Assembly (NCBI RefSeq): GCF_005849285.1
Contig: NZ_CP040517.1
Coordinates: forward strand, 1,122,501-1,186,500
Length of the DNA stretch: 64,000 bases
Reading direction: 5' to 3'
From: Luteithermobacter gelatinilyticus
GTDB lineage: Bacteria > Pseudomonadota > Alphaproteobacteria > Sphingomonadales > Emcibacteraceae
Shown here: positions 1 to 64,000 of the stretch, in pieces
How the letters are laid out: each line of letters starts with the position of its first letter
How positions within the stretch are numbered: position 1 is the first letter of the stretch
The notes under the pieces: model-generated
What the model saw: the letters and a program-made list of their open reading frames with translations, nothing else
Database searches by the model: none
Told to the model about the DNA's origin: nothing
Made by a program: the position numbers and the translations under genes

Positions 1-1
1 G

Positions 2-244
2 CTGATTTCCCGCCGGCTTTATCAGGCACTAGGGGGATTTAAGGATATGGTGTTGATGGAGGATGTAGACATAGCGCGGCGACTGGGTCGGAAAAGGCTG
101 GTCTTTTCGCCCCACCCGCTTATGACTTCCGCCCGGCGTTATCAGACGGCGGGATACGGGCGGCGCATCCTCAGGAATCTTTTTTGCCTCAGCCTCTATT
201 TTCTGGGTGTCTCCCCGCAGCGCATCAGGAAGATTTATTCATGA
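2..244 (+). CDS. Glycosyltransferase family 2, selenodomain-associated type (5' truncated)
   Basis: Only the last 80 codons are in the window; the start lies upstream. The visible part contains LYQALGGF, then VLMEDVDIARRLGR and a basic C-terminus, which resembles the end of TIGR04283-type transferases (transferase 2, rSAM/selenodomain-associated). The acidic LMEDVD would be the late acceptor-side motif of a GT-A enzyme. Its stop overlaps the next start (ATGA at 241-244), so the two are translationally coupled, as TIGR04283/TIGR04282 pairs usually are. The substrate is unknown. The family call rests on the C-terminus and the neighbour. Confidence 0.75.
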   Translation: MISRRLYQALGGFKDMVLMEDVDIARRLGRKRLVFSPHPLMTSARRYQTAGYGRRILRNLFCLSLYFLGVSPQRIRKIYS

Positions 245-846
245 GGCGACAGAATCATCTGGTGATTTTCCTCAAGGCCCCGCGCGTGGGGCAGGTGAAA
301 ACCCGGCTGGCCCGTGACCTGGGGCCGGTACGGGCCTGGATGATGTATCGCCGCCTGTGCGGGACCTTGATCCGGCGGCTGGGCTGTAGCGCGGTCTGGC
401 GGACCTGGCTGTATGTCAGCCCGGACATTTATGCGAAAAAGGGCGGTTTCTGGCCTCTCAACCTGCCGCGCCATCCCCAGGGACGGGGGGATCTGGGGGG
501 CAGGATGCAACGGGCTTTCGATGGTTTGCCGCCCGGTCCCGTGGTAATTGTGGGCGGTGATATTCCCGACATTTGCCGGGCTGATATTCGGGCGGCTTTT
601 GACAGGCTTTGCACTCACGATATGGTATTTGGCCCGGCCGAGGATGGCGGATATTGGCTGGTGGGTATGCGTCGTGCGCCCCGGATTTTGCGCCCGTTCA
701 CGGGCGTGCGCTGGTCAACGGCCCAGGCGCTGCGCGATACGCTGGCCAACCTGCCCGCGGAGCGACAAATTGCTTTCCTGCGGACCTTGAACGATATTGA
801 CGAGAGCCGCGATCTGCGCCGCCGGGAATGGCCGCTGACCTGGTAA
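241..846 (+). CDS. TIGR04282/DUF2064 family glycosyltransferase-like protein
   Basis: A 201-residue nucleotidyl/glycosyl-transferase-fold protein. It starts at the ATG overlapping the upstream stop. The N-terminus has IFLKAPRVGQVKTRLA, the nucleotide-binding segment typical of DUF2064 (transferase 1, rSAM/selenodomain-associated). VIVGGDIPDI is a likely metal/nucleotide site, and AEDGGYWLVGM is the family's best conserved segment. The length is normal. Members are often found with radical SAM/selenodomain genes, in some lineages linked to arsenosugar synthesis. No such rSAM gene is in view here, although an ArsM-like methyltransferase lies about 18 kb away. The biochemical activity of the family is not firmly known. 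Confidence 0.88.
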   Translation: MRRQNHLVIFLKAPRVGQVKTRLARDLGPVRAWMMYRRLCGTLIRRLGCSAVWRTWLYVSPDIYAKKGGFWPLNLPRHPQGRGDLGGRMQRAFDGLPPGPVVIVGGDIPDICRADIRAAFDRLCTHDMVFGPAEDGGYWLVGMRRAPRILRPFTGVRWSTAQALRDTLANLPAERQIAFLRTLNDIDESRDLRRREWPLTW

Positions 847-862
847 GGGGGGTGTTCCCCGA

Positions 863-1384
863 TTATCTTTCCTTGAGCCGGGGCAGAATTCCGACAAAAT
901 TGCAGGGGCCGTGACGGCTGTCGAGCTGTTCTTTCAGAATATTGTCCCAGCCGTCCTTGCAGGCACCGGTGGAGCCGGGCAGGGCAAACATATAGGTGCC
1001 ATTGGCAATGCCACCCGTTGCTCGGGATTGCAGCGTCGAGGTGCCGATGAATTTATAGCTGATCATGCGGAACAGTTCTCCGAAACCGGGAATGGGTTTG
1101 TCATACAGGGATTCGAAGACCTCGGGTGTGTTGTCGCGGCCGGTCAGTCCGGTCCCGCCGGTGGAGATGATGACCTGAATTTCGTCATTGTCTATCCAAG
1201 ATTTGAGCCGGGTGGTCAACGCGTCCTTGTCGTCTGAAACCAAATCTCGTGCGACCAGATTGTGGCCGGCTTCCTGAATCCGATCGGCCAGAAGCTGTCC
1301 GGATGTGTCGGTTTCCGGGGTCCGGCTGTCGGAAATGGTGAGGATAGCGATATTCAGGGGAATAAACTCGTCAACGTTGGGCAT
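863..1384 (-). CDS. moaB: Molybdenum cofactor biosynthesis protein B
   Basis: A 173-residue cytosolic MoaB/MogA-like protein that acts in molybdopterin maturation (adenylylation step in the family). It opens with [19 protein letters not shown] and carries the MPT-binding loop [16 protein letters not shown], both diagnostic. I chose the ATG at 1382-1384 because the family begins with about ten residues before the first strand. A longer reading frame extends to 1447 but overlaps slt much further. With this start it overlaps the 3' end of slt by 14 bp, so uracil-DNA glycosylase, slt and moaB form one minus-strand operon. Confidence 0.93.
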
Positions 1385-3362
1385 GTCTCTGTCTCTTGGT
1401 TTTGTGATTTTCCTGGGCATGGTACAGGGGCCAGTCGCCGGACGCAACCTGATCCAGAGACGGCACGGCCTGTCCCAGCCGCAAGCGGTAAATCCAGTAA
1501 TTGCTGATCACCTTTTCAATATAGTTGCGGGTTTCGCGTACGGGAATGCTTTCAATAAACAGCAAGGGGTCATCCTGAAATTCGGCCCTGCGCAGCCATT
1601 TCTTCAGATTCCCCGGACCCGCATTATAAGCGGTGAGCAGTTTAAAAAGGTTCCGGTCCGCATAGTCCGGGCTCATCATGGCTTCCAGATATTTCTGACC
1701 CAACGCCATGTTATAACGCGGATTGTCCAGCTTGATGCGGCTGCCATAGCGTAAGGAGCGGTCGCGGGCAATATAACTCGCAGTACGCGGCATCACCTGC
1801 ATCAGGCCGCGTGCGCCAACGGTGCTGCGGGCCCAACTGTTGAATTCGGATTCCTGGCGCATGATGGCAAAGAGCAGCGCCCGGTCCAGGGTGAAACCGC
1901 CCTCGGGTTCCGCGTCCGGCAAGGGATAAAGGGTGCTGTCAAGGGCCGTGAGCTGTTTTTGTTCTTCGATCTTGCCGATTTTGAGCTGGGTGCCGGGCAA
2001 TCCCAGTTTTGCAGCAAGCCCCAGAAGGGCAGCATGTTTATCTCCTCTGGTCCGGCGCCAGGCATCGGACAACTCCATATCCGCCGTCATGGTCCGGCCA
2101 ATCTGCGCCAGGGCAATGGCCCGCTTGACGCTGCCGATGTTTTTGATGCTCTCATAATGATGGGGGGTGAATTCCGGCTGCTGCCAGTTGAGCAGAGGGG
2201 CCTGCCCCAGTTGCCGTGCGGCAATCAGGCCATAGAAGGTGCGATGGAAACTGGCGGCATGGCTGAGAAGCGTGCGCACCTTTTCCGGTTGACGGCAGAC
2301 CAGATTGGCGCGGGCGGCCCAATATGCCCCGGCCGAAGCTGCCCAGTCCCCGGCCACTTGTGAATAGGCGACCTTTTCAAAATGTTCCGCGGCACGCAGG
2401 CAGTCTCCCAAACGCCAGGCGGCCAAGCCTGCGATCCAATCAGCTTGGGAGGCTTTTTCACGCAGATTTTGAGAGGCGATACGTGCCAGGGCATAGGCTT
2501 TTTCATCCTGATTGCTGAAATAATAACCGCTGGCAACATCGGTCATCAGGTCGTGAAATTCTTCGGATGTCAGAAGATTCATCCTCTCGAACGCCCAGAG
2601 CCGTTTTTCCGCGTGTCCCGGTTTGTGGCTGCGCAGATAACGCCGGATGCGTTTTTTCAGATTGCTGATTTCAACCCGTTCCGCCCGGGTTCTGAAAGAT
2701 GAGGGCTGGTCAGCCACAGGGTCAAGGTAAGTTTTTGCCGTGGCCGTGGCCGTAGTTGTGATCACGGCCCTGTCCAGGGAGGGCTTATCCGCCGGGAAAC
2801 TTTTTGCCAACAGGGGGACAGGTTTATGCAGACGACTTTTATTGCCCCCATTCTTTCGGGTTGCCAGCGCATAAATCCGCTGGGCGCCGGGCAAGTCGGG
2901 ATATTTCAGCATCCAGTCCGCCAGTTCCCGATAGGTGGAACGATAGGCTGTCGGGTGCATGTAACGCTGATACAGGACATGCCCCATCAGGACCCGGTTT
3001 TCGAGTTTTTTAATCAGCCGGTCTGCCCGGGACCAGTGTCCGTCTTCCTGCAAGGCAAAAATCTTCTGATACAGCTCCACATCCTTGTCAGATAAAGGGG
3101 ACAAGTTGATGGGGGGCTCTTGTGCGGGAGCCGTCTCAAGCGATGAGACGGGGGAAGTATCATGGTGGACGCTCCAGTCCCGTTCTGTCTGGGGCTCGCC
3201 TGTGAGGACTTGGTGTTTATCGTCCTGGACAAGGGGGATTGTGGCCTGTTGATCGTCTGCGGCAAAACCAAACGATGAAAAAAGGCCCGGCAGCACCAGA
3301 AGCGGGCATAAGGCCAGAAGCGGGCATAAGGAATGGATCAGGATACGGTACTTTCTGATCAT
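1371..3362 (-). CDS. slt: Soluble lytic murein transglycosylase
   Basis: A 663-residue periplasmic enzyme that cleaves the MurNAc-GlcNAc bond of peptidoglycan with 1,6-anhydro product formation. An N-terminal hydrophobic signal (about residues 7-34, ending near FGFAAD) is followed by a long helical superhelix region and then the C-terminal SLT domain. The catalytic glutamate is E504 in [18 protein letters not shown] and TAYNAGPGN are the family's other motifs. The start ATG at 3360-3362 has a strong AGGAGG about eight bases upstream and overlaps the stop of the upstream glycosylase gene (ATGA), which indicates coupling. Confidence 0.94.
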
Positions 3363-4285
3363 TCATGTCCTCCTTGCATGGTCGTGTGGTTCAGGCTTCC
3401 CAGTTTATCGCGAATTTCCAGAAGATCAGCCCAGGCATCTCCCTTGATTTGGGGCTGACGCAACAGGTATGCCGGGTGATAAGTGGGCAAAACCGGAATA
3501 TTCCGCCCGGCAATTTCCAGATTCTGCCAGCGGCCCCTGAGTTTCGTGATCCCGGCACTGACATTCAGCAAAGTTGAGGCTGCGGTTCCGCCCAGAAGGA
3601 CGATCACCTTTGGGGCGGCCAGTTCGATATGGCGTCGGATGAAGGGCAGGCAGATCATGGTTTCCGCATCGCTGGGTTTGCGATTGCCCGGGGGGCGCCA
3701 GGGTAGAATATTGGAAATGTAAAGATTTTCCTGGCGACTCATATCGATGGCGGCAAACATCTTGTCCAGAAGCTGGCCGCTGGCCCCGACGAAAGGTTTC
3801 CCCTGACGGTCTTCCTCCACGCCCGGCGCCTCGCCAATCAGCATCAGGTCACTGCCAGGAACGCCATCAGCAAAAACCGTATGGGTAGCGGTTTTTTTCA
3901 GTCCGCATCCCTCAAAGCCTTCGATGGCCAGGCGCAATTCCTCCAAAGTGGTGCAGGCTGCGGCGAGATCCTGTGCGGCGCTGTGATGTTGTTGCACGGC
4001 GGCCAGCGGAGAGATCTGGGGTGTTGCCTGCGCCCGGGTTATAGGGGGTCGGGGAGTGGGGGAACGCGATACCTGGTATGTCGTTTCGCCTGCCATGCCG
4101 GAAGGAGCAGTCCCGGCGTTGTTTGCCAGGGGAGCTTTGCCCATCGCTTTTTGAGCGGTTTCAGCAGACACGGCAAACCAGTCCGTGGTGGTCTCAAGGA
4201 TACATTCATCCACGCCGTTTTCCAGATACCACTGTAAAAGCGCCAAAGGGGTCTGGTTATGGGATGATTCGCTCTTAATATTCAT
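3359..4285 (-). CDS. Uracil-DNA glycosylase, family 4 type
   Basis: A base-excision repair enzyme that removes uracil from DNA. The core shows [21 protein letters not shown], the catalytic loop of family-4 UDGs, and later [11 protein letters not shown], the second motif. Cysteines such as that in [11 protein letters not shown] fit the iron-sulfur cluster of the family. The first ~100 residues are a low-conservation extension rich in Thr/Pro/Ala. I prefer the ATG at 4283-4285; a TTG at 4303 would add six residues without a good ribosome site. It leads the operon with slt and moaB. It has no KRRIH-type insertion, so it is not UdgX. Confidence 0.88.
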
Positions 4286-4576
4286 ATGGGAAGTGTGGCT
4301 CAAACTCGTTAATATTGCCTTATCCGATCAGTGGTGCAGATCTTAACTTTATTTAAGACTTTATCTAACCACGGCCGGACCGAAAACTCAATATGACTTA
4401 TGTTCAGGGGAAAGATAAGGGTGCTCCAGAATCAGATTAAAACGTTTGTTTGAAAAAATCTGTAAGATAGATTATGCATATTACATTGACCCGCCGGTAA
4501 CATAGAGGCATAAAAATGGCAGTTTCTGGATGGGTAATCGTCAAAATTACCAATAACGCGATGAAAAAGCGGGAGA
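4286..4576. other. Divergent intergenic region, udg / ETF-QO
   Basis: About 290 bases between the divergent glycosylase and ETF-QO genes. It is AT-rich near the middle and must hold both promoters, but I could not place convincing -35/-10 pairs. No RNA gene, repeat or conserved small reading frame is evident. A 31-codon frame from 4515 runs into ETF-QO out of frame and is not credible. Confidence 0.4.
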
Positions 4577-6247
4577 ATGGATGTCATGGAACGCGAATTT
4601 ATGGAATATGACGTCGTCATTATCGGCGGCGGTCCTGCCGGCCTGAGTGCCGCCATACGTTTGAAACAGCTCGGCGCAGAAAAGGGGCAGGATCTGTCCG
4701 TTTGTGTCCTGGAAAAGGGGTCCGAAATCGGCGCGCATATTCTGTCCGGGGCAGTGATTGATCCTATTGCCTTGAATGAACTTATCCCTGACTGGAAGGA
4801 TAAAGGCGCCCCGCTTTTAACGCCGGTGACTGATAATCAGCATTGGATTTTGAAGGAAAACAGCAAAATTTCCATGCCGCATTCCCTTTTGCCGCCGCTG
4901 ATGAGCAACAAGGGCAATTATATTGTCAGCCTTGGCAATGTCTGCCGCTGGCTGGCGCAACAGGCTGAAGAACTCGGCGTGGAAATTTTCCCTGGCTTTG
5001 CAGGGGCCGAAGTGCTCTATCATGAAGATGGTTCTGTCAAAGGGGTGGCTACCGGCGATATGGGGGTGGCCAAAGACGGCAGCCACAAAGACAGCTATAT
5101 GCCCGGTATGGAACTGCATGCCAAATATACCCTGATCGCGGAAGGCGTCAGAGGGTCTCTGGCAAAGGGGCTGATTGAGAAATTCAATCTTCGTGAGGGG
5201 GTCGAGCCGCAGACTTACGGCATCGGCATCAAGGAATTGTGGGAAATCAAGCCGGAAAACCATAAACCCGGCCTGGTTATTCACACCCAGGGCTGGCCGC
5301 TGGACTCCAAAACGGTGGGGGGCGGTTTTATCTATCATCTCGAAGACAATCAGGTGGCTATCGGGTTTGTGGTGGGCCTGGATTACGAAAACCCCTATCT
5401 GTCTCCGTTTGATGAAATGCAGCGTTATAAGACCCATCCGGCCATCGCCCCCATGTTTGAGGGGGGACGGCGCATTTCCTATGGCGCGCGCGCAATTAAT
5501 GAAGGTGGGTTTCAGTCGATACCCAAGCTGACGTTCCCGGGTGGCGCGCTGATCGGGTGTTCTGCTGGGTTTGTGAATGTGCCCCGCATCAAAGGCAGCC
5601 ATAACGCCATGAAAACCGGTATGCTGGCGGCAGAGGCGGCGTTTGAGGCGCTGGCCGAAGGCCGCGAGGGGCGGGACGAGCTTGTGACCTATACGGAAAA
5701 ATTCAAATCCAGCTGGGTGTACAAGGATCTTTACCGTGTGCGCAATGCCAAGCCGGCCATCCACAAATTCGGCGCGTTCTGGGGCACGTTGTATGGTGGG
5801 CTGGATATGTGGTTGCATAATCTGGGGCTGGGTTTTCTTATTCCCTGGACTTTCGGGCATGACGAAGATCACAAATGCCTCAAACCGGCCAGCGAATGCC
5901 CCCCGATTAACTATCCGAAACCGGATGGGGTTTTGACCTTTGACAAACTCTCTTCGGTGTTTCTGTCGAATACAAACCATGAAGAGGATCAGCCCTGTCA
6001 TTTGACGTTGAAAGATCCGGAAGTGCCGGTCAAAATCAATTATGAAATCTATGCCGGCCCGGAACAGCGTTTCTGTCCTGCCGGTGTTTATGAATTCATT
6101 ACCGAAGATGATGGATCAAATCCCAGATTGCAGATCAATGCCCAGAATTGTGTTCACTGCAAGACCTGTGATATCAAAGACCCGACACAGAATATCAACT
6201 GGGTTGTGCCCGAAGGCGGGGGAGGCCCGAATTACCCCAATATGTAG
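4577..6247 (+). CDS. Electron transfer flavoprotein-ubiquinone oxidoreductase
   Basis: A 556-residue inner-membrane-associated flavoprotein that passes electrons from ETF (fatty acid and amino acid oxidation) to ubiquinone. The N-terminus has the FAD-binding [24 protein letters not shown] and the long central FAD/quinone region are typical. The C-terminus carries the 4Fe-4S ligands, with one Cys in FCPAGVY and three in NCVHCKTC, followed by DPTQNINW and [10 protein letters not shown], which is the usual end. Length is standard. An alternative start three codons in (ATG at 4586) cannot be excluded. The next gene begins nine bases after the stop, so the two are likely co-transcribed. Confidence 0.96.
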
Positions 6248-6256
6248 GAGACGAAC

Positions 6257-7981
6257 TTGTTTATCGGTAACGACGTTGTCTGTCAGAACAAATCTAAGTC
6301 ACGCGTCTTCCTGTTACAGACTGTCGTACTGATCACGTTTCTTGCAGGCTGCGCCACATCGCAAAAGCCGGTCAATGAACCTGCAACACCCCCGGAGCAA
6401 CCCTTCGGGGAGTATCTTGCAGGTCAGCATGCCCAGGCTAATATGGATATCGGGGCAGCAGCGGAATATCATCAAAAAGCGCTCGAGCTGGACCCGGATA
6501 ATCTGTCTTTGCTTGGGCGGACTTTTTCCCTGTGTATTGCTGATGGCCGGTACGACTGCGCGGTGCGTGCCGCCAATCGTCTGCGGCAAAACGGGCGGGC
6601 AGACAGTCTGGTGCATCTTTTCCTGTTTCTGGAAAAGGTGGAAGCCGGTGCCAATGAAAAGGCTTTGGGGCTGCTGGAACAGGTTGGCGATGCCGGGGTT
6701 TACGGGCTGTTCAAACCTTTGTTGAGAGCCTGGATTGCGGCGGAACAGGGGCGCAGGGAAGACGTTGAATTGTATCTCAATCAACTGTTCGACAATGATT
6801 CCTTTGAAAATTTCAAAAAATATCATGCGGGCTTGATCTATGAATATATTGGGGAATATGAAACGGCTGAGCGGCTTTATGCCGAAGCATTGGTCAATGT
6901 GGGGGGCATTACCCTCAGGAATATCGAAGCCTATGGCCGGCTTTTGCAGAAGCTGGGTCGTGAGGCGGATGCCCGACAGCTCTATGTGAATTATCTTGAA
7001 AAGGCCCCGGATAATGAAACTCTTGAAGCGGGTTTGAAACGGCTGAAGCAGGGGCTGGCGCCCGGACGTGAGATAAGGAATTACCGGGACGGCCTGGCCG
7101 AGATCTTTTATACCTCAGCCAGCTTTTTAATGCAGGACAATATTCGCACACCGGCAACCCTGTATCTGCGTCTGGCGAAATATCTCAAGCCGGACTTTTA
7201 TCATGCGGACTTTTTGTTGGGGCAAATTTTTGAAATTGACGACTATTATGAGGGTGCTCTGAACTGTCTTGCCAATATTCCCCCGGAAAGCCCGTTTCAT
7301 TACCGGGCCCGGTTGCAGCAGGCATGGATTTTGGAAAAAACGGGGCGAATCGAAGAGGCTGTGGCGGCAATGAAGGCTTTGATTGCGGAATATCCGGAAA
7401 AAATCGAGACCTATGGGGCGCTGGGTGATTTGTATCGCATTCACAGTCGTTTTGCCGAAGCGGGGGAGGCCTATACAAAACTGATTGAGAGGCTGGACAA
7501 GCCAGAGCAGAAGCACTGGACCATCTTCTATACCCGGGGTATTGTTCTGGAGCGGCAACAAAGATGGCATGAGGCCGAGAAAGACTTTTTCCGGGCGCTT
7601 GAATTACAGCCGGATCAGCCGCAAGTACTCAACTATCTCGCCTATAGCTGGGTCGAGCGCGGAGAAAATCTGGAACAAGCCAGGCGCATGCTGGAAAAAG
7701 CGGCTGAACTGCGCCCTCATGACGGATATATTATAGACAGTCTTGGGTGGGCGTTGTTTAAAATGGGGTATAAGGAAAAAGCCCTGGAAATTCTGGAAAA
7801 AGCGGTTCTGTTGCAATCTGATGACTGGGCGATCAACGACCATCTCGGGGATGTATATTGGGCCGTAGGCAGAAAAAATGAAGCCCGGTTTCAATGGCGA
7901 CATGCCTTGTCTCTTAATCCCGATGCAGACAAGATACCTGTGATCAGGCGGAAACTGAAGCATGGATACACGCCCGAATAA
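6257..7981 (+). CDS. TPR-repeat outer-membrane lipoprotein
   Basis: A 574-residue protein beginning at TTG with AGGAGA placed well upstream. The N-terminus is a lipoprotein signal (LLQTVVLITFLAGC, lipidated Cys32). The rest is helical repeat, with clear TPR units at the start (AAEYHQKALELDPDN) and near the C-terminus (AEKDFFRALELQPDQPQVLNYLAYSW, then GYIIDSLGWALFKMGYKEKALEILEKAV). It probably scaffolds an envelope complex; the partner is unknown. Its position between ETF-QO and ispE is a conserved order in many alphaproteobacteria. The last 20 bases overlap ispE. Confidence 0.88.
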   Translation: MFIGNDVVCQNKSKSRVFLLQTVVLITFLAGCATSQKPVNEPATPPEQPFGEYLAGQHAQANMDIGAAAEYHQKALELDPDNLSLLGRTFSLCIADGRYDCAVRAANRLRQNGRADSLVHLFLFLEKVEAGANEKALGLLEQVGDAGVYGLFKPLLRAWIAAEQGRREDVELYLNQLFDNDSFENFKKYHAGLIYEYIGEYETAERLYAEALVNVGGITLRNIEAYGRLLQKLGREADARQLYVNYLEKAPDNETLEAGLKRLKQGLAPGREIRNYRDGLAEIFYTSASFLMQDNIRTPATLYLRLAKYLKPDFYHADFLLGQIFEIDDYYEGALNCLANIPPESPFHYRARLQQAWILEKTGRIEEAVAAMKALIAEYPEKIETYGALGDLYRIHSRFAEAGEAYTKLIERLDKPEQKHWTIFYTRGIVLERQQRWHEAEKDFFRALELQPDQPQVLNYLAYSWVERGENLEQARRMLEKAAELRPHDGYIIDSLGWALFKMGYKEKALEILEKAVLLQSDDWAINDHLGDVYWAVGRKNEARFQWRHALSLNPDADKIPVIRRKLKHGYTPE

Positions 7982-8867
7982 ACCGCCGTTTTTGTCAAAA
8001 GGCACCTCTTTTTCGGAACACGCGCCGGCCAAAATCAATCTGGATCTGCATGTGGTCGGACGCCGTGCCGATGGTTATCATTTGCTGGACAGCCTGGTGG
8101 TTTTTGCCGACTATGGCGACCGGCTTGATTTTGTTCCTGGGGATGAGTTGTCTCTCATAATCCACGGCCCTTATGGGCAGGATCTGACGGTTGAAGAAGA
8201 CAATCTTGTACTCAGGGCGGCGCGGGCGTTTATGGACCGAAGCGGCAGGAAGCTTACGGGGTGCTTTAGGCTGATTAAAAACCTTCCGGTTGCTTCCGGC
8301 ATTGGCGGGGGGTCAGCGGATGCCGCCGCCGTGCTCAGAATCGCAGAAAAATGTTATCCCGGGGCCCTGTCCCTGGAGGCCATGCGGGAACTTGCTTTGA
8401 AGTTGGGGGCGGATGTGCCGGCCTGTCTGATGGGGCGGTGCCTGCGTATGGAAGGAATCGGTGAAAGGATCACGCCGCTTCCCCTGTCCTTTCCCCTGTA
8501 TCTGGTGTTAGTCAATCCGGGCCGCGCCGTCTCCACCGCGGAAATTTTTCAAGAACGCGCCCGCAAACGGTTGGCCTTTTCTGCGGCGCGTGACGTGCCG
8601 CTGGGTTTTTCCGATTTTGAACAGTTATGGAAAGTGGTGCAAAACAGCCATAATGATCTACAGCCGGGGGCCTCGGAACTGGAGCCGGCCATTCCGGCAT
8701 TGCTGGACGCATTGCAGGCTGTGCAAGGCTGCCTACTGGCGCGTATGTCAGGAAGCGGGGCAACCTGTTTTGGTCTGTTCGAAACGCTGGAGCATGCCGA
8801 TGCTGCGGCACGAAAAATCCGTGACCTGTATCCTGCTTATTGGATAAAAACCATCACGGCCCGGTAA
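7962..8867 (+). CDS. ispE: 4-diphosphocytidyl-2-C-methyl-D-erythritol kinase
   Basis: A 301-residue GHMP kinase of the non-mevalonate isoprenoid pathway that phosphorylates the 2-hydroxyl of CDP-methylerythritol. Diagnostic segments are APAKINLDLHVVGRRADGYH near the N-terminus, the ATP loop PVASGIGGGSADAAA, and MSGSGATCFGLF near the C-terminus. The start overlaps the preceding TPR gene by 20 bases, so translation is probably coupled. Length is normal for the family. Confidence 0.96.
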   Translation: MDTRPNKPPFLSKGTSFSEHAPAKINLDLHVVGRRADGYHLLDSLVVFADYGDRLDFVPGDELSLIIHGPYGQDLTVEEDNLVLRAARAFMDRSGRKLTGCFRLIKNLPVASGIGGGSADAAAVLRIAEKCYPGALSLEAMRELALKLGADVPACLMGRCLRMEGIGERITPLPLSFPLYLVLVNPGRAVSTAEIFQERARKRLAFSAARDVPLGFSDFEQLWKVVQNSHNDLQPGASELEPAIPALLDALQAVQGCLLARMSGSGATCFGLFETLEHADAAARKIRDLYPAYWIKTITAR

Positions 8868-9022
8868 CAGGGTACAGTTAAGGTTGCGCCTGTTTTTTTC
8901 TGTGTTAGAGTGCGCGGCTATATAAAGAGGATTCAGAACAAAATTCAGAATAAAATTCCGAATAAAATTCCGGGGCATATTGAAGTGGGATTGAGTCACG
9001 TGGAATTGGGGTCGAAGAAAAT

Positions 9023-11875
9023 ATGACTATGCGTTTTAAACTGCTCACGAACCGCCTGATTGGCACTCTGGTCAAAACTGTGGCTGGATATGTGTCTAAA
9101 CCTCAGAGGAACCGCCTCAGCATAACAGGCGCGTTGGGCCTGCTGCTGTTGATGGTTGCGGGAGTTCAGAACGCCGCGGCACAGACTTTTGATCCCTCTT
9201 TGTTGGAAGACCTGCGTCGTAAATCCATGAGCGGCACGCCCCGTACAATTACGTCGCCTGTAGACCGGGGCCGTGAAATGACCCTGTCGGAACAGGCCCG
9301 GCAGGAGTTGATCCTACGGCAAAAGAAACGGTATCAGAAACCGTCCCGTCTTGAGGAAGATTATCGGAACAGGGTTGACCAGGAAGAGTTGTCCCAGTTC
9401 GGGTATAGTTTGTTTGAAAATCTTCCTTACGAGCGGGAAGTGATTACCGGAACGGTTTCCGATAACTATATCCTGGGGGTGGGGGATGAGCTGGTCATTA
9501 CCTTCCAGGGGTCGAAGACCGAGACCCTGGTGATCAAGGTGGATCGGGAAGGCCGGGTGACATTACCGGAAATCCGGCCGATCACGGTTGTCGGAAGAAC
9601 GCTGGGGGATTTTAAGAAGACCTTGTCCGAACAAGTGGCCGAAACCCTGATCGGGACGGAAGCCTATGTGTCGTTATCATCTTTTCGTATGATTTCCGTT
9701 ATCGTTGCCGGAGAAGTCTTTGATCCCGGCATTGTGCGCACCACGAGTTTGTCTTCGGCGCTGGAGGTGCTGATGATGGCGGGCGGGGTGAAGAAATCCG
9801 GCAGTCTGAGGAATATTAAAATCCTCAGGGGAAATGATGTTTTTAAGGTGGATCTTTATGATCTGCTTCTGGGACATGGCGCGGGAAGCGTGCCGCTGCT
9901 GGATGGTGACAGAATCGTGGTGCCGGTGGTTGGCCCGACGGTTGCGGTAACAGGGGATGTGGTCCGGCCGGGAATTTATGAATTAAAGAATCCGGCCGGC
10001 ATTTCCGTTGACAATGCCCTGAAATTGGCCGGGGGAACAATTCGGCCGACAGGCTATAGCTTTAGCCATGTCCGGCTGGACGCGGAAGGAAAACAGGCCT
10101 TTTCCAAAGTTTCCAGCAAGGACCTTCTGAAAGGCTCAGAAGCCCTGATCGCCACCATGCGTGAAAACAGTCAAACCGGTAAGATCGAGCTGGTGGGCCA
10201 TGTCAAGATTCCCGGAGTGCGCTCGCTTGCAACGGCCTCAACAATCCGTGAACTTGTAGGGCGGGTCGAAAATCTTGACGATGACCCCTATATGCTGTTC
10301 GGCGTGATCGAGCGGGTTGACGGCAAAACCAGAAACCGCAAGCTGATTGAATTCAGCCCGGAAAAGATCTTTTTTGGCGGACAGGATATCCCCCTTCAGG
10401 ACCAGGACCGCATTGTCTTTTTCGGCAGGGATGACATCGCCTATCTGACGTCCCAGGAGGTCAGAGAGGTCATTATGAGTGGCGAATATCTGGTCAAGAA
10501 AACGCTTGATAACAGGACGCTGAACAAAAACTATTGTGCACCTTTGGATAATCTGGCGCGGATTATCAAGGACACCCAGTCGGAACGCTTCGCTACGGCG
10601 GTGAGGGCCGTGTTTGTGCGAAAGGAAACGGAAGAGGAACGTATCCGCGACCGGGAGGAACTGGCCGGGGAGGATCTGGATAAACTGCGCGAGGACATGG
10701 AACGCAGGGCGCTACTTTCCCGGCAGCAGAAAGAGGCCTCCTTCAGCCCACGACCGGCTAATGTGGAAGTTGACACAGAAGATGGGGAAGCCAGTCGGAA
10801 AATGCAACTGACTTTCTGCCCGGCGATCTATTCCGAGGTGGAATATCTGCTGCCGTTCACTTTGGAATATGTGGTGTCTGTGGATGGGGCTGTAAGGCAG
10901 CCGGGGGTATATCCCATCACCCCAGAGACGTCTGTAGCTTCTCTGTTGAGCGTTAGCGGCGGTACATCCCATGATGCTAATTTGGCGCGCATCGAGGTGG
11001 CCAATTTTGAAAATGGTGGCGGAGCGGCTCATCGTATCATGAATTGGGAATATGTGGATGCGATGTCTGCTTCCCTGGAAAACGTGACGCTTAATCCTGG
11101 GGGTAGCGTCCGGATCGGTTCCGTCCATACCAATTTTGAGCCCGGCGCGGTGTTGCTGTCAGGTGAATTCAAACAACCCGGTGTTTATACCATTCGCAAA
11201 GGCGAAAAACTGTCTGAACTGATCCTCAGGGCCGGGGGATTTACGGAACAGGCGTATCCTTATGGCGCCATCTTTACCCGCAAGAGGGTGAAGGAATTAC
11301 AGGAAGCGGAATTGCGACGCACGGCGGAACGCTTGCGTTCAGCAATGGTTTCCGCATCAGTGAAGAAAAGTGTGGAGGCGGATTCCCTCATGGCCGCCCG
11401 GCAATTGACAGAACAGGTTGCTTCCACGGAAATGATGGGGCGCGTCGTTATCGAGGCCGATCCGGTGAAGCTGGCGCTTGATCCGGCTAAGGATATTGTC
11501 CTGGAAGCGGGAGATGCGCTTTTTGTCCCCAAACGTCCCAATTTTATCGTGGCCATCGGCGATGTGCTGAACCCGGGAGCGCTGCAATTTGTGCCTGGCA
11601 AAACGGTGAAGGAATATCTTGAAGAAGTGGGAGGATTTAGCCGTTCTGCGGATGAGGACCGGGTGTTCGTGGTCTACCCCAACGGGGTGGCCCGGCCAGT
11701 GCAACTGTCCTCTTGGGGCGGGGACAGGAATTTGTCCCTGCCGCCGGGGTCAGCCGTGGTGGTGCCCACGGATCTCAGTCCTTATGACAGTCTGACTCTG
11801 ATTAAAGAGATTGGATCAATCGTTCAAAGTCTGGCGGTTTCCGCGGCGTCATTGGCCGTAATCTTCACAAATTGA
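9023..11875 (+). CDS. Multi-SLBB polysaccharide export protein
   Basis: A 950-residue Wza-superfamily export protein. A signal segment (GLLLLMVAGVQNAAAQ, ending near residue 53) is followed by a Poly_export domain (YILGVGDELVITFQGSK) and about six SLBB domains, recognisable by repeats such as VAGEVFDPGIV, VTGDVVRPGIYEL, VDGAVRQPGVYPI, LSGEFKQPGVYTI and IGDVLNPGALQF. The C-terminus is hydrophobic (LAVSAASLAVIF) and may span the outer membrane. It likely forms the periplasmic/outer-membrane channel for a polysaccharide. The stop overlaps the next start (TGATG), which ties it to the YjbH-type gene. Confidence 0.9.
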   Translation: MTMRFKLLTNRLIGTLVKTVAGYVSKPQRNRLSITGALGLLLLMVAGVQNAAAQTFDPSLLEDLRRKSMSGTPRTITSPVDRGREMTLSEQARQELILRQKKRYQKPSRLEEDYRNRVDQEELSQFGYSLFENLPYEREVITGTVSDNYILGVGDELVITFQGSKTETLVIKVDREGRVTLPEIRPITVVGRTLGDFKKTLSEQVAETLIGTEAYVSLSSFRMISVIVAGEVFDPGIVRTTSLSSALEVLMMAGGVKKSGSLRNIKILRGNDVFKVDLYDLLLGHGAGSVPLLDGDRIVVPVVGPTVAVTGDVVRPGIYELKNPAGISVDNALKLAGGTIRPTGYSFSHVRLDAEGKQAFSKVSSKDLLKGSEALIATMRENSQTGKIELVGHVKIPGVRSLATASTIRELVGRVENLDDDPYMLFGVIERVDGKTRNRKLIEFSPEKIFFGGQDIPLQDQDRIVFFGRDDIAYLTSQEVREVIMSGEYLVKKTLDNRTLNKNYCAPLDNLARIIKDTQSERFATAVRAVFVRKETEEERIRDREELAGEDLDKLREDMERRALLSRQQKEASFSPRPANVEVDTEDGEASRKMQLTFCPAIYSEVEYLLPFTLEYVVSVDGAVRQPGVYPITPETSVASLLSVSGGTSHDANLARIEVANFENGGGAAHRIMNWEYVDAMSASLENVTLNPGGSVRIGSVHTNFEPGAVLLSGEFKQPGVYTIRKGEKLSELILRAGGFTEQAYPYGAIFTRKRVKELQEAELRRTAERLRSAMVSASVKKSVEADSLMAARQLTEQVASTEMMGRVVIEADPVKLALDPAKDIVLEAGDALFVPKRPNFIVAIGDVLNPGALQFVPGKTVKEYLEEVGGFSRSADEDRVFVVYPNGVARPVQLSSWGGDRNLSLPPGSAVVVPTDLSPYDSLTLIKEIGSIVQSLAVSAASLAVIFTN

Positions 11876-14385
11876 TGTTCCTGATGAACAGGCTGAGGCC
11901 GCATAAAAGTCGCAAAGCCTGGGGCATATTGCTGTGTTGTGTTGCGGGCTTTCCGGCCTTGGCGTGTGGGGCCGAGTATACACCTTATGACAATTCCCCG
12001 GGAAGTTTTGGCGGGGTGGGGCTTCTGGAAATGCCCACGGCGCGTTTTGCCCGCGATGGGGAACTGTCGTTCGGTGTCCATTATCAGGATCAGGTTACCC
12101 GGCTTTTTAGCGTCTGGCAGGCAACGCCGTGGCTTGAAGCGGGCCTGAGTTATACTGATGAAGCCAATGGCGTGGTTGACCGGTCTTTGGACATCAAAAT
12201 CCGTCTGTGGGCGGAAGCCGATTATCGTCCGGCGCTGGCCATCGGCTTGCGTGACCTGTTGGGCAGTGGGCGGTATGGCAGCGAATATATTGTTGCCAGT
12301 AAACGTTATTACGATTTCGATTTCACGGCGGGGGTTGGCTGGGGCCTTCTGGCCAGCCGTAATGGCGTGTATAACGTGTTCCGGCTTTTCGGTGATGATT
12401 TTGAACGTCGGGACGCCCCCGGCGCACAAAGCGGGAAAATCCGCTTGGGTAATTATTTCGCCGGTCTTGACATGGCGTTTTTCGGCGGCGTGGAATATCG
12501 CACACCTGTGAAGGGGCTCACGGCCAAACTGGAATACAGCAGCATAGATACGTCCCGGGTTCCGGAATTTTCCCATTTGGAAGATCGCTCGGCATTTAAC
12601 GTGGGGCTGAATTATAAACCTTTTCCCTGGCTGGATCTGGCTGTGGGATATGAACATGGAGACCGCCTGACTTTTCGTTTTGTCCTGAGCCAGAACCTGC
12701 ATAAGGTCAAGCCGGCCGGGTGGGCCAAAGGACGGGAGCCTGTCCCGGTGCGTCTGCGCGAACCAGGAGAGGAAGCCCTGGCGGAGCCACGCGTCCCGAC
12801 GCAGACAGATCAGCCCCCCCAAGACAGTGATCGGCTTTTTGTGCGTCTCAAGGGGCTGGGGTATCACATTGTTGAGGTATCAGGCCGGGGGCGGGGCATC
12901 CGGCTGACCCTTCAGAGGGCCGAACAGTCAGGCAGCCATGAAAACTTGTCGGCTCTTGGCGCCGTTCTGGAAGACTATGAACAGGCCGAACTCATCATCA
13001 GAAACGCGGGCACAGAAGACGACAGGCTTGCGGCCCGGCGAGAGGATGGACTTGGTCGCATGGCGCAGGAACGATTCCGGCAATCGGCTGTTTACCTGCG
13101 TGAACAAGCCTCTGGCAACCTTTATGCCGCCGGACCGCTAAAACGACTGGCGGAAATTTCCGTCAATCGGCTTGAGGAGGAAGGATTAAAACCAAGGGAG
13201 TTGTCCCTGAGCGGTGTCGTGGCGGAACTGCATCACGAAAATGGCCCTTATTCGCAAATTCCCAAGAATGTGGGTCGGGCTGCCCGGGTATTGAGTCAGG
13301 AAATGCCAAATCATGTGGAAGCATTCAGGATTGTTCCTCAACATCAGGGCGTGGAACTTGCCGACATTACTGTTTTGCGCAAGGAATTTGAAAAAGCCCA
13401 TGATTATCGGGGCAGCCCCGAAGAAATCCTGAGCACGGCTCTGATTCGGGCGCCGCAGGCCGGGCATCGGGAAATGCATCGGGAGCAGATAGATAAAACC
13501 GATGAGGGGAAAGAGGTTAAGATACACAATGCCCCGCCGCGTTATGAATGGGATCTCTATCCGGAACTGCTGACCCATTTTGGGAGCGACAGGACCGGGA
13601 AGTTCCGCGCCGATCTGTATGTCACGGCCCGCGGCGAAATGAATGTGACCCGCGGCGTTGAACTGATTGGGGAGCTCAGGCAGCGTCTCGTCGGAGATCT
13701 GGATGGTCTGCCGGTTCAGGACACGCCGCCGGTTCCCGCCGTGCGCAGTGACATTGCACGTTATGCCGAAGAGGGAGCAACCGCCCTGAAACGTTTGCAG
13801 ATGACCCATGTTCACACGCTTTCTTCTGAGCTCTATACCCGCATTTCCGCCGGTTATCTGGAGTCCATGTTTGCTGGTCTGGATGGTGAGGTGCTGTATA
13901 AGGCTTACGATAGAAACTGGGCGGTGGGCATGAATGTCAACTGGGTCAAACAGCGGGATTTTGATCAGCTCTTTTCATTCAGGGATTATGACACCATTAG
14001 CGGTCATGTGAACTTTTACCACGAAAATACAAAATACAATATTTCCACAGTGGTGCGGGCTGGACGGTATCTGGCGGGTGACTGGGGGGGGACACTTGAC
14101 ATTTCCCGACGTTTCGACAATGGCATTCGGGTCGGGGTGTGGGCGACTTTTACGGATATGTCGAGCCGCGAGTTCGGAGAAGGGACATTTGACAAGGGAA
14201 TTTATATGAAAATTCCCTTTGGAATGTTCTGGCACAAGCCAACGCCGCGGGATTTCCGGCTTACCTTCCAGACCTTGGGTAAAAATGGTGGGCAGCGACT
14301 GGAGACGGATATGGAATTGTATGACCTTTTGTCGGTGGGCAACAGGGACCGTTTATATCAGGACTGGCGTCACATTCTTGACTAA
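11875..14385 (+). CDS. YjbH-domain outer-membrane exopolysaccharide protein
   Basis: A protein of about 836 residues starting at an ATG that shares one base with the upstream stop (a second ATG lies at 11884). After a signal peptide ending near LACGAEY, the sequence has the opening of YjbH/WbfB proteins (GGVGLLEMPTARFARDGELSF, then YRPALAIGLRDLLGSGRYGSEYI). Alternating hydrophobic strands towards the C-terminus suggest a beta-barrel. YjbH proteins accompany exopolysaccharide secretion in gamma- and alphaproteobacteria. The coupling to the SLBB exporter and the UDP-sugar dehydrogenase downstream support one export module. Confidence 0.86.
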   Translation: MFLMNRLRPHKSRKAWGILLCCVAGFPALACGAEYTPYDNSPGSFGGVGLLEMPTARFARDGELSFGVHYQDQVTRLFSVWQATPWLEAGLSYTDEANGVVDRSLDIKIRLWAEADYRPALAIGLRDLLGSGRYGSEYIVASKRYYDFDFTAGVGWGLLASRNGVYNVFRLFGDDFERRDAPGAQSGKIRLGNYFAGLDMAFFGGVEYRTPVKGLTAKLEYSSIDTSRVPEFSHLEDRSAFNVGLNYKPFPWLDLAVGYEHGDRLTFRFVLSQNLHKVKPAGWAKGREPVPVRLREPGEEALAEPRVPTQTDQPPQDSDRLFVRLKGLGYHIVEVSGRGRGIRLTLQRAEQSGSHENLSALGAVLEDYEQAELIIRNAGTEDDRLAARREDGLGRMAQERFRQSAVYLREQASGNLYAAGPLKRLAEISVNRLEEEGLKPRELSLSGVVAELHHENGPYSQIPKNVGRAARVLSQEMPNHVEAFRIVPQHQGVELADITVLRKEFEKAHDYRGSPEEILSTALIRAPQAGHREMHREQIDKTDEGKEVKIHNAPPRYEWDLYPELLTHFGSDRTGKFRADLYVTARGEMNVTRGVELIGELRQRLVGDLDGLPVQDTPPVPAVRSDIARYAEEGATALKRLQMTHVHTLSSELYTRISAGYLESMFAGLDGEVLYKAYDRNWAVGMNVNWVKQRDFDQLFSFRDYDTISGHVNFYHENTKYNISTVVRAGRYLAGDWGGTLDISRRFDNGIRVGVWATFTDMSSREFGEGTFDKGIYMKIPFGMFWHKPTPRDFRLTFQTLGKNGGQRLETDMELYDLLSVGNRDRLYQDWRHILD

Positions 14386-14550
14386 TGAGGAAGAATATAG
14401 TCTCGTGTGTTCTGATATCTCAGCCGACTTTCAATCAGGTATCCTTTTTTTAAGGAAATTGGGGTATGGATAAGGAAAATTTGCAAACCTAAAATTTTGA
14501 TCAACGAAGATAGTCGTTTATGGCATATCACAATAAAAACAGAGAACAGT

Positions 14551-15840
14551 ATGACAAACCTCTCTTTTACTAAAGATTCCCGTATTGTAGTTGTTGGTCT
14601 GGGATATGTGGGCCTACCGTTGGCTATTGCACTGGCAAAAAAATTTAATGTCACAGGATTTGATATCAGTCAGGACCGGATCCGGGAGCTACAGGATGGT
14701 TTTGACCGCACTGAAGAAGTGACAGAGCAGGATCTTAAGGCCAGCACGATTTCCTATACCCATAAGGCGGATGATATTCGCGGTGCCGCTGTTTATATCG
14801 TTACCGTGCCCACGCCGGTGGATGACGACAACAAACCGGACCTGGGGCCAGTGCGTGCCTCCTGTGAAACCTTGGGGCCTGTGATCTCCAAAGGTGCGAT
14901 TGTGGTGTTTGAAAGCACCGTCTATCCGGGGGTCACCGAAGAATTGTGCGGGCCGGTGCTGGAAGAAACTTCCGGCCTGAAATGCGGGGAGGATTTTTTC
15001 CTGGGGTATTCGCCGGAGCGCATCAATCCCGGGGACAAGGAACACACCGTCGATAAAATTACCAAGGTCATCGCCGGACAGACACCGGAAGTGACCGAGG
15101 TGCTTGCCAACCTTTATGGCGCGGTCACCAGTGGCGGGGTTTTCCGCGCTGCCAGCATTCGTGTGGCTGAGGCGGCCAAGGTTATTGAAAATGCTCAGCG
15201 CGACATCAACATCGCCTTTATAAATGAAATTGCCATGATCTTTCAGAAACTGGGCATTTCTGTTTACGATGTTCTGGACGCGGCGGGCACCAAGTGGAAT
15301 TTCCTGAAATTCTCTCCCGGTCTTGTGGGGGGGCATTGTATCGGTGTTGACCCCTTTTATCTGGCGGAACGGGCACGCCAGATCAATCACGACCCACGTA
15401 TTATCCTGTCCGGTCGCGCCATCAATGACAGCATGGCGGATTTTATTGCCGAACGCATTGCGGCCCAGTTGTCCGGACCGGGCAAGATTCTGATGCTGGG
15501 GCTGACATTCAAGGAAAATTGCCCGGATCTGCGCAACACAAAAGTCATTGATCTTATTCAGGGACTACGCCGGCGGGGGTTCACGGTGGATGTGCACGAT
15601 GCGGCGGCTTATCCGGAAGAGGCTGAGAAATACTTCAAGATCAAGTTGTTATCCTCCCTGGACAACATTGCGGACGGTGAATATATGGCGGTAGTGGGCG
15701 CTGTACCGCACCGTGAATATACAGAGCTCGGGCCGGACTTCTTCAAACGCGTGCTGGAACCGGGCGGTCTGATTGCCGATATCAAGGCCATCTGGCGCCA
15801 TATGAAGAAGCCGGAACACATTCGGAAATGGCAGCTTTGA
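14551..15840 (+). CDS. UDP-N-acetylhexosamine 6-dehydrogenase (TviB/WbpO-like)
   Basis: A 429-residue cytosolic enzyme oxidising a UDP-N-acetyl sugar to the uronic acid for polysaccharide synthesis. It has an N-terminal Rossmann motif (VVVGLGYVGLPLA), YSPERINPGDKEH, the catalytic-cysteine loop LVGGHCIGVDPFYL and the C-terminal GLTFKENCPDLRNTKV. The TFKEN/DLRNTK pattern and GFDISQDRI favour the TviB/WbpO branch over UDP-glucose dehydrogenase. The exact substrate cannot be read from sequence. I chose the ATG at 14551; an 18-codon extension upstream is not conserved-looking. It is followed by a clear terminator. Confidence 0.9.
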   Translation: MTNLSFTKDSRIVVVGLGYVGLPLAIALAKKFNVTGFDISQDRIRELQDGFDRTEEVTEQDLKASTISYTHKADDIRGAAVYIVTVPTPVDDDNKPDLGPVRASCETLGPVISKGAIVVFESTVYPGVTEELCGPVLEETSGLKCGEDFFLGYSPERINPGDKEHTVDKITKVIAGQTPEVTEVLANLYGAVTSGGVFRAASIRVAEAAKVIENAQRDINIAFINEIAMIFQKLGISVYDVLDAAGTKWNFLKFSPGLVGGHCIGVDPFYLAERARQINHDPRIILSGRAINDSMADFIAERIAAQLSGPGKILMLGLTFKENCPDLRNTKVIDLIQGLRRRGFTVDVHDAAAYPEEAEKYFKIKLLSSLDNIADGEYMAVVGAVPHREYTELGPDFFKRVLEPGGLIADIKAIWRHMKKPEHIRKWQL

Positions 15841-15870
15841 TGTGTCTCTGCATCTATGATGTCTTTTCCC

Positions 15871-15897
15871 AAAGCCCCGAATGCCGGGGCTTTTTTT
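15871..15897 (+). terminator. Rho-independent terminator after UDP-sugar dehydrogenase
   Basis: AAAGCCCCG, a four-base loop, CCGGGGC and then a run of seven T. It lies 30 bases past the dehydrogenase stop and touches the end of the convergent amidohydrolase gene. The A run on the left is short, so termination is mainly for the plus strand. Confidence 0.85.
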
Positions 15898-16756
15898 ATG
15901 TTTTTCCTGACATAAGACCGGGAAGTTCTTCGTTTAATTTTTGGGCAAGTTCCGTAAACATCGTCTGGATCCGGATAAAGCCGTCATGGGGCATCAGGGT
16001 TTTTTCATCAATATAAAGTTTACGGTTGATTTCGATCTGAATGGCATATTCTTTGCGGTGGGGGTTGCCGTAATGAACCGTATTATACCCCCCCGCATAA
16101 GGATTATTGAAGGCGACCGTAAGGCCATGTTCTGAAAAATGTTTCTCGATAAAGGCAGAAATCTTGTGCTGACAGCTTTTGCCGTGATAATTGCCCAGCA
16201 CCACGTCCGGCTGGGTATGGGCCGGCAATCGTGAGCCGATGAATGGATAGGACGGCATGGAATGGCAATCCACCAGAAGATAATAACCGGCTTGTTGTTT
16301 GACCTCCTGCAACAGGTCAGATAAAGCCTGGTGGATGGGGTGATAAATATGGGTCAGTCTGTGTCTGGCACAGTCAAAGGGCAGGGGAGCAGCGTAAATC
16401 GGGGTGCCGTCATAGGCCCGCCTGGGGATAACCCCAAAACCGCGCATAACTTTCTCACTTTTGAAAAATTTGGTTTTCGGGGGAATATCCGTGAACATGG
16501 CCGGGTCTATTTCATTGGGGGCCCGGTTGGTGTCCACATAGCTGCGGGCATAATGATTGATAAAAATCTGTGAGCCATGCCGGTCAACCTGTCGGATCAA
16601 CTGGTCCACCAAGGTATCCCCGGAACTTTCCAAAAGTTTTTTTTCGACAATAATATTTTCCAAAAAATGTTCAGGAAAATAGGTGCCGCTGTGAGGGCTG
16701 TTATACACAACGCCGTTGGTCGTTCGCAGTGAATGTGTGATGGTATACGGTTTCAT
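15896..16756 (-). CDS. N-formylglutamate amidohydrolase family protein
   Basis: A 286-residue HutG-superfamily hydrolase. Motifs: VVYNSPHSGTYFP near the N-terminus, YVDTNRAPNEIDPAMF, and LLVDCHSMPS with metal-binding Asp/His. The family deformylates N-formylglutamate at the end of histidine degradation, but no other hut gene is nearby, so the true substrate may differ. It is divergent from a cpdR-like gene, an arrangement I recognise from other alphaproteobacteria. Confidence 0.9.
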   Translation of the reverse strand: MKPYTITHSLRTTNGVVYNSPHSGTYFPEHFLENIIVEKKLLESSGDTLVDQLIRQVDRHGSQIFINHYARSYVDTNRAPNEIDPAMFTDIPPKTKFFKSEKVMRGFGVIPRRAYDGTPIYAAPLPFDCARHRLTHIYHPIHQALSDLLQEVKQQAGYYLLVDCHSMPSYPFIGSRLPAHTQPDVVLGNYHGKSCQHKISAFIEKHFSEHGLTVAFNNPYAGGYNTVHYGNPHRKEYAIQIEINRKLYIDEKTLMPHDGFIRIQTMFTELAQKLNEELPGLMSGKT

Positions 16757-16940
16757 GCTGAGGGAAAACCCCCGACCCTGAATATGGTTATATTTTGTTT
16801 ATGGGAAGATAAACAAAATGGCATTAGAGGTCCAAATATTTATAGAAAAATTTAAATTTGACCGTTAGGTTATGGAAATCTTCATGTTCTGGGGGTATGA
16901 AGAGGGTATTTATTAAAGAAAAATCAAAAAAGGTTGTGGT

Positions 16941-17300
16941 GTGGCTAAAATATTATTGGCCGAAGACGATGATACCTTGCGTGTTTTCCTGGGGCGTTCG
17001 CTGGAAAAAGCCGGCTATAAGGTTATCTCTGTGGCGCAGGGCACGGATGCGTTGCCGCTTCTGGCAGGGGGCGGTTTTGATTTATTGCTGACGGATATTG
17101 TCATGCCCGGGATGGACGGTATTGAGCTGGCACGCCGGGCTACAAAAATGCAACCGGATCTTCAGGTTATGTTCATTACGGGGTTTGCGGCAGTGGCGAT
17201 GGACAAGGCCCGGGACCGTCCCGCCAATTCCAAGGTTCTGCAAAAACCCTTCCATCTGCGTGAACTGGTAAACGAAGTGGATCGCCTTTTTATGGGCTGA
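16941..17300 (+). CDS. cpdR: CpdR-type single-domain response regulator
   Basis: A 119-residue receiver domain only. It has the acidic pocket LLAEDDD, phospho-acceptor D52 in LLLTDIVMPGMDGIELA, FITGFAAVAM and QKPFHLRELVNEVDRL, which matches CpdR closely along its whole length. In Caulobacter, CpdR is dephosphorylated to deliver substrates to ClpXP during the cell cycle. The start is GTG with AAAGG upstream. It stands 100 bases before a sigma-54 regulator on the same strand and divergent from the amidohydrolase. Confidence 0.9.
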   Translation: MAKILLAEDDDTLRVFLGRSLEKAGYKVISVAQGTDALPLLAGGGFDLLLTDIVMPGMDGIELARRATKMQPDLQVMFITGFAAVAMDKARDRPANSKVLQKPFHLRELVNEVDRLFMG

Positions 17301-17399
17301 CACATTCCTGACGAGTTCAACCTATCCAGTCTTGTGCACCAAGGGGTTACGCCTTAATATAACAGGGTATTTTCTTTTGAACCCGGGAAACAAGGCAGG

Positions 17400-18824
17400 T
17401 TGCTGGTGGCCAATCCGACTATATTGCTCGTCGAAGATACCCTACCTCTCGCCTCCATATATATGGAATATCTGAATCAGGAAAATGTGGAGATTGTCCA
17501 TGTGACACTGGCGACGGAGGCACTGGACTATCTTGCGAAAAACTGCCCGGACGTCATTCTTCTGGACATGCAGCTCCCTGACAGAGACGGCATGGACATA
17601 TTACGGTATGTGGCTGATCAGGGGCTGGAAACCAGCGTGGTGGTCATTACGGCACACGGGTCCATATCGCAGGCCGTGGATGCCATGCGCCTGGGAGCGT
17701 TTGAGTTTTTGCTGAAGCCGTTTGACAGCAGCCGGTTGGTTTACACGGTGCGTAATGCGCTGGAACGGGTTCATCTTAAAAGAACCGTGCATACTTATCA
17801 GAACCAGTTCCAGGAGCGCCGGGAGTTTTGCGGTATGCTGGGCAGTTCTCTGCCCATGCAATCCGTATATAAGACCATTGAAAATGTCGCCTCCAGCAAG
17901 GCAACAGTGTTGATTACCGGGGAAAGTGGGACGGGCAAAGAACTTTGCGCCCAGGCCATTCACATGTTGAGTGCCCGCAGGGATCGGGAATTTGTTGTGC
18001 TGAATTGTGGTGCCATTCCTAAAGATTTGATGGAAAGCGAAATATTTGGCCATGTAAAAGGCGCCTTCACCGGGGCTATTGAAACGCGGAACGGAGCGGC
18101 GTTCAAGGCTGATGGGGGGACGCTTTTCCTTGATGAGGTTGGCGAACTGGAACTGGAACTTCAGGCCAAACTGTTGCGCTTTATTCAGTCCGGTACGTTT
18201 CAGAGAGTGGGCAGCACCGAAACGGTCAAGGCGGATATCCGTTTTGTATGTGCGACCAACCGGGATCCCCTGAAAATGGTGGAACAGGGGCAATTCCGCG
18301 AAGATTTGTATTATCGGTTGAACGTCATTCCCATACATATGCCCCCGCTCAGAGAACGGGGTGGGGACAAGCTGGAAATTGCCTACGCTCTTCTGGAAAA
18401 ATGTGCGCTCGAAGAAGGCAAAGCGTTTAAAAGATTTTCTTCGGAGGTAGAGAGGATTTTTCTGCGTCATCAATGGCCGGGGAATGTGCGACAGATGCAA
18501 AATATCATTCGCAACATTGTGGTTCTGAACAAAGGAAGCGTGGTGACCCGTGATATGTTGCCGCCACCCCTTAACCGTTTCAAGATCGGCGATTCTGCGG
18601 CAGAAGAGATGGAACGAGGGGCAAATGCAACGTTTAATGTGGTGGCCATGCCGCGGTCTTCCCCGCGTAGTATTCGGCCGCTGGCGGAGCGGGAACGCGA
18701 AATTATCGAAGAAGCCATTCGGTTGTGCGATGGCAATATTGTCAAGGCTGCCGGTTATCTGGAAATCAACCCGTCCACCATATATCGGAAGATGAAGGCC
18801 TGGAAAGGCTCCTTGCTGCCCTGA
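17400..18824 (+). CDS. LuxO-like sigma-54-dependent response regulator
   Basis: A 474-residue NtrC-class activator. The receiver domain has phospho-acceptor D56 in [17 protein letters not shown]. It is followed by an AAA+ domain (Walker [17 protein letters not shown], sigma-54 contact loop [31 protein letters not shown]), and a Fis-type helix-turn-helix at the C-terminus ([20 protein letters not shown]). The linker [25 protein letters not shown] and the stretch MLPPPLNRF resemble Vibrio LuxO more than NtrC or DctD. No LuxU or sensor kinase is adjacent. The start is TTG at 17400 or GTG at 17406. Targets are unknown. Confidence 0.88.
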
Positions 18825-18953
18825 GCAAAATTCTCCTGACTTTGTGATTATGAAATCCATGATCTTGTGATTATGATGGCCGGAAAGATTCTGGAGCATA
18901 ATTCACTCTGGATAAACCATGAACAGGACCCTTATGAAAAGGCTGATTGAAAC

Positions 18954-20087
18954 ATGAGTGACGAAATTTCCAAAACGGTGCGGGACCGTTATGCGAGCGG
19001 CGCCCGCCAACGTGAGGCGGAACTGTGTTGCCCGGTGGAGTATGACCGCAAATATCTGGACATCATTCCTGAGGAGGTCATTGAAAGGGATTATGGTTGT
19101 GGGGATCCGTCCCGCTATATCCGTAAAGGTGATGTGGTTCTTGACTTGGGCTCCGGCGGCGGCAAGATCTGTTTTATCGCTTCGCAGGTGACGGGCCCCG
19201 AAGGCCGGGTTATCGGTGTGGATATGACCGATGAAATGCTTGATCTGGCCCGGCGCAACGCGCCGATCGTGGCCGAACGCCTTGGTTATGCCAATGTGGA
19301 GTTTCGCAAGGGCCTGATCCAGGATATGAAAACGGACATGGATAAGCTGCAGGCCTATTTGAAAGATCATCCGGTGTCTGATGCGGCGGGATATGTCCAC
19401 TTGCAGGAGGAAATCGCCCGCTTGCGGCGGGAGGCGCCACTTATTGAGGACAATTCCGTTGACATTATTGTCAGTAATTGTGTGCTCAATCTGGTGTCGG
19501 ATGATCAGAAACGGCAGTTGTTCAGGGAAATGTACCGGGTGTTGAAAAAAGGCGGACGCATTGCCATTTCAGACATTGTCTCTGATGAGGCTTCTCCCGA
19601 GCATCTGAAGAATGATCCGGAACTTTGGAGTGGATGCATTTCCGGGGCGCTTCAGGAACATGAATTTATCCGTCTTTTGGAAGAGACGGGTTTTTACGGG
19701 GTCACCATCGACAAGTTGGAAGACCAACCCTGGCAGGTGGTTGAGGGCATTGAATACCGCTCCATGACCGTGCTCGCCTGGAAAGGCAAGGAAGGTCCTT
19801 GTTATGACAAAAACCATGCGGTGATTTACAAAGGGCCTTGGAAAGTGGTCCAGGATGATGATGGGCATACCTTCTATCGGGGGCAACGTATGGCGGTGTG
19901 CGAAAAAACCTTTAATATCATGACGGGGGAACCGTATAAGGATCATATCATTGCGGTGCCGCCCAGGCAGAATGTGACGGAAGAGGTCCCGTTTTCCTGT
20001 GAGGGTGCGCGGGTCCGCTCTCCCCGAGAAACCAAAGCCGGCATTGCCCCGGTGACCACGGATCCCGGTCCGTCGGGATGTTGCTGA
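18954..20087 (+). CDS. ArsM-like arsenite S-adenosylmethionine methyltransferase
   Basis: A 377-residue class I methyltransferase. The SAM motif is VLDLGSGGGKICFIA, with acidic VIGVDMTDEML after it. Four conserved cysteines fit arsenite methyltransferases: the C25/C26 pair, C49 in YGCGDPS, C176 in SNCVLNL and C228 in SGCISGAL, matching the spacing of the arsenic-binding cysteines in algal ArsM. The C-terminus extends about 100 residues past the catalytic core and ends in GCC, a possible extra thiol site. No arsR is adjacent. Selenium or another metalloid as substrate is possible. Confidence 0.8.
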   Translation: MSDEISKTVRDRYASGARQREAELCCPVEYDRKYLDIIPEEVIERDYGCGDPSRYIRKGDVVLDLGSGGGKICFIASQVTGPEGRVIGVDMTDEMLDLARRNAPIVAERLGYANVEFRKGLIQDMKTDMDKLQAYLKDHPVSDAAGYVHLQEEIARLRREAPLIEDNSVDIIVSNCVLNLVSDDQKRQLFREMYRVLKKGGRIAISDIVSDEASPEHLKNDPELWSGCISGALQEHEFIRLLEETGFYGVTIDKLEDQPWQVVEGIEYRSMTVLAWKGKEGPCYDKNHAVIYKGPWKVVQDDDGHTFYRGQRMAVCEKTFNIMTGEPYKDHIIAVPPRQNVTEEVPFSCEGARVRSPRETKAGIAPVTTDPGPSGCC

Positions 20088-20142
20088 ATTTGATTGGGCG
20101 ATCGGGTGAAAATGACTGAGACGTTGCAAAAAGGAGTATTGT

Positions 20143-22800
20143 ATGGCTGACGTGGTGCAGGCCTCTAAGGTGCCGCAAACCAAATATCTCAAGGATTATC
20201 GCAAGCCGGATTTCACCATCGACACTGTGGATCTGATCTTTGATCTCAGGGACGAGGTAACCCATGTCACGTCCCGTCTTGTGGTCCGACGTCAGGGTAA
20301 GGCGATGGCGCCCCTTGTTCTGGACGGCAGTCATTTGACCCTGGTTTCGATCGCTCTGGATGGTGAGAACCTGACCGAGGACCGCTATAGGGTGGATGAG
20401 GATCACCTCACCATATCCGATGTGCCCGATGAATTCGAACTGACGATTCAGAATGATATTGACCCGGCGAATAATACGGCGCTTGAAGGGCTTTATATTT
20501 CCAAAGGCATGTATTGCACCCAATGTGAAGCCGAAGGGTTCCGCCGGATCACCTATTTTCTGGACCGGCCAGATGTCATGGCGACCTATCGGGTGCGGAT
20601 CGAGGCGGATCAGAAACGTTATCCTGTTCTGTTGTCCAATGGTAACGAAATTGAGCGTGGCAAGCTGGGCGGGGGGCGGCATTTTGCGGTCTGGGAAGAC
20701 CCCTTTCCAAAACCCAGCTACCTGTTTGCTCTGGTGGCCGGGGATCTGGTGCATTTGGAAGACCATTATAGAACGGTCTCGGGCAAGGACGTGACCCTGC
20801 GCCTGTTTGTGGCACCGCAGGATCTGGACAAATGCCGCCATGCCATGGACAGCCTGAAACGGGCCATGAAATGGGATGAAGAGGTCTATGGGTTGGAATA
20901 CGACCTGAATGTCTTCAACATCGTCGCCGTCAGCCATTTCAATATGGGGGCGATGGAAAATAAAAGCCTGAATATTTTCAACACCAAATGCGTGCTGGCC
21001 AATCCGGAAACGGCAACGGACAGTGATTTTGCGGCAGTGGAATCCGTGGTGGCCCATGAATATTTCCATAATTGGACCGGCAACCGCGTCACCTGTCGCG
21101 ACTGGTTCCAGCTCAGCCTTAAAGAGGGGCTGACCGTGTTTCGCGATCAGGAGTTTTCCGCCGATATGGGCTCGCGCGCCGTGAAACGGATTGAGGATGT
21201 GCGGATGCTGCGCCAGCATCAGTTCGCCGAGGACGCAGGGCCTATGGCGCATCCTGTACGTCCCGACAATTATATGGAAATCAACAATTTCTATACGGTC
21301 ACGGTCTATGAGAAGGGTGCAGAGGTCATCCGTATGTATCATACACTCTTGGGCCCGGAAAACTACCGCAAGGGTATTGACCTGTATTTTGAACGGCATG
21401 ATGGGGAAGCGGTCACCTGCGATGATTTTCTGGCCGCCATGCAGGATGCTTCGGGTCGGGATCTCGGCCAGTTCAGCCTGTGGTATTCCCAGGCGGGCAC
21501 ACCGGAAGTCACCGTGACGTCCCGATATGACGCCGAGGCCAAAACCTTTGAACTTACGCTCAGTCAGTTTATCCCCGATACGCCAGGCCAGACCGGCAAG
21601 AAGCCCATGCATATTCCGGTGGCGGTCGGGTTGGTGGGGCCGGACGGGACGGATCTGCCCTTGCGGCTGGAAGGAGAAAATGCCCCCGTTGCCGGGACCG
21701 GCACCCGTGTTCTGGAACTGAAGGAAGCGTCGCAGACTTTTCGCTTTGTCGATGTCCCGGAACGGCCGGTACCCTCCGTTCTGCGCGGCTTTTCCGCGCC
21801 GGTGCGCCTGAAAACCGATCTTTCGGAAGAGGAATATCTGTTTCTTCTGGCCCATGACAACGATCCTTTCAATCGTTGGGAGGCGGCCCAGACTGTGGCC
21901 TCCAACCAGATCCTGAAACTGGCGGAGGATTTGCGCGAGAAGCGCTCTCTTACGCTGGAACGTAAAATTGTCAATGCCTTTGGCAAGGTTCTGGACAATG
22001 ACGCCTTGGACAACAGCTTCAAGGCGGAAATCATGACCTTGCCATCTGAGGGCATGTTGTCGCAGTTACGCACTCCGGTGGATGTGGACGGGCTTCATGT
22101 GGCCCGGGAGTTCATGCGTGGGCAGCTGGCCCATGCGCTGGAAGATGAGCTGATGACACTCTATCGGCGGGGTGAGGATCACGGCCCTTATGAATTCAGC
22201 CCTGAGGCTGTGGGACGGCGGCGTCTGAAAAATACTGCCTTGGGTTATCTTATGGAACTCGGCGAGGACGAAGTCGCTAAAATGGCGGTTAAGCAGTTTA
22301 TGAACGCCGATAATATGACCGATGAAATTGCTGCCCTCAGTATGCTGACCAACAGCGACTGCGCTGCGCGCGAAGGCGCGTTGCAACATTTTTATGACAA
22401 ATGGAAACATGAGCCTCTGGTTCTAGATAAATGGTTTGCGGTACAGGCCGCCTGTCGCCGGCGTGATACATTGGATGTGGTTCGCAAACTGACGAAACAC
22501 CCGGACTTTGACCTGAAAACGCCCAATCGGGTTCGCGCGCTGGTCAGTGCCTTCTGTGCGCAAAATCCGGTAAATTTTCATGACCGGTCAGGCAGGGGAT
22601 ATGAGTTTTTGGCGGATATCCTGGAACAGTTGGATCCCATCAATCCCCAGATTTCCGCTGGACTGGTGCGGCCACTGACCCGCTGGAAAGTCTATGATGC
22701 CGAACGCCAGGACTTGATGCGACAGACCCTTGAACGCATCCTGAGTTTCAAAGATCTTTCCCCCGATGTGTATGAAATCGTGTCCAAAAGTTTGAGATAG
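20143..22800 (+). CDS. pepN: Aminopeptidase N
   Basis: An 885-residue M1 zinc metallopeptidase that removes N-terminal residues from peptides in the cytosol. The exopeptidase motif GAMEN is at 269-273. The zinc site HEYFH is at 305-309 with the third ligand E328 in SLKEGLTVF. YEKGAEVIRMYHTLLG supplies the transition-state Tyr region. The N-terminal beta domain (YFLDRPDVMATYRVRIEADQ) and the helical C-terminal domain are complete. AAGGAG precedes the ATG. It is convergent with the NfrA-like gene, with a CTAG palindrome between them. Confidence 0.96.
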   Translation: MADVVQASKVPQTKYLKDYRKPDFTIDTVDLIFDLRDEVTHVTSRLVVRRQGKAMAPLVLDGSHLTLVSIALDGENLTEDRYRVDEDHLTISDVPDEFELTIQNDIDPANNTALEGLYISKGMYCTQCEAEGFRRITYFLDRPDVMATYRVRIEADQKRYPVLLSNGNEIERGKLGGGRHFAVWEDPFPKPSYLFALVAGDLVHLEDHYRTVSGKDVTLRLFVAPQDLDKCRHAMDSLKRAMKWDEEVYGLEYDLNVFNIVAVSHFNMGAMENKSLNIFNTKCVLANPETATDSDFAAVESVVAHEYFHNWTGNRVTCRDWFQLSLKEGLTVFRDQEFSADMGSRAVKRIEDVRMLRQHQFAEDAGPMAHPVRPDNYMEINNFYTVTVYEKGAEVIRMYHTLLGPENYRKGIDLYFERHDGEAVTCDDFLAAMQDASGRDLGQFSLWYSQAGTPEVTVTSRYDAEAKTFELTLSQFIPDTPGQTGKKPMHIPVAVGLVGPDGTDLPLRLEGENAPVAGTGTRVLELKEASQTFRFVDVPERPVPSVLRGFSAPVRLKTDLSEEEYLFLLAHDNDPFNRWEAAQTVASNQILKLAEDLREKRSLTLERKIVNAFGKVLDNDALDNSFKAEIMTLPSEGMLSQLRTPVDVDGLHVAREFMRGQLAHALEDELMTLYRRGEDHGPYEFSPEAVGRRRLKNTALGYLMELGEDEVAKMAVKQFMNADNMTDEIAALSMLTNSDCAAREGALQHFYDKWKHEPLVLDKWFAVQAACRRRDTLDVVRKLTKHPDFDLKTPNRVRALVSAFCAQNPVNFHDRSGRGYEFLADILEQLDPINPQISAGLVRPLTRWKVYDAERQDLMRQTLERILSFKDLSPDVYEIVSKSLR

Positions 22801-22831
22801 ACCCTACACTCCGCTCCTTACGGAATGGGGG

Positions 22832-22871
22832 TTAGAGTGAATTGCGAATAGGTTGGCTCAATTCACTCTAG
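22832..22871. repeat. 40-bp CTAG palindromic repeat, copy 1
   Basis: Inverted arms TAGAGTGAATTG and CAATTCACTCTA around a 14-base loop (22833-22870), flanked by TTAG and CTAG. It lies between convergent pepN and the NfrA-like gene, and its right-hand CTA is the stop codon of the NfrA-like gene on the minus strand. The same sequence recurs at 52950-52989 and forms the ends of the 272-bp elements. Confidence 0.9.
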
Positions 22872-24325
22872 AAATGCAGCAGCAGTCGCAGTACCGGGCC
22901 GGAGCCGCCGAGGCTGGTTCCCGCGAGGCGGAAGCGGTACCCGGCGATGAGTTCCGCATGGCTTCGGAAAGCTTCATACCGGGTGTCGTTAAAATAATAT
23001 TTCAGGGCAAGACCGGGCCCTGCCTCGATAAGGTCCGCGGTGCGAAAACGATCCCGTTGCCAGGTGGCGTGGACCAGAAGCTGAGGGCGCAGCACAACAG
23101 GGGCGGAAAGTTTATAATTATAGCCGCCATATCCCTGGAGGGTCAGGAAAATATCCGGATCTTGCGGGCGGATAAGGGCGGCATCGAGATAAAGACTGCC
23201 GGTCCACCAGCCCCTTCCTTCCCGCCAGTCGGTGCCATGATCCAGGCTGTATCCGGCTCGCAGCATCCAGTCGTCGCGGGCGAAATCGCCCACGGCCACG
23301 AGCCGCTCCGCGGACAGGACCAAATTATGCTCCCGAAGCGGTTTGAAGCGCAGGCCAATGCCGGCCTGGTAACTGTCTTTGATAATGTCAATCCGCCGAT
23401 CTTCCAGCGCCCATAACAGCCGACCATAAATATGCAATTTCCGGCCATTCCGAACCCCGATCTGCGGGGGGTGCCAGGCGAGTTCTGCACCGCCTTGTGA
23501 CTGAACCAGATTGGCACCGGTCAGCGGTCCGAAAGGATCGTTCTGGTCCCGATAAATCAGATAGCCGCCGCCGCTCCAGCGGTTGGACAGCTCTTCTACT
23601 TCCCGGCGCAGATAGAACGGCGCTGCGGTGTTATGATCCTCTATGGCGGCTTTGAACCATATCAGCGCATGTTCATTTTGACCAAGATGTTTGTAGCTAT
23701 AGGCCAGCTGGGTTTTCAGCTCCGTGTGGCGGGGATTGACCCGTAACGCCCGATTGAAGGCCTGGGCTGCGGCGGTGTAATCCCCCCGACGATAAGCTGC
23801 ATATCCGCGTTCGGCCTCCTTATGGAAGATAGCCTGTGGGGAGAGGTTCGATCTTGAAACTGGTGCTGATGGCGGGACCGTTATTTCGGCTAGGGAAGGA
23901 GAAAGGGAGGTGGCGGAGCCATGAGATGAGTTGTCTTGGGAGCGTTGTTGGGTAAGTTCGGGGTCAGCTGTTCCGGTTGTCTTGACCGTTGAGGAGGGAG
24001 CCGACGAGGAGGGGGGCAACGAGGTGGGGGCGAGCGGGGCAGAAGTGGAAGAAGACGACGGGATGGAGGGAGAAACAGGGAAAGTCGTGAGCGCGGATGT
24101 TGAGGGTGAAGGGGACGACTGACGCGAGAGAGCAGGACCAGGCAGGGCATCGGGCGTGGTTTCAGGAGGACGCGGTATATGCTTGGTTGGTTTTTGGTAG
24201 GGGTAGGCCCGATACCAGGCCAGCTCCCTGCGTCCCCATTCGGACATCCAGATCGTCTGGAGGATGGCGCCCGATCCCCCCGTTACAATGACCAACAGCA
24301 GAATATACTTATATCTGGAGCGCAT
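22868..24325 (-). CDS. NfrA-like TPR/outer-membrane barrel protein
   Basis: A 485-residue protein with an N-terminal hydrophobic anchor (about residues 7-26), a Ser/Pro/Thr-rich linker (about 55-150), two or three TPR units (GYAAYRRGDYTAAAQAFNRAL, then HALIWFKAAI), and a C-terminal region with KPLREHNLVLSAERLVAVG and RAGYSLDHGTDWREG that resembles the NfrA C-terminal domain. It ends in an aromatic residue, as barrels do (LRLLLHF). Phage N4 NfrA is an outer-membrane partner of NfrB in glycan secretion. It overlaps the NfrB-like gene by 17 bases. It is much shorter than enteric NfrA. Confidence 0.75.
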   Translation of the reverse strand: MRSRYKYILLLVIVTGGSGAILQTIWMSEWGRRELAWYRAYPYQKPTKHIPRPPETTPDALPGPALSRQSSPSPSTSALTTFPVSPSIPSSSSTSAPLAPTSLPPSSSAPSSTVKTTGTADPELTQQRSQDNSSHGSATSLSPSLAEITVPPSAPVSRSNLSPQAIFHKEAERGYAAYRRGDYTAAAQAFNRALRVNPRHTELKTQLAYSYKHLGQNEHALIWFKAAIEDHNTAAPFYLRREVEELSNRWSGGGYLIYRDQNDPFGPLTGANLVQSQGGAELAWHPPQIGVRNGRKLHIYGRLLWALEDRRIDIIKDSYQAGIGLRFKPLREHNLVLSAERLVAVGDFARDDWMLRAGYSLDHGTDWREGRGWWTGSLYLDAALIRPQDPDIFLTLQGYGGYNYKLSAPVVLRPQLLVHATWQRDRFRTADLIEAGPGLALKYYFNDTRYEAFRSHAELIAGYRFRLAGTSLGGSGPVLRLLLHF

Positions 24326-25940
24326 GAGGTAGCTGGTTTTGTTGTTCCTGTAAGGCGGATTCGAGATCTTCTTTGTGAATCAGGTTCTGCCGAAGCAGAA
24401 TCTGCCCAAGCGGCAAGGGGGAATTGTCCTGTTGGGCAAGGGCATGATGCAGTTGTTTGAGCGTGATCAGTTCCTTTTCGAGAAGGATCAGGCCGAGTCG
24501 TTTTCTCAACGGTTTCAATTCATGTTCACTGGGAAAATCGTGATAGGTTTTATCCCAGGTGATGGTCCGGCCGGTCAGCAAATGTCCGCTATAGATCCAA
24601 AAGGCGCGCAGCCCGGCAAGAAAATTAAGAATATTGGCCCAGATCTGGCGGGGCAGGGACATCAGGGCCGCGGTGCCGCCATAGATCCGGTAACAGTACC
24701 AGCTTCTTTGCAATACTCTGTTCAGCAGCAGGGCCGCTGTGATCCACAGCATATACTCAAGGGGTTCTCCCCGGCGCACCAGAGGGGGGAAAGAAAATTT
24801 ATCCGGAATGGCGGCCGCGATAATCCAAAAAAGAACCATATTCAGCAGCAGGAAATAGGCCAGCATGGCCAGATGTGCGGTGAAAAAACCCCGCCTGTCA
24901 CGATACAGGGCATAACATAAAGACAGCGAGGCCGGCCATTTCCGATTGCGCCACCCTTGAAAGACGATCCCCATAATCCAGCGGGATTTCTGTCGGATAA
25001 CGTCACCGAGCCGATCGGGAAAATATTCCCGGGTGGCGATAATATCATGCACACACCGCCGGCCATTATCGACTCGTCGATAGATGGGGAAACGGACAAA
25101 AACTTCACTCATGCCCAGATCTTTCAGGCGCAGGGCCAGGTCATAATCCTCGGTCAGATTATCTGTTGTGAAAACTTCCCCCCGCTGCTGCAAGGCTTCG
25201 ACGGCCCGGCGGCTGAGGGCGCACCCAACCCCGGCTGAGGGAACCTGACCGCTGAGCGCTTCGCGTACAACAAGTTCCTTGGTGTGGTTCTCGGCAAATT
25301 CATCCATATAATGGCCGCCTGTCAGATCATACCAGGGACGTTCCAGGGGAATGACCGGAATCTGGATCATGTCTTTGCGCGGCAACAGGTAATTATACAG
25401 GTGCAATTCCAGGGGATGAACAATGTCTTCCGCATCATGCAGGACAAAACCGTCAAAATTCACCCGGTGTTCTTTTTCAAAAAGAAAAATGTCCTTCAGA
25501 ATGTGGTTCAGGCAGTCCGCCTTGCAGGTCGGCCCAGCATGGGGCAGGATACAAAGATGGATCTGGGGATATTTACGGTTCAGCCGCCTGATTTCTTCGA
25601 TAGTCTCCGGGTCGTTGGGGTAAGCCCCGACAAAAACATGGAAATTAGTGTAATCATAGGTGAGCACCGTATTTTCCAGCATCCTGCCGATGACCCCGGC
25701 TTCCTGCCAGGCCGGAATCATGATCGCCAGAGGGGAGAGGGGATAAGACCTTAAGCGGTCTTCGGTCATGCGGGGATAGCGACGGTAGATAACATAACGG
25801 CGCCACAGGCAGCGGCCCATATAATACAGATCAATAAAAAGATCATCCAGTCCGCAAATCAGGATGAGGCCCGCCGTGATATATAACAACACCTTCAGGG
25901 CAAAAAGATACGCCGAGAAACTAACCCAAAAATCTTCCAT
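24309..25940 (-). CDS. NfrB-like membrane glycosyltransferase with MshEN domain
   Basis: A 543-residue inner-membrane family-2 glycosyltransferase. N-terminal hydrophobic segment, then a GT-A core with IMIPAWQEAGVIG, FVLHDAEDIVHPLE (metal-binding acid), TTDNLTEDYDLALRLKD and the QKSRW acceptor motif, then several membrane helices (about residues 340-440). The C-terminal 70 residues (RLGLILLEKELITLKQLHHAL, LGQILLRQNLIHKEDLESAL) look like a GSPII_E_N/MshEN domain, a fold that can bind cyclic di-GMP. The same architecture is known for NfrB. This suggests c-di-GMP-controlled glycan synthesis coupled to the NfrA-like exporter. Confidence 0.83.
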   Translation of the reverse strand: MEDFWVSFSAYLFALKVLLYITAGLILICGLDDLFIDLYYMGRCLWRRYVIYRRYPRMTEDRLRSYPLSPLAIMIPAWQEAGVIGRMLENTVLTYDYTNFHVFVGAYPNDPETIEEIRRLNRKYPQIHLCILPHAGPTCKADCLNHILKDIFLFEKEHRVNFDGFVLHDAEDIVHPLELHLYNYLLPRKDMIQIPVIPLERPWYDLTGGHYMDEFAENHTKELVVREALSGQVPSAGVGCALSRRAVEALQQRGEVFTTDNLTEDYDLALRLKDLGMSEVFVRFPIYRRVDNGRRCVHDIIATREYFPDRLGDVIRQKSRWIMGIVFQGWRNRKWPASLSLCYALYRDRRGFFTAHLAMLAYFLLLNMVLFWIIAAAIPDKFSFPPLVRRGEPLEYMLWITAALLLNRVLQRSWYCYRIYGGTAALMSLPRQIWANILNFLAGLRAFWIYSGHLLTGRTITWDKTYHDFPSEHELKPLRKRLGLILLEKELITLKQLHHALAQQDNSPLPLGQILLRQNLIHKEDLESALQEQQNQLPHALQI

Positions 25941-26014
25941 GGCCTTTTCCCAGTTCTTTCCCCCTCACACGCTGCTTGCCCAAAGAAACGTTAAAAAACG
26001 TTGTTGTACGAACT

Positions 26015-27793
26015 TTAAGAGGCGCAATGATACCTGAGCAGTACGTGTCTTCTTACTTTTTCCGGTTTGTAATCCGGCATGGTTTTTTCACTGGTGTAAT
26101 AGAGCGTCAGTTTTTGCAACTGTTCCCTGTGCTGGCGATTCCACCTGCTACATAAATACCGGCCGTAATATTTCCGGTAAGAAGCATATTTCTTCAGCCA
26201 TATTCTGGAGAAATATTTTCTCCAGCGGTAATCCTCATAATCCCACGCGCCATATACGGGTTTGACAAATTCCGGTTCCTGGTGGCGATCATGATAGACA
26301 TCCACTAGCCGGCCGTTCCTCAACTCTCCCTTTATGGTGACCCAGCCATCGGTCATGAGGGGACGAGGCGCGAACATATCCCATTTTTGATACATATTGG
26401 TGGCGGACAGGGACAGTCTGATCCCTTCCGGCATGTGCAACCCCAAACCCTTCAGGTGGAAAAGATTAACATAAAACGTCATCAGAATGAAGATCAGAAC
26501 GATCCCCTGGTCGAGCGGGGAAAGGGAGAGCCGAATGGGGCGATAGGGCAGCCATGTGGTGGTCAGGTCGCCCAGTGTGGTGCGATTTCGGGCAATCAGA
26601 CCGTAACATCTGTCGCCCAAAAGGCGCAGGGGCTTAAGGCTGAGCAGTCGGCCGAAAACCCCAAAAACCGGTGATTGGCGGAGCACAAAAATGACCGCGT
26701 CCCAGCGCAGATGGGGCGTGTCTTTGTGGTCCATCACCACCCAGCTGTTATGTTGCTCCATGAGCGCGTATATTTCCGCCACCGACTGGGCGGGGGTAAT
26801 GGTGATCTCCCGGGGCAGACAAAATTCCCTGAGAAGCAAGCAGGTTTTTTTGCAGAAACTGCACCCTTCATCGTAATAGATGCGGATTTTCCGTTGCTCA
26901 GTCTTGATAAGGGAATTGCTCAGTCGGTCCCAGACCCAACCCGGGGTAAAGGCCAGGAGAGAGGTAATGCTGATAAAGGCAAACAGGCCGATATTTAGAA
27001 AAGTAATAAAGCCGATATGCATACAAATCAGCAGAAACAGGGTGACAAGTCGCACCGGCAGATGAAAAATCGGGCAGAACAGCAGCAGTGGTGTCAGCAG
27101 TTCAATCCACCAGACAAAATAGGTCAGCCATTTCATGATCAGCGGATAATCCCGCAGCCAGTGGGCCAGAGGGGAAGCCATGCTGTCCAGGTGTAGGGCA
27201 TAATAGACCGCGTCCCCGTCCGGCATCCAGACTGGTGAGGTCTTGAGTAGGGCGCCGAAAACATAAACATAACTGGCCTGCAACAGAAGCCCCAGCGTGG
27301 CAAAAGAAAAATACCGGTTTTCCCGGATTTGGGGGCCTGAGTTGAGGGCGCTGTCTATGGCAAAACGGGCGTTCAGCGGCAGAAACATGGCCCAGAACAG
27401 CAAGGCGCCCAGCAATATATCTCCACCCTGAATAATCAGCGTGTTGCGGTTGACCAAGGAAATATAGAACACCCAGGATAATATTGTCACCAATCGGGTT
27501 CGATAGCCGATGATCAGGGCGAGAGCCAGTATGGCCTGCCCTGTAAAAAGCAGCGCCTGATAGGTGACGGTGCCATTAAACAGATGAAAACTGAATTTTT
27601 GCGGAGGCAGGCGATCCATCGCCGCGTCTCGCGGCAGGATTCCCTGATCCGAATAAAAGGCATCCAGATAAGGGAACAGGTTTAACAGATCACACAGCAG
27701 TACAAGACCAAGAGCGATCCTGAACAGAGCCAGGGTTCTGAGGTCTATGCCAAACAGCGTCGTGATCCAACTTCGCAGTCCGGAAGAAATCAT
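26015..27793 (-). CDS. HTTM-domain membrane protein with C-terminal DCC (DUF393) domain
   Basis: A 592-residue protein. The first ~300 residues hold several membrane helices with the HTTM pattern (FRIALGLVLLCDLL at the start, YLDAFYSDQGILPRDA, WIELLTPLLLF), a fold related to the membrane part of vitamin K-dependent gamma-carboxylase. A DUF393 thioredoxin-like domain follows, with IRIYYDEGCSFCKKTCLLL (CxxC), and a soluble C-terminal tail. The substrate is unknown. It sits between the GGDT-repeat protein and the NfrB-like gene, all on one strand with short spacers, so a role in envelope modification is plausible but unproven. Confidence 0.83.
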   Translation of the reverse strand: MISSGLRSWITTLFGIDLRTLALFRIALGLVLLCDLLNLFPYLDAFYSDQGILPRDAAMDRLPPQKFSFHLFNGTVTYQALLFTGQAILALALIIGYRTRLVTILSWVFYISLVNRNTLIIQGGDILLGALLFWAMFLPLNARFAIDSALNSGPQIRENRYFSFATLGLLLQASYVYVFGALLKTSPVWMPDGDAVYYALHLDSMASPLAHWLRDYPLIMKWLTYFVWWIELLTPLLLFCPIFHLPVRLVTLFLLICMHIGFITFLNIGLFAFISITSLLAFTPGWVWDRLSNSLIKTEQRKIRIYYDEGCSFCKKTCLLLREFCLPREITITPAQSVAEIYALMEQHNSWVVMDHKDTPHLRWDAVIFVLRQSPVFGVFGRLLSLKPLRLLGDRCYGLIARNRTTLGDLTTTWLPYRPIRLSLSPLDQGIVLIFILMTFYVNLFHLKGLGLHMPEGIRLSLSATNMYQKWDMFAPRPLMTDGWVTIKGELRNGRLVDVYHDRHQEPEFVKPVYGAWDYEDYRWRKYFSRIWLKKYASYRKYYGRYLCSRWNRQHREQLQKLTLYYTSEKTMPDYKPEKVRRHVLLRYHCAS

Positions 27794-27837
27794 CTACCCC
27801 TCGTGTTTATGCCGGCCCCGCGTCGAACGCTGGGACG

Positions 27838-30684
27838 TCAGCCCCGTTCACCCTCTGAGCGAGAGGAGGAATTATGGCGGTTCAGGGATTTACGCCTGGT
27901 TCTCAATATCCATAAGCCGCCCAATGCCGCCAATGACAGGGATGCTGGGGCAGAGATGATATAAAGGGTCATGTAATCCGTTGCCACAAGGGTCTGGCCA
28001 TTGCTGAATATGACACCCTCATGCGTGAAAGGCCCTCCGGAATACTGGATAATCAGATCAATAATATAGGTTCCGGGCCCTGTAAAAAGATCGGGATAGA
28101 GCAGAATAAGGTTACTTAGCTGAAGTTCGTCATCTGTGCCGATGAGTTCATCACCGTCTACGAGCCAGGTGATATCAAAAAGGGAATCGAAAACCTCATC
28201 GCCTAAGGAATATTCAATTTCACACAGGGAAACGCCTCCTAGATTTGAACCATCCGGGCCACAGCCGTCCAGATTGAAATCCTCTAGGCCCCACTGAATG
28301 GTTTGGTCTGGCCCTGCTTCAGCAATCAAGACCAGTGGATCACCGCCCGTATCACCGCCCGTATCACCGCCCGTATCACCACCCGTGTCTCCGCCGGTAT
28401 CTCCGCCGGTATCGCCGCCAGTATCACCGCCCGTGTCGCCGCCAGTATCGCCACCGGTATCACCGCCAGTATCGCCACCCGTATCACCTCCGGTATCGCC
28501 ACCGGTATCACCGCCGGTGTCACCCCCCGTATCACCACCCGTGTCGCCGCCCGTATCACCACCGGTATCGCCACCGGTATCACCGCCGGTATCACCGCCG
28601 GTGTCTCCACCCGTATCACCCCCCGTATCGCCGCCCGTATCGCCACCCGTATCGCCACCGGTATCACCGCCGGTGTCACCCCCCGTATCACCACCCGTGT
28701 CACCACCCGTATCGCCGCCGGTATCGCCACCGGTATCACCGCCGGTGTCACCCCCCGTATCACCACCCGTGTCGCCGCCCGTATCACCGCCGGTGTCACC
28801 CCCCGTATCTCCGCCGGTATCTCCGCCGGTGTCACCCCCCGTGTCGCCGCCCGTATCACCGCCGGTATCGCCACCGGTATCTCCGCCGGTATCTCCGCCG
28901 GTGTCTCCACCGGTATCACCGCCGGTGTCTCCACCCGTATCACCGCCGGTGTCTCCACCCGTATCACCGCCAGTATCGCCACCGGTATCACCGCCGGTGT
29001 CGCCGCCCGTATCACCGCCAGTATCGCCACCGGTGTCACCCCCCGTGTCGCCGCCCGTATCACCGCCCGTGTCGCCGCCAGTATCGCCGCCCGTATCACC
29101 GCCAGTATCACCACCTGTGTCTCCACCGGTATCACCGCCCGTGTCGCCGCCAGTATCGCCACCCGTATCACCTCCGGTATCTCCGCCGGTATCGCCGCCA
29201 GTATCACCGCCCGTGTCGCCGCCGGTATCACCACCCGTGTTGCCCCCGGTATCACCACCCGTATCTCCGCCCGTATCGCCACCCGTGTCTCCACCGGTGT
29301 CGCCGCCCGTATCGCCGCCTGTGCCGAGCGAAGCCACATCAAAGGCATCTACAGGGGAGGCATTCGGGCCAAGACCTGATCGGGTATTGGGGTTCGTGAA
29401 AAATTCGTTGAAGATGCGCGCCGTAAAGTCCTTATTGAAAGGTCCGCTGGCCACTTCGCCGCCTGCAGGGGCAATGTTGTTCAGAAACGCCAGAAGTTTT
29501 TCATTCAACTCGTTTTCCAGGCTTTCGATATCAACGGGGCTGAGAATGATGCCGACCACATAGGTTTCTTCATTCCCCAGTTTTTCAAAAGCAAAACGCA
29601 ACGGGTCACCGGAAGTTTTGATCAGGGTTGTCAGAATCCAGCCTGCTGGTTCTGTCTTGTTGTCGTCGTCGGACCGGATGCGCATAAACGCCGCGGATGC
29701 AGCATCGTTGGCCTCACTGCCGGAAAGGGTAATGCCGGAAGAGGTCAACAGGGCATAACGTTGCTGATCGCTTTCGCTGGCTTTAACCATGCGCAGCTCA
29801 TTGCCGTTAAAACCGAATTTGCGGCCGAATGGATATGCCAGAGCGCTGCCGGAGGGCAAGGGCGCCGTGACGATAAAAACACGGAAGCTGCCTTCCCCCA
29901 TTTCGGGCACACCGAATCTTTCCACATTGAGGATACCGTCTTTCAGAAAAATATTTTCCTTACCCGCTTCCAGGGCCACAAGACCTTTGCCATCCACCAA
30001 GCGGCTTTTGGGGCCTATCCGCATAAATCCGCGATGGGGAATTTTGCCGTCAGGGCCGAAGTCCCAGGCGATATCCTCCCGGTTGAGGGCAAAATCGGAC
30101 AGAGTCTGATATGGCATGACATAGGCCGAGGAGGCCGCCCGGGCCGCAGCGTCCACAATTCTTTTTGCGGCTTCTTCCAGGGCGCCGCCGCTTCCTTCCA
30201 GGGGTAGGGCGCCGAGCGCTTCAAGAAGAGCGGAGACCCGTTTGCTGATCTCTTCCGGGAGTCCTGATGTAGCATCAAAATAGTTCTGAAGCAGGCGCAG
30301 TGAGTCTTCCGATCCGTCCAGTGCGGCGGCAAGTGCTTCTTCAAGGGTCACATGGCGAGGGGTAATCTGTTCGGGGATGGCTGGCGCCTGGTTGGGAGCA
30401 GGTTTTGCAAAGAGTGGCCCCTGTGGGGTGAGCGAGGATTTCTTGACGGGCCGGGTTTGTCCTTCGGAGACGATGGGAGCCACAGGCTCGGCGTCCTGTC
30501 CCGTGACTTCTTTTTCCAAGGTATCGACGGTATTTTCGAATGTCTGGTCTTCAACAATGATAAAGGGGGTCGTCTGCTCCTCAAGAGTTTTACGGATGGG
30601 GTCGGTGTCAATAAAATCCGTATAGAGCCAGGTGCCCAGGGCAACTGTACCAACCACAGCCAGTAACTTTAATTTCAACTCCAT
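27838..30684 (-). CDS. Large GGDT-repeat surface-type protein with PEP-CTERM-like C-terminus
   Basis: A 948-residue protein of four parts. An N-terminal membrane segment (LLAVVGTVALGTWLY) is followed by an unrecognised soluble domain (about residues 100-430) containing FALNREDIAWDFG and GFMRIGPKSRLVDGK. Then come about 82 tandem GGDT units (about 330 residues) and a beta-rich domain starting near LIAEAGPDQTI. The C-terminus is APASL, a short hydrophobic helix (LAALGGLWIL) and RTRRK, the layout of PEP-CTERM/exosortase sorting signals with APAS in place of PEPS. It may be a stalked envelope protein. The plus strand also lacks stops over the repeat, but the minus frame has the signal, domains and operon context. 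Confidence 0.8.
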   Translation of the reverse strand: MELKLKLLAVVGTVALGTWLYTDFIDTDPIRKTLEEQTTPFIIVEDQTFENTVDTLEKEVTGQDAEPVAPIVSEGQTRPVKKSSLTPQGPLFAKPAPNQAPAIPEQITPRHVTLEEALAAALDGSEDSLRLLQNYFDATSGLPEEISKRVSALLEALGALPLEGSGGALEEAAKRIVDAAARAASSAYVMPYQTLSDFALNREDIAWDFGPDGKIPHRGFMRIGPKSRLVDGKGLVALEAGKENIFLKDGILNVERFGVPEMGEGSFRVFIVTAPLPSGSALAYPFGRKFGFNGNELRMVKASESDQQRYALLTSSGITLSGSEANDAASAAFMRIRSDDDNKTEPAGWILTTLIKTSGDPLRFAFEKLGNEETYVVGIILSPVDIESLENELNEKLLAFLNNIAPAGGEVASGPFNKDFTARIFNEFFTNPNTRSGLGPNASPVDAFDVASLGTGGDTGGDTGGDTGGDTGGDTGGDTGGNTGGDTGGDTGGDTGGDTGGDTGGDTGGDTGGDTGGDTGGDTGGDTGGDTGGDTGGDTGGDTGGDTGGDTGGDTGGDTGGDTGGDTGGDTGGDTGGDTGGDTGGDTGGDTGGDTGGDTGGDTGGDTGGDTGGDTGGDTGGDTGGDTGGDTGGDTGGDTGGDTGGDTGGDTGGDTGGDTGGDTGGDTGGDTGGDTGGDTGGDTGGDTGGDTGGDTGGDTGGDTGGDTGGDTGGDTGGDTGGDTGGDTGGDTGGDTGGDTGGDTGGDTGGDTGGDTGGDTGGDTGGDTGGDTGGDTGGDTGGDPLVLIAEAGPDQTIQWGLEDFNLDGCGPDGSNLGGVSLCEIEYSLGDEVFDSLFDITWLVDGDELIGTDDELQLSNLILLYPDLFTGPGTYIIDLIIQYSGGPFTHEGVIFSNGQTLVATDYMTLYIISAPASLSLAALGGLWILRTRRKSLNRHNSSSRSEGERG
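28337..29322. repeat. Tandem 12-bp repeat array encoding GGDT, about 82 units
   Basis: Nearly 1 kb of tandem 12-base units. On the minus strand each unit encodes Gly-Gly-Asp-Thr; one unit reads GGNT. Units differ mainly at third codon positions, and blocks of several units recur (for example around 28521, 28678 and 28746), which shows segmental duplication inside the array. Confidence 0.95.
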
Positions 30685-30878
30685 AATGACCTCAACCCCT
30701 ATTCATACTTTTTATAATTTTTACAAATTACCTGGGTTTGGTTAAAATCCTGATAAAATCTACGGTAAAAAAAACGTTTAAGACAAACACACCATCATAC
30801 CTGTTCTTGCCCATAGAATAAAGAGATTGAACGCTTTGCATGACCACCGGGCCCGGGCATGACCGGCTTTGCCTGTTG

Positions 30879-32309
30879 TCAATTGCGCCCATAATTGTCC
30901 TCAAAACGGACAATATCATCTTCACCGAGATAGGATCCTGATTGCACCTCGATAATATGCAGCGGTATTTTGCCCGGATTGGACAGCCTGTGAACGGCGC
31001 CAATGGGAATATAGGTGGATTCATTTTCATTCAGCATCTGCACCTTGTCGTCAATGGTGACTTCTGCCCGGCCCTGTACGACAATCCAGTGTTCAGCCCG
31101 GTGATGGTGTTTTTGCAGGGACAGGGTCTGTCCCGGTTTGACGACCAGGCGCTTGACTTGAAAGCGATGCCCGTAATCCGATGTTTCATAGGACCCCCAG
31201 GGGCGATAGACCACGGTATGGGCAATGTGTTCCTCTCGCCCGTCTTTGGCGAGACGGTTCACGACATTCTTGACATTCTGGCTATGGTCCTTGTGGCTGA
31301 TCAGCACAGCGTCCTTGGTGGCGACCGCGATAATGTCCTTCAGTCCCAACGCCGCAATGGCCGGTCCTTCGGAGGCAAGGTAACAGTCGTGACTGTCCAG
31401 GCTGATCACGTCGCCGCGGATGACATTACCGGCCTCATCCTTGTCCTGCACGTCCCACAGCGCGGACCAGGATCCAATATCATTCCAGCCCATATCCACA
31501 GGTACGACGCAGGCCATATCGGTTTTTTCCATGACGGCATAATCTATGGAGTTAGCCGGGCACTTCAGAAAAGCTTCCTTATCGGGTCGCAGAAAACATA
31601 AATCCTTCTGAACATTGCTCATGGCTTTCTGGCAGGCCGCAAGGATGTCCGGTTCGAATTTTTCAAGCATGTCAAGATAAGTCTGGGCTGGAAACAGGAA
31701 AATGCCGCTGTTCCAGTAATAGTTTCCATCGGCAAGATATTGTTCTGCTGTTTCCCGGTCCGGTTTTTCCACGAAACGCGCCACCTTGAAACATCCGGTA
31801 CGGCCCGGGAGCTTGGCGCCCTTGTGGATATAGCCATATCCCGTCTCCGGCGCAGTGGGGATAATACCGAATGTCGCAAGGTTTTCCTTACGGCTCACGG
31901 CGTCAAGCGCCTGTTGGAGGGCGGTCGTAAAGGCGTCACGGTTTTTGACAATATGATCTGACGGCATGATCAGCATAATGGCATCTGGATCGCATTTGAC
32001 CAGATACAGGGCCGCCAGCGCCGCGGCGGGGGCCGTATTGCGGCCTTCCGGTTCCAGGAGAATTTCGGGGTCTTCCTCGCCGATCTGGCGCAACTGTTCC
32101 GCCACAATGAAGCGGTGTTCTTCATTGGCAATAATCAGTGGCTGCTGGAATAGGTCGCGATCGGCCACTCGGTCCACGGTTTCCTGAATCATGGTCTTGT
32201 CCGTCACCAGCGGCAATAACTGTTTGGGATACAGGGCCCGGGACAGGGGCCACAGCCGGGTTCCTGAACCGCCAGAAAGGATGACCGGGCTGATTTTCAG
32301 CGCTGACAT
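30879..32309 (-). CDS. manC: Mannose-1-phosphate guanylyltransferase / mannose-6-phosphate isomerase
   Basis: A 476-residue bifunctional enzyme that makes GDP-mannose for polysaccharide synthesis. The N-terminal nucleotidyltransferase domain has VILSGGSGTRLWPLSR and the sugar-binding region FVEKPDRETAEQYL. The C-terminal cupin domain (type II phosphomannose isomerase) has QKHHHRAEHWIVVQGRAEV. GGAGA precedes the ATG. It is the first gene of the minus-strand cluster leading to the GGDT-repeat, HTTM-DCC and NfrB/A-like genes, with 194 bases to the next gene, so it may be a separate unit. Confidence 0.95.
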   Translation of the reverse strand: MSALKISPVILSGGSGTRLWPLSRALYPKQLLPLVTDKTMIQETVDRVADRDLFQQPLIIANEEHRFIVAEQLRQIGEEDPEILLEPEGRNTAPAAALAALYLVKCDPDAIMLIMPSDHIVKNRDAFTTALQQALDAVSRKENLATFGIIPTAPETGYGYIHKGAKLPGRTGCFKVARFVEKPDRETAEQYLADGNYYWNSGIFLFPAQTYLDMLEKFEPDILAACQKAMSNVQKDLCFLRPDKEAFLKCPANSIDYAVMEKTDMACVVPVDMGWNDIGSWSALWDVQDKDEAGNVIRGDVISLDSHDCYLASEGPAIAALGLKDIIAVATKDAVLISHKDHSQNVKNVVNRLAKDGREEHIAHTVVYRPWGSYETSDYGHRFQVKRLVVKPGQTLSLQKHHHRAEHWIVVQGRAEVTIDDKVQMLNENESTYIPIGAVHRLSNPGKIPLHIIEVQSGSYLGEDDIVRFEDNYGRN

Positions 32310-32376
32310 GAATGAAATCTCCGGTAGTTTATGTCTGTGTCAGATTATTGTAGGCCAGGTTTATAGCACATCTCGG

Positions 32377-32400
32377 TATAATGCATAGGGCTGGTATAAT
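32377..32400 (+). promoter_or_regulatory. Duplicated TATAAT element upstream of sumT
   Basis: GGTATAATGCA occurs twice, 18 bases apart, in the divergent manC/sumT spacer. Each contains a consensus -10 hexamer for plus-strand transcription. I could not find a good -35 at the right distance, so promoter function is tentative. Confidence 0.3.
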
Positions 32401-32497
32401 GCAAAAGGAGTGAAAAAATCGTGAAAAACCGGTGGTCACGGCTTTTTTATTTTAAATCTGTGGAAATCTCTTTGCAGGAACGACTATATATAGTCCT

Positions 32498-33364
32498 ATG
32501 GAACTCACTGCTTACATGAACCGCCTGCCGGTGCTGGACAAAGGCTGGGTGTGGCTGGCCGGCGCGGGTCCCGGAGATCCAGGGCTCATTTCCCTACTGA
32601 CCCTGAGGGGGCTACAGCAGGCGGACGTGATCGTCTATGATGCGCTGGTGAGCCAGGAAATTCTGGATATGGCGCATGAGGCGGCTGTGTTGGAATATGC
32701 CGGGAAACGCGGCGGCAGACCCTCGGCCAAGCAATCTGACATTTCCGAAAGGCTGGTTGAACTGGCCCGTGCGGGGAAAAAGGTGCTGCGGCTGAAAGGC
32801 GGGGACCCGCTGGTTTTCGGCCGGGGGGGGGAAGAGGCCCGCTATCTCGTCTCGCATGGCATTCCGTTTCGCATCATTCCCGGTATTACCGCCGGCGTTG
32901 GGGGGTTGGCTTATGCTGGGATTCCGCTTACCGACCGCCATACCAATTCAGCGGTAACCTTCCTGACCGGGCATGGCGCCGATGGCGGACTGGCCAAAGA
33001 TATTGACTGGGATGCCTTGGCCAAGGCATCGCCGGTGGTAGTCATCTATATGGCGCTGAGTCGGGTGGGTCTCATCGCGCAGCAGTTTCTGAAATCCGGC
33101 CGGCCGGCGGAAGAACCCGTTGCCGTGATCAGCCGGGCAACCACGTCTGATCAGGTGGTTCTGGAGACCACACTGGGGCGTTGCGAGGACGATCTGAAAA
33201 AAGCGAAAATTGAAGCCCCGGCCATGATTGTGGTCGGGGAAGTGGTGAAATTGCGGGCGGGACTGGACTGGCTCGGGGCTTTGGGGGGCAAAAAACTGTC
33301 GGCCGATGTCTCGTCGGTACGACCCCAGGGCGAACGCAAGATGGATTTCGACCATGAAGGATGA
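32498..33364 (+). CDS. cobA: Uroporphyrinogen-III C-methyltransferase
   Basis: A 288-residue SAM-dependent enzyme that methylates uroporphyrinogen III at C2 and C7 to precorrin-2, for siroheme and cobalamin. Typical segments are VWLAGAGPGDPGLISLLTLRGL, VIVYDALVS, VLRLKGGDPLVFGRGGEE, PGITAGVGGLAYAGIPLTDR and VVIYMAL. It is the short SumT form without a CysG dehydrogenase domain. An alternative ATG lies six codons in (32516). It overlaps the following UDG-superfamily gene by 11 bases. No other siroheme or cobalamin gene is in the window. Confidence 0.93.
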   Translation: MELTAYMNRLPVLDKGWVWLAGAGPGDPGLISLLTLRGLQQADVIVYDALVSQEILDMAHEAAVLEYAGKRGGRPSAKQSDISERLVELARAGKKVLRLKGGDPLVFGRGGEEARYLVSHGIPFRIIPGITAGVGGLAYAGIPLTDRHTNSAVTFLTGHGADGGLAKDIDWDALAKASPVVVIYMALSRVGLIAQQFLKSGRPAEEPVAVISRATTSDQVVLETTLGRCEDDLKKAKIEAPAMIVVGEVVKLRAGLDWLGALGGKKLSADVSSVRPQGERKMDFDHEG

Positions 33365-33953
33365 TCCGCGTCAGCTCGGCAATCTGCTTCAGGACATCAG
33401 GAACTGTCGGCATTGCGCGCCAATAATGCCCCACGCCCCCAGGCCGGTGTTACAGGTTTCCGAGCGGGCAAAAATCTTTGTCTGCGCCCAGGCGCCGGGT
33501 ATTAAGGTGCATGAAACGGGACTGCCCTTTAACGATGCCAGCGGCGACCGGCTTCGGGACTGGATGGGAGTCTCCCGTGAGGTTTTTTATGATCCGTTCC
33601 GGATCAACATTGTTCCCATGGGGTTCTGTTTTCCAGGATATGGGCCAAAAGGCGGTGACTTGCCGCCGATCCGGGACTGTTCCCGGTTATGGCATGACAA
33701 GCTATTCGCCCGTTTGCCGGAACCGGCCCTGAAGCTGGTGATCGGTCAATATGCCCAGGCTTATCATCTTGGCGAAAGGCGCAAGGGGACCCTTACGGAA
33801 ACAGTTCGCCACTGGCGGGACTATGGACCTGCAATCATTCCCTTGCCGCATCCTTCCCCCCGCAACAATATCTGGCTCAGAAAAAATCCCTGGTTTGAGG
33901 CTGAGGTCATTCCTTCACTGCAACGGCGCGTTCAGGAAATATTGACGGCCTGA
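33354..33953 (+). CDS. Short uracil-DNA glycosylase superfamily protein
   Basis: A 199-residue member of the UDG superfamily. Near the N-terminus is DIRNCRHCAP, a CxxC as in iron-sulfur UDG relatives. IFVCAQAPGIKVHETGLPFNDASG gives the catalytic-loop region and PLPHPSPRN the second active-site motif. It is the second UDG-type gene in the window and differs from the family-4 gene near 4 kb. I use the ATG at 33354, which overlaps the cobA stop; a longer frame from 33306 lies entirely inside cobA. Base specificity is unknown. Confidence 0.8.
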   Translation: MKDDPRQLGNLLQDIRNCRHCAPIMPHAPRPVLQVSERAKIFVCAQAPGIKVHETGLPFNDASGDRLRDWMGVSREVFYDPFRINIVPMGFCFPGYGPKGGDLPPIRDCSRLWHDKLFARLPEPALKLVIGQYAQAYHLGERRKGTLTETVRHWRDYGPAIIPLPHPSPRNNIWLRKNPWFEAEVIPSLQRRVQEILTA

Positions 33954-33988
33954 GCAGGGGGAAAGGGGGCTCCTGTTTCCCGTTCCGC

Positions 33989-34744
33989 TTAAATGTATTT
34001 GCTAATTACATAGTGGATCAGCAGGTAACAGACCACCACCAGGGACAAGAGCAGGGTGCCAATGGACTTGATATTATCCAGAAATTGCTGAACCAGTGAG
34101 CGGGAAGGGATTTTGGCGGAAATGGCCGACCTGCCGGTATCCTCTGGGATAAGCCCGAGACTGTCGGAATTGTCGATATAGGCCAGCGGGTCGAGGGCGG
34201 CCGGGTCCTGCTCCATTTCTCCCAGTGCATTGATGATGGTGTGGCGGAAACTGAATTGTAATTGCAGGGAGTTGAAATAAATTGTTCGCAGGGAAGAGGA
34301 ATCGTTCATGCTGTCAAGAAAGGTGTTAAAATTCTGCTCCAGAAATTCCCCGCTTCTGACCATATGCGGCAACAGATGGGTTGTCATCATGTTTTGAAAT
34401 GCTTCTGAAGATGGCTGGGGCGGTGAATCTGACGGCGCTGGTCCGATTGTGGTGCCGCCGAACAGGGGCGAGGCGCTGGGACCCATGGTGCGGCTCAAGT
34501 CAAAAAAACCGCTGTCAATGAGTTCTGCGCTCAATTCGCCAGAGGCCGGAACGGGGGGAGGAGATGTCTGGGCAAAGGACGGCGCATAGTGGGAAATTAT
34601 GGCTGGCGGATTCTGATGGTCATAGCCGGGCGGTTTTTTCTGGTTTCTGAGTACTACGGCTTCTGCGGAAAGATTTTCCAGCACCAGCATGCAGAATGCC
34701 GACAACAACAAGAAGACTATGTGCGCGAGGGAGCTGTCTGCCAT
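33989..34744 (-). CDS. Unknown protein with terminal membrane segments
   Basis: A 251-residue protein I do not recognise. The N-terminal hydrophobic stretch (HIVFLLLSAFCMLVLENL) could be a signal or anchor. A low-complexity Pro/Ser-rich middle follows, and a C-terminal helix (GTLLLSLVVVCYLLIHYVI) ends two residues before the stop. The middle contains no cysteine and no obvious catalytic motif. It lies just upstream of, and divergent from, the PEP-CTERM acyltransferase gene, so a link to that locus is possible. Confidence 0.6.
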   Translation of the reverse strand: MADSSLAHIVFLLLSAFCMLVLENLSAEAVVLRNQKKPPGYDHQNPPAIISHYAPSFAQTSPPPVPASGELSAELIDSGFFDLSRTMGPSASPLFGGTTIGPAPSDSPPQPSSEAFQNMMTTHLLPHMVRSGEFLEQNFNTFLDSMNDSSSLRTIYFNSLQLQFSFRHTIINALGEMEQDPAALDPLAYIDNSDSLGLIPEDTGRSAISAKIPSRSLVQQFLDNIKSIGTLLLSLVVVCYLLIHYVISKYI

Positions 34745-35003
34745 AATCCTGTATGCCTGTTATATTTTTATCTTTATCTTGATCATAGCGTTAAAGGCAA
34801 GCCATATCCATTTTATTTCCATATCTATTTTATTTAATGTCCAATTTTAGCCCCCAGTGATAATAGTTTCACCATTCAGCTAAAAAATACTTAAAATTGT
34901 GACAAAATTTGTCCATTATTGATGCAGTTAATCGCCTATAAACTATTTGACGTCATCATACACTTTATGAAAATCTAATAAAAAAACTCTTCAACAATGC
35001 AGG

Positions 35004-35819
35004 ATGGGTAAGGTCATGAAATCCCCCGCCGACGCGGCCCACACAGAAAGCTCTTCGCAAAATCAGGAAAAAAACTCAGATTCACGTCTGGTGGAAGTTT
35101 ATCGGGAGCTTTTCGATGTGGTTCCGGCGGATACTCCTGAGCTCTTGGAAGAAAGTTACCGTTTGCGCTATCAGGTTTATTGCCTGGAAACCGGTTTTGA
35201 AAACAAGGATGATTTTCCGGACGGGCTGGAAATTGATCCTTATGATGGTCAGTCTGTAGCCAGTCTTTTAATTCATAAAAAATCGTCCATCGTGGCGGGA
35301 ACGGTGCGGCTGGTGCTGCCGAAAAAAGGTGGTGCGGAAATTCCAGCCCTTACCGTTTCCGAAGATTTGCGGGCTTTGGAATCCAAGGCCCTGCCTGTTG
35401 AAACGACCGCAGAAATATCCCGATTTACCGTATCGAAAAAATTCCGTCAGCGTCATTATGACACCCATATCGCCGGGCTCGAAGAAAATCTTCCGGATGA
35501 AAAAAATCAACGTGTGATCCCCCATATCACGCTAGGCCTGATGACGGCGATTGTCAGGATGAGTGTGGAAAATGGCATCACCCACTGGGCTGTGATTACG
35601 GAGCCGGCATTGCAGCGCCTGCTGAGAAAACTGGGGATTAAATTCAAGCCTGTGGGGCCGCTTATTGATTATCACGGCAAACGGCGCGCCCATTACAGTG
35701 ATATTGAAAGCCTTTTGAACGGCATTTATGAGGAACATCCGGACATCTGGAATGTCATTACAGAGTGCGGCAAACTCTATCCTTATACCGGCCAACATAC
35801 TGGACAACGTCAAAATTAA
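35004..35819 (+). CDS. PEP-CTERM/exosortase system-associated acyltransferase
   Basis: A 271-residue GNAT-fold protein of the TIGR03694 type. Key segments are LLEESYRLRYQVYCLETGFE, SSIVAGTVRLVLP, AEISRFTVSKKFRQR and ITHWAVITEPALQRLLRKLGI. The family is distantly related to autoinducer (LuxI-like) synthases and is found in genomes with exosortase A loci. Donor and acceptor are not established. An alternative ATG lies at 35016. PrsT1 follows after about 125 bases, then a ThiF-nitroreductase gene, probably as one transcription unit. Confidence 0.88.
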   Translation: MGKVMKSPADAAHTESSSQNQEKNSDSRLVEVYRELFDVVPADTPELLEESYRLRYQVYCLETGFENKDDFPDGLEIDPYDGQSVASLLIHKKSSIVAGTVRLVLPKKGGAEIPALTVSEDLRALESKALPVETTAEISRFTVSKKFRQRHYDTHIAGLEENLPDEKNQRVIPHITLGLMTAIVRMSVENGITHWAVITEPALQRLLRKLGIKFKPVGPLIDYHGKRRAHYSDIESLLNGIYEEHPDIWNVITECGKLYPYTGQHTGQRQN

Positions 35820-35945
35820 CGGCTTTGCAATAACTTTCTGCCATATTAGTATGAAAATATATTCATACAAAAACTTCCATCCGCGTCGGGCAAACCGGGG
35901 AGGTCCGGACTGTTCTGTGTGCGCAACTTTGGGACGAGGGGAAAT

Positions 35946-38771
35946 ATGTTAGGAACTGTCTCTTATAAAAAGAATACTCATACCGGTCTGATCAAAAAAT
36001 TTCTCTGTGGTACGGCTCTCTCCCTGACTTTATTGGTTTCCGCCTGTGACAATGCTGCGGACCTGACATTGGATGAGCGGTTACAGCGGGCGGTGGAACA
36101 GCAGTCCGAAGGCAACCTGGAAGCGGCAATCATTGAACTGAAAAATGCGGTGAATGATTATCCGGACAGCGTGGATGCCCGTTTTTTGCTGGGGCAGATT
36201 TTTCTGGAACTGGAAAATCCGGATGCGGCCGAAATTGAATTTGAAAAAGCCCGCGAAAATGGCAAGGATCCGGAGGCGTTGAGAATCCCCATGGCCAAGG
36301 TTTGGGTCCTGCAAGGAAATTATCAGAGAGTTCTGCAAGAGATCCAGGTGGAAGAAACGGATTCCCTACTGACAAAGGTCAATAAATACATTGTTCTGGG
36401 GAAGGCGCATTTTGGTCTGCGGCATATGGTCAAGGCCGAAGAATATCTGGAACAGGCGCTGCAACTTGCGCCTAATAATGTGGAAGCGTTGGTCAGCCGG
36501 GCGGAATTTCATTACGCCCAGAAAGAAAATGACAAAATTGCAGCCCTTGTGGCCCGGGCTGAGGCTCTGGTGCCTGGTGATCGCAAGTTACGGGAATTAA
36601 AAGGGCATTATGTCTGGGCGGAAGGCGACCATGAACAGGCCGAAAAGATTTTCGCCGAACTATCGCGGGATTTTCCCCATTTCGGCATTAATAAACTCTA
36701 TCTCGCCTGGCTTCAGATTATTAATGGAAAGCTGGAACGGGCCAGCAGCGCCTTGGCGGAACTGAGAGCGGAATATACCAATAATCCACTGGTGAATTAT
36801 GTCAGCAGCTTGCTGTTCCTGACGGATAAAAAATATAACGAGGCCAAGATATATGCCAGTAAGGCCCTGGAATACAATCCGGAGGATGTAAGAGCGTTAT
36901 ATATCGCCGGTCTTGCCACATTTGCGCTCAAGGAATATGAACAGAGTTATTCTTACATTTCCAAATACAGCACGCGCCTGCCGCAGGATCGTCGGGCCAA
37001 GAAAATGTTGGCGCAGATTCTATTCAACCTCAATAGAAGTGAAGAAGCCATAGCCACACTTGAACCTCTTGTTGAGGACAGGGCAGATGACGTTCAATTG
37101 CTGAATATGCTGGCTGAACTGGAACTGAGAAAAGGGAAGCTGGATCAATCACGGATTTATCTGGAACGTTCTCTGGAGGTAGACAAGAATCAGCCGGCGC
37201 AGCAACAGCGGCTGGGACAGCTCAGAATTGCCACGGGAGATGTGGACAGGGGGCTTCAGGATCTTGAAGCCGCTGTAGCAAACGCTAGCGAAAGTTATAA
37301 GGCCAAGATCAACCTGGTCCGGGGGTATATCGTTTCGGGACGGTATGAGGAGGCCATCACCGTCTGTCGCGCTTTGCAGCAGGAGGAGCCGGAAAATGTT
37401 AACGGCTTTCTGTGTGAGGGAGTGACCTATTTAAAACAGGGAAACCTGGGACAGGCGGAAACCATGTTGAAGAGCGTCCTGGACAAGGATCCGAAGAACC
37501 TGACTTCGGCAACCCTGCTGGTGGAGATTTTTTCATCTCAGAGAAAAAATGATGAAGCCGAACGCTATGTGGACCTGATTCTGAAACATTATCCGGACAA
37601 TACGCTGGCGCTTTTCAGCAAATATATTGCCCTGAAGCTAAAGGGACAAAATGATGATGCTTTGTCTTATCTGGAGCAAGCTGCCCGGACAGATCCCACC
37701 GCATACCAGGTTAATCTTATTCTGGCGCGAACTTATCTGAAACAGAACCGCCCGCGGGATGCTCAGGTGATCATGAAAAATCTTCTGCCGCTCTATCCGG
37801 CCAATACGGGACTGCTGGAGGTGGACGGCATTGCCAGGATGCAGTTGGGCGATTATCTGGGAGCGGCGGCGGCTTTTGAAAAACTGGTGAGCAATGCCCC
37901 TGAAAATATCAAGGCCCATCTTTACCTTGCTGGCGCCTATAACCGAAGTGGCAACTGGACAGGGTTGCAGGAGACCGCCCGGAAAATTCTGGCGCTGGCG
38001 CCGGACCATGACATCGGCAAGGCTCATTTGGCTAAGGCCTATTTCCAGCAAAACAAATGGGCCGAGGCAGATCAGGTTTTATCCTCGGTTTCTTCCGATG
38101 AATTGTATGTGAATGAAGTGCAGGGCCAGTTGAATCTGGCTTTGCGGAATTATGATAAGGCCGTCAAGAATTATCAGGTGATTTTTGAGACCGTCCCAGA
38201 TAACGCCAGTCTGTTTAACCTGGCCCGGGCTTATAACCTGGCGGGGCAGTCGGACAAAGCCGTCGCGCTTTTGACACGCTGGCAGGAACAACATCCTGAT
38301 GATCTGCTGGCGTCATCTGTGTTGGGGGACCTGTATCTTTCGAGGGAAAATTACAGTCTGGCGATCGCGCAATATAACCGGGTTTTGAAACACAAACCGG
38401 ATCAGCCGGCAATTTTGAACAATCTGGCCTGGACTCTCTATAAACAGGGGAATATAGATCGGGCTCTGGAACGAATCCGGCGGGCGCGGGATATTGCACC
38501 CGGGGCTGCTTATCTTCTGGATACGGAAGCCATGATCCTTCAGGCCAAGGGATACCATAAGGAAGCGGTGCGTCAGCTTCGAAAAGCTGTGGATCTGGAA
38601 CCGCGAAATCTGGAATACCGGTTTCATCTGGCTCAGGCCATTTACCGGGACGGAAAGATTGAGGAAGCCTTGCCCATTCTTGAAGAAATTCAGCGGGACG
38701 GGCGGGTGTTTCCGGGGCATACGGAAGCGATGCAGCTTCTGGAATCCATTCAGCGAGACAGCTTTCAATAG
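35946..38771 (+). CDS. prsT: XrtA/PEP-CTERM system TPR lipoprotein PrsT, copy 1
   Basis: About 941 residues, starting at the ATG after GAGGGG (a nine-codon upstream extension lacks a ribosome site). The signal ends in a lipobox (LTLLVSAC), so it is an outer-membrane lipoprotein. The rest is at least 20 TPR units, beginning with LDERLQRAVEQQSEGNLEAAI and AVNDYPDSVDARFLLGQIFLE, the signature start of PrsT proteins. The role is likely a scaffold for export or assembly of the exosortase-linked polysaccharide. A paralog of similar length lies at 47582-50362 and is not clearly lipidated. A ThiF-nitroreductase gene starts 15 bases downstream. Confidence 0.9.
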   Translation: MLGTVSYKKNTHTGLIKKFLCGTALSLTLLVSACDNAADLTLDERLQRAVEQQSEGNLEAAIIELKNAVNDYPDSVDARFLLGQIFLELENPDAAEIEFEKARENGKDPEALRIPMAKVWVLQGNYQRVLQEIQVEETDSLLTKVNKYIVLGKAHFGLRHMVKAEEYLEQALQLAPNNVEALVSRAEFHYAQKENDKIAALVARAEALVPGDRKLRELKGHYVWAEGDHEQAEKIFAELSRDFPHFGINKLYLAWLQIINGKLERASSALAELRAEYTNNPLVNYVSSLLFLTDKKYNEAKIYASKALEYNPEDVRALYIAGLATFALKEYEQSYSYISKYSTRLPQDRRAKKMLAQILFNLNRSEEAIATLEPLVEDRADDVQLLNMLAELELRKGKLDQSRIYLERSLEVDKNQPAQQQRLGQLRIATGDVDRGLQDLEAAVANASESYKAKINLVRGYIVSGRYEEAITVCRALQQEEPENVNGFLCEGVTYLKQGNLGQAETMLKSVLDKDPKNLTSATLLVEIFSSQRKNDEAERYVDLILKHYPDNTLALFSKYIALKLKGQNDDALSYLEQAARTDPTAYQVNLILARTYLKQNRPRDAQVIMKNLLPLYPANTGLLEVDGIARMQLGDYLGAAAAFEKLVSNAPENIKAHLYLAGAYNRSGNWTGLQETARKILALAPDHDIGKAHLAKAYFQQNKWAEADQVLSSVSSDELYVNEVQGQLNLALRNYDKAVKNYQVIFETVPDNASLFNLARAYNLAGQSDKAVALLTRWQEQHPDDLLASSVLGDLYLSRENYSLAIAQYNRVLKHKPDQPAILNNLAWTLYKQGNIDRALERIRRARDIAPGAAYLLDTEAMILQAKGYHKEAVRQLRKAVDLEPRNLEYRFHLAQAIYRDGKIEEALPILEEIQRDGRVFPGHTEAMQLLESIQRDSFQ

Positions 38772-38786
38772 ATACAGAGGGATCTT

Positions 38787-40820
38787 ATGACCCACCGGTT
38801 CAATTATGAAGAAGCCTTTTCCCGCACTTTGGGGTGGATTACGGAACGGGAACGGGAGCTGTTGCGCCATAAAAAAGTGGCCGTAGCCGGTATGGGCGGG
38901 GTTGGCGGGGCCCATGTCCTGACACTGGCGCGCATGGGGATTACCCGGTTCCATATTTCCGACATGGATGTTTTTGATCTGGTGAATTTCAACCGTCAGG
39001 CCGGCGCCTTCATGCACAGTCTGGGCCGGCCCAAGGTGGAGGTGATGGCGGAAATGATCCATGCCATCAACCCGGAATCGGAAGTCATCCAGTTTCCTGA
39101 AGGTGTGACCGTGGAAAATGTGGATGATTTCTTGGAAGGGGTGGATTTGTTTGTGGACGGGTTTGACTTTTTTGTCATGGATATCCGATGCGAGGTTTTT
39201 CGTCGTTGCCACGAACGGGGCATTCCCGCATTGACGGCCGCGCCGGTAGGGATGGGCACATCTTTATTAGCTTTTCTGCCGGGGAAAATGAGTTTCGAGG
39301 ACTATTTCCGGCTTGATGAAGAAAAAAAACGGGAAGACAAATATGTCAAATTCCTGATCGGTCTGACGCCACGGGCTTTGCATCCACCCTATCTGGTGGA
39401 CCCGGGGCAGGCCAATCTGAAGGAACAGCGCGCGCCATCCACGCCGGTGGGCATACAGTTGGCTTCGGGGTATCTGGTGGCCGAAGCGGTCAAGATCCTC
39501 CTGGGCCGCGATGGCGTAAGGGCGGCGCCCCATTATCAGCAGTTTGATGCCTATCGCCATAAAATGGTGAAAGGGTATCTGCCATTCGGCAATGCCAATC
39601 CGTTGCAGAAGATCAAATTTGCCATTGGAAAGAAGATATTTGCCCGGATCGCCCGGACATCGGTCGAAACCCAGGAGGCGGGCTCCCCGGCCACGGCGAT
39701 GGAACGTATTCTGGATCTGGCGCGCTGGGCGCCAAGCGGGGACAATTGTCAGCCTTGGCGATTTGAAAGGATCACTGACAGAAAAGTCAGGGTGTATATT
39801 CCGCCGATTGAGGCGGACAATCCTTATGAATATCATTTCGGTCAACCCACCTATCTTTCCGTGGGCATGATGCTGGAGACTATGCGCCAGGCTGCGGGAC
39901 AGGAAAAGTTGTCCATGAGTTGGAAACTAGCGGACGGGACCACATTGGACGGGACGGGAAAAATGATCGACGTCACCTTCCGGGCGCGTAAGACGGCGCC
40001 AGAAGGCCTGGTCCCTTTTATCCGCCTGCGTTCGGTGGATCGCCGGATCTATCGCCGCCAGCCCCTGTCGGAAATACAGAAAAAAACACTGGCGACCGAA
40101 CTTGGCGACAGTCTGAGGATTATCTGGCTGGAAGACGACCGGGAAAAGTGGAGGTTCGCAAAGGTCAATGCAATGGCAACCGATATTCGTCTGCGGCTTC
40201 AAAAGTGTTTTCGGGTGCATCGGAAAATCATCGACTGGCATGGGAAGGACAGTCCCGAGGGCATTCCCGCGGAAGCCACAGGCATGGATGCCTTGAGCAT
40301 CAAGATTATGAAATGGGCCATGCGGGACTGGCGGCGCATGGATTTCATGAATAAATATCTTGGTGGGACGCTGTTGGCACAACTACAGATGGACCTGTTG
40401 CCGGGATATTTCTGTGGCGCCCATTTTCTGATTTATCCTGAGACGCAGGAAAATTCGGAGTCTTCGACGGAGGCGGCCGTTGCCAGTGTGGAAGACTATC
40501 TCAAGATGGGGGAAAAGCTTCAGAAATTTTGGTTGCGGGCGACGGAACTGGGGCTGGTGATGCAGCCGTCATTGGCGCCGTTGTGTTTTTCCTATTATGC
40601 GGTGGAAAAGATCCCCTTTGCCGAGGGGGATGAGCGGCTTCAGGATAAGGCGGTGCGACTGCATAACAAACTGATGGAGATTTCCGCCCGATCCGATGGC
40701 AGACTGCCGGTTTTTGCCGGGCGGATCGGTTTTCCCGGCAAGGCCCGGAAAATCCCGCGCTCCAGTCGCAAACCACTTTCCGAGCTCTTGTTGCAGGATT
40801 CTAGAGTGCATTGTGAATAG
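38787..40820 (+). CDS. ThiF (E1-like) / nitroreductase fusion protein
   Basis: A 677-residue two-domain protein. Residues 1-~270 are an E1/ThiF-type adenylyltransferase: nucleotide loop VAVAGMGGVGGAHV (G35-G40), acidic D59/D61 and VNFNRQ. Residues ~300-650 are a nitroreductase-like flavin domain (MERILDLARWAPSGDNCQPWRFE). The mycobacterial protein annotated MoeY has the same order. Function is unknown; adenylation of a carboxylate followed by flavin redox chemistry is a reasonable inference. The last six codons (SRVHCE) and the stop lie in a CTAG repeat that interrupts the natural 3' end. Confidence 0.85.
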   Translation: MTHRFNYEEAFSRTLGWITERERELLRHKKVAVAGMGGVGGAHVLTLARMGITRFHISDMDVFDLVNFNRQAGAFMHSLGRPKVEVMAEMIHAINPESEVIQFPEGVTVENVDDFLEGVDLFVDGFDFFVMDIRCEVFRRCHERGIPALTAAPVGMGTSLLAFLPGKMSFEDYFRLDEEKKREDKYVKFLIGLTPRALHPPYLVDPGQANLKEQRAPSTPVGIQLASGYLVAEAVKILLGRDGVRAAPHYQQFDAYRHKMVKGYLPFGNANPLQKIKFAIGKKIFARIARTSVETQEAGSPATAMERILDLARWAPSGDNCQPWRFERITDRKVRVYIPPIEADNPYEYHFGQPTYLSVGMMLETMRQAAGQEKLSMSWKLADGTTLDGTGKMIDVTFRARKTAPEGLVPFIRLRSVDRRIYRRQPLSEIQKKTLATELGDSLRIIWLEDDREKWRFAKVNAMATDIRLRLQKCFRVHRKIIDWHGKDSPEGIPAEATGMDALSIKIMKWAMRDWRRMDFMNKYLGGTLLAQLQMDLLPGYFCGAHFLIYPETQENSESSTEAAVASVEDYLKMGEKLQKFWLRATELGLVMQPSLAPLCFSYYAVEKIPFAEGDERLQDKAVRLHNKLMEISARSDGRLPVFAGRIGFPGKARKIPRSSRKPLSELLLQDSRVHCE

Positions 40821-41072
40821 GTTGGCTCAATTCTGTTGGCGGATTGTGGCCCGCCTCACGCGGAAGACGGTGCAGGGCGATGCGGGGCATCGGGCCAGGC
40901 GTCTGACAACGTGAGCGGCCCCAAGCCGCCAACCCGAAGGGCCGGGCCGATCTGGTCCAGTTCCGGCGGGGTTTGGCTTGGCCGTACCGCCAGTATGGCC
41001 TGCGCCAAACCCCTGGCTCCTGAACCAGACCTGACCGGCAGAATGGGTCAACCTATTCACAATTCACTCTAG
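40801..41072. repeat. 272-bp CTAG-ended element, copy 1
   Basis: It begins and ends with CTAG. Its terminal inverted repeats match the 40-bp palindromes: the left arm starts CTAGAGTGCATTG and the right arm ends CAATTCACTCTAG. A GC-rich core of about 210 bases lies between. The same element occurs in opposite orientation at 55945-56215. It sits between convergent genes. A 78-codon frame (40836-41072) ends exactly on the final TAG. No transposase is present, so it would be non-autonomous. Confidence 0.88.
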
Positions 41073-41098
41073 AGTGAATTGAGCCAACCTATTCACAA
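41069..41098. repeat. Partial 40-bp CTAG repeat abutting the 272-bp element
   Basis: Sharing the CTAG at 41069-41072, a second repeat starts (AGTGAATTGAGCC then AACCTATTCAC) and stops without its right arm. It is a truncated or nested copy, in reverse orientation to the left end of the 272-bp element. Confidence 0.75.
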
Positions 41099-41142
41099 AA
41101 CCCTCCGGAAAATTCCCCGAAAATCCAAAATGCGAACCGCAC

Positions 41143-41177
41143 AAAAAAACGGCCCCCTTTCATAAAGGGGGCCGCAT
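41143..41177 (-). terminator. Rho-independent terminator of the PEP-CTERM gene
   Basis: On the minus strand, CGGCCCCCTTT, a short loop, AAAGGGGGCCG, then a T run (the A run at 41143-41149 on the plus strand). It lies about 30 bases after the stop of the PEP-CTERM gene. Confidence 0.88.
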
Positions 41178-41204
41178 GGTTTGAAAATTTTTCCGGTGTT
41201 TGGC

Positions 41205-41966
41205 TTAGCCTTTACGCCGCCGTGCCACGGCAGCCATGCCAATCAGACCCAGTCCCAGAAGACCCAAGGCGGCAGGTTCGGACACAATGGTGCCACGCAG
41301 ATTACCCGTTCCGGAAATCGGGAAACCAGGACCTGCTTCTCCACCGCTCGGGCCGAAGGAGGAGGTGAACAGGAAGTCAGCAAGACCGCCCAGATTGTCG
41401 GCTACACCATCGGTGTTAAAGTTACCGGCAGCCATACCCCCAGTAACATCAAACAGCGCCAGACCGGAGTTGCCTGTGTCTGTACCGGTGCCAAAGTTGG
41501 ACACGTCGTCAGAGAACAGGGTGCCCAGAACACCATTGTGCAGATCTGTATGCCCTGCCAGGGACAGCCAGAGAGCCCCGTCAGTAGCCTGTGCCAGAGA
41601 CGGCGCTACCGGATTCCAGTCGGCATTGTAATCAATGTAGAAGTTTACCCAGCCGCCGGTGAAGGCGAGGTCAACACGGCCCACCAAATCGGGGGCGGAA
41701 ATGTTTGCCAGTGTGAAACCGCCGAATTCAAATGTCAGCTCGCACCCGGCGCAAATACCGGAAATGGCAGAGGTGTTGGTGTTGACAATACCAAAACCGC
41801 TCAGCACGTCGCCAAGATTCTGCACGGCTGTTTCATAAAGTGTAGAGGTCACAAGCCTGTTCTGACCAGGATTGATGTCTACCCCCCCGATATTGACGGG
41901 AGCTGCACTGGCGGCAGAGGTGCCAAGACCCAGAGCCATCGCTGCGGTAATCAAAAACTTTTTCAT
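41205..41966 (-). CDS. PEP-CTERM sorting-signal protein
   Basis: A 253-residue secreted protein. Sec signal MKKFLITAAMALGLGTSAASA, a beta-rich Gly/Asn/Asp-rich body with no catalytic motif, and a C-terminal PEP-CTERM signal: SEPAALGLLGLGLIGMAA then RRRKG. Exosortase A would cut near the SEP motif, releasing the protein to the cell surface or matrix. GGAAGG precedes the ATG. Upstream are a sigma-54 promoter and two 19-bp boxes, suggesting control by the adjacent PrsK/PrsR system. It is flanked downstream by a strong terminator. Confidence 0.92.
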   Translation of the reverse strand: MKKFLITAAMALGLGTSAASAAPVNIGGVDINPGQNRLVTSTLYETAVQNLGDVLSGFGIVNTNTSAISGICAGCELTFEFGGFTLANISAPDLVGRVDLAFTGGWVNFYIDYNADWNPVAPSLAQATDGALWLSLAGHTDLHNGVLGTLFSDDVSNFGTGTDTGNSGLALFDVTGGMAAGNFNTDGVADNLGGLADFLFTSSFGPSGGEAGPGFPISGTGNLRGTIVSEPAALGLLGLGLIGMAAVARRRKG

Positions 41967-42091
41967 TTCTACTGTCCTTCCTTACTGGAAAAATTCTCAA
42001 ATCAATTACGCTTTACATACGCTTTACAACGTCGCTTATTCGGGAACTCTTATGCTTTTTTATTCCGCCAAAGCTCTTCGCTGGGTATCTA

Positions 42092-42107
42092 TGCATGCTC
42101 TGTGCCA
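42092..42107 (-). promoter_or_regulatory. Sigma-54 (-24/-12) promoter for the PEP-CTERM gene
   Basis: The minus strand reads TGGCACAGAGCATGCA. GG and GC are exactly 12 bases apart, and TGGCAC plus TGCA fit the -24/-12 consensus. It would give a leader of about 115 bases to the PEP-CTERM start at 41966. The adjacent prsR encodes a sigma-54 activator. Confidence 0.72.
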
Positions 42108-42191
42108 TTTTCGATAAAAACTAATGATTTCAATAGCGTAAGATGATTGCGGGGGCGCAAATCGGGAAAAAATCATAGGAAGAACATGGAT

Positions 42192-42210
42192 GTGTAAAAA
42201 AACTCGACAC
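42192..42210 (-). promoter_or_regulatory. 19-bp activator box 1
   Basis: The minus strand reads GTGTCGAGTTTTTTTACAC, with palindromic GTGT/ACAC ends. It lies about 85 bases upstream of the sigma-54 promoter, a normal enhancer distance. It differs from box 2 at two positions. PrsR is the probable binder, by context only. Confidence 0.6.
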
Positions 42211-42337
42211 CTGATTTCAGAGGCCGTTTTTTTCTGTTTTTGTCCATAAATAGAGAATATCAAAGGGGAATGAAAAAATTATTTTAAAGTCAATGTGTTA
42301 GAGGCTTTTGGGAGGTGGTCTGCGGAGATTTTTAAGG

Positions 42338-42356
42338 GTGTAAAAAAAACCGACAC
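42338..42356 (-). promoter_or_regulatory. 19-bp activator box 2
   Basis: The minus strand reads GTGTCGGTTTTTTTTACAC. Same orientation as box 1 and 146 bases further upstream of the PEP-CTERM gene. It could also act on the divergent sugar transferase at 42657. Confidence 0.58.
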
Positions 42357-42656
42357 ATGGCGTCTGGCCCTGATCTGGCGGCTGTGTTAGCTTTGGGATT
42401 ATGACCTTGGGCAAAGGTGGACGAATGAAGGCAATGAATGAGTGGGGGCAAAGCGTAAAGAATTGAATAAGAATTTGGCAATCTTTTCTTCATAAATACC
42501 TATTATTGTTTAACAATCCTGAGCGTGACAAGAAAAGTTTCAGGGGTTTCAGTATCGGGCGCAGGGCGCAGGGCAGAAATACGGCCGACTGAATCGCGAA
42601 ATTCTTGCCATATATTCGACCATATATTCGGGTAGAAAACTAAAAAAGAACAGATA

Positions 42657-44045
42657 ATGATCAGAATTTTTAAGCATTATATTCCAAAACCCCTGTTGTA
42701 TCTGGGCATGATAGAGTGCCTGATTTTATTTGCAGCAATCTGGGCCGGGATGCATATCCGGTTTTCCCAGGTGGGGATGAATTACGTGGGAATTTCCGGC
42801 TATGCTGTGGAAATGGGGTCCTTTGTGGTCATCGTCTATGTGGTGATGGTGGCGACGGGATTATACCAGCTGGACACCTGTCGGGATATGAGGCTATCGT
42901 TGCTGCGTCTGGTGACCGGGCTTTTCCTGGCTCTGGTGGCGATGTCTGTGATCATATATCTGTTCCCAGATATTGACCTCTGGCGGAGTGTGATGTTTTA
43001 CGCCTTTGTCTTTTCCGGCGGGGCGCTCACCGTCAGCCGCTTTATTTTCCAGCGCGTTGCGGACATGGAGCAGTTTAAGAAAAATGTGCTCGTGCTGGGG
43101 GCCGGAGACAGGGCACTGGAGGTAAAAAAAAGCGGTCAGGGGCGTTCGTCCCATGTAAAATTCTCCGGCTTTTTACGGATGGATGACAATGAAAATGCCA
43201 TTCCCGAAGCCATCCCCTATGAATCCCTTCCCTCCCTTCAGGACTTTGTACACCAGAATCATGTACAGGAAATTGTTGTCGCCATTCAGGAACGACGAGG
43301 GACCTTGCCGGTGGATGCGCTTCTGGATTGTCGCATGGACGGGTGTGAAGTCACGGATTCCTCGTCTTTTATCGAACAGCAGACCGGCACGCTCAATCTG
43401 GATACCATCAGCCCGGGCTGGCTGATCTTTGCCGATGGTTTCGGGGGAGGGAAAAAATTCGATCTGGCCCTCAAACGCCTTTTCGATATTTCTGCCAGTT
43501 TACTCGTATTGCTCAGCACCATGCCCATTCTTATCCTTACGGCGATTCTGGTGAAAACCACCAGCCGCGGCCCGATCTTTTACCGTCAGCAGCGGGTGGG
43601 ATTGAATGGTAAATATTTTGACGTGATGAAGTTTCGCAGCATGACGATGGATGCGGAGAAGGATGGCATACCTCAATGGGCGGGGAAAAATGACAGCCGG
43701 GTTACCGCAGTAGGCCGCGTTATTCGGACCACCCGAATAGATGAGATACCGCAGGTTTTTAATGTTCTGAGAGGCGATATGAGTTTTGTCGGTCCGCGCC
43801 CGGAACGGCCTTATTTTGTTGAGAAACTGGGCAAAAAGATCCCCTATTACCATGAACGCCACCGGGTTAAGCCGGGAATTACCGGCTGGGCGCAATTGAA
43901 TTATCCTTATGGGGCGTCGGAGGAAGATGCGCGCAGAAAACTGGAATATGACCTGTATTATATTAAAAACTATTCAGTTTTTCTGGACTTTCTGATTCTG
44001 ATTCAGACGGTGCGGGTGGTATTGTGGCCTGATGGGGTGAGGTAG
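42657..44045 (+). CDS. XrtA-system undecaprenyl-phosphate sugar transferase (TIGR03013 type)
   Basis: A 462-residue polyprenyl-phosphate hexose-1-phosphate transferase that starts polysaccharide synthesis on the lipid carrier at the inner membrane. N-terminal membrane helices (about residues 10-140), a Rossmann-like middle domain ([14 protein letters not shown]), a further helix, then the catalytic WcaJ-type domain: [63 protein letters not shown] and [17 protein letters not shown]. It heads the run to prsK, which follows six bases after its stop. Confidence 0.93.
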
Positions 44046-44050
44046 GCCCG

Positions 44051-46156
44051 ATGGAAGAGATTTTCAACGCAACAGGCTTTTATACCTATGCGGCTGCTGC
44101 GGTGGCCTATTTGGGGTTGGCGATTTTTCTGCTGAGTGTTCATGGAGAAAGCAAAGCCCGCAGGAATCTGGCCTGTGTTCTGCTGGTCAGTGTAATTTGG
44201 GCGCTTACCCATTGTTATGCTTATTGGCAAGGCGGGCGGGCATTTGTTTTCCTTTCCCTGGTGGAATATTTAAGAAACAGCGCCTGGATATTCCTGTTTC
44301 TGTATATGCTGTCCGCCCTGGCCCTGGCGCAACAGGCCGTTAAATTCTCCCGCCTGGCTGCCATTGTCTTTTCCGTCTTTTTCGGTCTTCTGTTGATCGT
44401 GGAGCTGGTGCATCTGGGATATGCTTTCGGCTATGTGGAGATGACGCTGGGGGTTACCTTTTTCCAGTATGAGAAGCTGATACAGGCCATTCTTGTGGTG
44501 TTGATGGTGGAAAACCTTTATCGCAGCACCCTGCCGGAAAACCGCTGGAGCATCCGGTATTTGTGCCTGGCGGTTGTCGCGCTCTATGTCTATGACTTTC
44601 TGCTGTATGCGGATAATATCCTGTTTACCGCCATTGGACCAGTGCTGTATGAGGCCAGAGGGCTGATCAACCTGCTACTGATTCCACTGATCGGCGTGTC
44701 CGCTCTCAGAATGACAGACAAGACACCAAAATTTCAAATCTCCCGCAAGCTGGCGTTTCATACCATTACCCTGATCGGCAGCGGCGCCTATCTGATCGGC
44801 ATGTCGGCTGCCGGATATTTTCTTCGGGAATATGGGGGGCGGTGGGGCAACCTGCTTCAGGCGACGGTTCTGGTGCTGGCCGCCTTGGGGCTTGTGGTGA
44901 TTCTGGCGTCCGGAAAGTTTCGCGCCTGGCTCAGGGTGGTGATGAGCAAGCACCTGTTTCGCTACAAATATGACTATCGGGAAGAATGGTTGCGGTTTAT
45001 CCGGACCATTTCGTCTTCCGATCATCATTATGGGTTGCGGGAAAGAACTATTCAGGCGGTGGCGGATATTATGGACAGCCCCGGTGGTGCTCTGTGGCTT
45101 AAGGAGCGCCCAGACAGCTTTGTCCTGTCGGCCAAATGGAACATGCACCCCAGACAGGACAATGAGCTTCCGGTGAGCGCCCCTTTTATTGAGTTCATGG
45201 AACGGGAAGAGTGGATTGTCGATCTGGAAGAAGTGGACGATGGAAAAATCAGTGGCACCAACTGCCCTATCCCGGACTGTATACTGACTGAACCGGGGGT
45301 CTGGTTGGTGTTGCCGTTGATACACCATGACCGTATGGTTGGGTTTATGGTGCTACAGGAACCCCGGGTTGCCCGGGATCTGAACTGGGAAAGCAAGGAT
45401 TTGCTGAAGATTGTCGGGCGGCAGGTGGCCAGTTATCTGGCGGAACAGATTGCCGAGAAGGCGTTGGCCGAAGCTCGCGAGTTTGAAGGGTTCAACAAAA
45501 GATTTGCTTTTGTGATCCATGACATCAAAAATCTGGCTAGTCAGTTGTCCTTGCTGGTCAAGAATGCCGAAAAACATGCCGACAATCCGGAATTTCAGCG
45601 GGATATGCTGCTGACCGTTCAGGACAGCGCCCGCAAGATGAATGATCTACTGTCCCGGATCACCGTGGTGCAGGAACCGTCTAAGGAAAAAAGACGGGAA
45701 GTGCATGATTTGGTGATAACCCTTGAGGCCCTGTTGCACCGATATCGTCAGAGCGGCACGGAAATTCGTTTTGAGAACGGTTATGACGAGATGAAGGTCC
45801 TTGGGGACCCGGAAAGCCTGGAAACCATTTTTATGCATCTGATTCAAAATGGCATCGACGCCTGTGATGAACAGCGCTGTGAAGTTCAGGTCAGTTTGTC
45901 AGCGGAAGAGGACTATGCCATTATCAGGGTCAAGGACAATGGTAAAGGCATGGACGAGGCATTCATACGGGACGAGCTGTTTCGGCCCTTCCGTTCTACC
46001 AAGGAAAAGGGCTATGGCATCGGCGCCTATGAAAGTCGCGAAATGATCCGGCGGATGGGGGGGCGTCTGGATGTCAAAAGCACCCCTGGCAAGGGGACCG
46101 TTATGACGGTTTATCTGAAAAAGGCCGATGAGTTAGAGTTAAATGAAGGAAGGTAA
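44051..46156 (+). CDS. prsK: XrtA/PEP-CTERM system histidine kinase PrsK
   Basis: A 701-residue sensor kinase. About eight N-terminal membrane helices (residues 10-300), a GAF-like domain (around 330-460), a phospho-acceptor site VIHDIKNLASQL with H490, and a C-terminal HATPase (VKDNGKGMDEAFIRDELFRPF, GYGIGAYESREMIRRMGG). The layout is that of PrsK, which pairs with PrsR to control exosortase-linked genes. GAGG lies upstream of the ATG. prsR begins nine bases after the stop, so they are co-transcribed. The signal sensed is unknown. Confidence 0.93.
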   Translation: MEEIFNATGFYTYAAAAVAYLGLAIFLLSVHGESKARRNLACVLLVSVIWALTHCYAYWQGGRAFVFLSLVEYLRNSAWIFLFLYMLSALALAQQAVKFSRLAAIVFSVFFGLLLIVELVHLGYAFGYVEMTLGVTFFQYEKLIQAILVVLMVENLYRSTLPENRWSIRYLCLAVVALYVYDFLLYADNILFTAIGPVLYEARGLINLLLIPLIGVSALRMTDKTPKFQISRKLAFHTITLIGSGAYLIGMSAAGYFLREYGGRWGNLLQATVLVLAALGLVVILASGKFRAWLRVVMSKHLFRYKYDYREEWLRFIRTISSSDHHYGLRERTIQAVADIMDSPGGALWLKERPDSFVLSAKWNMHPRQDNELPVSAPFIEFMEREEWIVDLEEVDDGKISGTNCPIPDCILTEPGVWLVLPLIHHDRMVGFMVLQEPRVARDLNWESKDLLKIVGRQVASYLAEQIAEKALAEAREFEGFNKRFAFVIHDIKNLASQLSLLVKNAEKHADNPEFQRDMLLTVQDSARKMNDLLSRITVVQEPSKEKRREVHDLVITLEALLHRYRQSGTEIRFENGYDEMKVLGDPESLETIFMHLIQNGIDACDEQRCEVQVSLSAEEDYAIIRVKDNGKGMDEAFIRDELFRPFRSTKEKGYGIGAYESREMIRRMGGRLDVKSTPGKGTVMTVYLKKADELELNEGR

Positions 46157-46165
46157 GACAAGAGC

Positions 46166-47524
46166 ATGCCTGAGAATAAAAAAAGAAAACTGCTGGTCGT
46201 AGAAGATGACCCAGGACTGCAACGGCAGTATAAGTGGAATTTTGAAAAATATGAGGTGCTCATTGCGTCTGACCGTGAGGAGGCGATGAAAATTGTCACC
46301 CGGGATAATCCGGCTGTGGTCACCTTGGACCTGGGGCTGCCGCCGGACCCGGACGGGGTGTCAGAGGGAATGGCCTGTCTTGAAGAAATTCTGGGCCATG
46401 CGCCCTATACCAAGGTCATTATCGCTTCCGGGCACGGCGCCCGGGAAAGCGCCTTGAATACCATCTCTCTGGGAGCGTATGATTTTTATCAGAAACCGGT
46501 TGATCCCGATGAGCTTGGCCTGATTGTGGACCGGGCGTTCCGATTGTATGACCTGGAAGAAGAAAACCGGAAGCTTGCCGCCTCCCAGCAAACGGCGCGC
46601 CTGGGGAAAATCATCACGGGCAGCGAAAGCATGGAAAAGGTCTGCAGTATTATTGAGCGGGTGGCGCCGACCAATGTGACAGTTATGCTGCTGGGGGCGA
46701 GCGGCACCGGTAAAGAGCTTCTGGCCCGGGGCCTGCATGATCTGAGCGATCGGAAAGACAAACCCTTTGTGGCGATTAACTGTGCGGCGATCCCTGAAAA
46801 CCTCCTGGAAAGTGAACTGTTTGGATATGAAAAGGGAGCATTTACCGGCGCGGTGAAACAGACGCCGGGAAAGATTGAAGTGGCCAATGGTGGCACCCTG
46901 TTTCTGGATGAAATCGGGGACCTGCCGTTTCAGCTTCAGGTCAAGTTGCTGCGGTTTCTGCAGGAACGGGTCATTGAACGGATTGGCGGGCGCAAGGAAA
47001 TCCCGGTGGATGTTCGTGTGGTCTGCGCCACGCATCAGGATCTCGAATCGCATATTGCCGAAGGATTGTTCCGGGAGGATTTATTCTATCGCCTTAGCGA
47101 AATCGTTGTAAATATCCCACCGCTTGCCGAACGGGACGGGGATGCGGTGCTTTTGGCCCATAACTTTTTGAATAAATTCAACAAAGAGTTGAAAAGAAAT
47201 ATCCGCGGATATACCAAAGAGGCAATTTCTGTAATTTCTTCCTACAATTGGCCAGGAAATGTGCGAGAATTGGAAAATCGCATCAAGCGGGCCGTAATCA
47301 TGTGTGATGGCAAAAAAATCGACGTTGGTGACCTGGAAATGAAAATAGAGGACAGCGAAGAAGAGATCCTCAACCTGAAGCAGGTGCGTGAGGCCGCTGA
47401 TATCAAGGCAATCCGCAAGGCGCTGGCCTGTGCCAACGGGAATGTCAGCCATGCCGCGAAACTTCTGGGCGTCAGCCGTCCGACGTTTTATGGTCTGATC
47501 AAACAATATAATTTGTCAGTGTAA
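46166..47524 (+). CDS. prsR: PEP-CTERM-box response regulator PrsR (sigma-54 activator)
   Basis: A 452-residue NtrC-class activator. Receiver domain with phospho-acceptor D55 in VVTLDLGLPPD; AAA+ domain with Walker A GASGTGKELLARGLH, sigma-54 loop EKGAFTGAVKQ and FLDEIGDLPFQLQVKLLRFLQ; Fis-type helix-turn-helix at the end (NVSHAAKLLGVSRPTFYGLI). It is preceded by prsK and a GGAAGG ribosome site, and followed by prsT. The sigma-54 promoter and paired 19-bp boxes about 4 kb away, ahead of the PEP-CTERM gene, are the most obvious local targets. Confidence 0.94.
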   Translation: MPENKKRKLLVVEDDPGLQRQYKWNFEKYEVLIASDREEAMKIVTRDNPAVVTLDLGLPPDPDGVSEGMACLEEILGHAPYTKVIIASGHGARESALNTISLGAYDFYQKPVDPDELGLIVDRAFRLYDLEEENRKLAASQQTARLGKIITGSESMEKVCSIIERVAPTNVTVMLLGASGTGKELLARGLHDLSDRKDKPFVAINCAAIPENLLESELFGYEKGAFTGAVKQTPGKIEVANGGTLFLDEIGDLPFQLQVKLLRFLQERVIERIGGRKEIPVDVRVVCATHQDLESHIAEGLFREDLFYRLSEIVVNIPPLAERDGDAVLLAHNFLNKFNKELKRNIRGYTKEAISVISSYNWPGNVRELENRIKRAVIMCDGKKIDVGDLEMKIEDSEEEILNLKQVREAADIKAIRKALACANGNVSHAAKLLGVSRPTFYGLIKQYNLSV

Positions 47525-47581
47525 CGGCAGATCGTTTCCAGGCGAGTGGCCGGCACGGACAAACAGAATAGGGGAAAGACA

Positions 47582-50362
47582 ATGAAAAATTTAATGATTG
47601 CCACGTCCGTTGCCGCCATACTGGCAACAGCAGTCCCTGTATGTGCCGCGGTGGGGAATGGCCCGGGGGCCGAATATATCGAAGAGGCGCAGGAATATCT
47701 TAAGAAAGGGGATCTGGAAGCTGCCATCATCCAGATGAAGAATGCCGTGCGGGCAGACCCCGACAATGCCAGCATCCGACAGGATCTGGGCAATCTCTAT
47801 ATCCGCCGCGGCGATGCCTTGTCTGCTGAAAAGGAATTGAGCCGAGCGCTCAAACTGGGTGGAGCCAATGACGCTCTAGTGCTGGACCTTGCCAAAGCCT
47901 ATCTGATGCAGCGCAAATATGATGAGGTTCTCTCTCTGGTCAAGCTTGACGAGATCGGCGAGAGGTATCAGGGAGATGCCCATCTGATTATCGGCAATGC
48001 CTATCAGGGGCTCAATGATCTGGAGAGCGCGCTGCGTTATTATGAAAAAGGGGAAGAAATCAAAGGACGCAATGACCAAATTGCCGTTGGCATTGCCCAG
48101 ATTTATAACATCCAGAAGGAATATGAAAAGGCCGAGGCCAAGGTGGACCAGGCGCTGGAGCTTAACCCGAAAAACGTGCAGGCGCTGCTGCTTAAAGGGG
48201 AACTGATTCATCGGTTGCAGGGGCCACAACATTCCCTGGAATATTTTGAGAATGCCCTCCAATACGCGCCCAACAATGTTACAGCCCAGATCAAGAAAGC
48301 TGGCGTTCTTTTTGATCTGAAACGGGATGAGGAGGCGCTGGGACAGCTGGATGAGACGCTGAAGCTTTCTCCGCGGCATCCGCTGGCGAATTATCTGGCC
48401 GCCATTATTTATGCCCGCAGGAACAGCCCCGACAAGGCCACGGAATTTCTGGACAGAGGCGGGAGCACTCTGGACAAATTTCCGCCGGCGCTAATGCTGC
48501 GCGGGGTGATTAACTATTCTGGCGGAAATTACGCCCAAGCCATTTATTATCTCAATCGTCTGATTGATATGCGGCCTGGGCATATCATGGGACGGCGCCT
48601 TTTGGGCGCGGCCCTGATCCGGCAAAATGATCCGGAACAGGGCATCAAGATTCTTGAACCGCTGGTGGACGCGAACAAGGCGGATTCAGTGGCCTATGCC
48701 CTGCTGGGAAGCGCCTATATGAAACTAGGGCAATATGAGGAGGGAACCCGTTATTATGAAAAGGCGGTGGAGGCCAAACCCGGCGAAAGCCGTCTGCAGA
48801 CCCAGTTGGCGCTCAGCCGCCTGGCGGTAGGAGACACTTCATCGGCGGAAGCACAGCTTAATGAGATTCTGGCCAATGATCCCGAAGCTTCGCAGGCGGC
48901 GGTTTTCTTGGTGCTGATCGCGCTGAGGGAAGGGAATTATGCCAAGGCTCTGGAAGATGCAAAACGCCTCTCCCGACAACGACCGGAAAATCCCGTGGGA
49001 TATAATCTTCAGGGCACGGCGCTTGCCGGTCTGGGAAAAATCGAAGACGCCAAAAAAATGTTCAATAAGGCTTTGGAGATCAAACCGGATTATCATTCGG
49101 CCAATCTCAACCTGGCCCAGCTTTATATTAATGAGGGCAAACGGGACCAGGCCCGGGAAATTTATGAAAACGTTCGGGAGATGGACAAGAAAAACCTGGG
49201 GGCCATTTTGGGGTTGGTACGCCTGGCGGCCCTGGACGGCAATGTCAAGGGCCAGGAAACCCTGCTTCAGGAAGCTGTGAATGTGGCGCCTGATAATCTT
49301 TCTGTCCGGGTTCAGCTCTCCGAACTTTATCTGAAAGAAAAGGAACTGGAAAAAGCGAAGGCCGTGGCGCATGAAATGACCCAGGATTTTCCGGCAAGCG
49401 GCGCGGGATATGAGGCATCGGGGAAACTGGATCTTCTGATGGGGGATACCGCTTCCGCTGTCGGCAACTTTCAGAAAATGGTTGGGCTGATTGGCAAGAA
49501 CCAGGATGCTTATCAACTCCTGGCACGGGCCCAGCGGGCAAATGGAGATTTCAGCAGCGCCCGGCGCACCTATAAGGAAGCTCTTGAATTTGCCGAAAAC
49601 AAACCGCCTTTGCTGGTGGATCTGATACAGTTGGAAAAATCCCAAAACAACTTTACGGCGGCCCATGCGCATCTGGAAACATTGGAAGAACTGGATGACG
49701 GGGCCCTGACCTATATCCTGAAAGGACAGGTTCTTGAGGCAGAAAAACGCATGGAGGAAGCCATACAGGCGTATCAGACGGCCGAAAGCAAGGGGGCGGG
49801 AGGCACTAAATTTGTGATCGACTATGCGGACGCCTACCGGGAATATGGCGATACGGGCAAAGCCGAGGAAATTCTTCTCGCGCATCTTCAGAAACACGAC
49901 ACTGATGCCGCGGTGCGGCACGCATTGGCAAGCATGTATTTGACAGATAACCGGCTGGATGAGGCCATCCGGGAATACGAGCTCCTGCTTCAATATAATG
50001 ACCAGGATGCGCTAACGCTGAATAACCTGGCCTGGCTGTATTCTCGGAAAAACAGTATGGATAAGGCGCTGCAACTGGCGCGGAAGGCCTATGAGGTGAT
50101 CCCGGACAATCCGTCTGTGACCGATACCTATGCCTGGATTCTGGTCCAGAACGGCGACAATGAAAAAGGGCTCGAACTGTTACAGAAGGCGGTGGCGAAA
50201 ATGCCGGAAAACATGGAAATCCGTTATCATCTGGCGGTGGCTCTGAAAAATCTAGGGCGCCATGAATCGGCCCGTCGGGAGCTTGAAAAAGTCGTGACCT
50301 CGGGCGTGCGGTTTAACGGTGTGGAAGAGGCCCGGCAAATGCTGATGAATCTGTCCAACTGA
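47582..50362 (+). CDS. prsT: XrtA/PEP-CTERM system TPR protein PrsT, copy 2
   Basis: About 926 residues from the ATG after GGGGAAAG (a longer frame from 47546 has no ribosome site). A signal peptide MKNLMIATSVAAILATAVP lacks a convincing lipobox, although a Cys follows closely. TPR units fill the rest, from EEAQEYLKKGDLEAAIIQMKN to the C-terminal NLAWLYSRKNSMDKALQLARK. It parallels copy 1 at 35946-38771 over its whole length, including the opening DLEAAII/NAV pattern. Position directly after prsK-prsR is typical. It probably works at the periplasmic face in export or assembly. Confidence 0.92.
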   Translation: MKNLMIATSVAAILATAVPVCAAVGNGPGAEYIEEAQEYLKKGDLEAAIIQMKNAVRADPDNASIRQDLGNLYIRRGDALSAEKELSRALKLGGANDALVLDLAKAYLMQRKYDEVLSLVKLDEIGERYQGDAHLIIGNAYQGLNDLESALRYYEKGEEIKGRNDQIAVGIAQIYNIQKEYEKAEAKVDQALELNPKNVQALLLKGELIHRLQGPQHSLEYFENALQYAPNNVTAQIKKAGVLFDLKRDEEALGQLDETLKLSPRHPLANYLAAIIYARRNSPDKATEFLDRGGSTLDKFPPALMLRGVINYSGGNYAQAIYYLNRLIDMRPGHIMGRRLLGAALIRQNDPEQGIKILEPLVDANKADSVAYALLGSAYMKLGQYEEGTRYYEKAVEAKPGESRLQTQLALSRLAVGDTSSAEAQLNEILANDPEASQAAVFLVLIALREGNYAKALEDAKRLSRQRPENPVGYNLQGTALAGLGKIEDAKKMFNKALEIKPDYHSANLNLAQLYINEGKRDQAREIYENVREMDKKNLGAILGLVRLAALDGNVKGQETLLQEAVNVAPDNLSVRVQLSELYLKEKELEKAKAVAHEMTQDFPASGAGYEASGKLDLLMGDTASAVGNFQKMVGLIGKNQDAYQLLARAQRANGDFSSARRTYKEALEFAENKPPLLVDLIQLEKSQNNFTAAHAHLETLEELDDGALTYILKGQVLEAEKRMEEAIQAYQTAESKGAGGTKFVIDYADAYREYGDTGKAEEILLAHLQKHDTDAAVRHALASMYLTDNRLDEAIREYELLLQYNDQDALTLNNLAWLYSRKNSMDKALQLARKAYEVIPDNPSVTDTYAWILVQNGDNEKGLELLQKAVAKMPENMEIRYHLAVALKNLGRHESARRELEKVVTSGVRFNGVEEARQMLMNLSN

Positions 50363-50464
50363 GGAAAAAGGCTGGCGTTTCTTATGGTGGTTCGTGGCGC
50401 TGCGGGCTGGCGGACCTGTGAAAAAGTTCCATGATAAAGATAGACAAAGGCAGAGTGAGGTCGC

Positions 50465-51667
50465 GTGAATATTTTATTTGTCAGCCACAGATTTCCTTAT
50501 CCTCCCACAAGAGGCGACAAGATCCGTTCCTTTAATATGGTCCGCCATCTACATGCACAGGGCCACAAGGTCACGGTGGCGTCTCTGGCGCGTTCGGGGG
50601 ATGAGGCGCAGGAGGCCAGGGGCATAGAGGCGTATTGTGAAAAATTTATCTGCGTGCGGGTCAGGGAAAGCGTGCAGAAACTGCGCATGGTGGGCTGCCT
50701 TGCGGGACGTGTTCCGTCTTCCATGGGGTATTTTTATGCGCCACAGTTGAAGCAGCGGATTGAGCAGGAGCTGGCACAAAAATCCTATGATCTGATTATT
50801 GTTTTCAGCTCCTCGGCAGCGCAATATGTGGAAAATGTTCGCCATATCCCCAAAATTCTGGATTTTTGCGATATGGACAGCCAAAAATGGCTGGCTTATG
50901 CTAAATTCAAACGGTTTCCGCTTAATCTGGGATATTGGCTGGAAGGCCAGAAACTTCAGGCTGAGGAGAAGAGACTGGCCCGCCGGTTCGATCTGTGTAG
51001 CTGTGCAACCGGCTTCGAGGTGGAAACGCTGGAAAATTATGGCACGGGGGTTGCCACGGGTGTTTTCCCCAATGGGGTGGACAGTACGTTTTTCCAGCCT
51101 GCCAGTGAAGGCTTCCGCAAGCACCATATCAGTTTTGTCGGCCGCATGGATTATTATCCCAATGAGGCTGCTGTAATCTTTTTTGCCCGTGAGGTCCTGC
51201 CGCAATTGCGGGACAGATATCCGGATGTAACTTTTACCATCATTGGTGCAGAACCGCCGCGGGTGGTGCAGGATCTGGCCCAACTGCCCGGCGTGACAGT
51301 GACCGGTACGGTGGATGATGTGCGCCGTTATATTCTGGAAAGCGAGGTCATGGTGGCACCGCTGGCTATTGCACGGGGCACACAAAATAAAATTCTTGAG
51401 GGCATGGCGTTGGGGGTGCCGGTCATCAGCAGCGCCCTTGCTGCGCGCGGGGTGGATGCCATCCCCGGCGAACACCTTCTGACAGCAACCACTGCGGAAG
51501 ATTACGTCAAGCAGGTCAGCCGTCTGTTCGACGACCCCGTGGCCCGGGAAAGGATGGCGCTTGCCGGACGCGAGCGGGTGCTCAGCCACCATAACTGGGA
51601 CCGGGCCATGCGCATGTTCGATGCCCTCATTGATCGTTGCATGACGCAGGGGGCAAAAGCGGCCTGA
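50465..51667 (+). CDS. XrtA-associated glycosyltransferase, TIGR03087 type
   Basis: A 400-residue GT-B glycosyltransferase of family 4 type. The start is GTG with GAGGT upstream. It opens with ILFVSHRFPYPPTRGDKIRSF, characteristic of TIGR03087. The C-terminal half has SFVGRMDYYPNEAAVIFF, VMVAPLAIARGTQNKILEGMALGVPVIS and a conserved Glu in the NKILEGMA donor-site motif. It would add a sugar to the lipid-linked repeat in the cytosol. It is followed by the TIGR04063-type gene on the same strand. Confidence 0.92.
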   Translation: MNILFVSHRFPYPPTRGDKIRSFNMVRHLHAQGHKVTVASLARSGDEAQEARGIEAYCEKFICVRVRESVQKLRMVGCLAGRVPSSMGYFYAPQLKQRIEQELAQKSYDLIIVFSSSAAQYVENVRHIPKILDFCDMDSQKWLAYAKFKRFPLNLGYWLEGQKLQAEEKRLARRFDLCSCATGFEVETLENYGTGVATGVFPNGVDSTFFQPASEGFRKHHISFVGRMDYYPNEAAVIFFAREVLPQLRDRYPDVTFTIIGAEPPRVVQDLAQLPGVTVTGTVDDVRRYILESEVMVAPLAIARGTQNKILEGMALGVPVISSALAARGVDAIPGEHLLTATTAEDYVKQVSRLFDDPVARERMALAGRERVLSHHNWDRAMRMFDALIDRCMTQGAKAA

Positions 51668-51724
51668 TGAAAGTGAATGCCACAGATGGAAATCGGGCGA
51701 ATATAACAACAAGGTTCACGGATA

Positions 51725-52969
51725 ATGCACATATTGCACGTATTTGATCATTCCATCCCCTTGCATAGCGGCTATACCTTTCGCAGCTACCAGATTTTGA
51801 AAGAGCAACGCAGATTGGGGTATGAGACATTGCAGGTCACCGGTCTGAAGCAGCATAGTGGGGGCCAGCAGGGGGAGGGCTCCAGAGAGAGGGTCGAAGA
51901 CCTGGAATTTTTCCGCACCACCCGTTACAACGCCGTCCTCAATGGACTGCCGGTACTGGGGCAGATGGAAGTTGTCCGCAGCCTGAAAAAAAGGCTCCTG
52001 GAAATCCTTGATCAGAATCCGGTGGATGTCATTCATGCCCATTCGCCGGCCCTGAATGGTCTTGCGGCGCTTGCGGCGGGGCGGGCCAGGGGCATTCCTG
52101 TGGTTTATGAAATCCGGGCCTTCTGGGAAGATGCTGCCGTCAGTCACGGCACCTGCCGAGAGGGAGATTTGCGGTATCGTCTGAGTCGCTGGCTGGAAAC
52201 CCGCGTGGCGCGCCAGGCTGATGCCGTGACCTGTATTTGTAACGGGTTGAAACAGGATCTTGTGGCGCGCGGCATATCTTCGGATAAGATTACAATTATC
52301 CCCAATGCCGTGGATATTGCCAGCTTTTCCGGTCCCCGCGCCCCCGATCCGGATTTGCAGGATCGGCTGGGTCTGCGTGATGCCGTGACCCTGGGGTTTA
52401 TCGGTTCCTTTTACGACTATGAGGGACTGGATATTCTGTTGGACAGCCTGCCGCTGATCTATCAGGAAATCCCGCAGGTGCGTCTGCTGCTGGTGGGCGG
52501 CGGGGAGAAAGCCGAAAGCCTCAGGCATCAGGCCCGCACACTGGGCCTGGAAGACCGCGTGATTTTCACCGGGCGGGTGCCCTATGACCAGGTGCAGACT
52601 TATTATAATCTGGTGGATATATTTGTGTATCCGCGCAAGAAGATGCGTCTGACCGATCTGGTCACCCCGCTAAAGCCATTGGAAGCCATGGCCCAGCATA
52701 AACTGGTGGCCGCTTCGGATATTGGCGGGCATCACGAACTGATTACCGATGGCGTAACGGGCACATTGTTTCGCCCTGACGATCCCCGGGATCTGGCACG
52801 GTGTCTGGTGGATTTGCTGCATCGTCGGGATGATTGGCCGGCCATGCAGGCGGCCGGGCGGCGATACGTGGAGCAGGAACGGAATTGGGCACGCAGCGTG
52901 GCCAATTATCCCGCAATTTATGCACGGCTCGCTCAGCCAGCAGCGACGTCTAGAGTGAATTGTGCATAG
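51725..52969 (+). CDS. XrtA-associated glycosyltransferase, TIGR04063 type
   Basis: A 414-residue GT-B enzyme with ILHVFDHSIPLHSGYTFRS at the start, as TIGR04063 proteins have. GFIGSFYDYEGLDILL and PLKPLEAMAQHKLVAASDIGGHHELI are the donor-binding segments. The last six codons (SRVNCA) and the TAG stop come from the 40-bp CTAG repeat, so the original C-terminus has been replaced by repeat sequence. It is convergent with the TIGR03088-type gene, and both ends meet in that repeat. Confidence 0.92.
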   Translation: MHILHVFDHSIPLHSGYTFRSYQILKEQRRLGYETLQVTGLKQHSGGQQGEGSRERVEDLEFFRTTRYNAVLNGLPVLGQMEVVRSLKKRLLEILDQNPVDVIHAHSPALNGLAALAAGRARGIPVVYEIRAFWEDAAVSHGTCREGDLRYRLSRWLETRVARQADAVTCICNGLKQDLVARGISSDKITIIPNAVDIASFSGPRAPDPDLQDRLGLRDAVTLGFIGSFYDYEGLDILLDSLPLIYQEIPQVRLLLVGGGEKAESLRHQARTLGLEDRVIFTGRVPYDQVQTYYNLVDIFVYPRKKMRLTDLVTPLKPLEAMAQHKLVAASDIGGHHELITDGVTGTLFRPDDPRDLARCLVDLLHRRDDWPAMQAAGRRYVEQERNWARSVANYPAIYARLAQPAATSRVNCA

Positions 52970-52989
52970 GTTGACTCAGTTCACTCTAG
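52950..52989. repeat. 40-bp CTAG palindromic repeat, copy 2
   Basis: CTAGAGTGAATTG, a short loop and CAGTTCACTCTAG. One mismatch in the right arm compared with copy 1. It contains the 3' ends of both convergent glycosyltransferase genes: the plus gene stops inside it at 52967-52969 and the minus gene uses its right half (CTGAG...CTAG) for its stop at 52981-52989. Confidence 0.92.
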
Positions 52990-54114
52990 GTCCAGGCCCC
53001 AGATCTCCGCATAGGCCTTGTACATCACAGACTGGTCATAGGTCTGGCGCACATGGATTTGGTTGGCGGCCCCTACCTTGTGCCTGATTTTCTGGTTCAG
53101 CGCCAGAGCCTCCAAGGCATGCGTAAAACTGTCTTCATCATCCCGGGGAGCAATAAATGGTTTATTGGCGTCCGAAACCATCGGAAGCACATCGCCCACG
53201 GCGAGACCGGCTACCGGCAGACCCGCGGCCATGGCCTGATTGACCGCATTAGGCATCTGCTCTGTGTCCGAAGAAATGGCGTAAATGTCAAACCAGCCAA
53301 GCGCTTGGGCGGGGGTGTCGATATGGCCGGGTAAGAGAACCGCTGTCTCAAGCCCCAGTTGGGCAATCAGCTGTTCGAGTCTGGCGCGTTCGCCACCCTC
53401 GCCCAGAATAACTAGCCGTAGTGGAAGCCGGGGATGTTTTTGTCTTAACGTGTGGAAACAGCGAATCAGGCGGGGCAGATTCTTTTCCGGGCGCAGAGGT
53501 GTCATAGTGCCAATGACAATATCCTGCTTCTCTCGGTTCAGGCCGGGAATGATATTGTCTGCCGGCGCTGCACCATATTTGTCGCAATCTACGCCGTTGG
53601 GAATGTGATGGATCTTGGCATCGGGGATATGCCATCTCGTGCGGCAGATTTCCACTAGCGTGAAAGACGGCACTACAATGCCCTTGATGCGCCGCAACGC
53701 CAGCCGTCGGTACAGGTCCCTTTTGAATAAGGTCTGGCGGGCTTCTTCGGGACCAAAGCCGCTTTCCAGATGATATTGCGGACACAGGTTGAAACAACTG
53801 TTGGCCAGGGCCCAGTCCATGGCCCCCCAGTTATAGGTCAGCAGCAAGTCTGGTTGCAGGCGTTTCAACATATCCCGATAGGCCAGGATTTTAAGCGGCA
53901 GGCTGCCTTTTGCCCGATGAGGGAGCGACGGCACGTTAAATTCAACGTCCTGACGCAGCCGGGTCCGGCAGTCATATCGGCCGTCCATGGCAATCAGACT
54001 GTGACGCGCTCGGTTGCCGAAATGATTGATCAGATAACAGATCCGGATCGGCACACCGCCATGGGCAAAACTGGGGATAATGTGCAGGATGTGTTTTGAA
54101 CGGGTTTGGTGCAT
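52981..54114 (-). CDS. XrtA-associated glycosyltransferase, TIGR03088 type
   Basis: A 377-residue GT-B glycosyltransferase of family 4 type. N-terminal ILHIIPSFAHGGVPIRICYLIN is typical of TIGR03088 (PEP-CTERM/EpsH1 associated). GTMTPLRPEKNLPRLIRCF and EQMPNAVNQAMAAGLPVAGLAVGD form the donor site, with the usual Glu. HIPNGVDCDKYG lies between the domains. Its final codons and stop are in the 40-bp CTAG repeat. It is convergent with the TIGR04063-type gene and ends the PEP-CTERM block. Confidence 0.92.
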   Translation of the reverse strand: MHQTRSKHILHIIPSFAHGGVPIRICYLINHFGNRARHSLIAMDGRYDCRTRLRQDVEFNVPSLPHRAKGSLPLKILAYRDMLKRLQPDLLLTYNWGAMDWALANSCFNLCPQYHLESGFGPEEARQTLFKRDLYRRLALRRIKGIVVPSFTLVEICRTRWHIPDAKIHHIPNGVDCDKYGAAPADNIIPGLNREKQDIVIGTMTPLRPEKNLPRLIRCFHTLRQKHPRLPLRLVILGEGGERARLEQLIAQLGLETAVLLPGHIDTPAQALGWFDIYAISSDTEQMPNAVNQAMAAGLPVAGLAVGDVLPMVSDANKPFIAPRDDEDSFTHALEALALNQKIRHKVGAANQIHVRQTYDQSVMYKAYAEIWGLDLE

Positions 54115-54340
54115 AGGGGAGACTGGCCTGAACGCATAAAGAAGATTTGGTCTTTGTTAGTCTTTTGTTTCCATAAAAACAGTAATACTACTGACTTGGG
54201 AATAAAATAACTATAATATCCGTAAATTAATATTAACATATCCGGGATCCTTATCAGGTTGGAATGATCCCGAAGCTTAGGATCCGGGCCTTGCGCAGAA
54301 CATGCCGGGATCGGGGGCATTAATTGCGAGGGTGGGTAAC

Positions 54341-55948
54341 GTGCCGAGAAGACTTTATTTCTTAGTGACACTGGTGATTTCCGCAACAGTGACGTATTTT
54401 GCTGTGCCGTTCCTCCCGTCATGGCTGGCCGTTTTGTCACCGCAAGCCCTGCCCCGGGAGGTGATCCAGACCCTTCAGAACAGTCAAATCGTTGGCTTCG
54501 CCGCCTTTGTGTCGCTTTTTTCTCTTGTGATGTATGTACTGGCGTTCCTGCCGCTGGTTTTTCACGCCTGGCTGAATATGTCACGGGCGCGGGCGCGGCT
54601 TGCGCAACTGCCGCTGGCGTGTGACAAAATTCATCAGACCAGTAAAAAAGCCTTTCTTAAATGTCTAGAAGGGCTGGATTTCATTTATGAGCTGGCCATC
54701 ATTTACAGCACCTATCTGGTGCAGCTCCCGGCCCGGGAGGTGTCGCCTGATATCCTGAAGAAAATCAAAACCAACCGGTTGCTGGCCAAAAAGAAAAATG
54801 AGGAAAAGGTTCTTGTGGAACCGGTCAGGGCAAAAGCGTCCGCCGCGGTGGTCTTTTCGCCGGATATCCTTGTGGATTATCGGGTGTTTTTGTGGTTTTT
54901 TGGCCCTTTGCCCAAGGCGCTGCTGGGGATTGGCAGTGTTTTGCTGGTGGTCAGTCTGATAAGCGTTTCGGTTCTGTCACCGGTACAGTATACAGAGCTT
55001 CTGGAGCGTTCGGGTATGATCGGTCTTGTACAGCCGGGACTGATTGCCTTGGGGTATTGTGTGTTTGCTGCTGTTCTGATGGGGATTGTGACGACAATTT
55101 CCATTGCCCTGTTGCAACAGTACGCCCGGGAATTGTCACAGATGATTGATCATCTTTTCCATCATGAGGGATGGCAGGAAGAAGTGCAAATAATGGCGGC
55201 CAATACCTCGTCCTCAACACTGGCAGGGGATCTTGAAAAAGCCCTGAACCGTCCCATGACAGCGCTCAGCAAAGCGGCCAGGGCGCTTGCGGAGGATCAG
55301 AAAGGGAGTGTGGACGAGTTGCTGAAGGAAACTCTGGTATCCTTCCGCAAGGAAATGGACAAAAGCAGTGGAAAACAGATTGCGGCCCTGTCGTCCTCTC
55401 TGGACAAAGCCCAGAAAACAGCCGATATCATGCAAAAGACATTTGCCGAGTCGTCAGCAGAGTTTTCCCGTCAACTTGCCACGCAGGCCAAGGCCTTGGC
55501 CTCTCAGCTCAAGGAGATGAACAAACAGGTTCAGGAAAGCGAGAAAAAAGCTCAGGAAAGCCTGTTGCACAAGGCTGAAACCCTGATTGAACTGCTGAAA
55601 GAGGAAATGGGGGAAAATTACCGCAATTATGGCGAATTTATCGGGGGACATATCGGTCGGATCGAAACGGCCCAGGATAACTTGCTCGGCGCCTTAAAGG
55701 ACAAGGATTCGATCATTCAGGGGTTGCACAAGACCAGCCGGGATCTGAGCATGATTTCTGAAGCTTCGGGCAAATTGGTCGATAAATTCGGAAAATTATC
55801 CCGGGAACTGGACCAGCTTCTGAAACAGGCGAAGACTTTACCCGCTGCGGGTCACGCTGGGGTGGGGGATAATACGGAACTTATCAAGGCGCTGGAAAAT
55901 CTGAAAGCCCAGACGGACCGCAAAATATCGGCGCTTCCCGATCTTTAG
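54341..55948 (+). CDS. MotA/ExbB-like membrane protein with long coiled coil (uncertain)
   Basis: About 535 residues from the GTG at 54341, which follows GAGGGTGG (an upstream ATG at 54302 would add 13 residues). Two N-terminal helices, a cytoplasmic section, then two more helices (KALLGIGSVLLVVSLISVS and IALGYCVFAAVLMGIVTTIS), a spacing reminiscent of MotA/TolQ/ExbB proteins. The remaining ~270 residues are strongly helical and coiled-coil-like, rich in Ala/Lys/Glu/Gln. ZorA of Zorya defence systems has this general shape, but no ZorB is present. The stop TAG is the first triplet of a 271-bp CTAG element. Function unknown. Confidence 0.65.
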   Translation: MPRRLYFLVTLVISATVTYFAVPFLPSWLAVLSPQALPREVIQTLQNSQIVGFAAFVSLFSLVMYVLAFLPLVFHAWLNMSRARARLAQLPLACDKIHQTSKKAFLKCLEGLDFIYELAIIYSTYLVQLPAREVSPDILKKIKTNRLLAKKKNEEKVLVEPVRAKASAAVVFSPDILVDYRVFLWFFGPLPKALLGIGSVLLVVSLISVSVLSPVQYTELLERSGMIGLVQPGLIALGYCVFAAVLMGIVTTISIALLQQYARELSQMIDHLFHHEGWQEEVQIMAANTSSSTLAGDLEKALNRPMTALSKAARALAEDQKGSVDELLKETLVSFRKEMDKSSGKQIAALSSSLDKAQKTADIMQKTFAESSAEFSRQLATQAKALASQLKEMNKQVQESEKKAQESLLHKAETLIELLKEEMGENYRNYGEFIGGHIGRIETAQDNLLGALKDKDSIIQGLHKTSRDLSMISEASGKLVDKFGKLSRELDQLLKQAKTLPAAGHAGVGDNTELIKALENLKAQTDRKISALPDL

Positions 55949-56215
55949 AGTGAATTGTGCATAGGTTGCCCCATTCTGCCGGTCAGGTCTGGTTCAGGAG
56001 CCAGGGGGTTGGCGCAGGCCATACTGACGGTACGGCCCAGCCAACCCTCGCAGGAATTGGGCCAGACCGGCCCGGCCCTTCGGGTTGGCGGCTTGGGGCC
56101 GCTCACTTTGTCAGACGCCTGGCCCGATGCCCCGCATCGCCCGGCGCCGTCTTCCGCGTGAGGCGGCCGCAATCCGCCAACAGAATTGTATCAACCTCTG
56201 CACAATTCACTCTAG
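55945..56215. repeat. 271-bp CTAG-ended element, copy 2 (inverted)
   Basis: It begins TTAGAGTGAATTG and ends CAATTCACTCTAG. Its core is the reverse complement of the element at 40801-41072, clearly the same sequence with scattered differences. It sits between convergent genes and supplies the stop of the upstream plus-strand gene. A 75-codon frame on the minus strand (55945-56172) parallels the 78-codon frame of copy 1. Confidence 0.88.
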
Positions 56216-56226
56216 AGTGAATTGTG
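56212..56226. repeat. Partial CTAG repeat arm after copy 2
   Basis: CTAGAGTGAATTGTG shares the last CTAG of the 271-bp element and then breaks off. This mirrors the truncated arm after the element at 41069. Confidence 0.65.
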
Positions 56227-56263
56227 ATGACGCCGTTTTCGTTATTACGAGATGCATAAGGAG

Positions 56264-56845
56264 CTATTCCTTGCCGGTTAGATATTCCACCAGATAATAT
56301 TGATATCCTTTATGAGGGCCGGAGGCCTGCCAGCGCGGCGGGTAGCCTTTTTCGATGACATAGGCTACGGGCATGTACCCCTTATCGGCACATCTGACTT
56401 GGGTATTGGCCCAATCTGTATGCCAGGCAGAAAATTTGGCTTTGCTGGCGTCACTATTATCTACCCATTTGAGTTGTTTGCTGCGGCAGAAATATTGCAA
56501 ACCGATCCAGGTCGGCCCGGGCAGGCGGAAACGGCTGATAATAAACTGGTGGATTTCCGGACGGTCGATAATGGCAAGTCGGCCTTGTGCACCTTTATAA
56601 TACAGATCCTGGCTTTCTATCTGGGCCTTCTGCCATTCTCCCCAAGAATATCTGAGTTCAAAATAACTTTTGGTGTCCGGGTTATAGACAGGCCCCTGCA
56701 TACTGCCGGTATATTGATAGTCTTCATTCACGGGAAGGCGTTGCCCATAGGCTGGCAGAATCAGACTGCATGGTATGAGAACAAGACACAGGGTGCGCAT
56801 GAAGTTCTTGAACATGTGTCCGTTATTCTTTCCTGATCGGGCCAT
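56264..56845 (-). CDS. Secreted C-type-lectin-like protein
   Basis: About 193 residues from the ATG at 56845, which has AAGGA ten bases upstream (a longer frame extends to 56878). A signal peptide (LCLVLIPCSLILPAYG) is followed by one domain with the C-type lectin fold pattern: GAQGRLAIIDRPEIHQFII, TWIGLQYFC, LKWVDNSDASKAKFSAWH, and a closing YYLVEYLTGKE. It may bind carbohydrate or protein at the envelope. Such domains are uncommon in this class. It is isolated between a 271-bp element and a 167-bp element, so it may be a recent or mobile acquisition. Confidence 0.7.
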   Translation of the reverse strand: MARSGKNNGHMFKNFMRTLCLVLIPCSLILPAYGQRLPVNEDYQYTGSMQGPVYNPDTKSYFELRYSWGEWQKAQIESQDLYYKGAQGRLAIIDRPEIHQFIISRFRLPGPTWIGLQYFCRSKQLKWVDNSDASKAKFSAWHTDWANTQVRCADKGYMPVAYVIEKGYPPRWQASGPHKGYQYYLVEYLTGKE

Positions 56846-56947
56846 ATATGACATATCCTTATACCTGAGTGTGGTCAAATGATGTACCAGAAATTGATGA
56901 ACAACTCTTAAAATAAAGCTGGAGAGGGGGCTTGTCTAGGGCCGGGC

Positions 56948-57114
56948 CTAGTCTTCTGACTCTGAAATTCGTATCATATGTGTAGCAGACTATTTGAATT
57001 TCAGAGTCAACAAGAAGACTGGTTAATTATTTGACTCTAGTGTGGTTTCTGAATTTGAAGTTCCTAAGTCGTATGACATAATCAATAACAGGAACTTCAA
57101 ATTCACCACACTAG
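56948..57114. repeat. 167-bp double-hairpin repeat, copy 1
   Basis: Two large inverted repeats in tandem. The first pairs GACTCTGAAATTC with GAATTTCAGAGTC; the second pairs CTAGTGTGGT with ACCACACTAG and GAAGTTCCT with AGGAACTTC. Each hairpin begins and ends with CTAG or a one-base variant (CTGG at the first join). The last CTA is the stop codon of gluQRS. Copy 2 at 62133-62299 differs at only five positions. Confidence 0.92.
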
Positions 57115-57995
57115 GCTGTGTGGAGAGCAAGCGGGGGAAATTTTTCCTTAAGGTCCCGGGGAGTAAGGCCTCCGGCGCGCATCTGGCGAAGGGTCAAGGC
57201 TTTGTGGCGTTTGGAAAGACGTTTCCCTTTTTCATCCAGAAGAAGGGGATGATGGGCATACACTGGGGTGGGCAGTCCCAATAAATGCTGTAGCAGCCGG
57301 TGCAAATGCGTGGCGTAAAACAAATCCTCCCCACGGATGACATGACTGATTTTTTGCAGTGCGTCGTCGATCACCACGGACAGATGATAGCTGGTGGGAA
57401 TGTCCTTGCGGGCCAGAACAACATCGCCGAGGGTTTCCGGACGTGCTTTTTGGGGACCTGCCAGAAGATCATGCCAATATAGCGACCGCTCCAGCCGGGC
57501 CAGTGCCCGTTGCATGTCCAATCTCAGGGCAAAGGGTTTTTCTTGAGAAAGTCTTGTTTCAATCTCTTGCGGGGATAAATGTCGGCACAGGCCGGGATAG
57601 AGCATGCCTTCCAGGCCGTGGGGGGCATAGCCGCTGCGTTCGATTTCCGCCTGGATTTCCCTGCGGGTACAAAAGCAGGGATACAGCAGGTCCTGGGCGC
57701 GCAACCGGTCGAGTGCGGCCTGGTAGTCCTCCATATGCCGTGACTGGCGGCGAATGGGGCCGTCCCAGTCAAGCCCCAGCCATTTGAGATCCTCCTGAAT
57801 GGCCACATCAAACTCCGGCCGACATCGTGTCCGGTCAATGTCTTCCATACGCAGCAGGAATTCTCCCCCGTGGCGACGCGCGAAATCATGGGCGTAGCTG
57901 GCAGAACAGGCGTGCCCCAGATGCAGATAGCCGGTCGGGCTCGGGGCAAAACGGGTTCTGATGACAGACAGGGGATATGGTGATGATTGATCCAT
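57111..57995 (-). CDS. gluQ: Glutamyl-Q tRNA(Asp) synthetase
   Basis: A 294-residue truncated class I synthetase that attaches glutamate to the queuosine base of tRNA(Asp). HIGH-type motif in RFAPSPTGYLHLGHA, KMSKS-type motif KRLSKRHKALTLRQM, and zinc ligands in CFCTRREIQ and YPGLCRH. It lacks the anticodon-binding half of GluRS, as expected. The stop TAG is created by the end of a 167-bp CTAG repeat. The hydrolase gene on the other strand starts about 80 bases away. Confidence 0.94.
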   Translation of the reverse strand: MDQSSPYPLSVIRTRFAPSPTGYLHLGHACSASYAHDFARRHGGEFLLRMEDIDRTRCRPEFDVAIQEDLKWLGLDWDGPIRRQSRHMEDYQAALDRLRAQDLLYPCFCTRREIQAEIERSGYAPHGLEGMLYPGLCRHLSPQEIETRLSQEKPFALRLDMQRALARLERSLYWHDLLAGPQKARPETLGDVVLARKDIPTSYHLSVVIDDALQKISHVIRGEDLFYATHLHRLLQHLLGLPTPVYAHHPLLLDEKGKRLSKRHKALTLRQMRAGGLTPRDLKEKFPPLALHTA

Positions 57996-58074
57996 GAACG
58001 GTATTGATGTTATGAAAGATGCCGAAATTGATTTTGTCTCTTATATATATCTTTTCATCATTTGTGGAGTTTCC

Positions 58075-58734
58075 ATGTCAAATTTGCCGAATCTTTCAGG
58101 CCCCAGGGTCGAACCGCCACAGGATATCAAACCGGAAAAACTGGTGATTCTGTCCCATGGGTACGGCTCCAACGGATATGACCTCATCAGTCTCGTGCCG
58201 CATCTGCAGCGGGTACTGCCACGGGCGGTTTTTCTTTCTCCCAATGCGCCGGAGCCCTGTCCGGGCGCGCCCATGGGCTATCAGTGGTTTCCGCTTTCCA
58301 CTCTCAGCCACGAAGAAAGACTGAACGGCACCCTGAAGGCCGCGCCTGTCCTGCATCAGTTTATTGATCAGGAACTTGCGCGTTATGGCCTTGAGGATCA
58401 GGACCTGATTCTTGTGGGATTTTCCCAGGGCACAATGATGTCTCTCCATGTGGGGCTACGCCGTAAAACCACGATTTGCGGCATTCTCGGCTTTTCCGGT
58501 GCCATGACCTTGTCAGAAGGCTGGCAGGAGGAGATAACCAGCAAACCGCCCGTCCTTCTGGTGCATGGGGCGCAGGATGACGTGGTGCCGGTCCAGATGA
58601 TGTATAACGCCAAAGAGGCCCTTGAATCTGTTGGGGTTCGGGTAGACAGTCATGTGTCGCAGGGCATTGCGCACAGTATCGGCCCCGATGGCCTGCAAAA
58701 GGCGATGGAATTTCTGCGCGGGATTGCCGGCTAA
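58075..58734 (+). CDS. Alpha/beta-hydrolase, carboxylesterase/phospholipase family
   Basis: A 219-residue serine hydrolase. I use the ATG at 58075 with GGAG upstream. VILSHGYGSNGYD gives the oxyanion region, GFSQGTMMSLHVGL the nucleophile elbow with catalytic Ser, VHGAQDDVVPVQM the acidic residue and QGIAHSIGPDGL the catalytic His. The family includes small esterases such as YpfH. Substrate unknown. It is divergent from gluQRS. Confidence 0.9.
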   Translation: MSNLPNLSGPRVEPPQDIKPEKLVILSHGYGSNGYDLISLVPHLQRVLPRAVFLSPNAPEPCPGAPMGYQWFPLSTLSHEERLNGTLKAAPVLHQFIDQELARYGLEDQDLILVGFSQGTMMSLHVGLRRKTTICGILGFSGAMTLSEGWQEEITSKPPVLLVHGAQDDVVPVQMMYNAKEALESVGVRVDSHVSQGIAHSIGPDGLQKAMEFLRGIAG

Positions 58735-58919
58735 TCCTTGTTTGCTAAAAGTGTCTTATGGGTGCTGTCAAACAGGCTTCCGTACAGGGCGCAAACGCGG
58801 TATAATGGCGCGCGCGTCATAAGGCTGTCATAAAATCAGGTTTATTATGCGCCAGAGACGAGGATTTCATATGCATATGAATGAAATCTGATCGAATCTG
58901 TTCAGGAAGGAGATTGACT

Positions 58920-59507
58920 GTGCCTTTAACAGGCCATGGCCCATCGCCGATCAAACCGGAACATTATCCGGCCCTTGTGCTGAATGCCGATTTTCAGCCG
59001 CTGAGTTATTTTCCCTTATCGCTCTGGCCCTGGCAGACCGCCGTCAAGGCGGTCTATTTGGATCGGGTGCAGGTTGTGGATGAATATGAACGGGTGATCC
59101 GTTCTCCCTCCAGCGAAATCCGTTTGCCCAGTGTGATTTCGCTTAGGGAATATGTCAGCCCCGGCCAGCATCCGGCGTTCACCCGTTTTAACGTGTTTCT
59201 GAGAGACAAGTTCACCTGTCAGTATTGCGGGTATTATGCGGGACAGGGGCGGGACCTGACGTTTGATCATGTTATTCCCCGTCGGGCCGGCGGACGCACC
59301 ACTTGGGAAAATATCACGACGGCCTGCCCGTCCTGCAACATGAAAAAAGGTGGCAGGACGCCGGAACAGGCTCATATGAGGCTGAGGAGCAGGCCCATAA
59401 GGCCCACGGTCTACCACCTGCAGAATAACGGTCGCTGTTTCCCGCCAAACTATCTTCACGAAAGTTGGCGGGATTTTTTATATTGGGACAGCGAACTGGA
59501 AAGCTGA
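58920..59507 (+). CDS. HNH endonuclease family protein
   Basis: A 195-residue protein from a GTG that has GGAGAT eight bases upstream. The N-terminal part (LVLNADFQPLSYFPLSLWPWQTAVKAVY) and an HNH/McrA-like zinc finger follow the standard pattern: CQYCGYYAG, LTFDHVIPRRAGG, NITTACPSCNMKKGG. This chromosomal HNH family lies near gluQRS in many alphaproteobacteria. The role in the cell is not settled; it is not obviously part of a defence island here. Confidence 0.87.
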   Translation: MPLTGHGPSPIKPEHYPALVLNADFQPLSYFPLSLWPWQTAVKAVYLDRVQVVDEYERVIRSPSSEIRLPSVISLREYVSPGQHPAFTRFNVFLRDKFTCQYCGYYAGQGRDLTFDHVIPRRAGGRTTWENITTACPSCNMKKGGRTPEQAHMRLRSRPIRPTVYHLQNNGRCFPPNYLHESWRDFLYWDSELES

Positions 59508-59544
59508 AGGGAGGCAGGCTCCGGTGTTGGCGAACGGATAGGGT

Positions 59545-60132
59545 TTATACCCGCTCGGCAATTTTGATGGCGGTGCGGCACCCAAATTTGATCATGCGCG
59601 ACAGCAGGCTATATCCCGGCGCCGACCGCGCACCGTGTTCAACGGCTGTATCGTGGTGTTCCCGTTCTTCCTGGCGGAATTTTTCCAGCTCCTGCGCCAG
59701 GTCCTTTTCATCTTCGCCCAGTTGTTCAATCTGGTCCGCATAATGTTTGTCGATCACTTCTTCCACGGCTTCGGTGCACGCCATGGCCGCTTTTTCCCCA
59801 AGAAGCGCGGTGCCGGCCCCCAGCGCAAATCCCGCCATATGCCATAACGGGGTCAAGGCGGTCGGGCGTACCCCACGCTGGACAATCATGTCATTGAAAC
59901 GCCGCAGATGGATGTCTTCCTGGTCTTTCATATGACGGATCAGGGCGCTTTTGGGGTGATTGTCGCCAAGCACCGCCAGTTGCCCCTGATAAATACGTAC
60001 GGCGCCGTATTCTCCGGCATGGTCAACCCGCAGAAAGCGGTCGATGAGCTGTTTTTTCGTCATATCCCCCGGCAACCGGTCTTCCGCAGTCCGGGAAGAG
60101 GGGTGTTGGGAGGGGGCGGTTTTTTCAGGCAT
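59545..60132 (-). CDS. coq7: Ubiquinone biosynthesis hydroxylase, COQ7/DMQ family
   Basis: A 195-residue di-iron monooxygenase hydroxylating demethoxyubiquinol. Metal ligands are visible in RVDHAGEYGAVRIY, MKDQEDIHLRRF, TEAVEEVIDKHYADQ and EEREHHDTAVEHG. I chose the ATG at 60132; a longer frame runs into dsbB. It overlaps the 3' end of dsbB by eight bases, an order common in alphaproteobacteria. Confidence 0.93.
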   Translation of the reverse strand: MPEKTAPSQHPSSRTAEDRLPGDMTKKQLIDRFLRVDHAGEYGAVRIYQGQLAVLGDNHPKSALIRHMKDQEDIHLRRFNDMIVQRGVRPTALTPLWHMAGFALGAGTALLGEKAAMACTEAVEEVIDKHYADQIEQLGEDEKDLAQELEKFRQEEREHHDTAVEHGARSAPGYSLLSRMIKFGCRTAIKIAERV

Positions 60133-60643
60133 CTTTGTTTCCTTTGACACTTCCCCATAATAACAGAGCCATACCGAATGAGAGAAGAAAATTATACCCG
60201 GCCATGGAAATGCCGAACAGGTGCCAGGGAATGTCGCCACAGCTTATCAGCGGGGCGTTCATCAGGTTATTCAGCAACTGATCTGTAGAGAAACTGCCGA
60301 TTTCGGACGAAGCAGAACAGGCGCTTGGCCCTTCCCACCATTTGTATTCGACCCCGGCATGGTAGCCGGCAATGCCCGCGCTTCCCAGAAGCGCCAGCGA
60401 CAACAGACCGCCCCGCAGCTGCGCGCTGACCTGCCAGATTGGCCGGGAAAGCCCCAATAAGACACCAAGGGCAACAACTCCCATATGGGCATATCGCTGG
60501 GTCCAGCATAGATCGCAAGGCACATAACCGCCGAGATATTCAAACCCGTACGCGGTGGCCAGCATGGCGACGGAAAACCCCGCTGCTGCAACTTCCGGCG
60601 CGCTGCGGACAAATCTGATTATTCCACAAAAAAGTTTTTTCAT
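60125..60643 (-). CDS. dsbB: Disulfide bond formation protein B
   Basis: A 172-residue inner-membrane protein with four helices that reoxidises DsbA and passes electrons to ubiquinone. The first periplasmic cysteine pair is C43-x-x-C46 in YVPCDLCWTQR. The second pair lies in PSACSAS and LISCGDIPW. The start is the ATG at 60643. It is transcribed with coq7, which follows with overlap; the link to quinone is functional as well as positional. Confidence 0.94.
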   Translation of the reverse strand: MKKLFCGIIRFVRSAPEVAAAGFSVAMLATAYGFEYLGGYVPCDLCWTQRYAHMGVVALGVLLGLSRPIWQVSAQLRGGLLSLALLGSAGIAGYHAGVEYKWWEGPSACSASSEIGSFSTDQLLNNLMNAPLISCGDIPWHLFGISMAGYNFLLSFGMALLLWGSVKGNKDA

Positions 60644-60730
60644 TGATGGTAATAAATATATCCTGTTATTCCTGTGTGTCGACAGAATAGAGCCCAGGAC
60701 AAAATGTGCAATAAGAAACGGGACAGGCGA

Positions 60731-61462
60731 ATGGACAATATTGTTGAAAACTGGATGAATGAGTCTTTGCCGCTAAAAGTTTTGCAGGAAGAGCTGCGGC
60801 AAAAAACCAGGATCGCCATTCCGGATTTTTTGAAAACCTCCATTGCGGATCGTCTGTATGACTGTCTTGACAGGGAAGTCCCTTGGGAAGCCGCCTTCAG
60901 GGAGGGCGAGCAGTCCCGATCCATTCCCCTTGCCGAAATCAAATCCTGGCCGCCGGCGCGACAACAGAAACTGATGACCGACATTATCGGGCAGGCCCGG
61001 ACTGATTATCAGTTCTTTTACAATCGGTATCCGATAGTCGAGGCGTATATTGCGGGCCGGGATCCGCATCTGATTTTGCATCGTTTTATCGAATTCTGGA
61101 ATAGTGCCCATATCCTGAATTTCATCCGGGAGCTGACCGGGGATCATGAAATCCGCAAGGGGGAGGCACAGGCCACGGCCTATCTGCCGGGGCATTTTCT
61201 GATGTATCACTCGGATAAGGGAGCGGATGTTCAGACGGATGACCGGCGTTATGCCTTTGTCTATAATCTGACCCGGGAGTGGCAATCCCATTGGGGGGGA
61301 CTGTTGCAATTTGTCCAAGACGGCAGGGTCACGGAAACCTTTGTGCCGGGATACAATACCTTATCCCTGTTCAAGGTGCCCCAGGGCCATCAGGTTTCCT
61401 ATGTAACCCCCTTTGCCACCCGGCCGCGTTATGGCATTACCGGCTGGTTCCGGGCAGACTAA
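60731..61462 (+). CDS. 2-oxoglutarate/Fe(II) oxygenase family protein
   Basis: About 243 residues from the ATG at 60731 (earlier ATGs at 60674 and 60704 are possible). A double-stranded beta-helix oxygenase of the prolyl-4-hydroxylase type: FLMYHSDKGAD gives the His-x-Asp pair, HQVSYV the distal His, and RYGITGWFR the Arg that binds 2-oxoglutarate. A helical N-terminal half precedes it. Substrate unknown. It is divergent from dsbB and convergent with the DedA-family gene. Confidence 0.83.
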   Translation: MDNIVENWMNESLPLKVLQEELRQKTRIAIPDFLKTSIADRLYDCLDREVPWEAAFREGEQSRSIPLAEIKSWPPARQQKLMTDIIGQARTDYQFFYNRYPIVEAYIAGRDPHLILHRFIEFWNSAHILNFIRELTGDHEIRKGEAQATAYLPGHFLMYHSDKGADVQTDDRRYAFVYNLTREWQSHWGGLLQFVQDGRVTETFVPGYNTLSLFKVPQGHQVSYVTPFATRPRYGITGWFRAD

Positions 61463-61484
61463 GACAGGCTGAGGCTGGCTGAAT

Positions 61485-62075
61485 TCAAAGATATTTCAGT
61501 GCCACGAAACCGCCAAACAGACAGATAAAAAAGATCAGCGTGAGCAGTCCCAGGCGTTTTTCGATAAACTCGCGGATGGGGGCGCCATACTTCCGCAACA
61601 GGGCGGCAATCAGAAAAAAACGCACCCCGCGGGAGAGCACGCTGGCCACTATAAAGGTCGGTAGGGACAGCTGCGTGACGCCACTGGCGATGGTGATCAC
61701 CTTATAAGGAAACGGGGTGAGACCAAACAACGCCACGATCCAGGCCCCCCATTCATTATATTTGCCCTGGAAGGCCAGGAATTTTTCTTCATACCCGTAA
61801 AAATTCACCAGCGGCTGTCCCACCATATCAAACAACGCATAACCGATATAATACCCGAACAATCCGCCAAGCACTGAACTTACTGTACATACCAAGGCGA
61901 TTTTCCAGGCCCGCGTCGGCGCGGCCAACACCATAGGAATCAACAGGATATCGGGGGGAATCGGGAAAAAACTGCTTTCAATAAAGGAAATCACGGCGAG
62001 CGAAAAAAGCGCATGCCGGTGTTCCGCTAATTCCAGGGTTTTGGTGTAAAGTTTGTTCAGCATAGATCTGTTCAT
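61485..62075 (-). CDS. DedA/YqaA-family membrane protein
   Basis: A 196-residue inner-membrane protein of the SNARE-associated/VTT superfamily. LFSLAVISFIESSFFPIPPDILLIPM carries the usual acidic/proline signature and GLTPFPYKVITIASGV the second re-entrant region. Relatives work in phospholipid scrambling or membrane homeostasis. It lies beside dsbB/coq7 as in related genomes. An alternative start is the ATG at 62063. Confidence 0.92.
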   Translation of the reverse strand: MNRSMLNKLYTKTLELAEHRHALFSLAVISFIESSFFPIPPDILLIPMVLAAPTRAWKIALVCTVSSVLGGLFGYYIGYALFDMVGQPLVNFYGYEEKFLAFQGKYNEWGAWIVALFGLTPFPYKVITIASGVTQLSLPTFIVASVLSRGVRFFLIAALLRKYGAPIREFIEKRLGLLTLIFFICLFGGFVALKYL

Positions 62076-62098
62076 CTGTGATGTAGTGAGTTAGCTAC

Positions 62099-62136
62099 TT
62101 AGAATGACTTGTGAATAGGTTGGCTCAATTCACTAG
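62099..62136. repeat. Degenerate 40-bp CTAG repeat, copy 3
   Basis: The left arm is degraded (AGAATGACTTG) and the right arm is CAATTCACTAG, two bases short. Its closing CTAG doubles as the first CTAG of the 167-bp repeat, so the two families are inserted edge to edge. Confidence 0.75.
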
Positions 62137-62299
62137 TCTTCTGACTCTGAAATTCGTATCATATTTGTAGCAGGCTATTCGAATTTCAGAGTCAACAAGA
62201 AGACTAGTTAATTATTTGACTCTAGTGTGGTTTCTGAATTTGAAGTTCCTAAGTCATATGACATAATCAATAACAGGAACTTCAAATTCACCACACTAG
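62133..62299. repeat. 167-bp double-hairpin repeat, copy 2
   Basis: Same length, orientation and two-hairpin structure as the copy at 56948-57114. Five substitutions separate them; the internal junction here keeps CTAG. It fills most of the spacer between the DedA-family gene and tRNA-Leu (62076-62417), where I see nothing else. Confidence 0.92.
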
Positions 62300-62417
62300 G
62301 GTCAGGACCCTAAAACAAAATCTTTGCCAAAACATTATTTTTTTGCATTTGTTCGCCGTTTCCTTGTTGACCGTCGCCGTCTCATGAGTAATATGCGGGA
62401 AGTTTCTTCGCCTCAGA

Positions 62418-62504
62418 GCCCCTGTGGTGGAATTGGTAGACACGCTGGATTCAAAATCCAGTGGCTTCACGGCCGTGAGGGTTCGAGTCCCTCTGGGGGC
62501 ACCA
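62418..62504 (+). tRNA. tRNA-Leu (CAA)
   Basis: An 87-base cloverleaf with encoded CCA. The anticodon arm CTGGA-TTCAAAA-TCCAG gives anticodon CAA. D-loop AATTGGTAGAC and T-arm GGTTCGAGTCC are normal, and the long variable arm suits a class II leucine tRNA. Confidence 0.96.
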
Positions 62505-62513
62505 CTTTTCCAG

Positions 62514-62525
62514 TTAGAGTGAATT
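62514..62525. repeat. Half CTAG repeat downstream of tRNA-Leu
   Basis: TTAGAGTGAATT, the left arm of the 40-bp family, with no partner arm. It lies ten bases after the tRNA. Confidence 0.5.
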
Positions 62526-62693
62526 ATTGGCAGAGCCAAAACTGGTGTTGATACAAGCAGATAAAGTTTGGCTGTAACTTCCCGTTTTTTCTTATACTTT
62601 TCATGAAATTCTCCTTGAAATATGGGCCGGGCTTGCCCACAATTTGCATCTGCATTTTGGTGTTGTGATTTTTACACATATTGGAGGCGGAAG

Positions 62694-63467
62694 ATGACGG
62701 AACAAAAACTTGTGGGGCATACGGTTTTCGGGTCCGGGCCGGAAAAGGTGATCGTGCTGCATGGTTGGTGGGGGGATCATTCTGCCTATGCCAACATTTT
62801 TCCTTATCTGGACACGGACACATTTTCTTACGTGTTTATGGATTACCGCGGCTATGGAAAATCCCGTTCCATGACGGGCGAACACAGCATAAAGGAGATT
62901 GCTCAGGATGTGCTGGCGCTGGCCGATCATCTGGGGTGGCCGAAATTCCATGTCATGGGGCATTCCATGGGCGGCATGGTGGTGCAGCGGCTGATGGCGG
63001 ATGCGCCGACGCGGCTCAAAAGCGCCGTGGCGGTCACCCCGGTACCGGCGTGTGGCGCGCCGCTGGATGATGAGGGGAAAGAATTGTTTCACAATGCCGC
63101 GTCACAGGATGAAAACCGGCTGGCCATTCTTAACTTTCTGACTTCGGGCAGGCTTTCTGAAAGCTGGTATCGATATATGGTCCGCCGGTCGCGCGAGACC
63201 ACAACGGAGGCGGCTTTTCATAAATATATGCTGGCTTGGACGGAAACCGATTTTGCGGAAGACGCGCGTGGGGCCGAAGTGCCGCTTCTGTGTCTGGTGG
63301 GTGAATATGACCAGGCCATTACCGCCGATGCCATGCGGCAGACCTGTCTGGAATGGTACCCGAAGGCCACGTTGGACGTGATGGCGAACAGCGGTCATTT
63401 TCCCATGATGGAAACGCCGGTGCAATTGATCACCATGGCCGAAACCTATATGAAAAAACATTGCTGA
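62694..63467 (+). CDS. Alpha/beta-fold hydrolase
   Basis: A 257-residue hydrolase from the ATG at 62694 with GGAGG upstream. VIVLHGWWGDHSAY is the oxyanion segment, MGHSMGGMVVQRLM the nucleophile elbow (Ser), VGEYDQAIT the acidic residue and NSGHFPMMETP the His. The family is broad (esterases, lactonases, dehalogenases), so no substrate can be assigned. It stands alone between tRNA-Leu and mgtE. Confidence 0.88.
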   Translation: MTEQKLVGHTVFGSGPEKVIVLHGWWGDHSAYANIFPYLDTDTFSYVFMDYRGYGKSRSMTGEHSIKEIAQDVLALADHLGWPKFHVMGHSMGGMVVQRLMADAPTRLKSAVAVTPVPACGAPLDDEGKELFHNAASQDENRLAILNFLTSGRLSESWYRYMVRRSRETTTEAAFHKYMLAWTETDFAEDARGAEVPLLCLVGEYDQAITADAMRQTCLEWYPKATLDVMANSGHFPMMETPVQLITMAETYMKKHC

Positions 63468-63589
63468 ACGCTGGGGGCTGAGCCTTAATTTCAATTCGGG
63501 ACTGTAAAAAACCGGTGAAAGTTTGGTCGTGAGCTTCAGAAGCAGGCATGACCTGACACCAGGATGGCCCGCAGGCAGGGTAACATAGG

Positions 63590-64000
63590 ATGAGCGAACC
63601 AGAGATCGCGGACGACGTCAGAAAAACAAAAAAGAAAAAAAAGAAAAAAATGAAAAAGCTGAAACAGATGTTGTTTCAGCATTCGCCCGAACTCGTTCGC
63701 GAGGTTCTGCATGCCCTGGAAAGCGGGGATGAAGAGCAGCTGGATTATCTGCTGAGTTCCCTGCATTCGGCGGACCTGGCCGACCTGATTGAACAGCTAG
63801 GCAGCACCGACCGCCAGGCGTTGATCGCCTATCTCGGCCGGGATCTGGACCCGGATGTGCTGACGGAACTGGATGAAAGCGCCCGGGATCATGTGATTAC
63901 CCAAATGGATGACAAGGATGTGGTCGCGGCCATGACGCGCCTGGAATCCGATGACGTCATCCATGTGTTGGAGGACCTTGACGAAGAGGACCGCCAGCGG
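63590..64000 (+). CDS. mgtE: Magnesium transporter MgtE (3' truncated by window end)
   Basis: The first 137 codons are visible. A highly basic start (residues 11-23, mostly Lys, encoded by an A-rich tract) is followed by the MgtE N-terminal superhelical domain: LHALESGDEEQLDYLLSSLHSADLADLIEQLG, ITQMDDKDVVAAMTRLESDDVIHVLEDL. This domain, with the CBS pair that should follow, gates the channel according to Mg2+ level. CAGGG lies upstream of the ATG; an ATG at 63650 after the A tract is an alternative start. Confidence 0.9.
   Translation, partial: MSEPEIADDVRKTKKKKKKKMKKLKQMLFQHSPELVREVLHALESGDEEQLDYLLSSLHSADLADLIEQLGSTDRQALIAYLGRDLDPDVLTELDESARDHVITQMDDKDVVAAMTRLESDDVIHVLEDLDEEDRQR

Follow-up and report, generated by a model that had tools for sequence, protein, structure and literature searches.

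What might an acyltransferase, a TPR lipoprotein and a fusion of a ThiF domain to a nitroreductase-type flavin domain be doing together among exopolysaccharide genes? The question is raised by three open reading frames that lie in a row on the forward strand of Luteithermobacter gelatinilyticus, in a stretch of 64,000 nucleotides that we refer to as the window. Translation of the window gives products of 271, 950 and 677 amino acids for these frames, of which the second begins with a GTG start and is separated from the third by 15 bases (Table 1). The gene calls of the earlier note on this DNA, with three same-strand genes, their families and the 15-base spacing, coincide exactly with the reading frames and profile matches obtained here. 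We consider it quite likely that the operon specifies a pathway to N-acyl amino acid oxazolones (azlactones), set among the exopolysaccharide genes of an XrtA/PEP-CTERM system.

Table 1. Positions of the operon, its surroundings in the window and the partner genes of TIGR03694 at other loci.
Feature	Position	Strand	Evidence
TIGR03694 acyltransferase, predicted N-acyl amino acid synthase (OxzA/TrzA role)	35004..35819	+	TIGR03694 243.7 bits (curated cut-off 111.95)
PrsT-type TPR lipoprotein, first copy	35919..38771	+	TIGR02917 578.7 bits (cut-off 312)
ThiF-nitroreductase fusion, predicted oxazolone synthetase (OxzB/TrzS role)	38787..40820	+	PF00899 and PF00881
PEP-CTERM surface protein, convergent neighbour	41205..41966	-	PF07589 match
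Sigma-54-like promoter TGGCACAGAGCATGCA, upstream of the PEP-CTERM gene	42092..42107	-	score 18.5 of 20.5
TIGR03013 XrtA/PEP-CTERM system glycosyltransferase (EpsB_2)	42657..44045	+	548 bits
PrsK histidine kinase	44051..46156	+	TIGR02916 673 bits
PrsR sigma-54-dependent response regulator	46166..47524	+	TIGR02915 704 bits
Second PrsT-type TPR protein	47546..50362	+	TIGR02917 670 bits
TIGR03087 XrtA-system glycosyltransferase	50465..51667	+	454 bits
TIGR04063 XrtA-system glycosyltransferase	51725..52969	+	594 bits
Vanillyl-alcohol-oxidase/4-cresol-dehydrogenase-like flavoprotein near or beside TIGR03694	L121:12504-14105, L120:3952-5580, L122:4536-6152, L166:5016-6656, L168:5295-6950, L169:5426-7054, L163:11896-13527		
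MMPL-type exporter beside divergent TIGR03694	L124:5451-7796, L125:7373-9712, L126:7288-9555, L127:3149-5506		
dCache_3-GGDEF sensor protein next to or near TIGR03694	L172:3973-6435, L173:8020-10854, L174:4489-7311, L175:9623-12544, L176:4457-6244		

The acyltransferase also carries FeeM and autoinducer-synthase Pfam matches, both above cut-off, and a lipobox (LVSAC) can be read near the N-terminus of the PrsT translation. Within the third product, the ThiF domain occupies approximately residues 1 to 285 (PF00899, 137 bits, residues 15 to 259) and the flavin domain approximately residues 300 to 665, with the nitroreductase match itself (PF00881, 37.8 bits, residues 302 to 341) inside a long Acg/Rv1355c-like domain. 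Structure prediction of this 677-residue fusion from its single sequence gave a mean pLDDT of 37.7. Scanning genome contigs with the fusion protein alone gave just three relatives, weak or partial, and profile searches of genomes were used instead. Divergent from the operon, a 251-residue hypothetical protein (33989-34744, reverse strand) has no family match and a partial homologue in locus L112.

The pairing of the two enzymes recurs far beyond chance, as the earlier note had proposed to check. Among 149 genomes of the same order, all 19 that hold a ThiF-nitroreductase gene (scores from 158 bits upwards, against 65 for the next best match) fall within the 27 that hold TIGR03694 above its cut-off (Fisher p ~5e-18, relatedness ignored). 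Across a phylum sample of 349 genomes, the ThiF gene was found in 12, TIGR03694 in 24 and both in 11 (Fisher p ~1e-13, again ignoring relatedness). Gene order is constant in the order sample, the acyltransferase lying upstream of the fusion on the same strand in 17 of 17 assessable genomes once contig-end cases are left out. Measured between profile matches, the distance is 56 to 334 bases in nine of these, where the genes are adjacent, and 2.9 to 3.1 kb in the other eight, where one gene intervenes. That intervening gene is PrsT at every locus read, and all such cases belong to the window's own family; a PrsT homologue sits between both enzymes in the family-f1 loci L101-L104, L107, L110 and L112. 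Direct adjacency is most simply taken to be the ancestral arrangement. Among the ten phylum-sample genomes that hold both genes, not counting the window's own, the two are directly adjacent in six; in G155 and G480, and probably in G472, ThiF and nitroreductase are encoded by two consecutive genes, and in G454 and G468 ThiF adjoins the acyltransferase with no nitroreductase beside it. The trees of the acyltransferase and of ThiF also correlate (r = 0.80 over 27 loci), and we do not take this as proof of coupling: at the nine loci for which a control gene was available the correlation is 0.95, not clearly above the 0.89 to 0.90 obtained with a glycosyltransferase from the same taxa, and vertical inheritance could account for it.

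The best single indication that these activities work together, and in an XrtA setting, comes from a natural fusion. DVUL_RS15680 (PRK14852, 989 amino acids), from plasmid pDVUL01 of Nitratidesulfovibrio vulgaris DP4, combines a FeeM domain (N-acyl amino acid synthase, 150 bits), a ThiF domain (168 bits) and a nitroreductase domain (35 bits) in that order, and its gene adjoins TIGR03013, XrtA chain-length and PEP-CTERM genes. Like the window, it thus places an N-acyl amino acid synthase, ThiF and nitroreductase within an XrtA/PEP-CTERM locus; unlike the window, it does so in a single polypeptide, and its acyl domain is of the FeeM type and not TIGR03694.

When these genes are compared with characterised relatives, a chemistry can be proposed. 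The earlier note had likened the fusion to mycobacterial MoeY, which is Rv1355c, a ThiF-flavin fusion of the same type that is now named TrzS and cyclises and desaturates N-acyl tryptophan, with TrzA as its partner acyltransferase (PMC12856293). The TrzAS pair of mycobacteria and rhodococci (Rv1356c/Rv1355c) resembles the window in having the acyltransferase gene 5' of the fusion and in keeping the key Asp, Arg and Gln residues; it differs in the absence of any described exosortase context, in its acyltransferase subfamily and in its tryptophan substrate and short chains. The same chemistry is performed on tyrosine or phenylalanine by OxzAB in Pseudoalteromonas rubra and by TyzACB in Mycobacterium tuberculosis (PMC10404671). 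By the description given in citing papers (de Rond et al. 2021, via PMC10404671 and PMC12856293), OxzAB is likewise a two-gene arrangement of acyltransferase and ThiF-nitroreductase fusion in a proteobacterium, against which PrsT between the enzyme genes stands out as a feature of the window's family. Features by which OxzAB and TrzAS are recognised are found here, namely a ThiF-type cyclase and a nitroreductase-type flavin domain in the fusion and an N-acyl amino acid acyltransferase in the same operon. The earlier statement that this set of genes has no established function is therefore outdated, the OxzAB/TrzAS kind of oxazolone pathway having become known between 2021 and 2025, and the suggestion that the operon could make an acylated small molecule agrees well with the pathway predicted here from sequence.

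By analogy with these relatives, the acyltransferase would first N-acylate an amino acid, which is probably aromatic, with acyl-ACP or acyl-CoA as the donor of the fatty acyl group. The ThiF domain of the fusion would then adenylate the free carboxylate with ATP, allowing the amide oxygen to attack and form a 5(4H)-oxazolone, and the nitroreductase-type FMN domain of the same protein could perform an O2-dependent alpha-beta desaturation to yield a conjugated product. PrsT would be a TPR lipoprotein of outer-membrane type that belongs to the XrtA system and probably shares a transcript with both enzymes; its position alone suggests a link to the pathway product. That product might act as a signal, as a surfactant or antibiotic, or as a donor of acyl groups to the coat.

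Conservation of the active sites is consistent with such a scheme. Glu137 of the acyltransferase, predicted to be catalytic, is present in 39 of 39 homologues having a residue at that position. Invariant residues comprise G35, G37, G38, V39, G40, R70, K83 and D127 across 29 ThiF domains, and P316, S317, D319, N320, Q322, R415, R419, Q593 and R646 across 22 flavin domains. In TrzS of M. smegmatis, mutants of Asp217, Arg540 and Gln651 lose activity or turnover (PMC12856293). The residues of the mycobacterial relative L144 that align with D127 and R468 of the window are 323 positions apart, exactly the interval from 217 to 540, and a further 111 residues on, exactly the interval from 540 to 651, comes the Gln that aligns with Q593; from this identical spacing, D127, R468 and Q593 are most likely the counterparts of the three TrzS residues. 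Alignment and spacing thereby place in the window's fusion the ATP-contact Asp and the flavin-site Arg and Gln needed in TrzS. All three are invariant in the window family, and some other mycobacterial TrzS relatives, for which the comparison covered the key residues, carry His or Ala where the Gln would be. The adenylation and flavin sites of the fusion are both conserved across homologues.

The pairing of an E1-like with a flavin enzyme had also led the earlier note to think of azoline/azole peptide modification; by the general likeness of such domains, modification of a ribosomal peptide in this way, or a part in molybdopterin or thiamin synthesis, might be considered. We regard any such role as extremely improbable. 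Peptide-azole chemistry is disfavoured because a search of the whole genome gave no match to YcaO, and the recurrent partners of the fusion are N-acyl amino acid synthases. Activation of a sulfur carrier in the manner of MoeB or ThiF was rejected as well: the fusion scores 50 to 82 bits against the curated ThiF and MoeB models, far below their cut-offs of 152 to 377, and its ThiF domain has two cysteines only (135 and 141), with no zinc-binding CxxC pair.

A more serious alternative concerns the end product, which could be a ring-opened N-acyl dehydro-amino acid if the oxazolone were formed only in passing, to ease desaturation, before being hydrolysed. Clusters of Thalassotalea, Massilia and Stieleria hold the same three activities and give dehydrotyrosine products with no oxazolone seen; producers of thalassotalic acids, kyonggic acids and stieleriacines have ThiF and nitroreductase genes, yet only N-acyl dehydro-amino acids have been isolated from them (PMC12479983). 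The stieleriacine cluster of Stieleria maiorica (PMC7293339, PMC12479983) shares with the window synthase, ThiF, nitroreductase and PEP-CTERM genes, with exopolysaccharide genes near; it differs in its separate ThiF and nitroreductase genes, its methyltransferase, its four synthases, its phylum and its isolated products, which are not oxazolones. Oxazolones are easily hydrolysed or alcoholysed during extraction, a lability that suits a transient and equally means that their absence elsewhere may be an extraction artefact, and OxzAB, TyzACB and TrzAS do give oxazolones if extraction avoids acid and alcohol. A dehydro-amino acid as the true end product is a possibility to be kept in mind, though a doubtful one.

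The oxazolone pathway would here operate within a surface-coat system. Downstream of the operon lie PrsK and PrsR, three glycosyltransferases, a PEP-CTERM protein and a second PrsT that is 25% identical to the first, so that the earlier description of an exosortase locus holds for these XrtA-linked components. It does not hold for the exosortase itself, of which there is no gene in the window: the sole exosortase gene of the genome, XrtA fused to EpsI, lies at 1.878 Mb, approximately 0.7 Mb from the window (1.12-1.19 Mb), with FemAB, deacetylase, ATPase and tyrosine kinase genes as neighbours. Alongside this one XrtA-EpsI gene, the genome has seven PEP-CTERM matches over cut-off. Elsewhere in the window are a 948-residue protein with a very long GGDTGGDT repeat run and no NCBIfam match (27838-30684, reverse strand) and, on the forward strand, a weak ZorA-like match of MotA/TolQ type (54302-55948) and a small frame with a weak IscB/Cas9 endonuclease-domain match (58881-59507), both far below model cut-off.

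The tight and recurrent position of the operon within XrtA polysaccharide loci raises the idea that the oxazolone is an activated acyl donor for free amines, for example on deacetylated exopolysaccharide or with the help of a FemAB-like protein, by which a lipid-aromatic group would be fixed to the coat. Azlactones are established to react with amines, and the genome has XrtA deacetylase (TIGR03006) and FemAB-type (TIGR03019) genes. Against this, the operon includes no transferase, the deacetylase and FemAB genes are the ones approximately 0.7 Mb off, and TrzAS and TyzACB function without such a locus, so we hold this use of the oxazolone to be quite unlikely.

A link of N-acyl amino acid synthases to PEP-CTERM/exosortase loci is credited by PMC4897644 and PMC7293339 to Craig et al. 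in 2011; the synthases adjoin such genes as in the window, and the citing texts, unlike our analysis, mention no ThiF-nitroreductase partner. In the limited literature accessible to us we found no published tie between an exosortase and an oxazolone synthetase, and the exosortase-system context of the latter looks new.

The proximity of PrsR, a sigma-54-dependent regulator, raises the question of how the operon is controlled. A consensus scan finds a sigma-54-like site, TGGCACN5ATGCA, 141 bases 5' of the convergent PEP-CTERM gene and at the 99th percentile of background. This gene has a homologue at the corresponding place in L101, L104, L107 and L110, with similar sites 103 to 121 bases 5' of it. 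The same scan found no site above the background range before the acyltransferase operon in the window or its relatives, which led us to reject sigma-54 control of the operon; it probably stands outside direct PrsR/sigma-54 control, despite adjoining those genes.

Further insight is gained from loci where TIGR03694 has other partners. In some genomes without ThiF, the place of the partner is taken by an FAD protein that closely resembles 4-cresol dehydrogenase (270 bits) and vanillyl alcohol oxidase (195 bits) and is apparently non-homologous to the ThiF-nitroreductase partner. It occurs in three f4 genomes of the order and in four phylum-sample genomes, three of which have it immediately beside TIGR03694. 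Members of this flavoprotein family act on phenols with a para substituent, which makes N-acyl tyrosine as the substrate in those genomes a fair inference, and no more. An MMPL exporter lies beside a divergent TIGR03694 acyltransferase in four family-f1 genomes, before the glycosyltransferase where the contig allows, and a similar MMPL gene, split into two frames, is present in G008 (L101:2607-4870), which bears the ThiF-nitroreductase gene. The tyz cluster of M. tuberculosis adjoins mmpL9. No MMPL gene is found in the window's operon, and many are present elsewhere in the genome.

In five other sampled genomes a dCache-GGDEF sensor protein, in four cases with EAL, is encoded within approximately 2 kb of TIGR03694, and it is possible that the two form a pair of lipid signal and sensor. 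Mycobacterial trzAS adjoins cyclic-di-GMP genes, and a metagenomic N-acyl amino acid synthase is fused to a PilZ domain. Together with the autoinducer-synthase match of the acyltransferase, these neighbourhoods could be taken to mean that the operon makes a LuxI-like signal, tailored by the ThiF-nitroreductase protein and read by PrsK/PrsR or a cyclic-di-GMP circuit. We think this unlikely, as the window's operon shows no LuxR-type or dCache receptor and the sigma-54-like site belongs to the PEP-CTERM gene. The flavoprotein, exporter and cyclic-di-GMP sensor alternatives, like the sigma-54-like site on the PEP-CTERM gene, are apparently undescribed in the literature within our reach. It could be speculated, at rather low probability, that XrtA systems carry an exchangeable lipid-amino-acid module of TIGR03694 and a variable partner, be it oxazolone synthetase, para-phenol flavin oxidase, MMPL exporter or cyclic-di-GMP sensor, and that the oxazolone here serves the coat itself, either as a signal or as a reactive acyl donor that modifies polysaccharide.

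The oxazolone chemistry proposed for this operon is of a recently described kind; what is unusual is its consistent wiring into a surface-coat system. For oxazolone lipids the enzymes are known and the role is not; the association of TIGR03694-type genes with exosortase loci, noted in 2011, likewise lacks a known purpose. The recurrent operon brings these two puzzles together: across this proteobacterial order, acyltransferases of the exosortase-linked type are most often accompanied by a predicted oxazolone synthetase.
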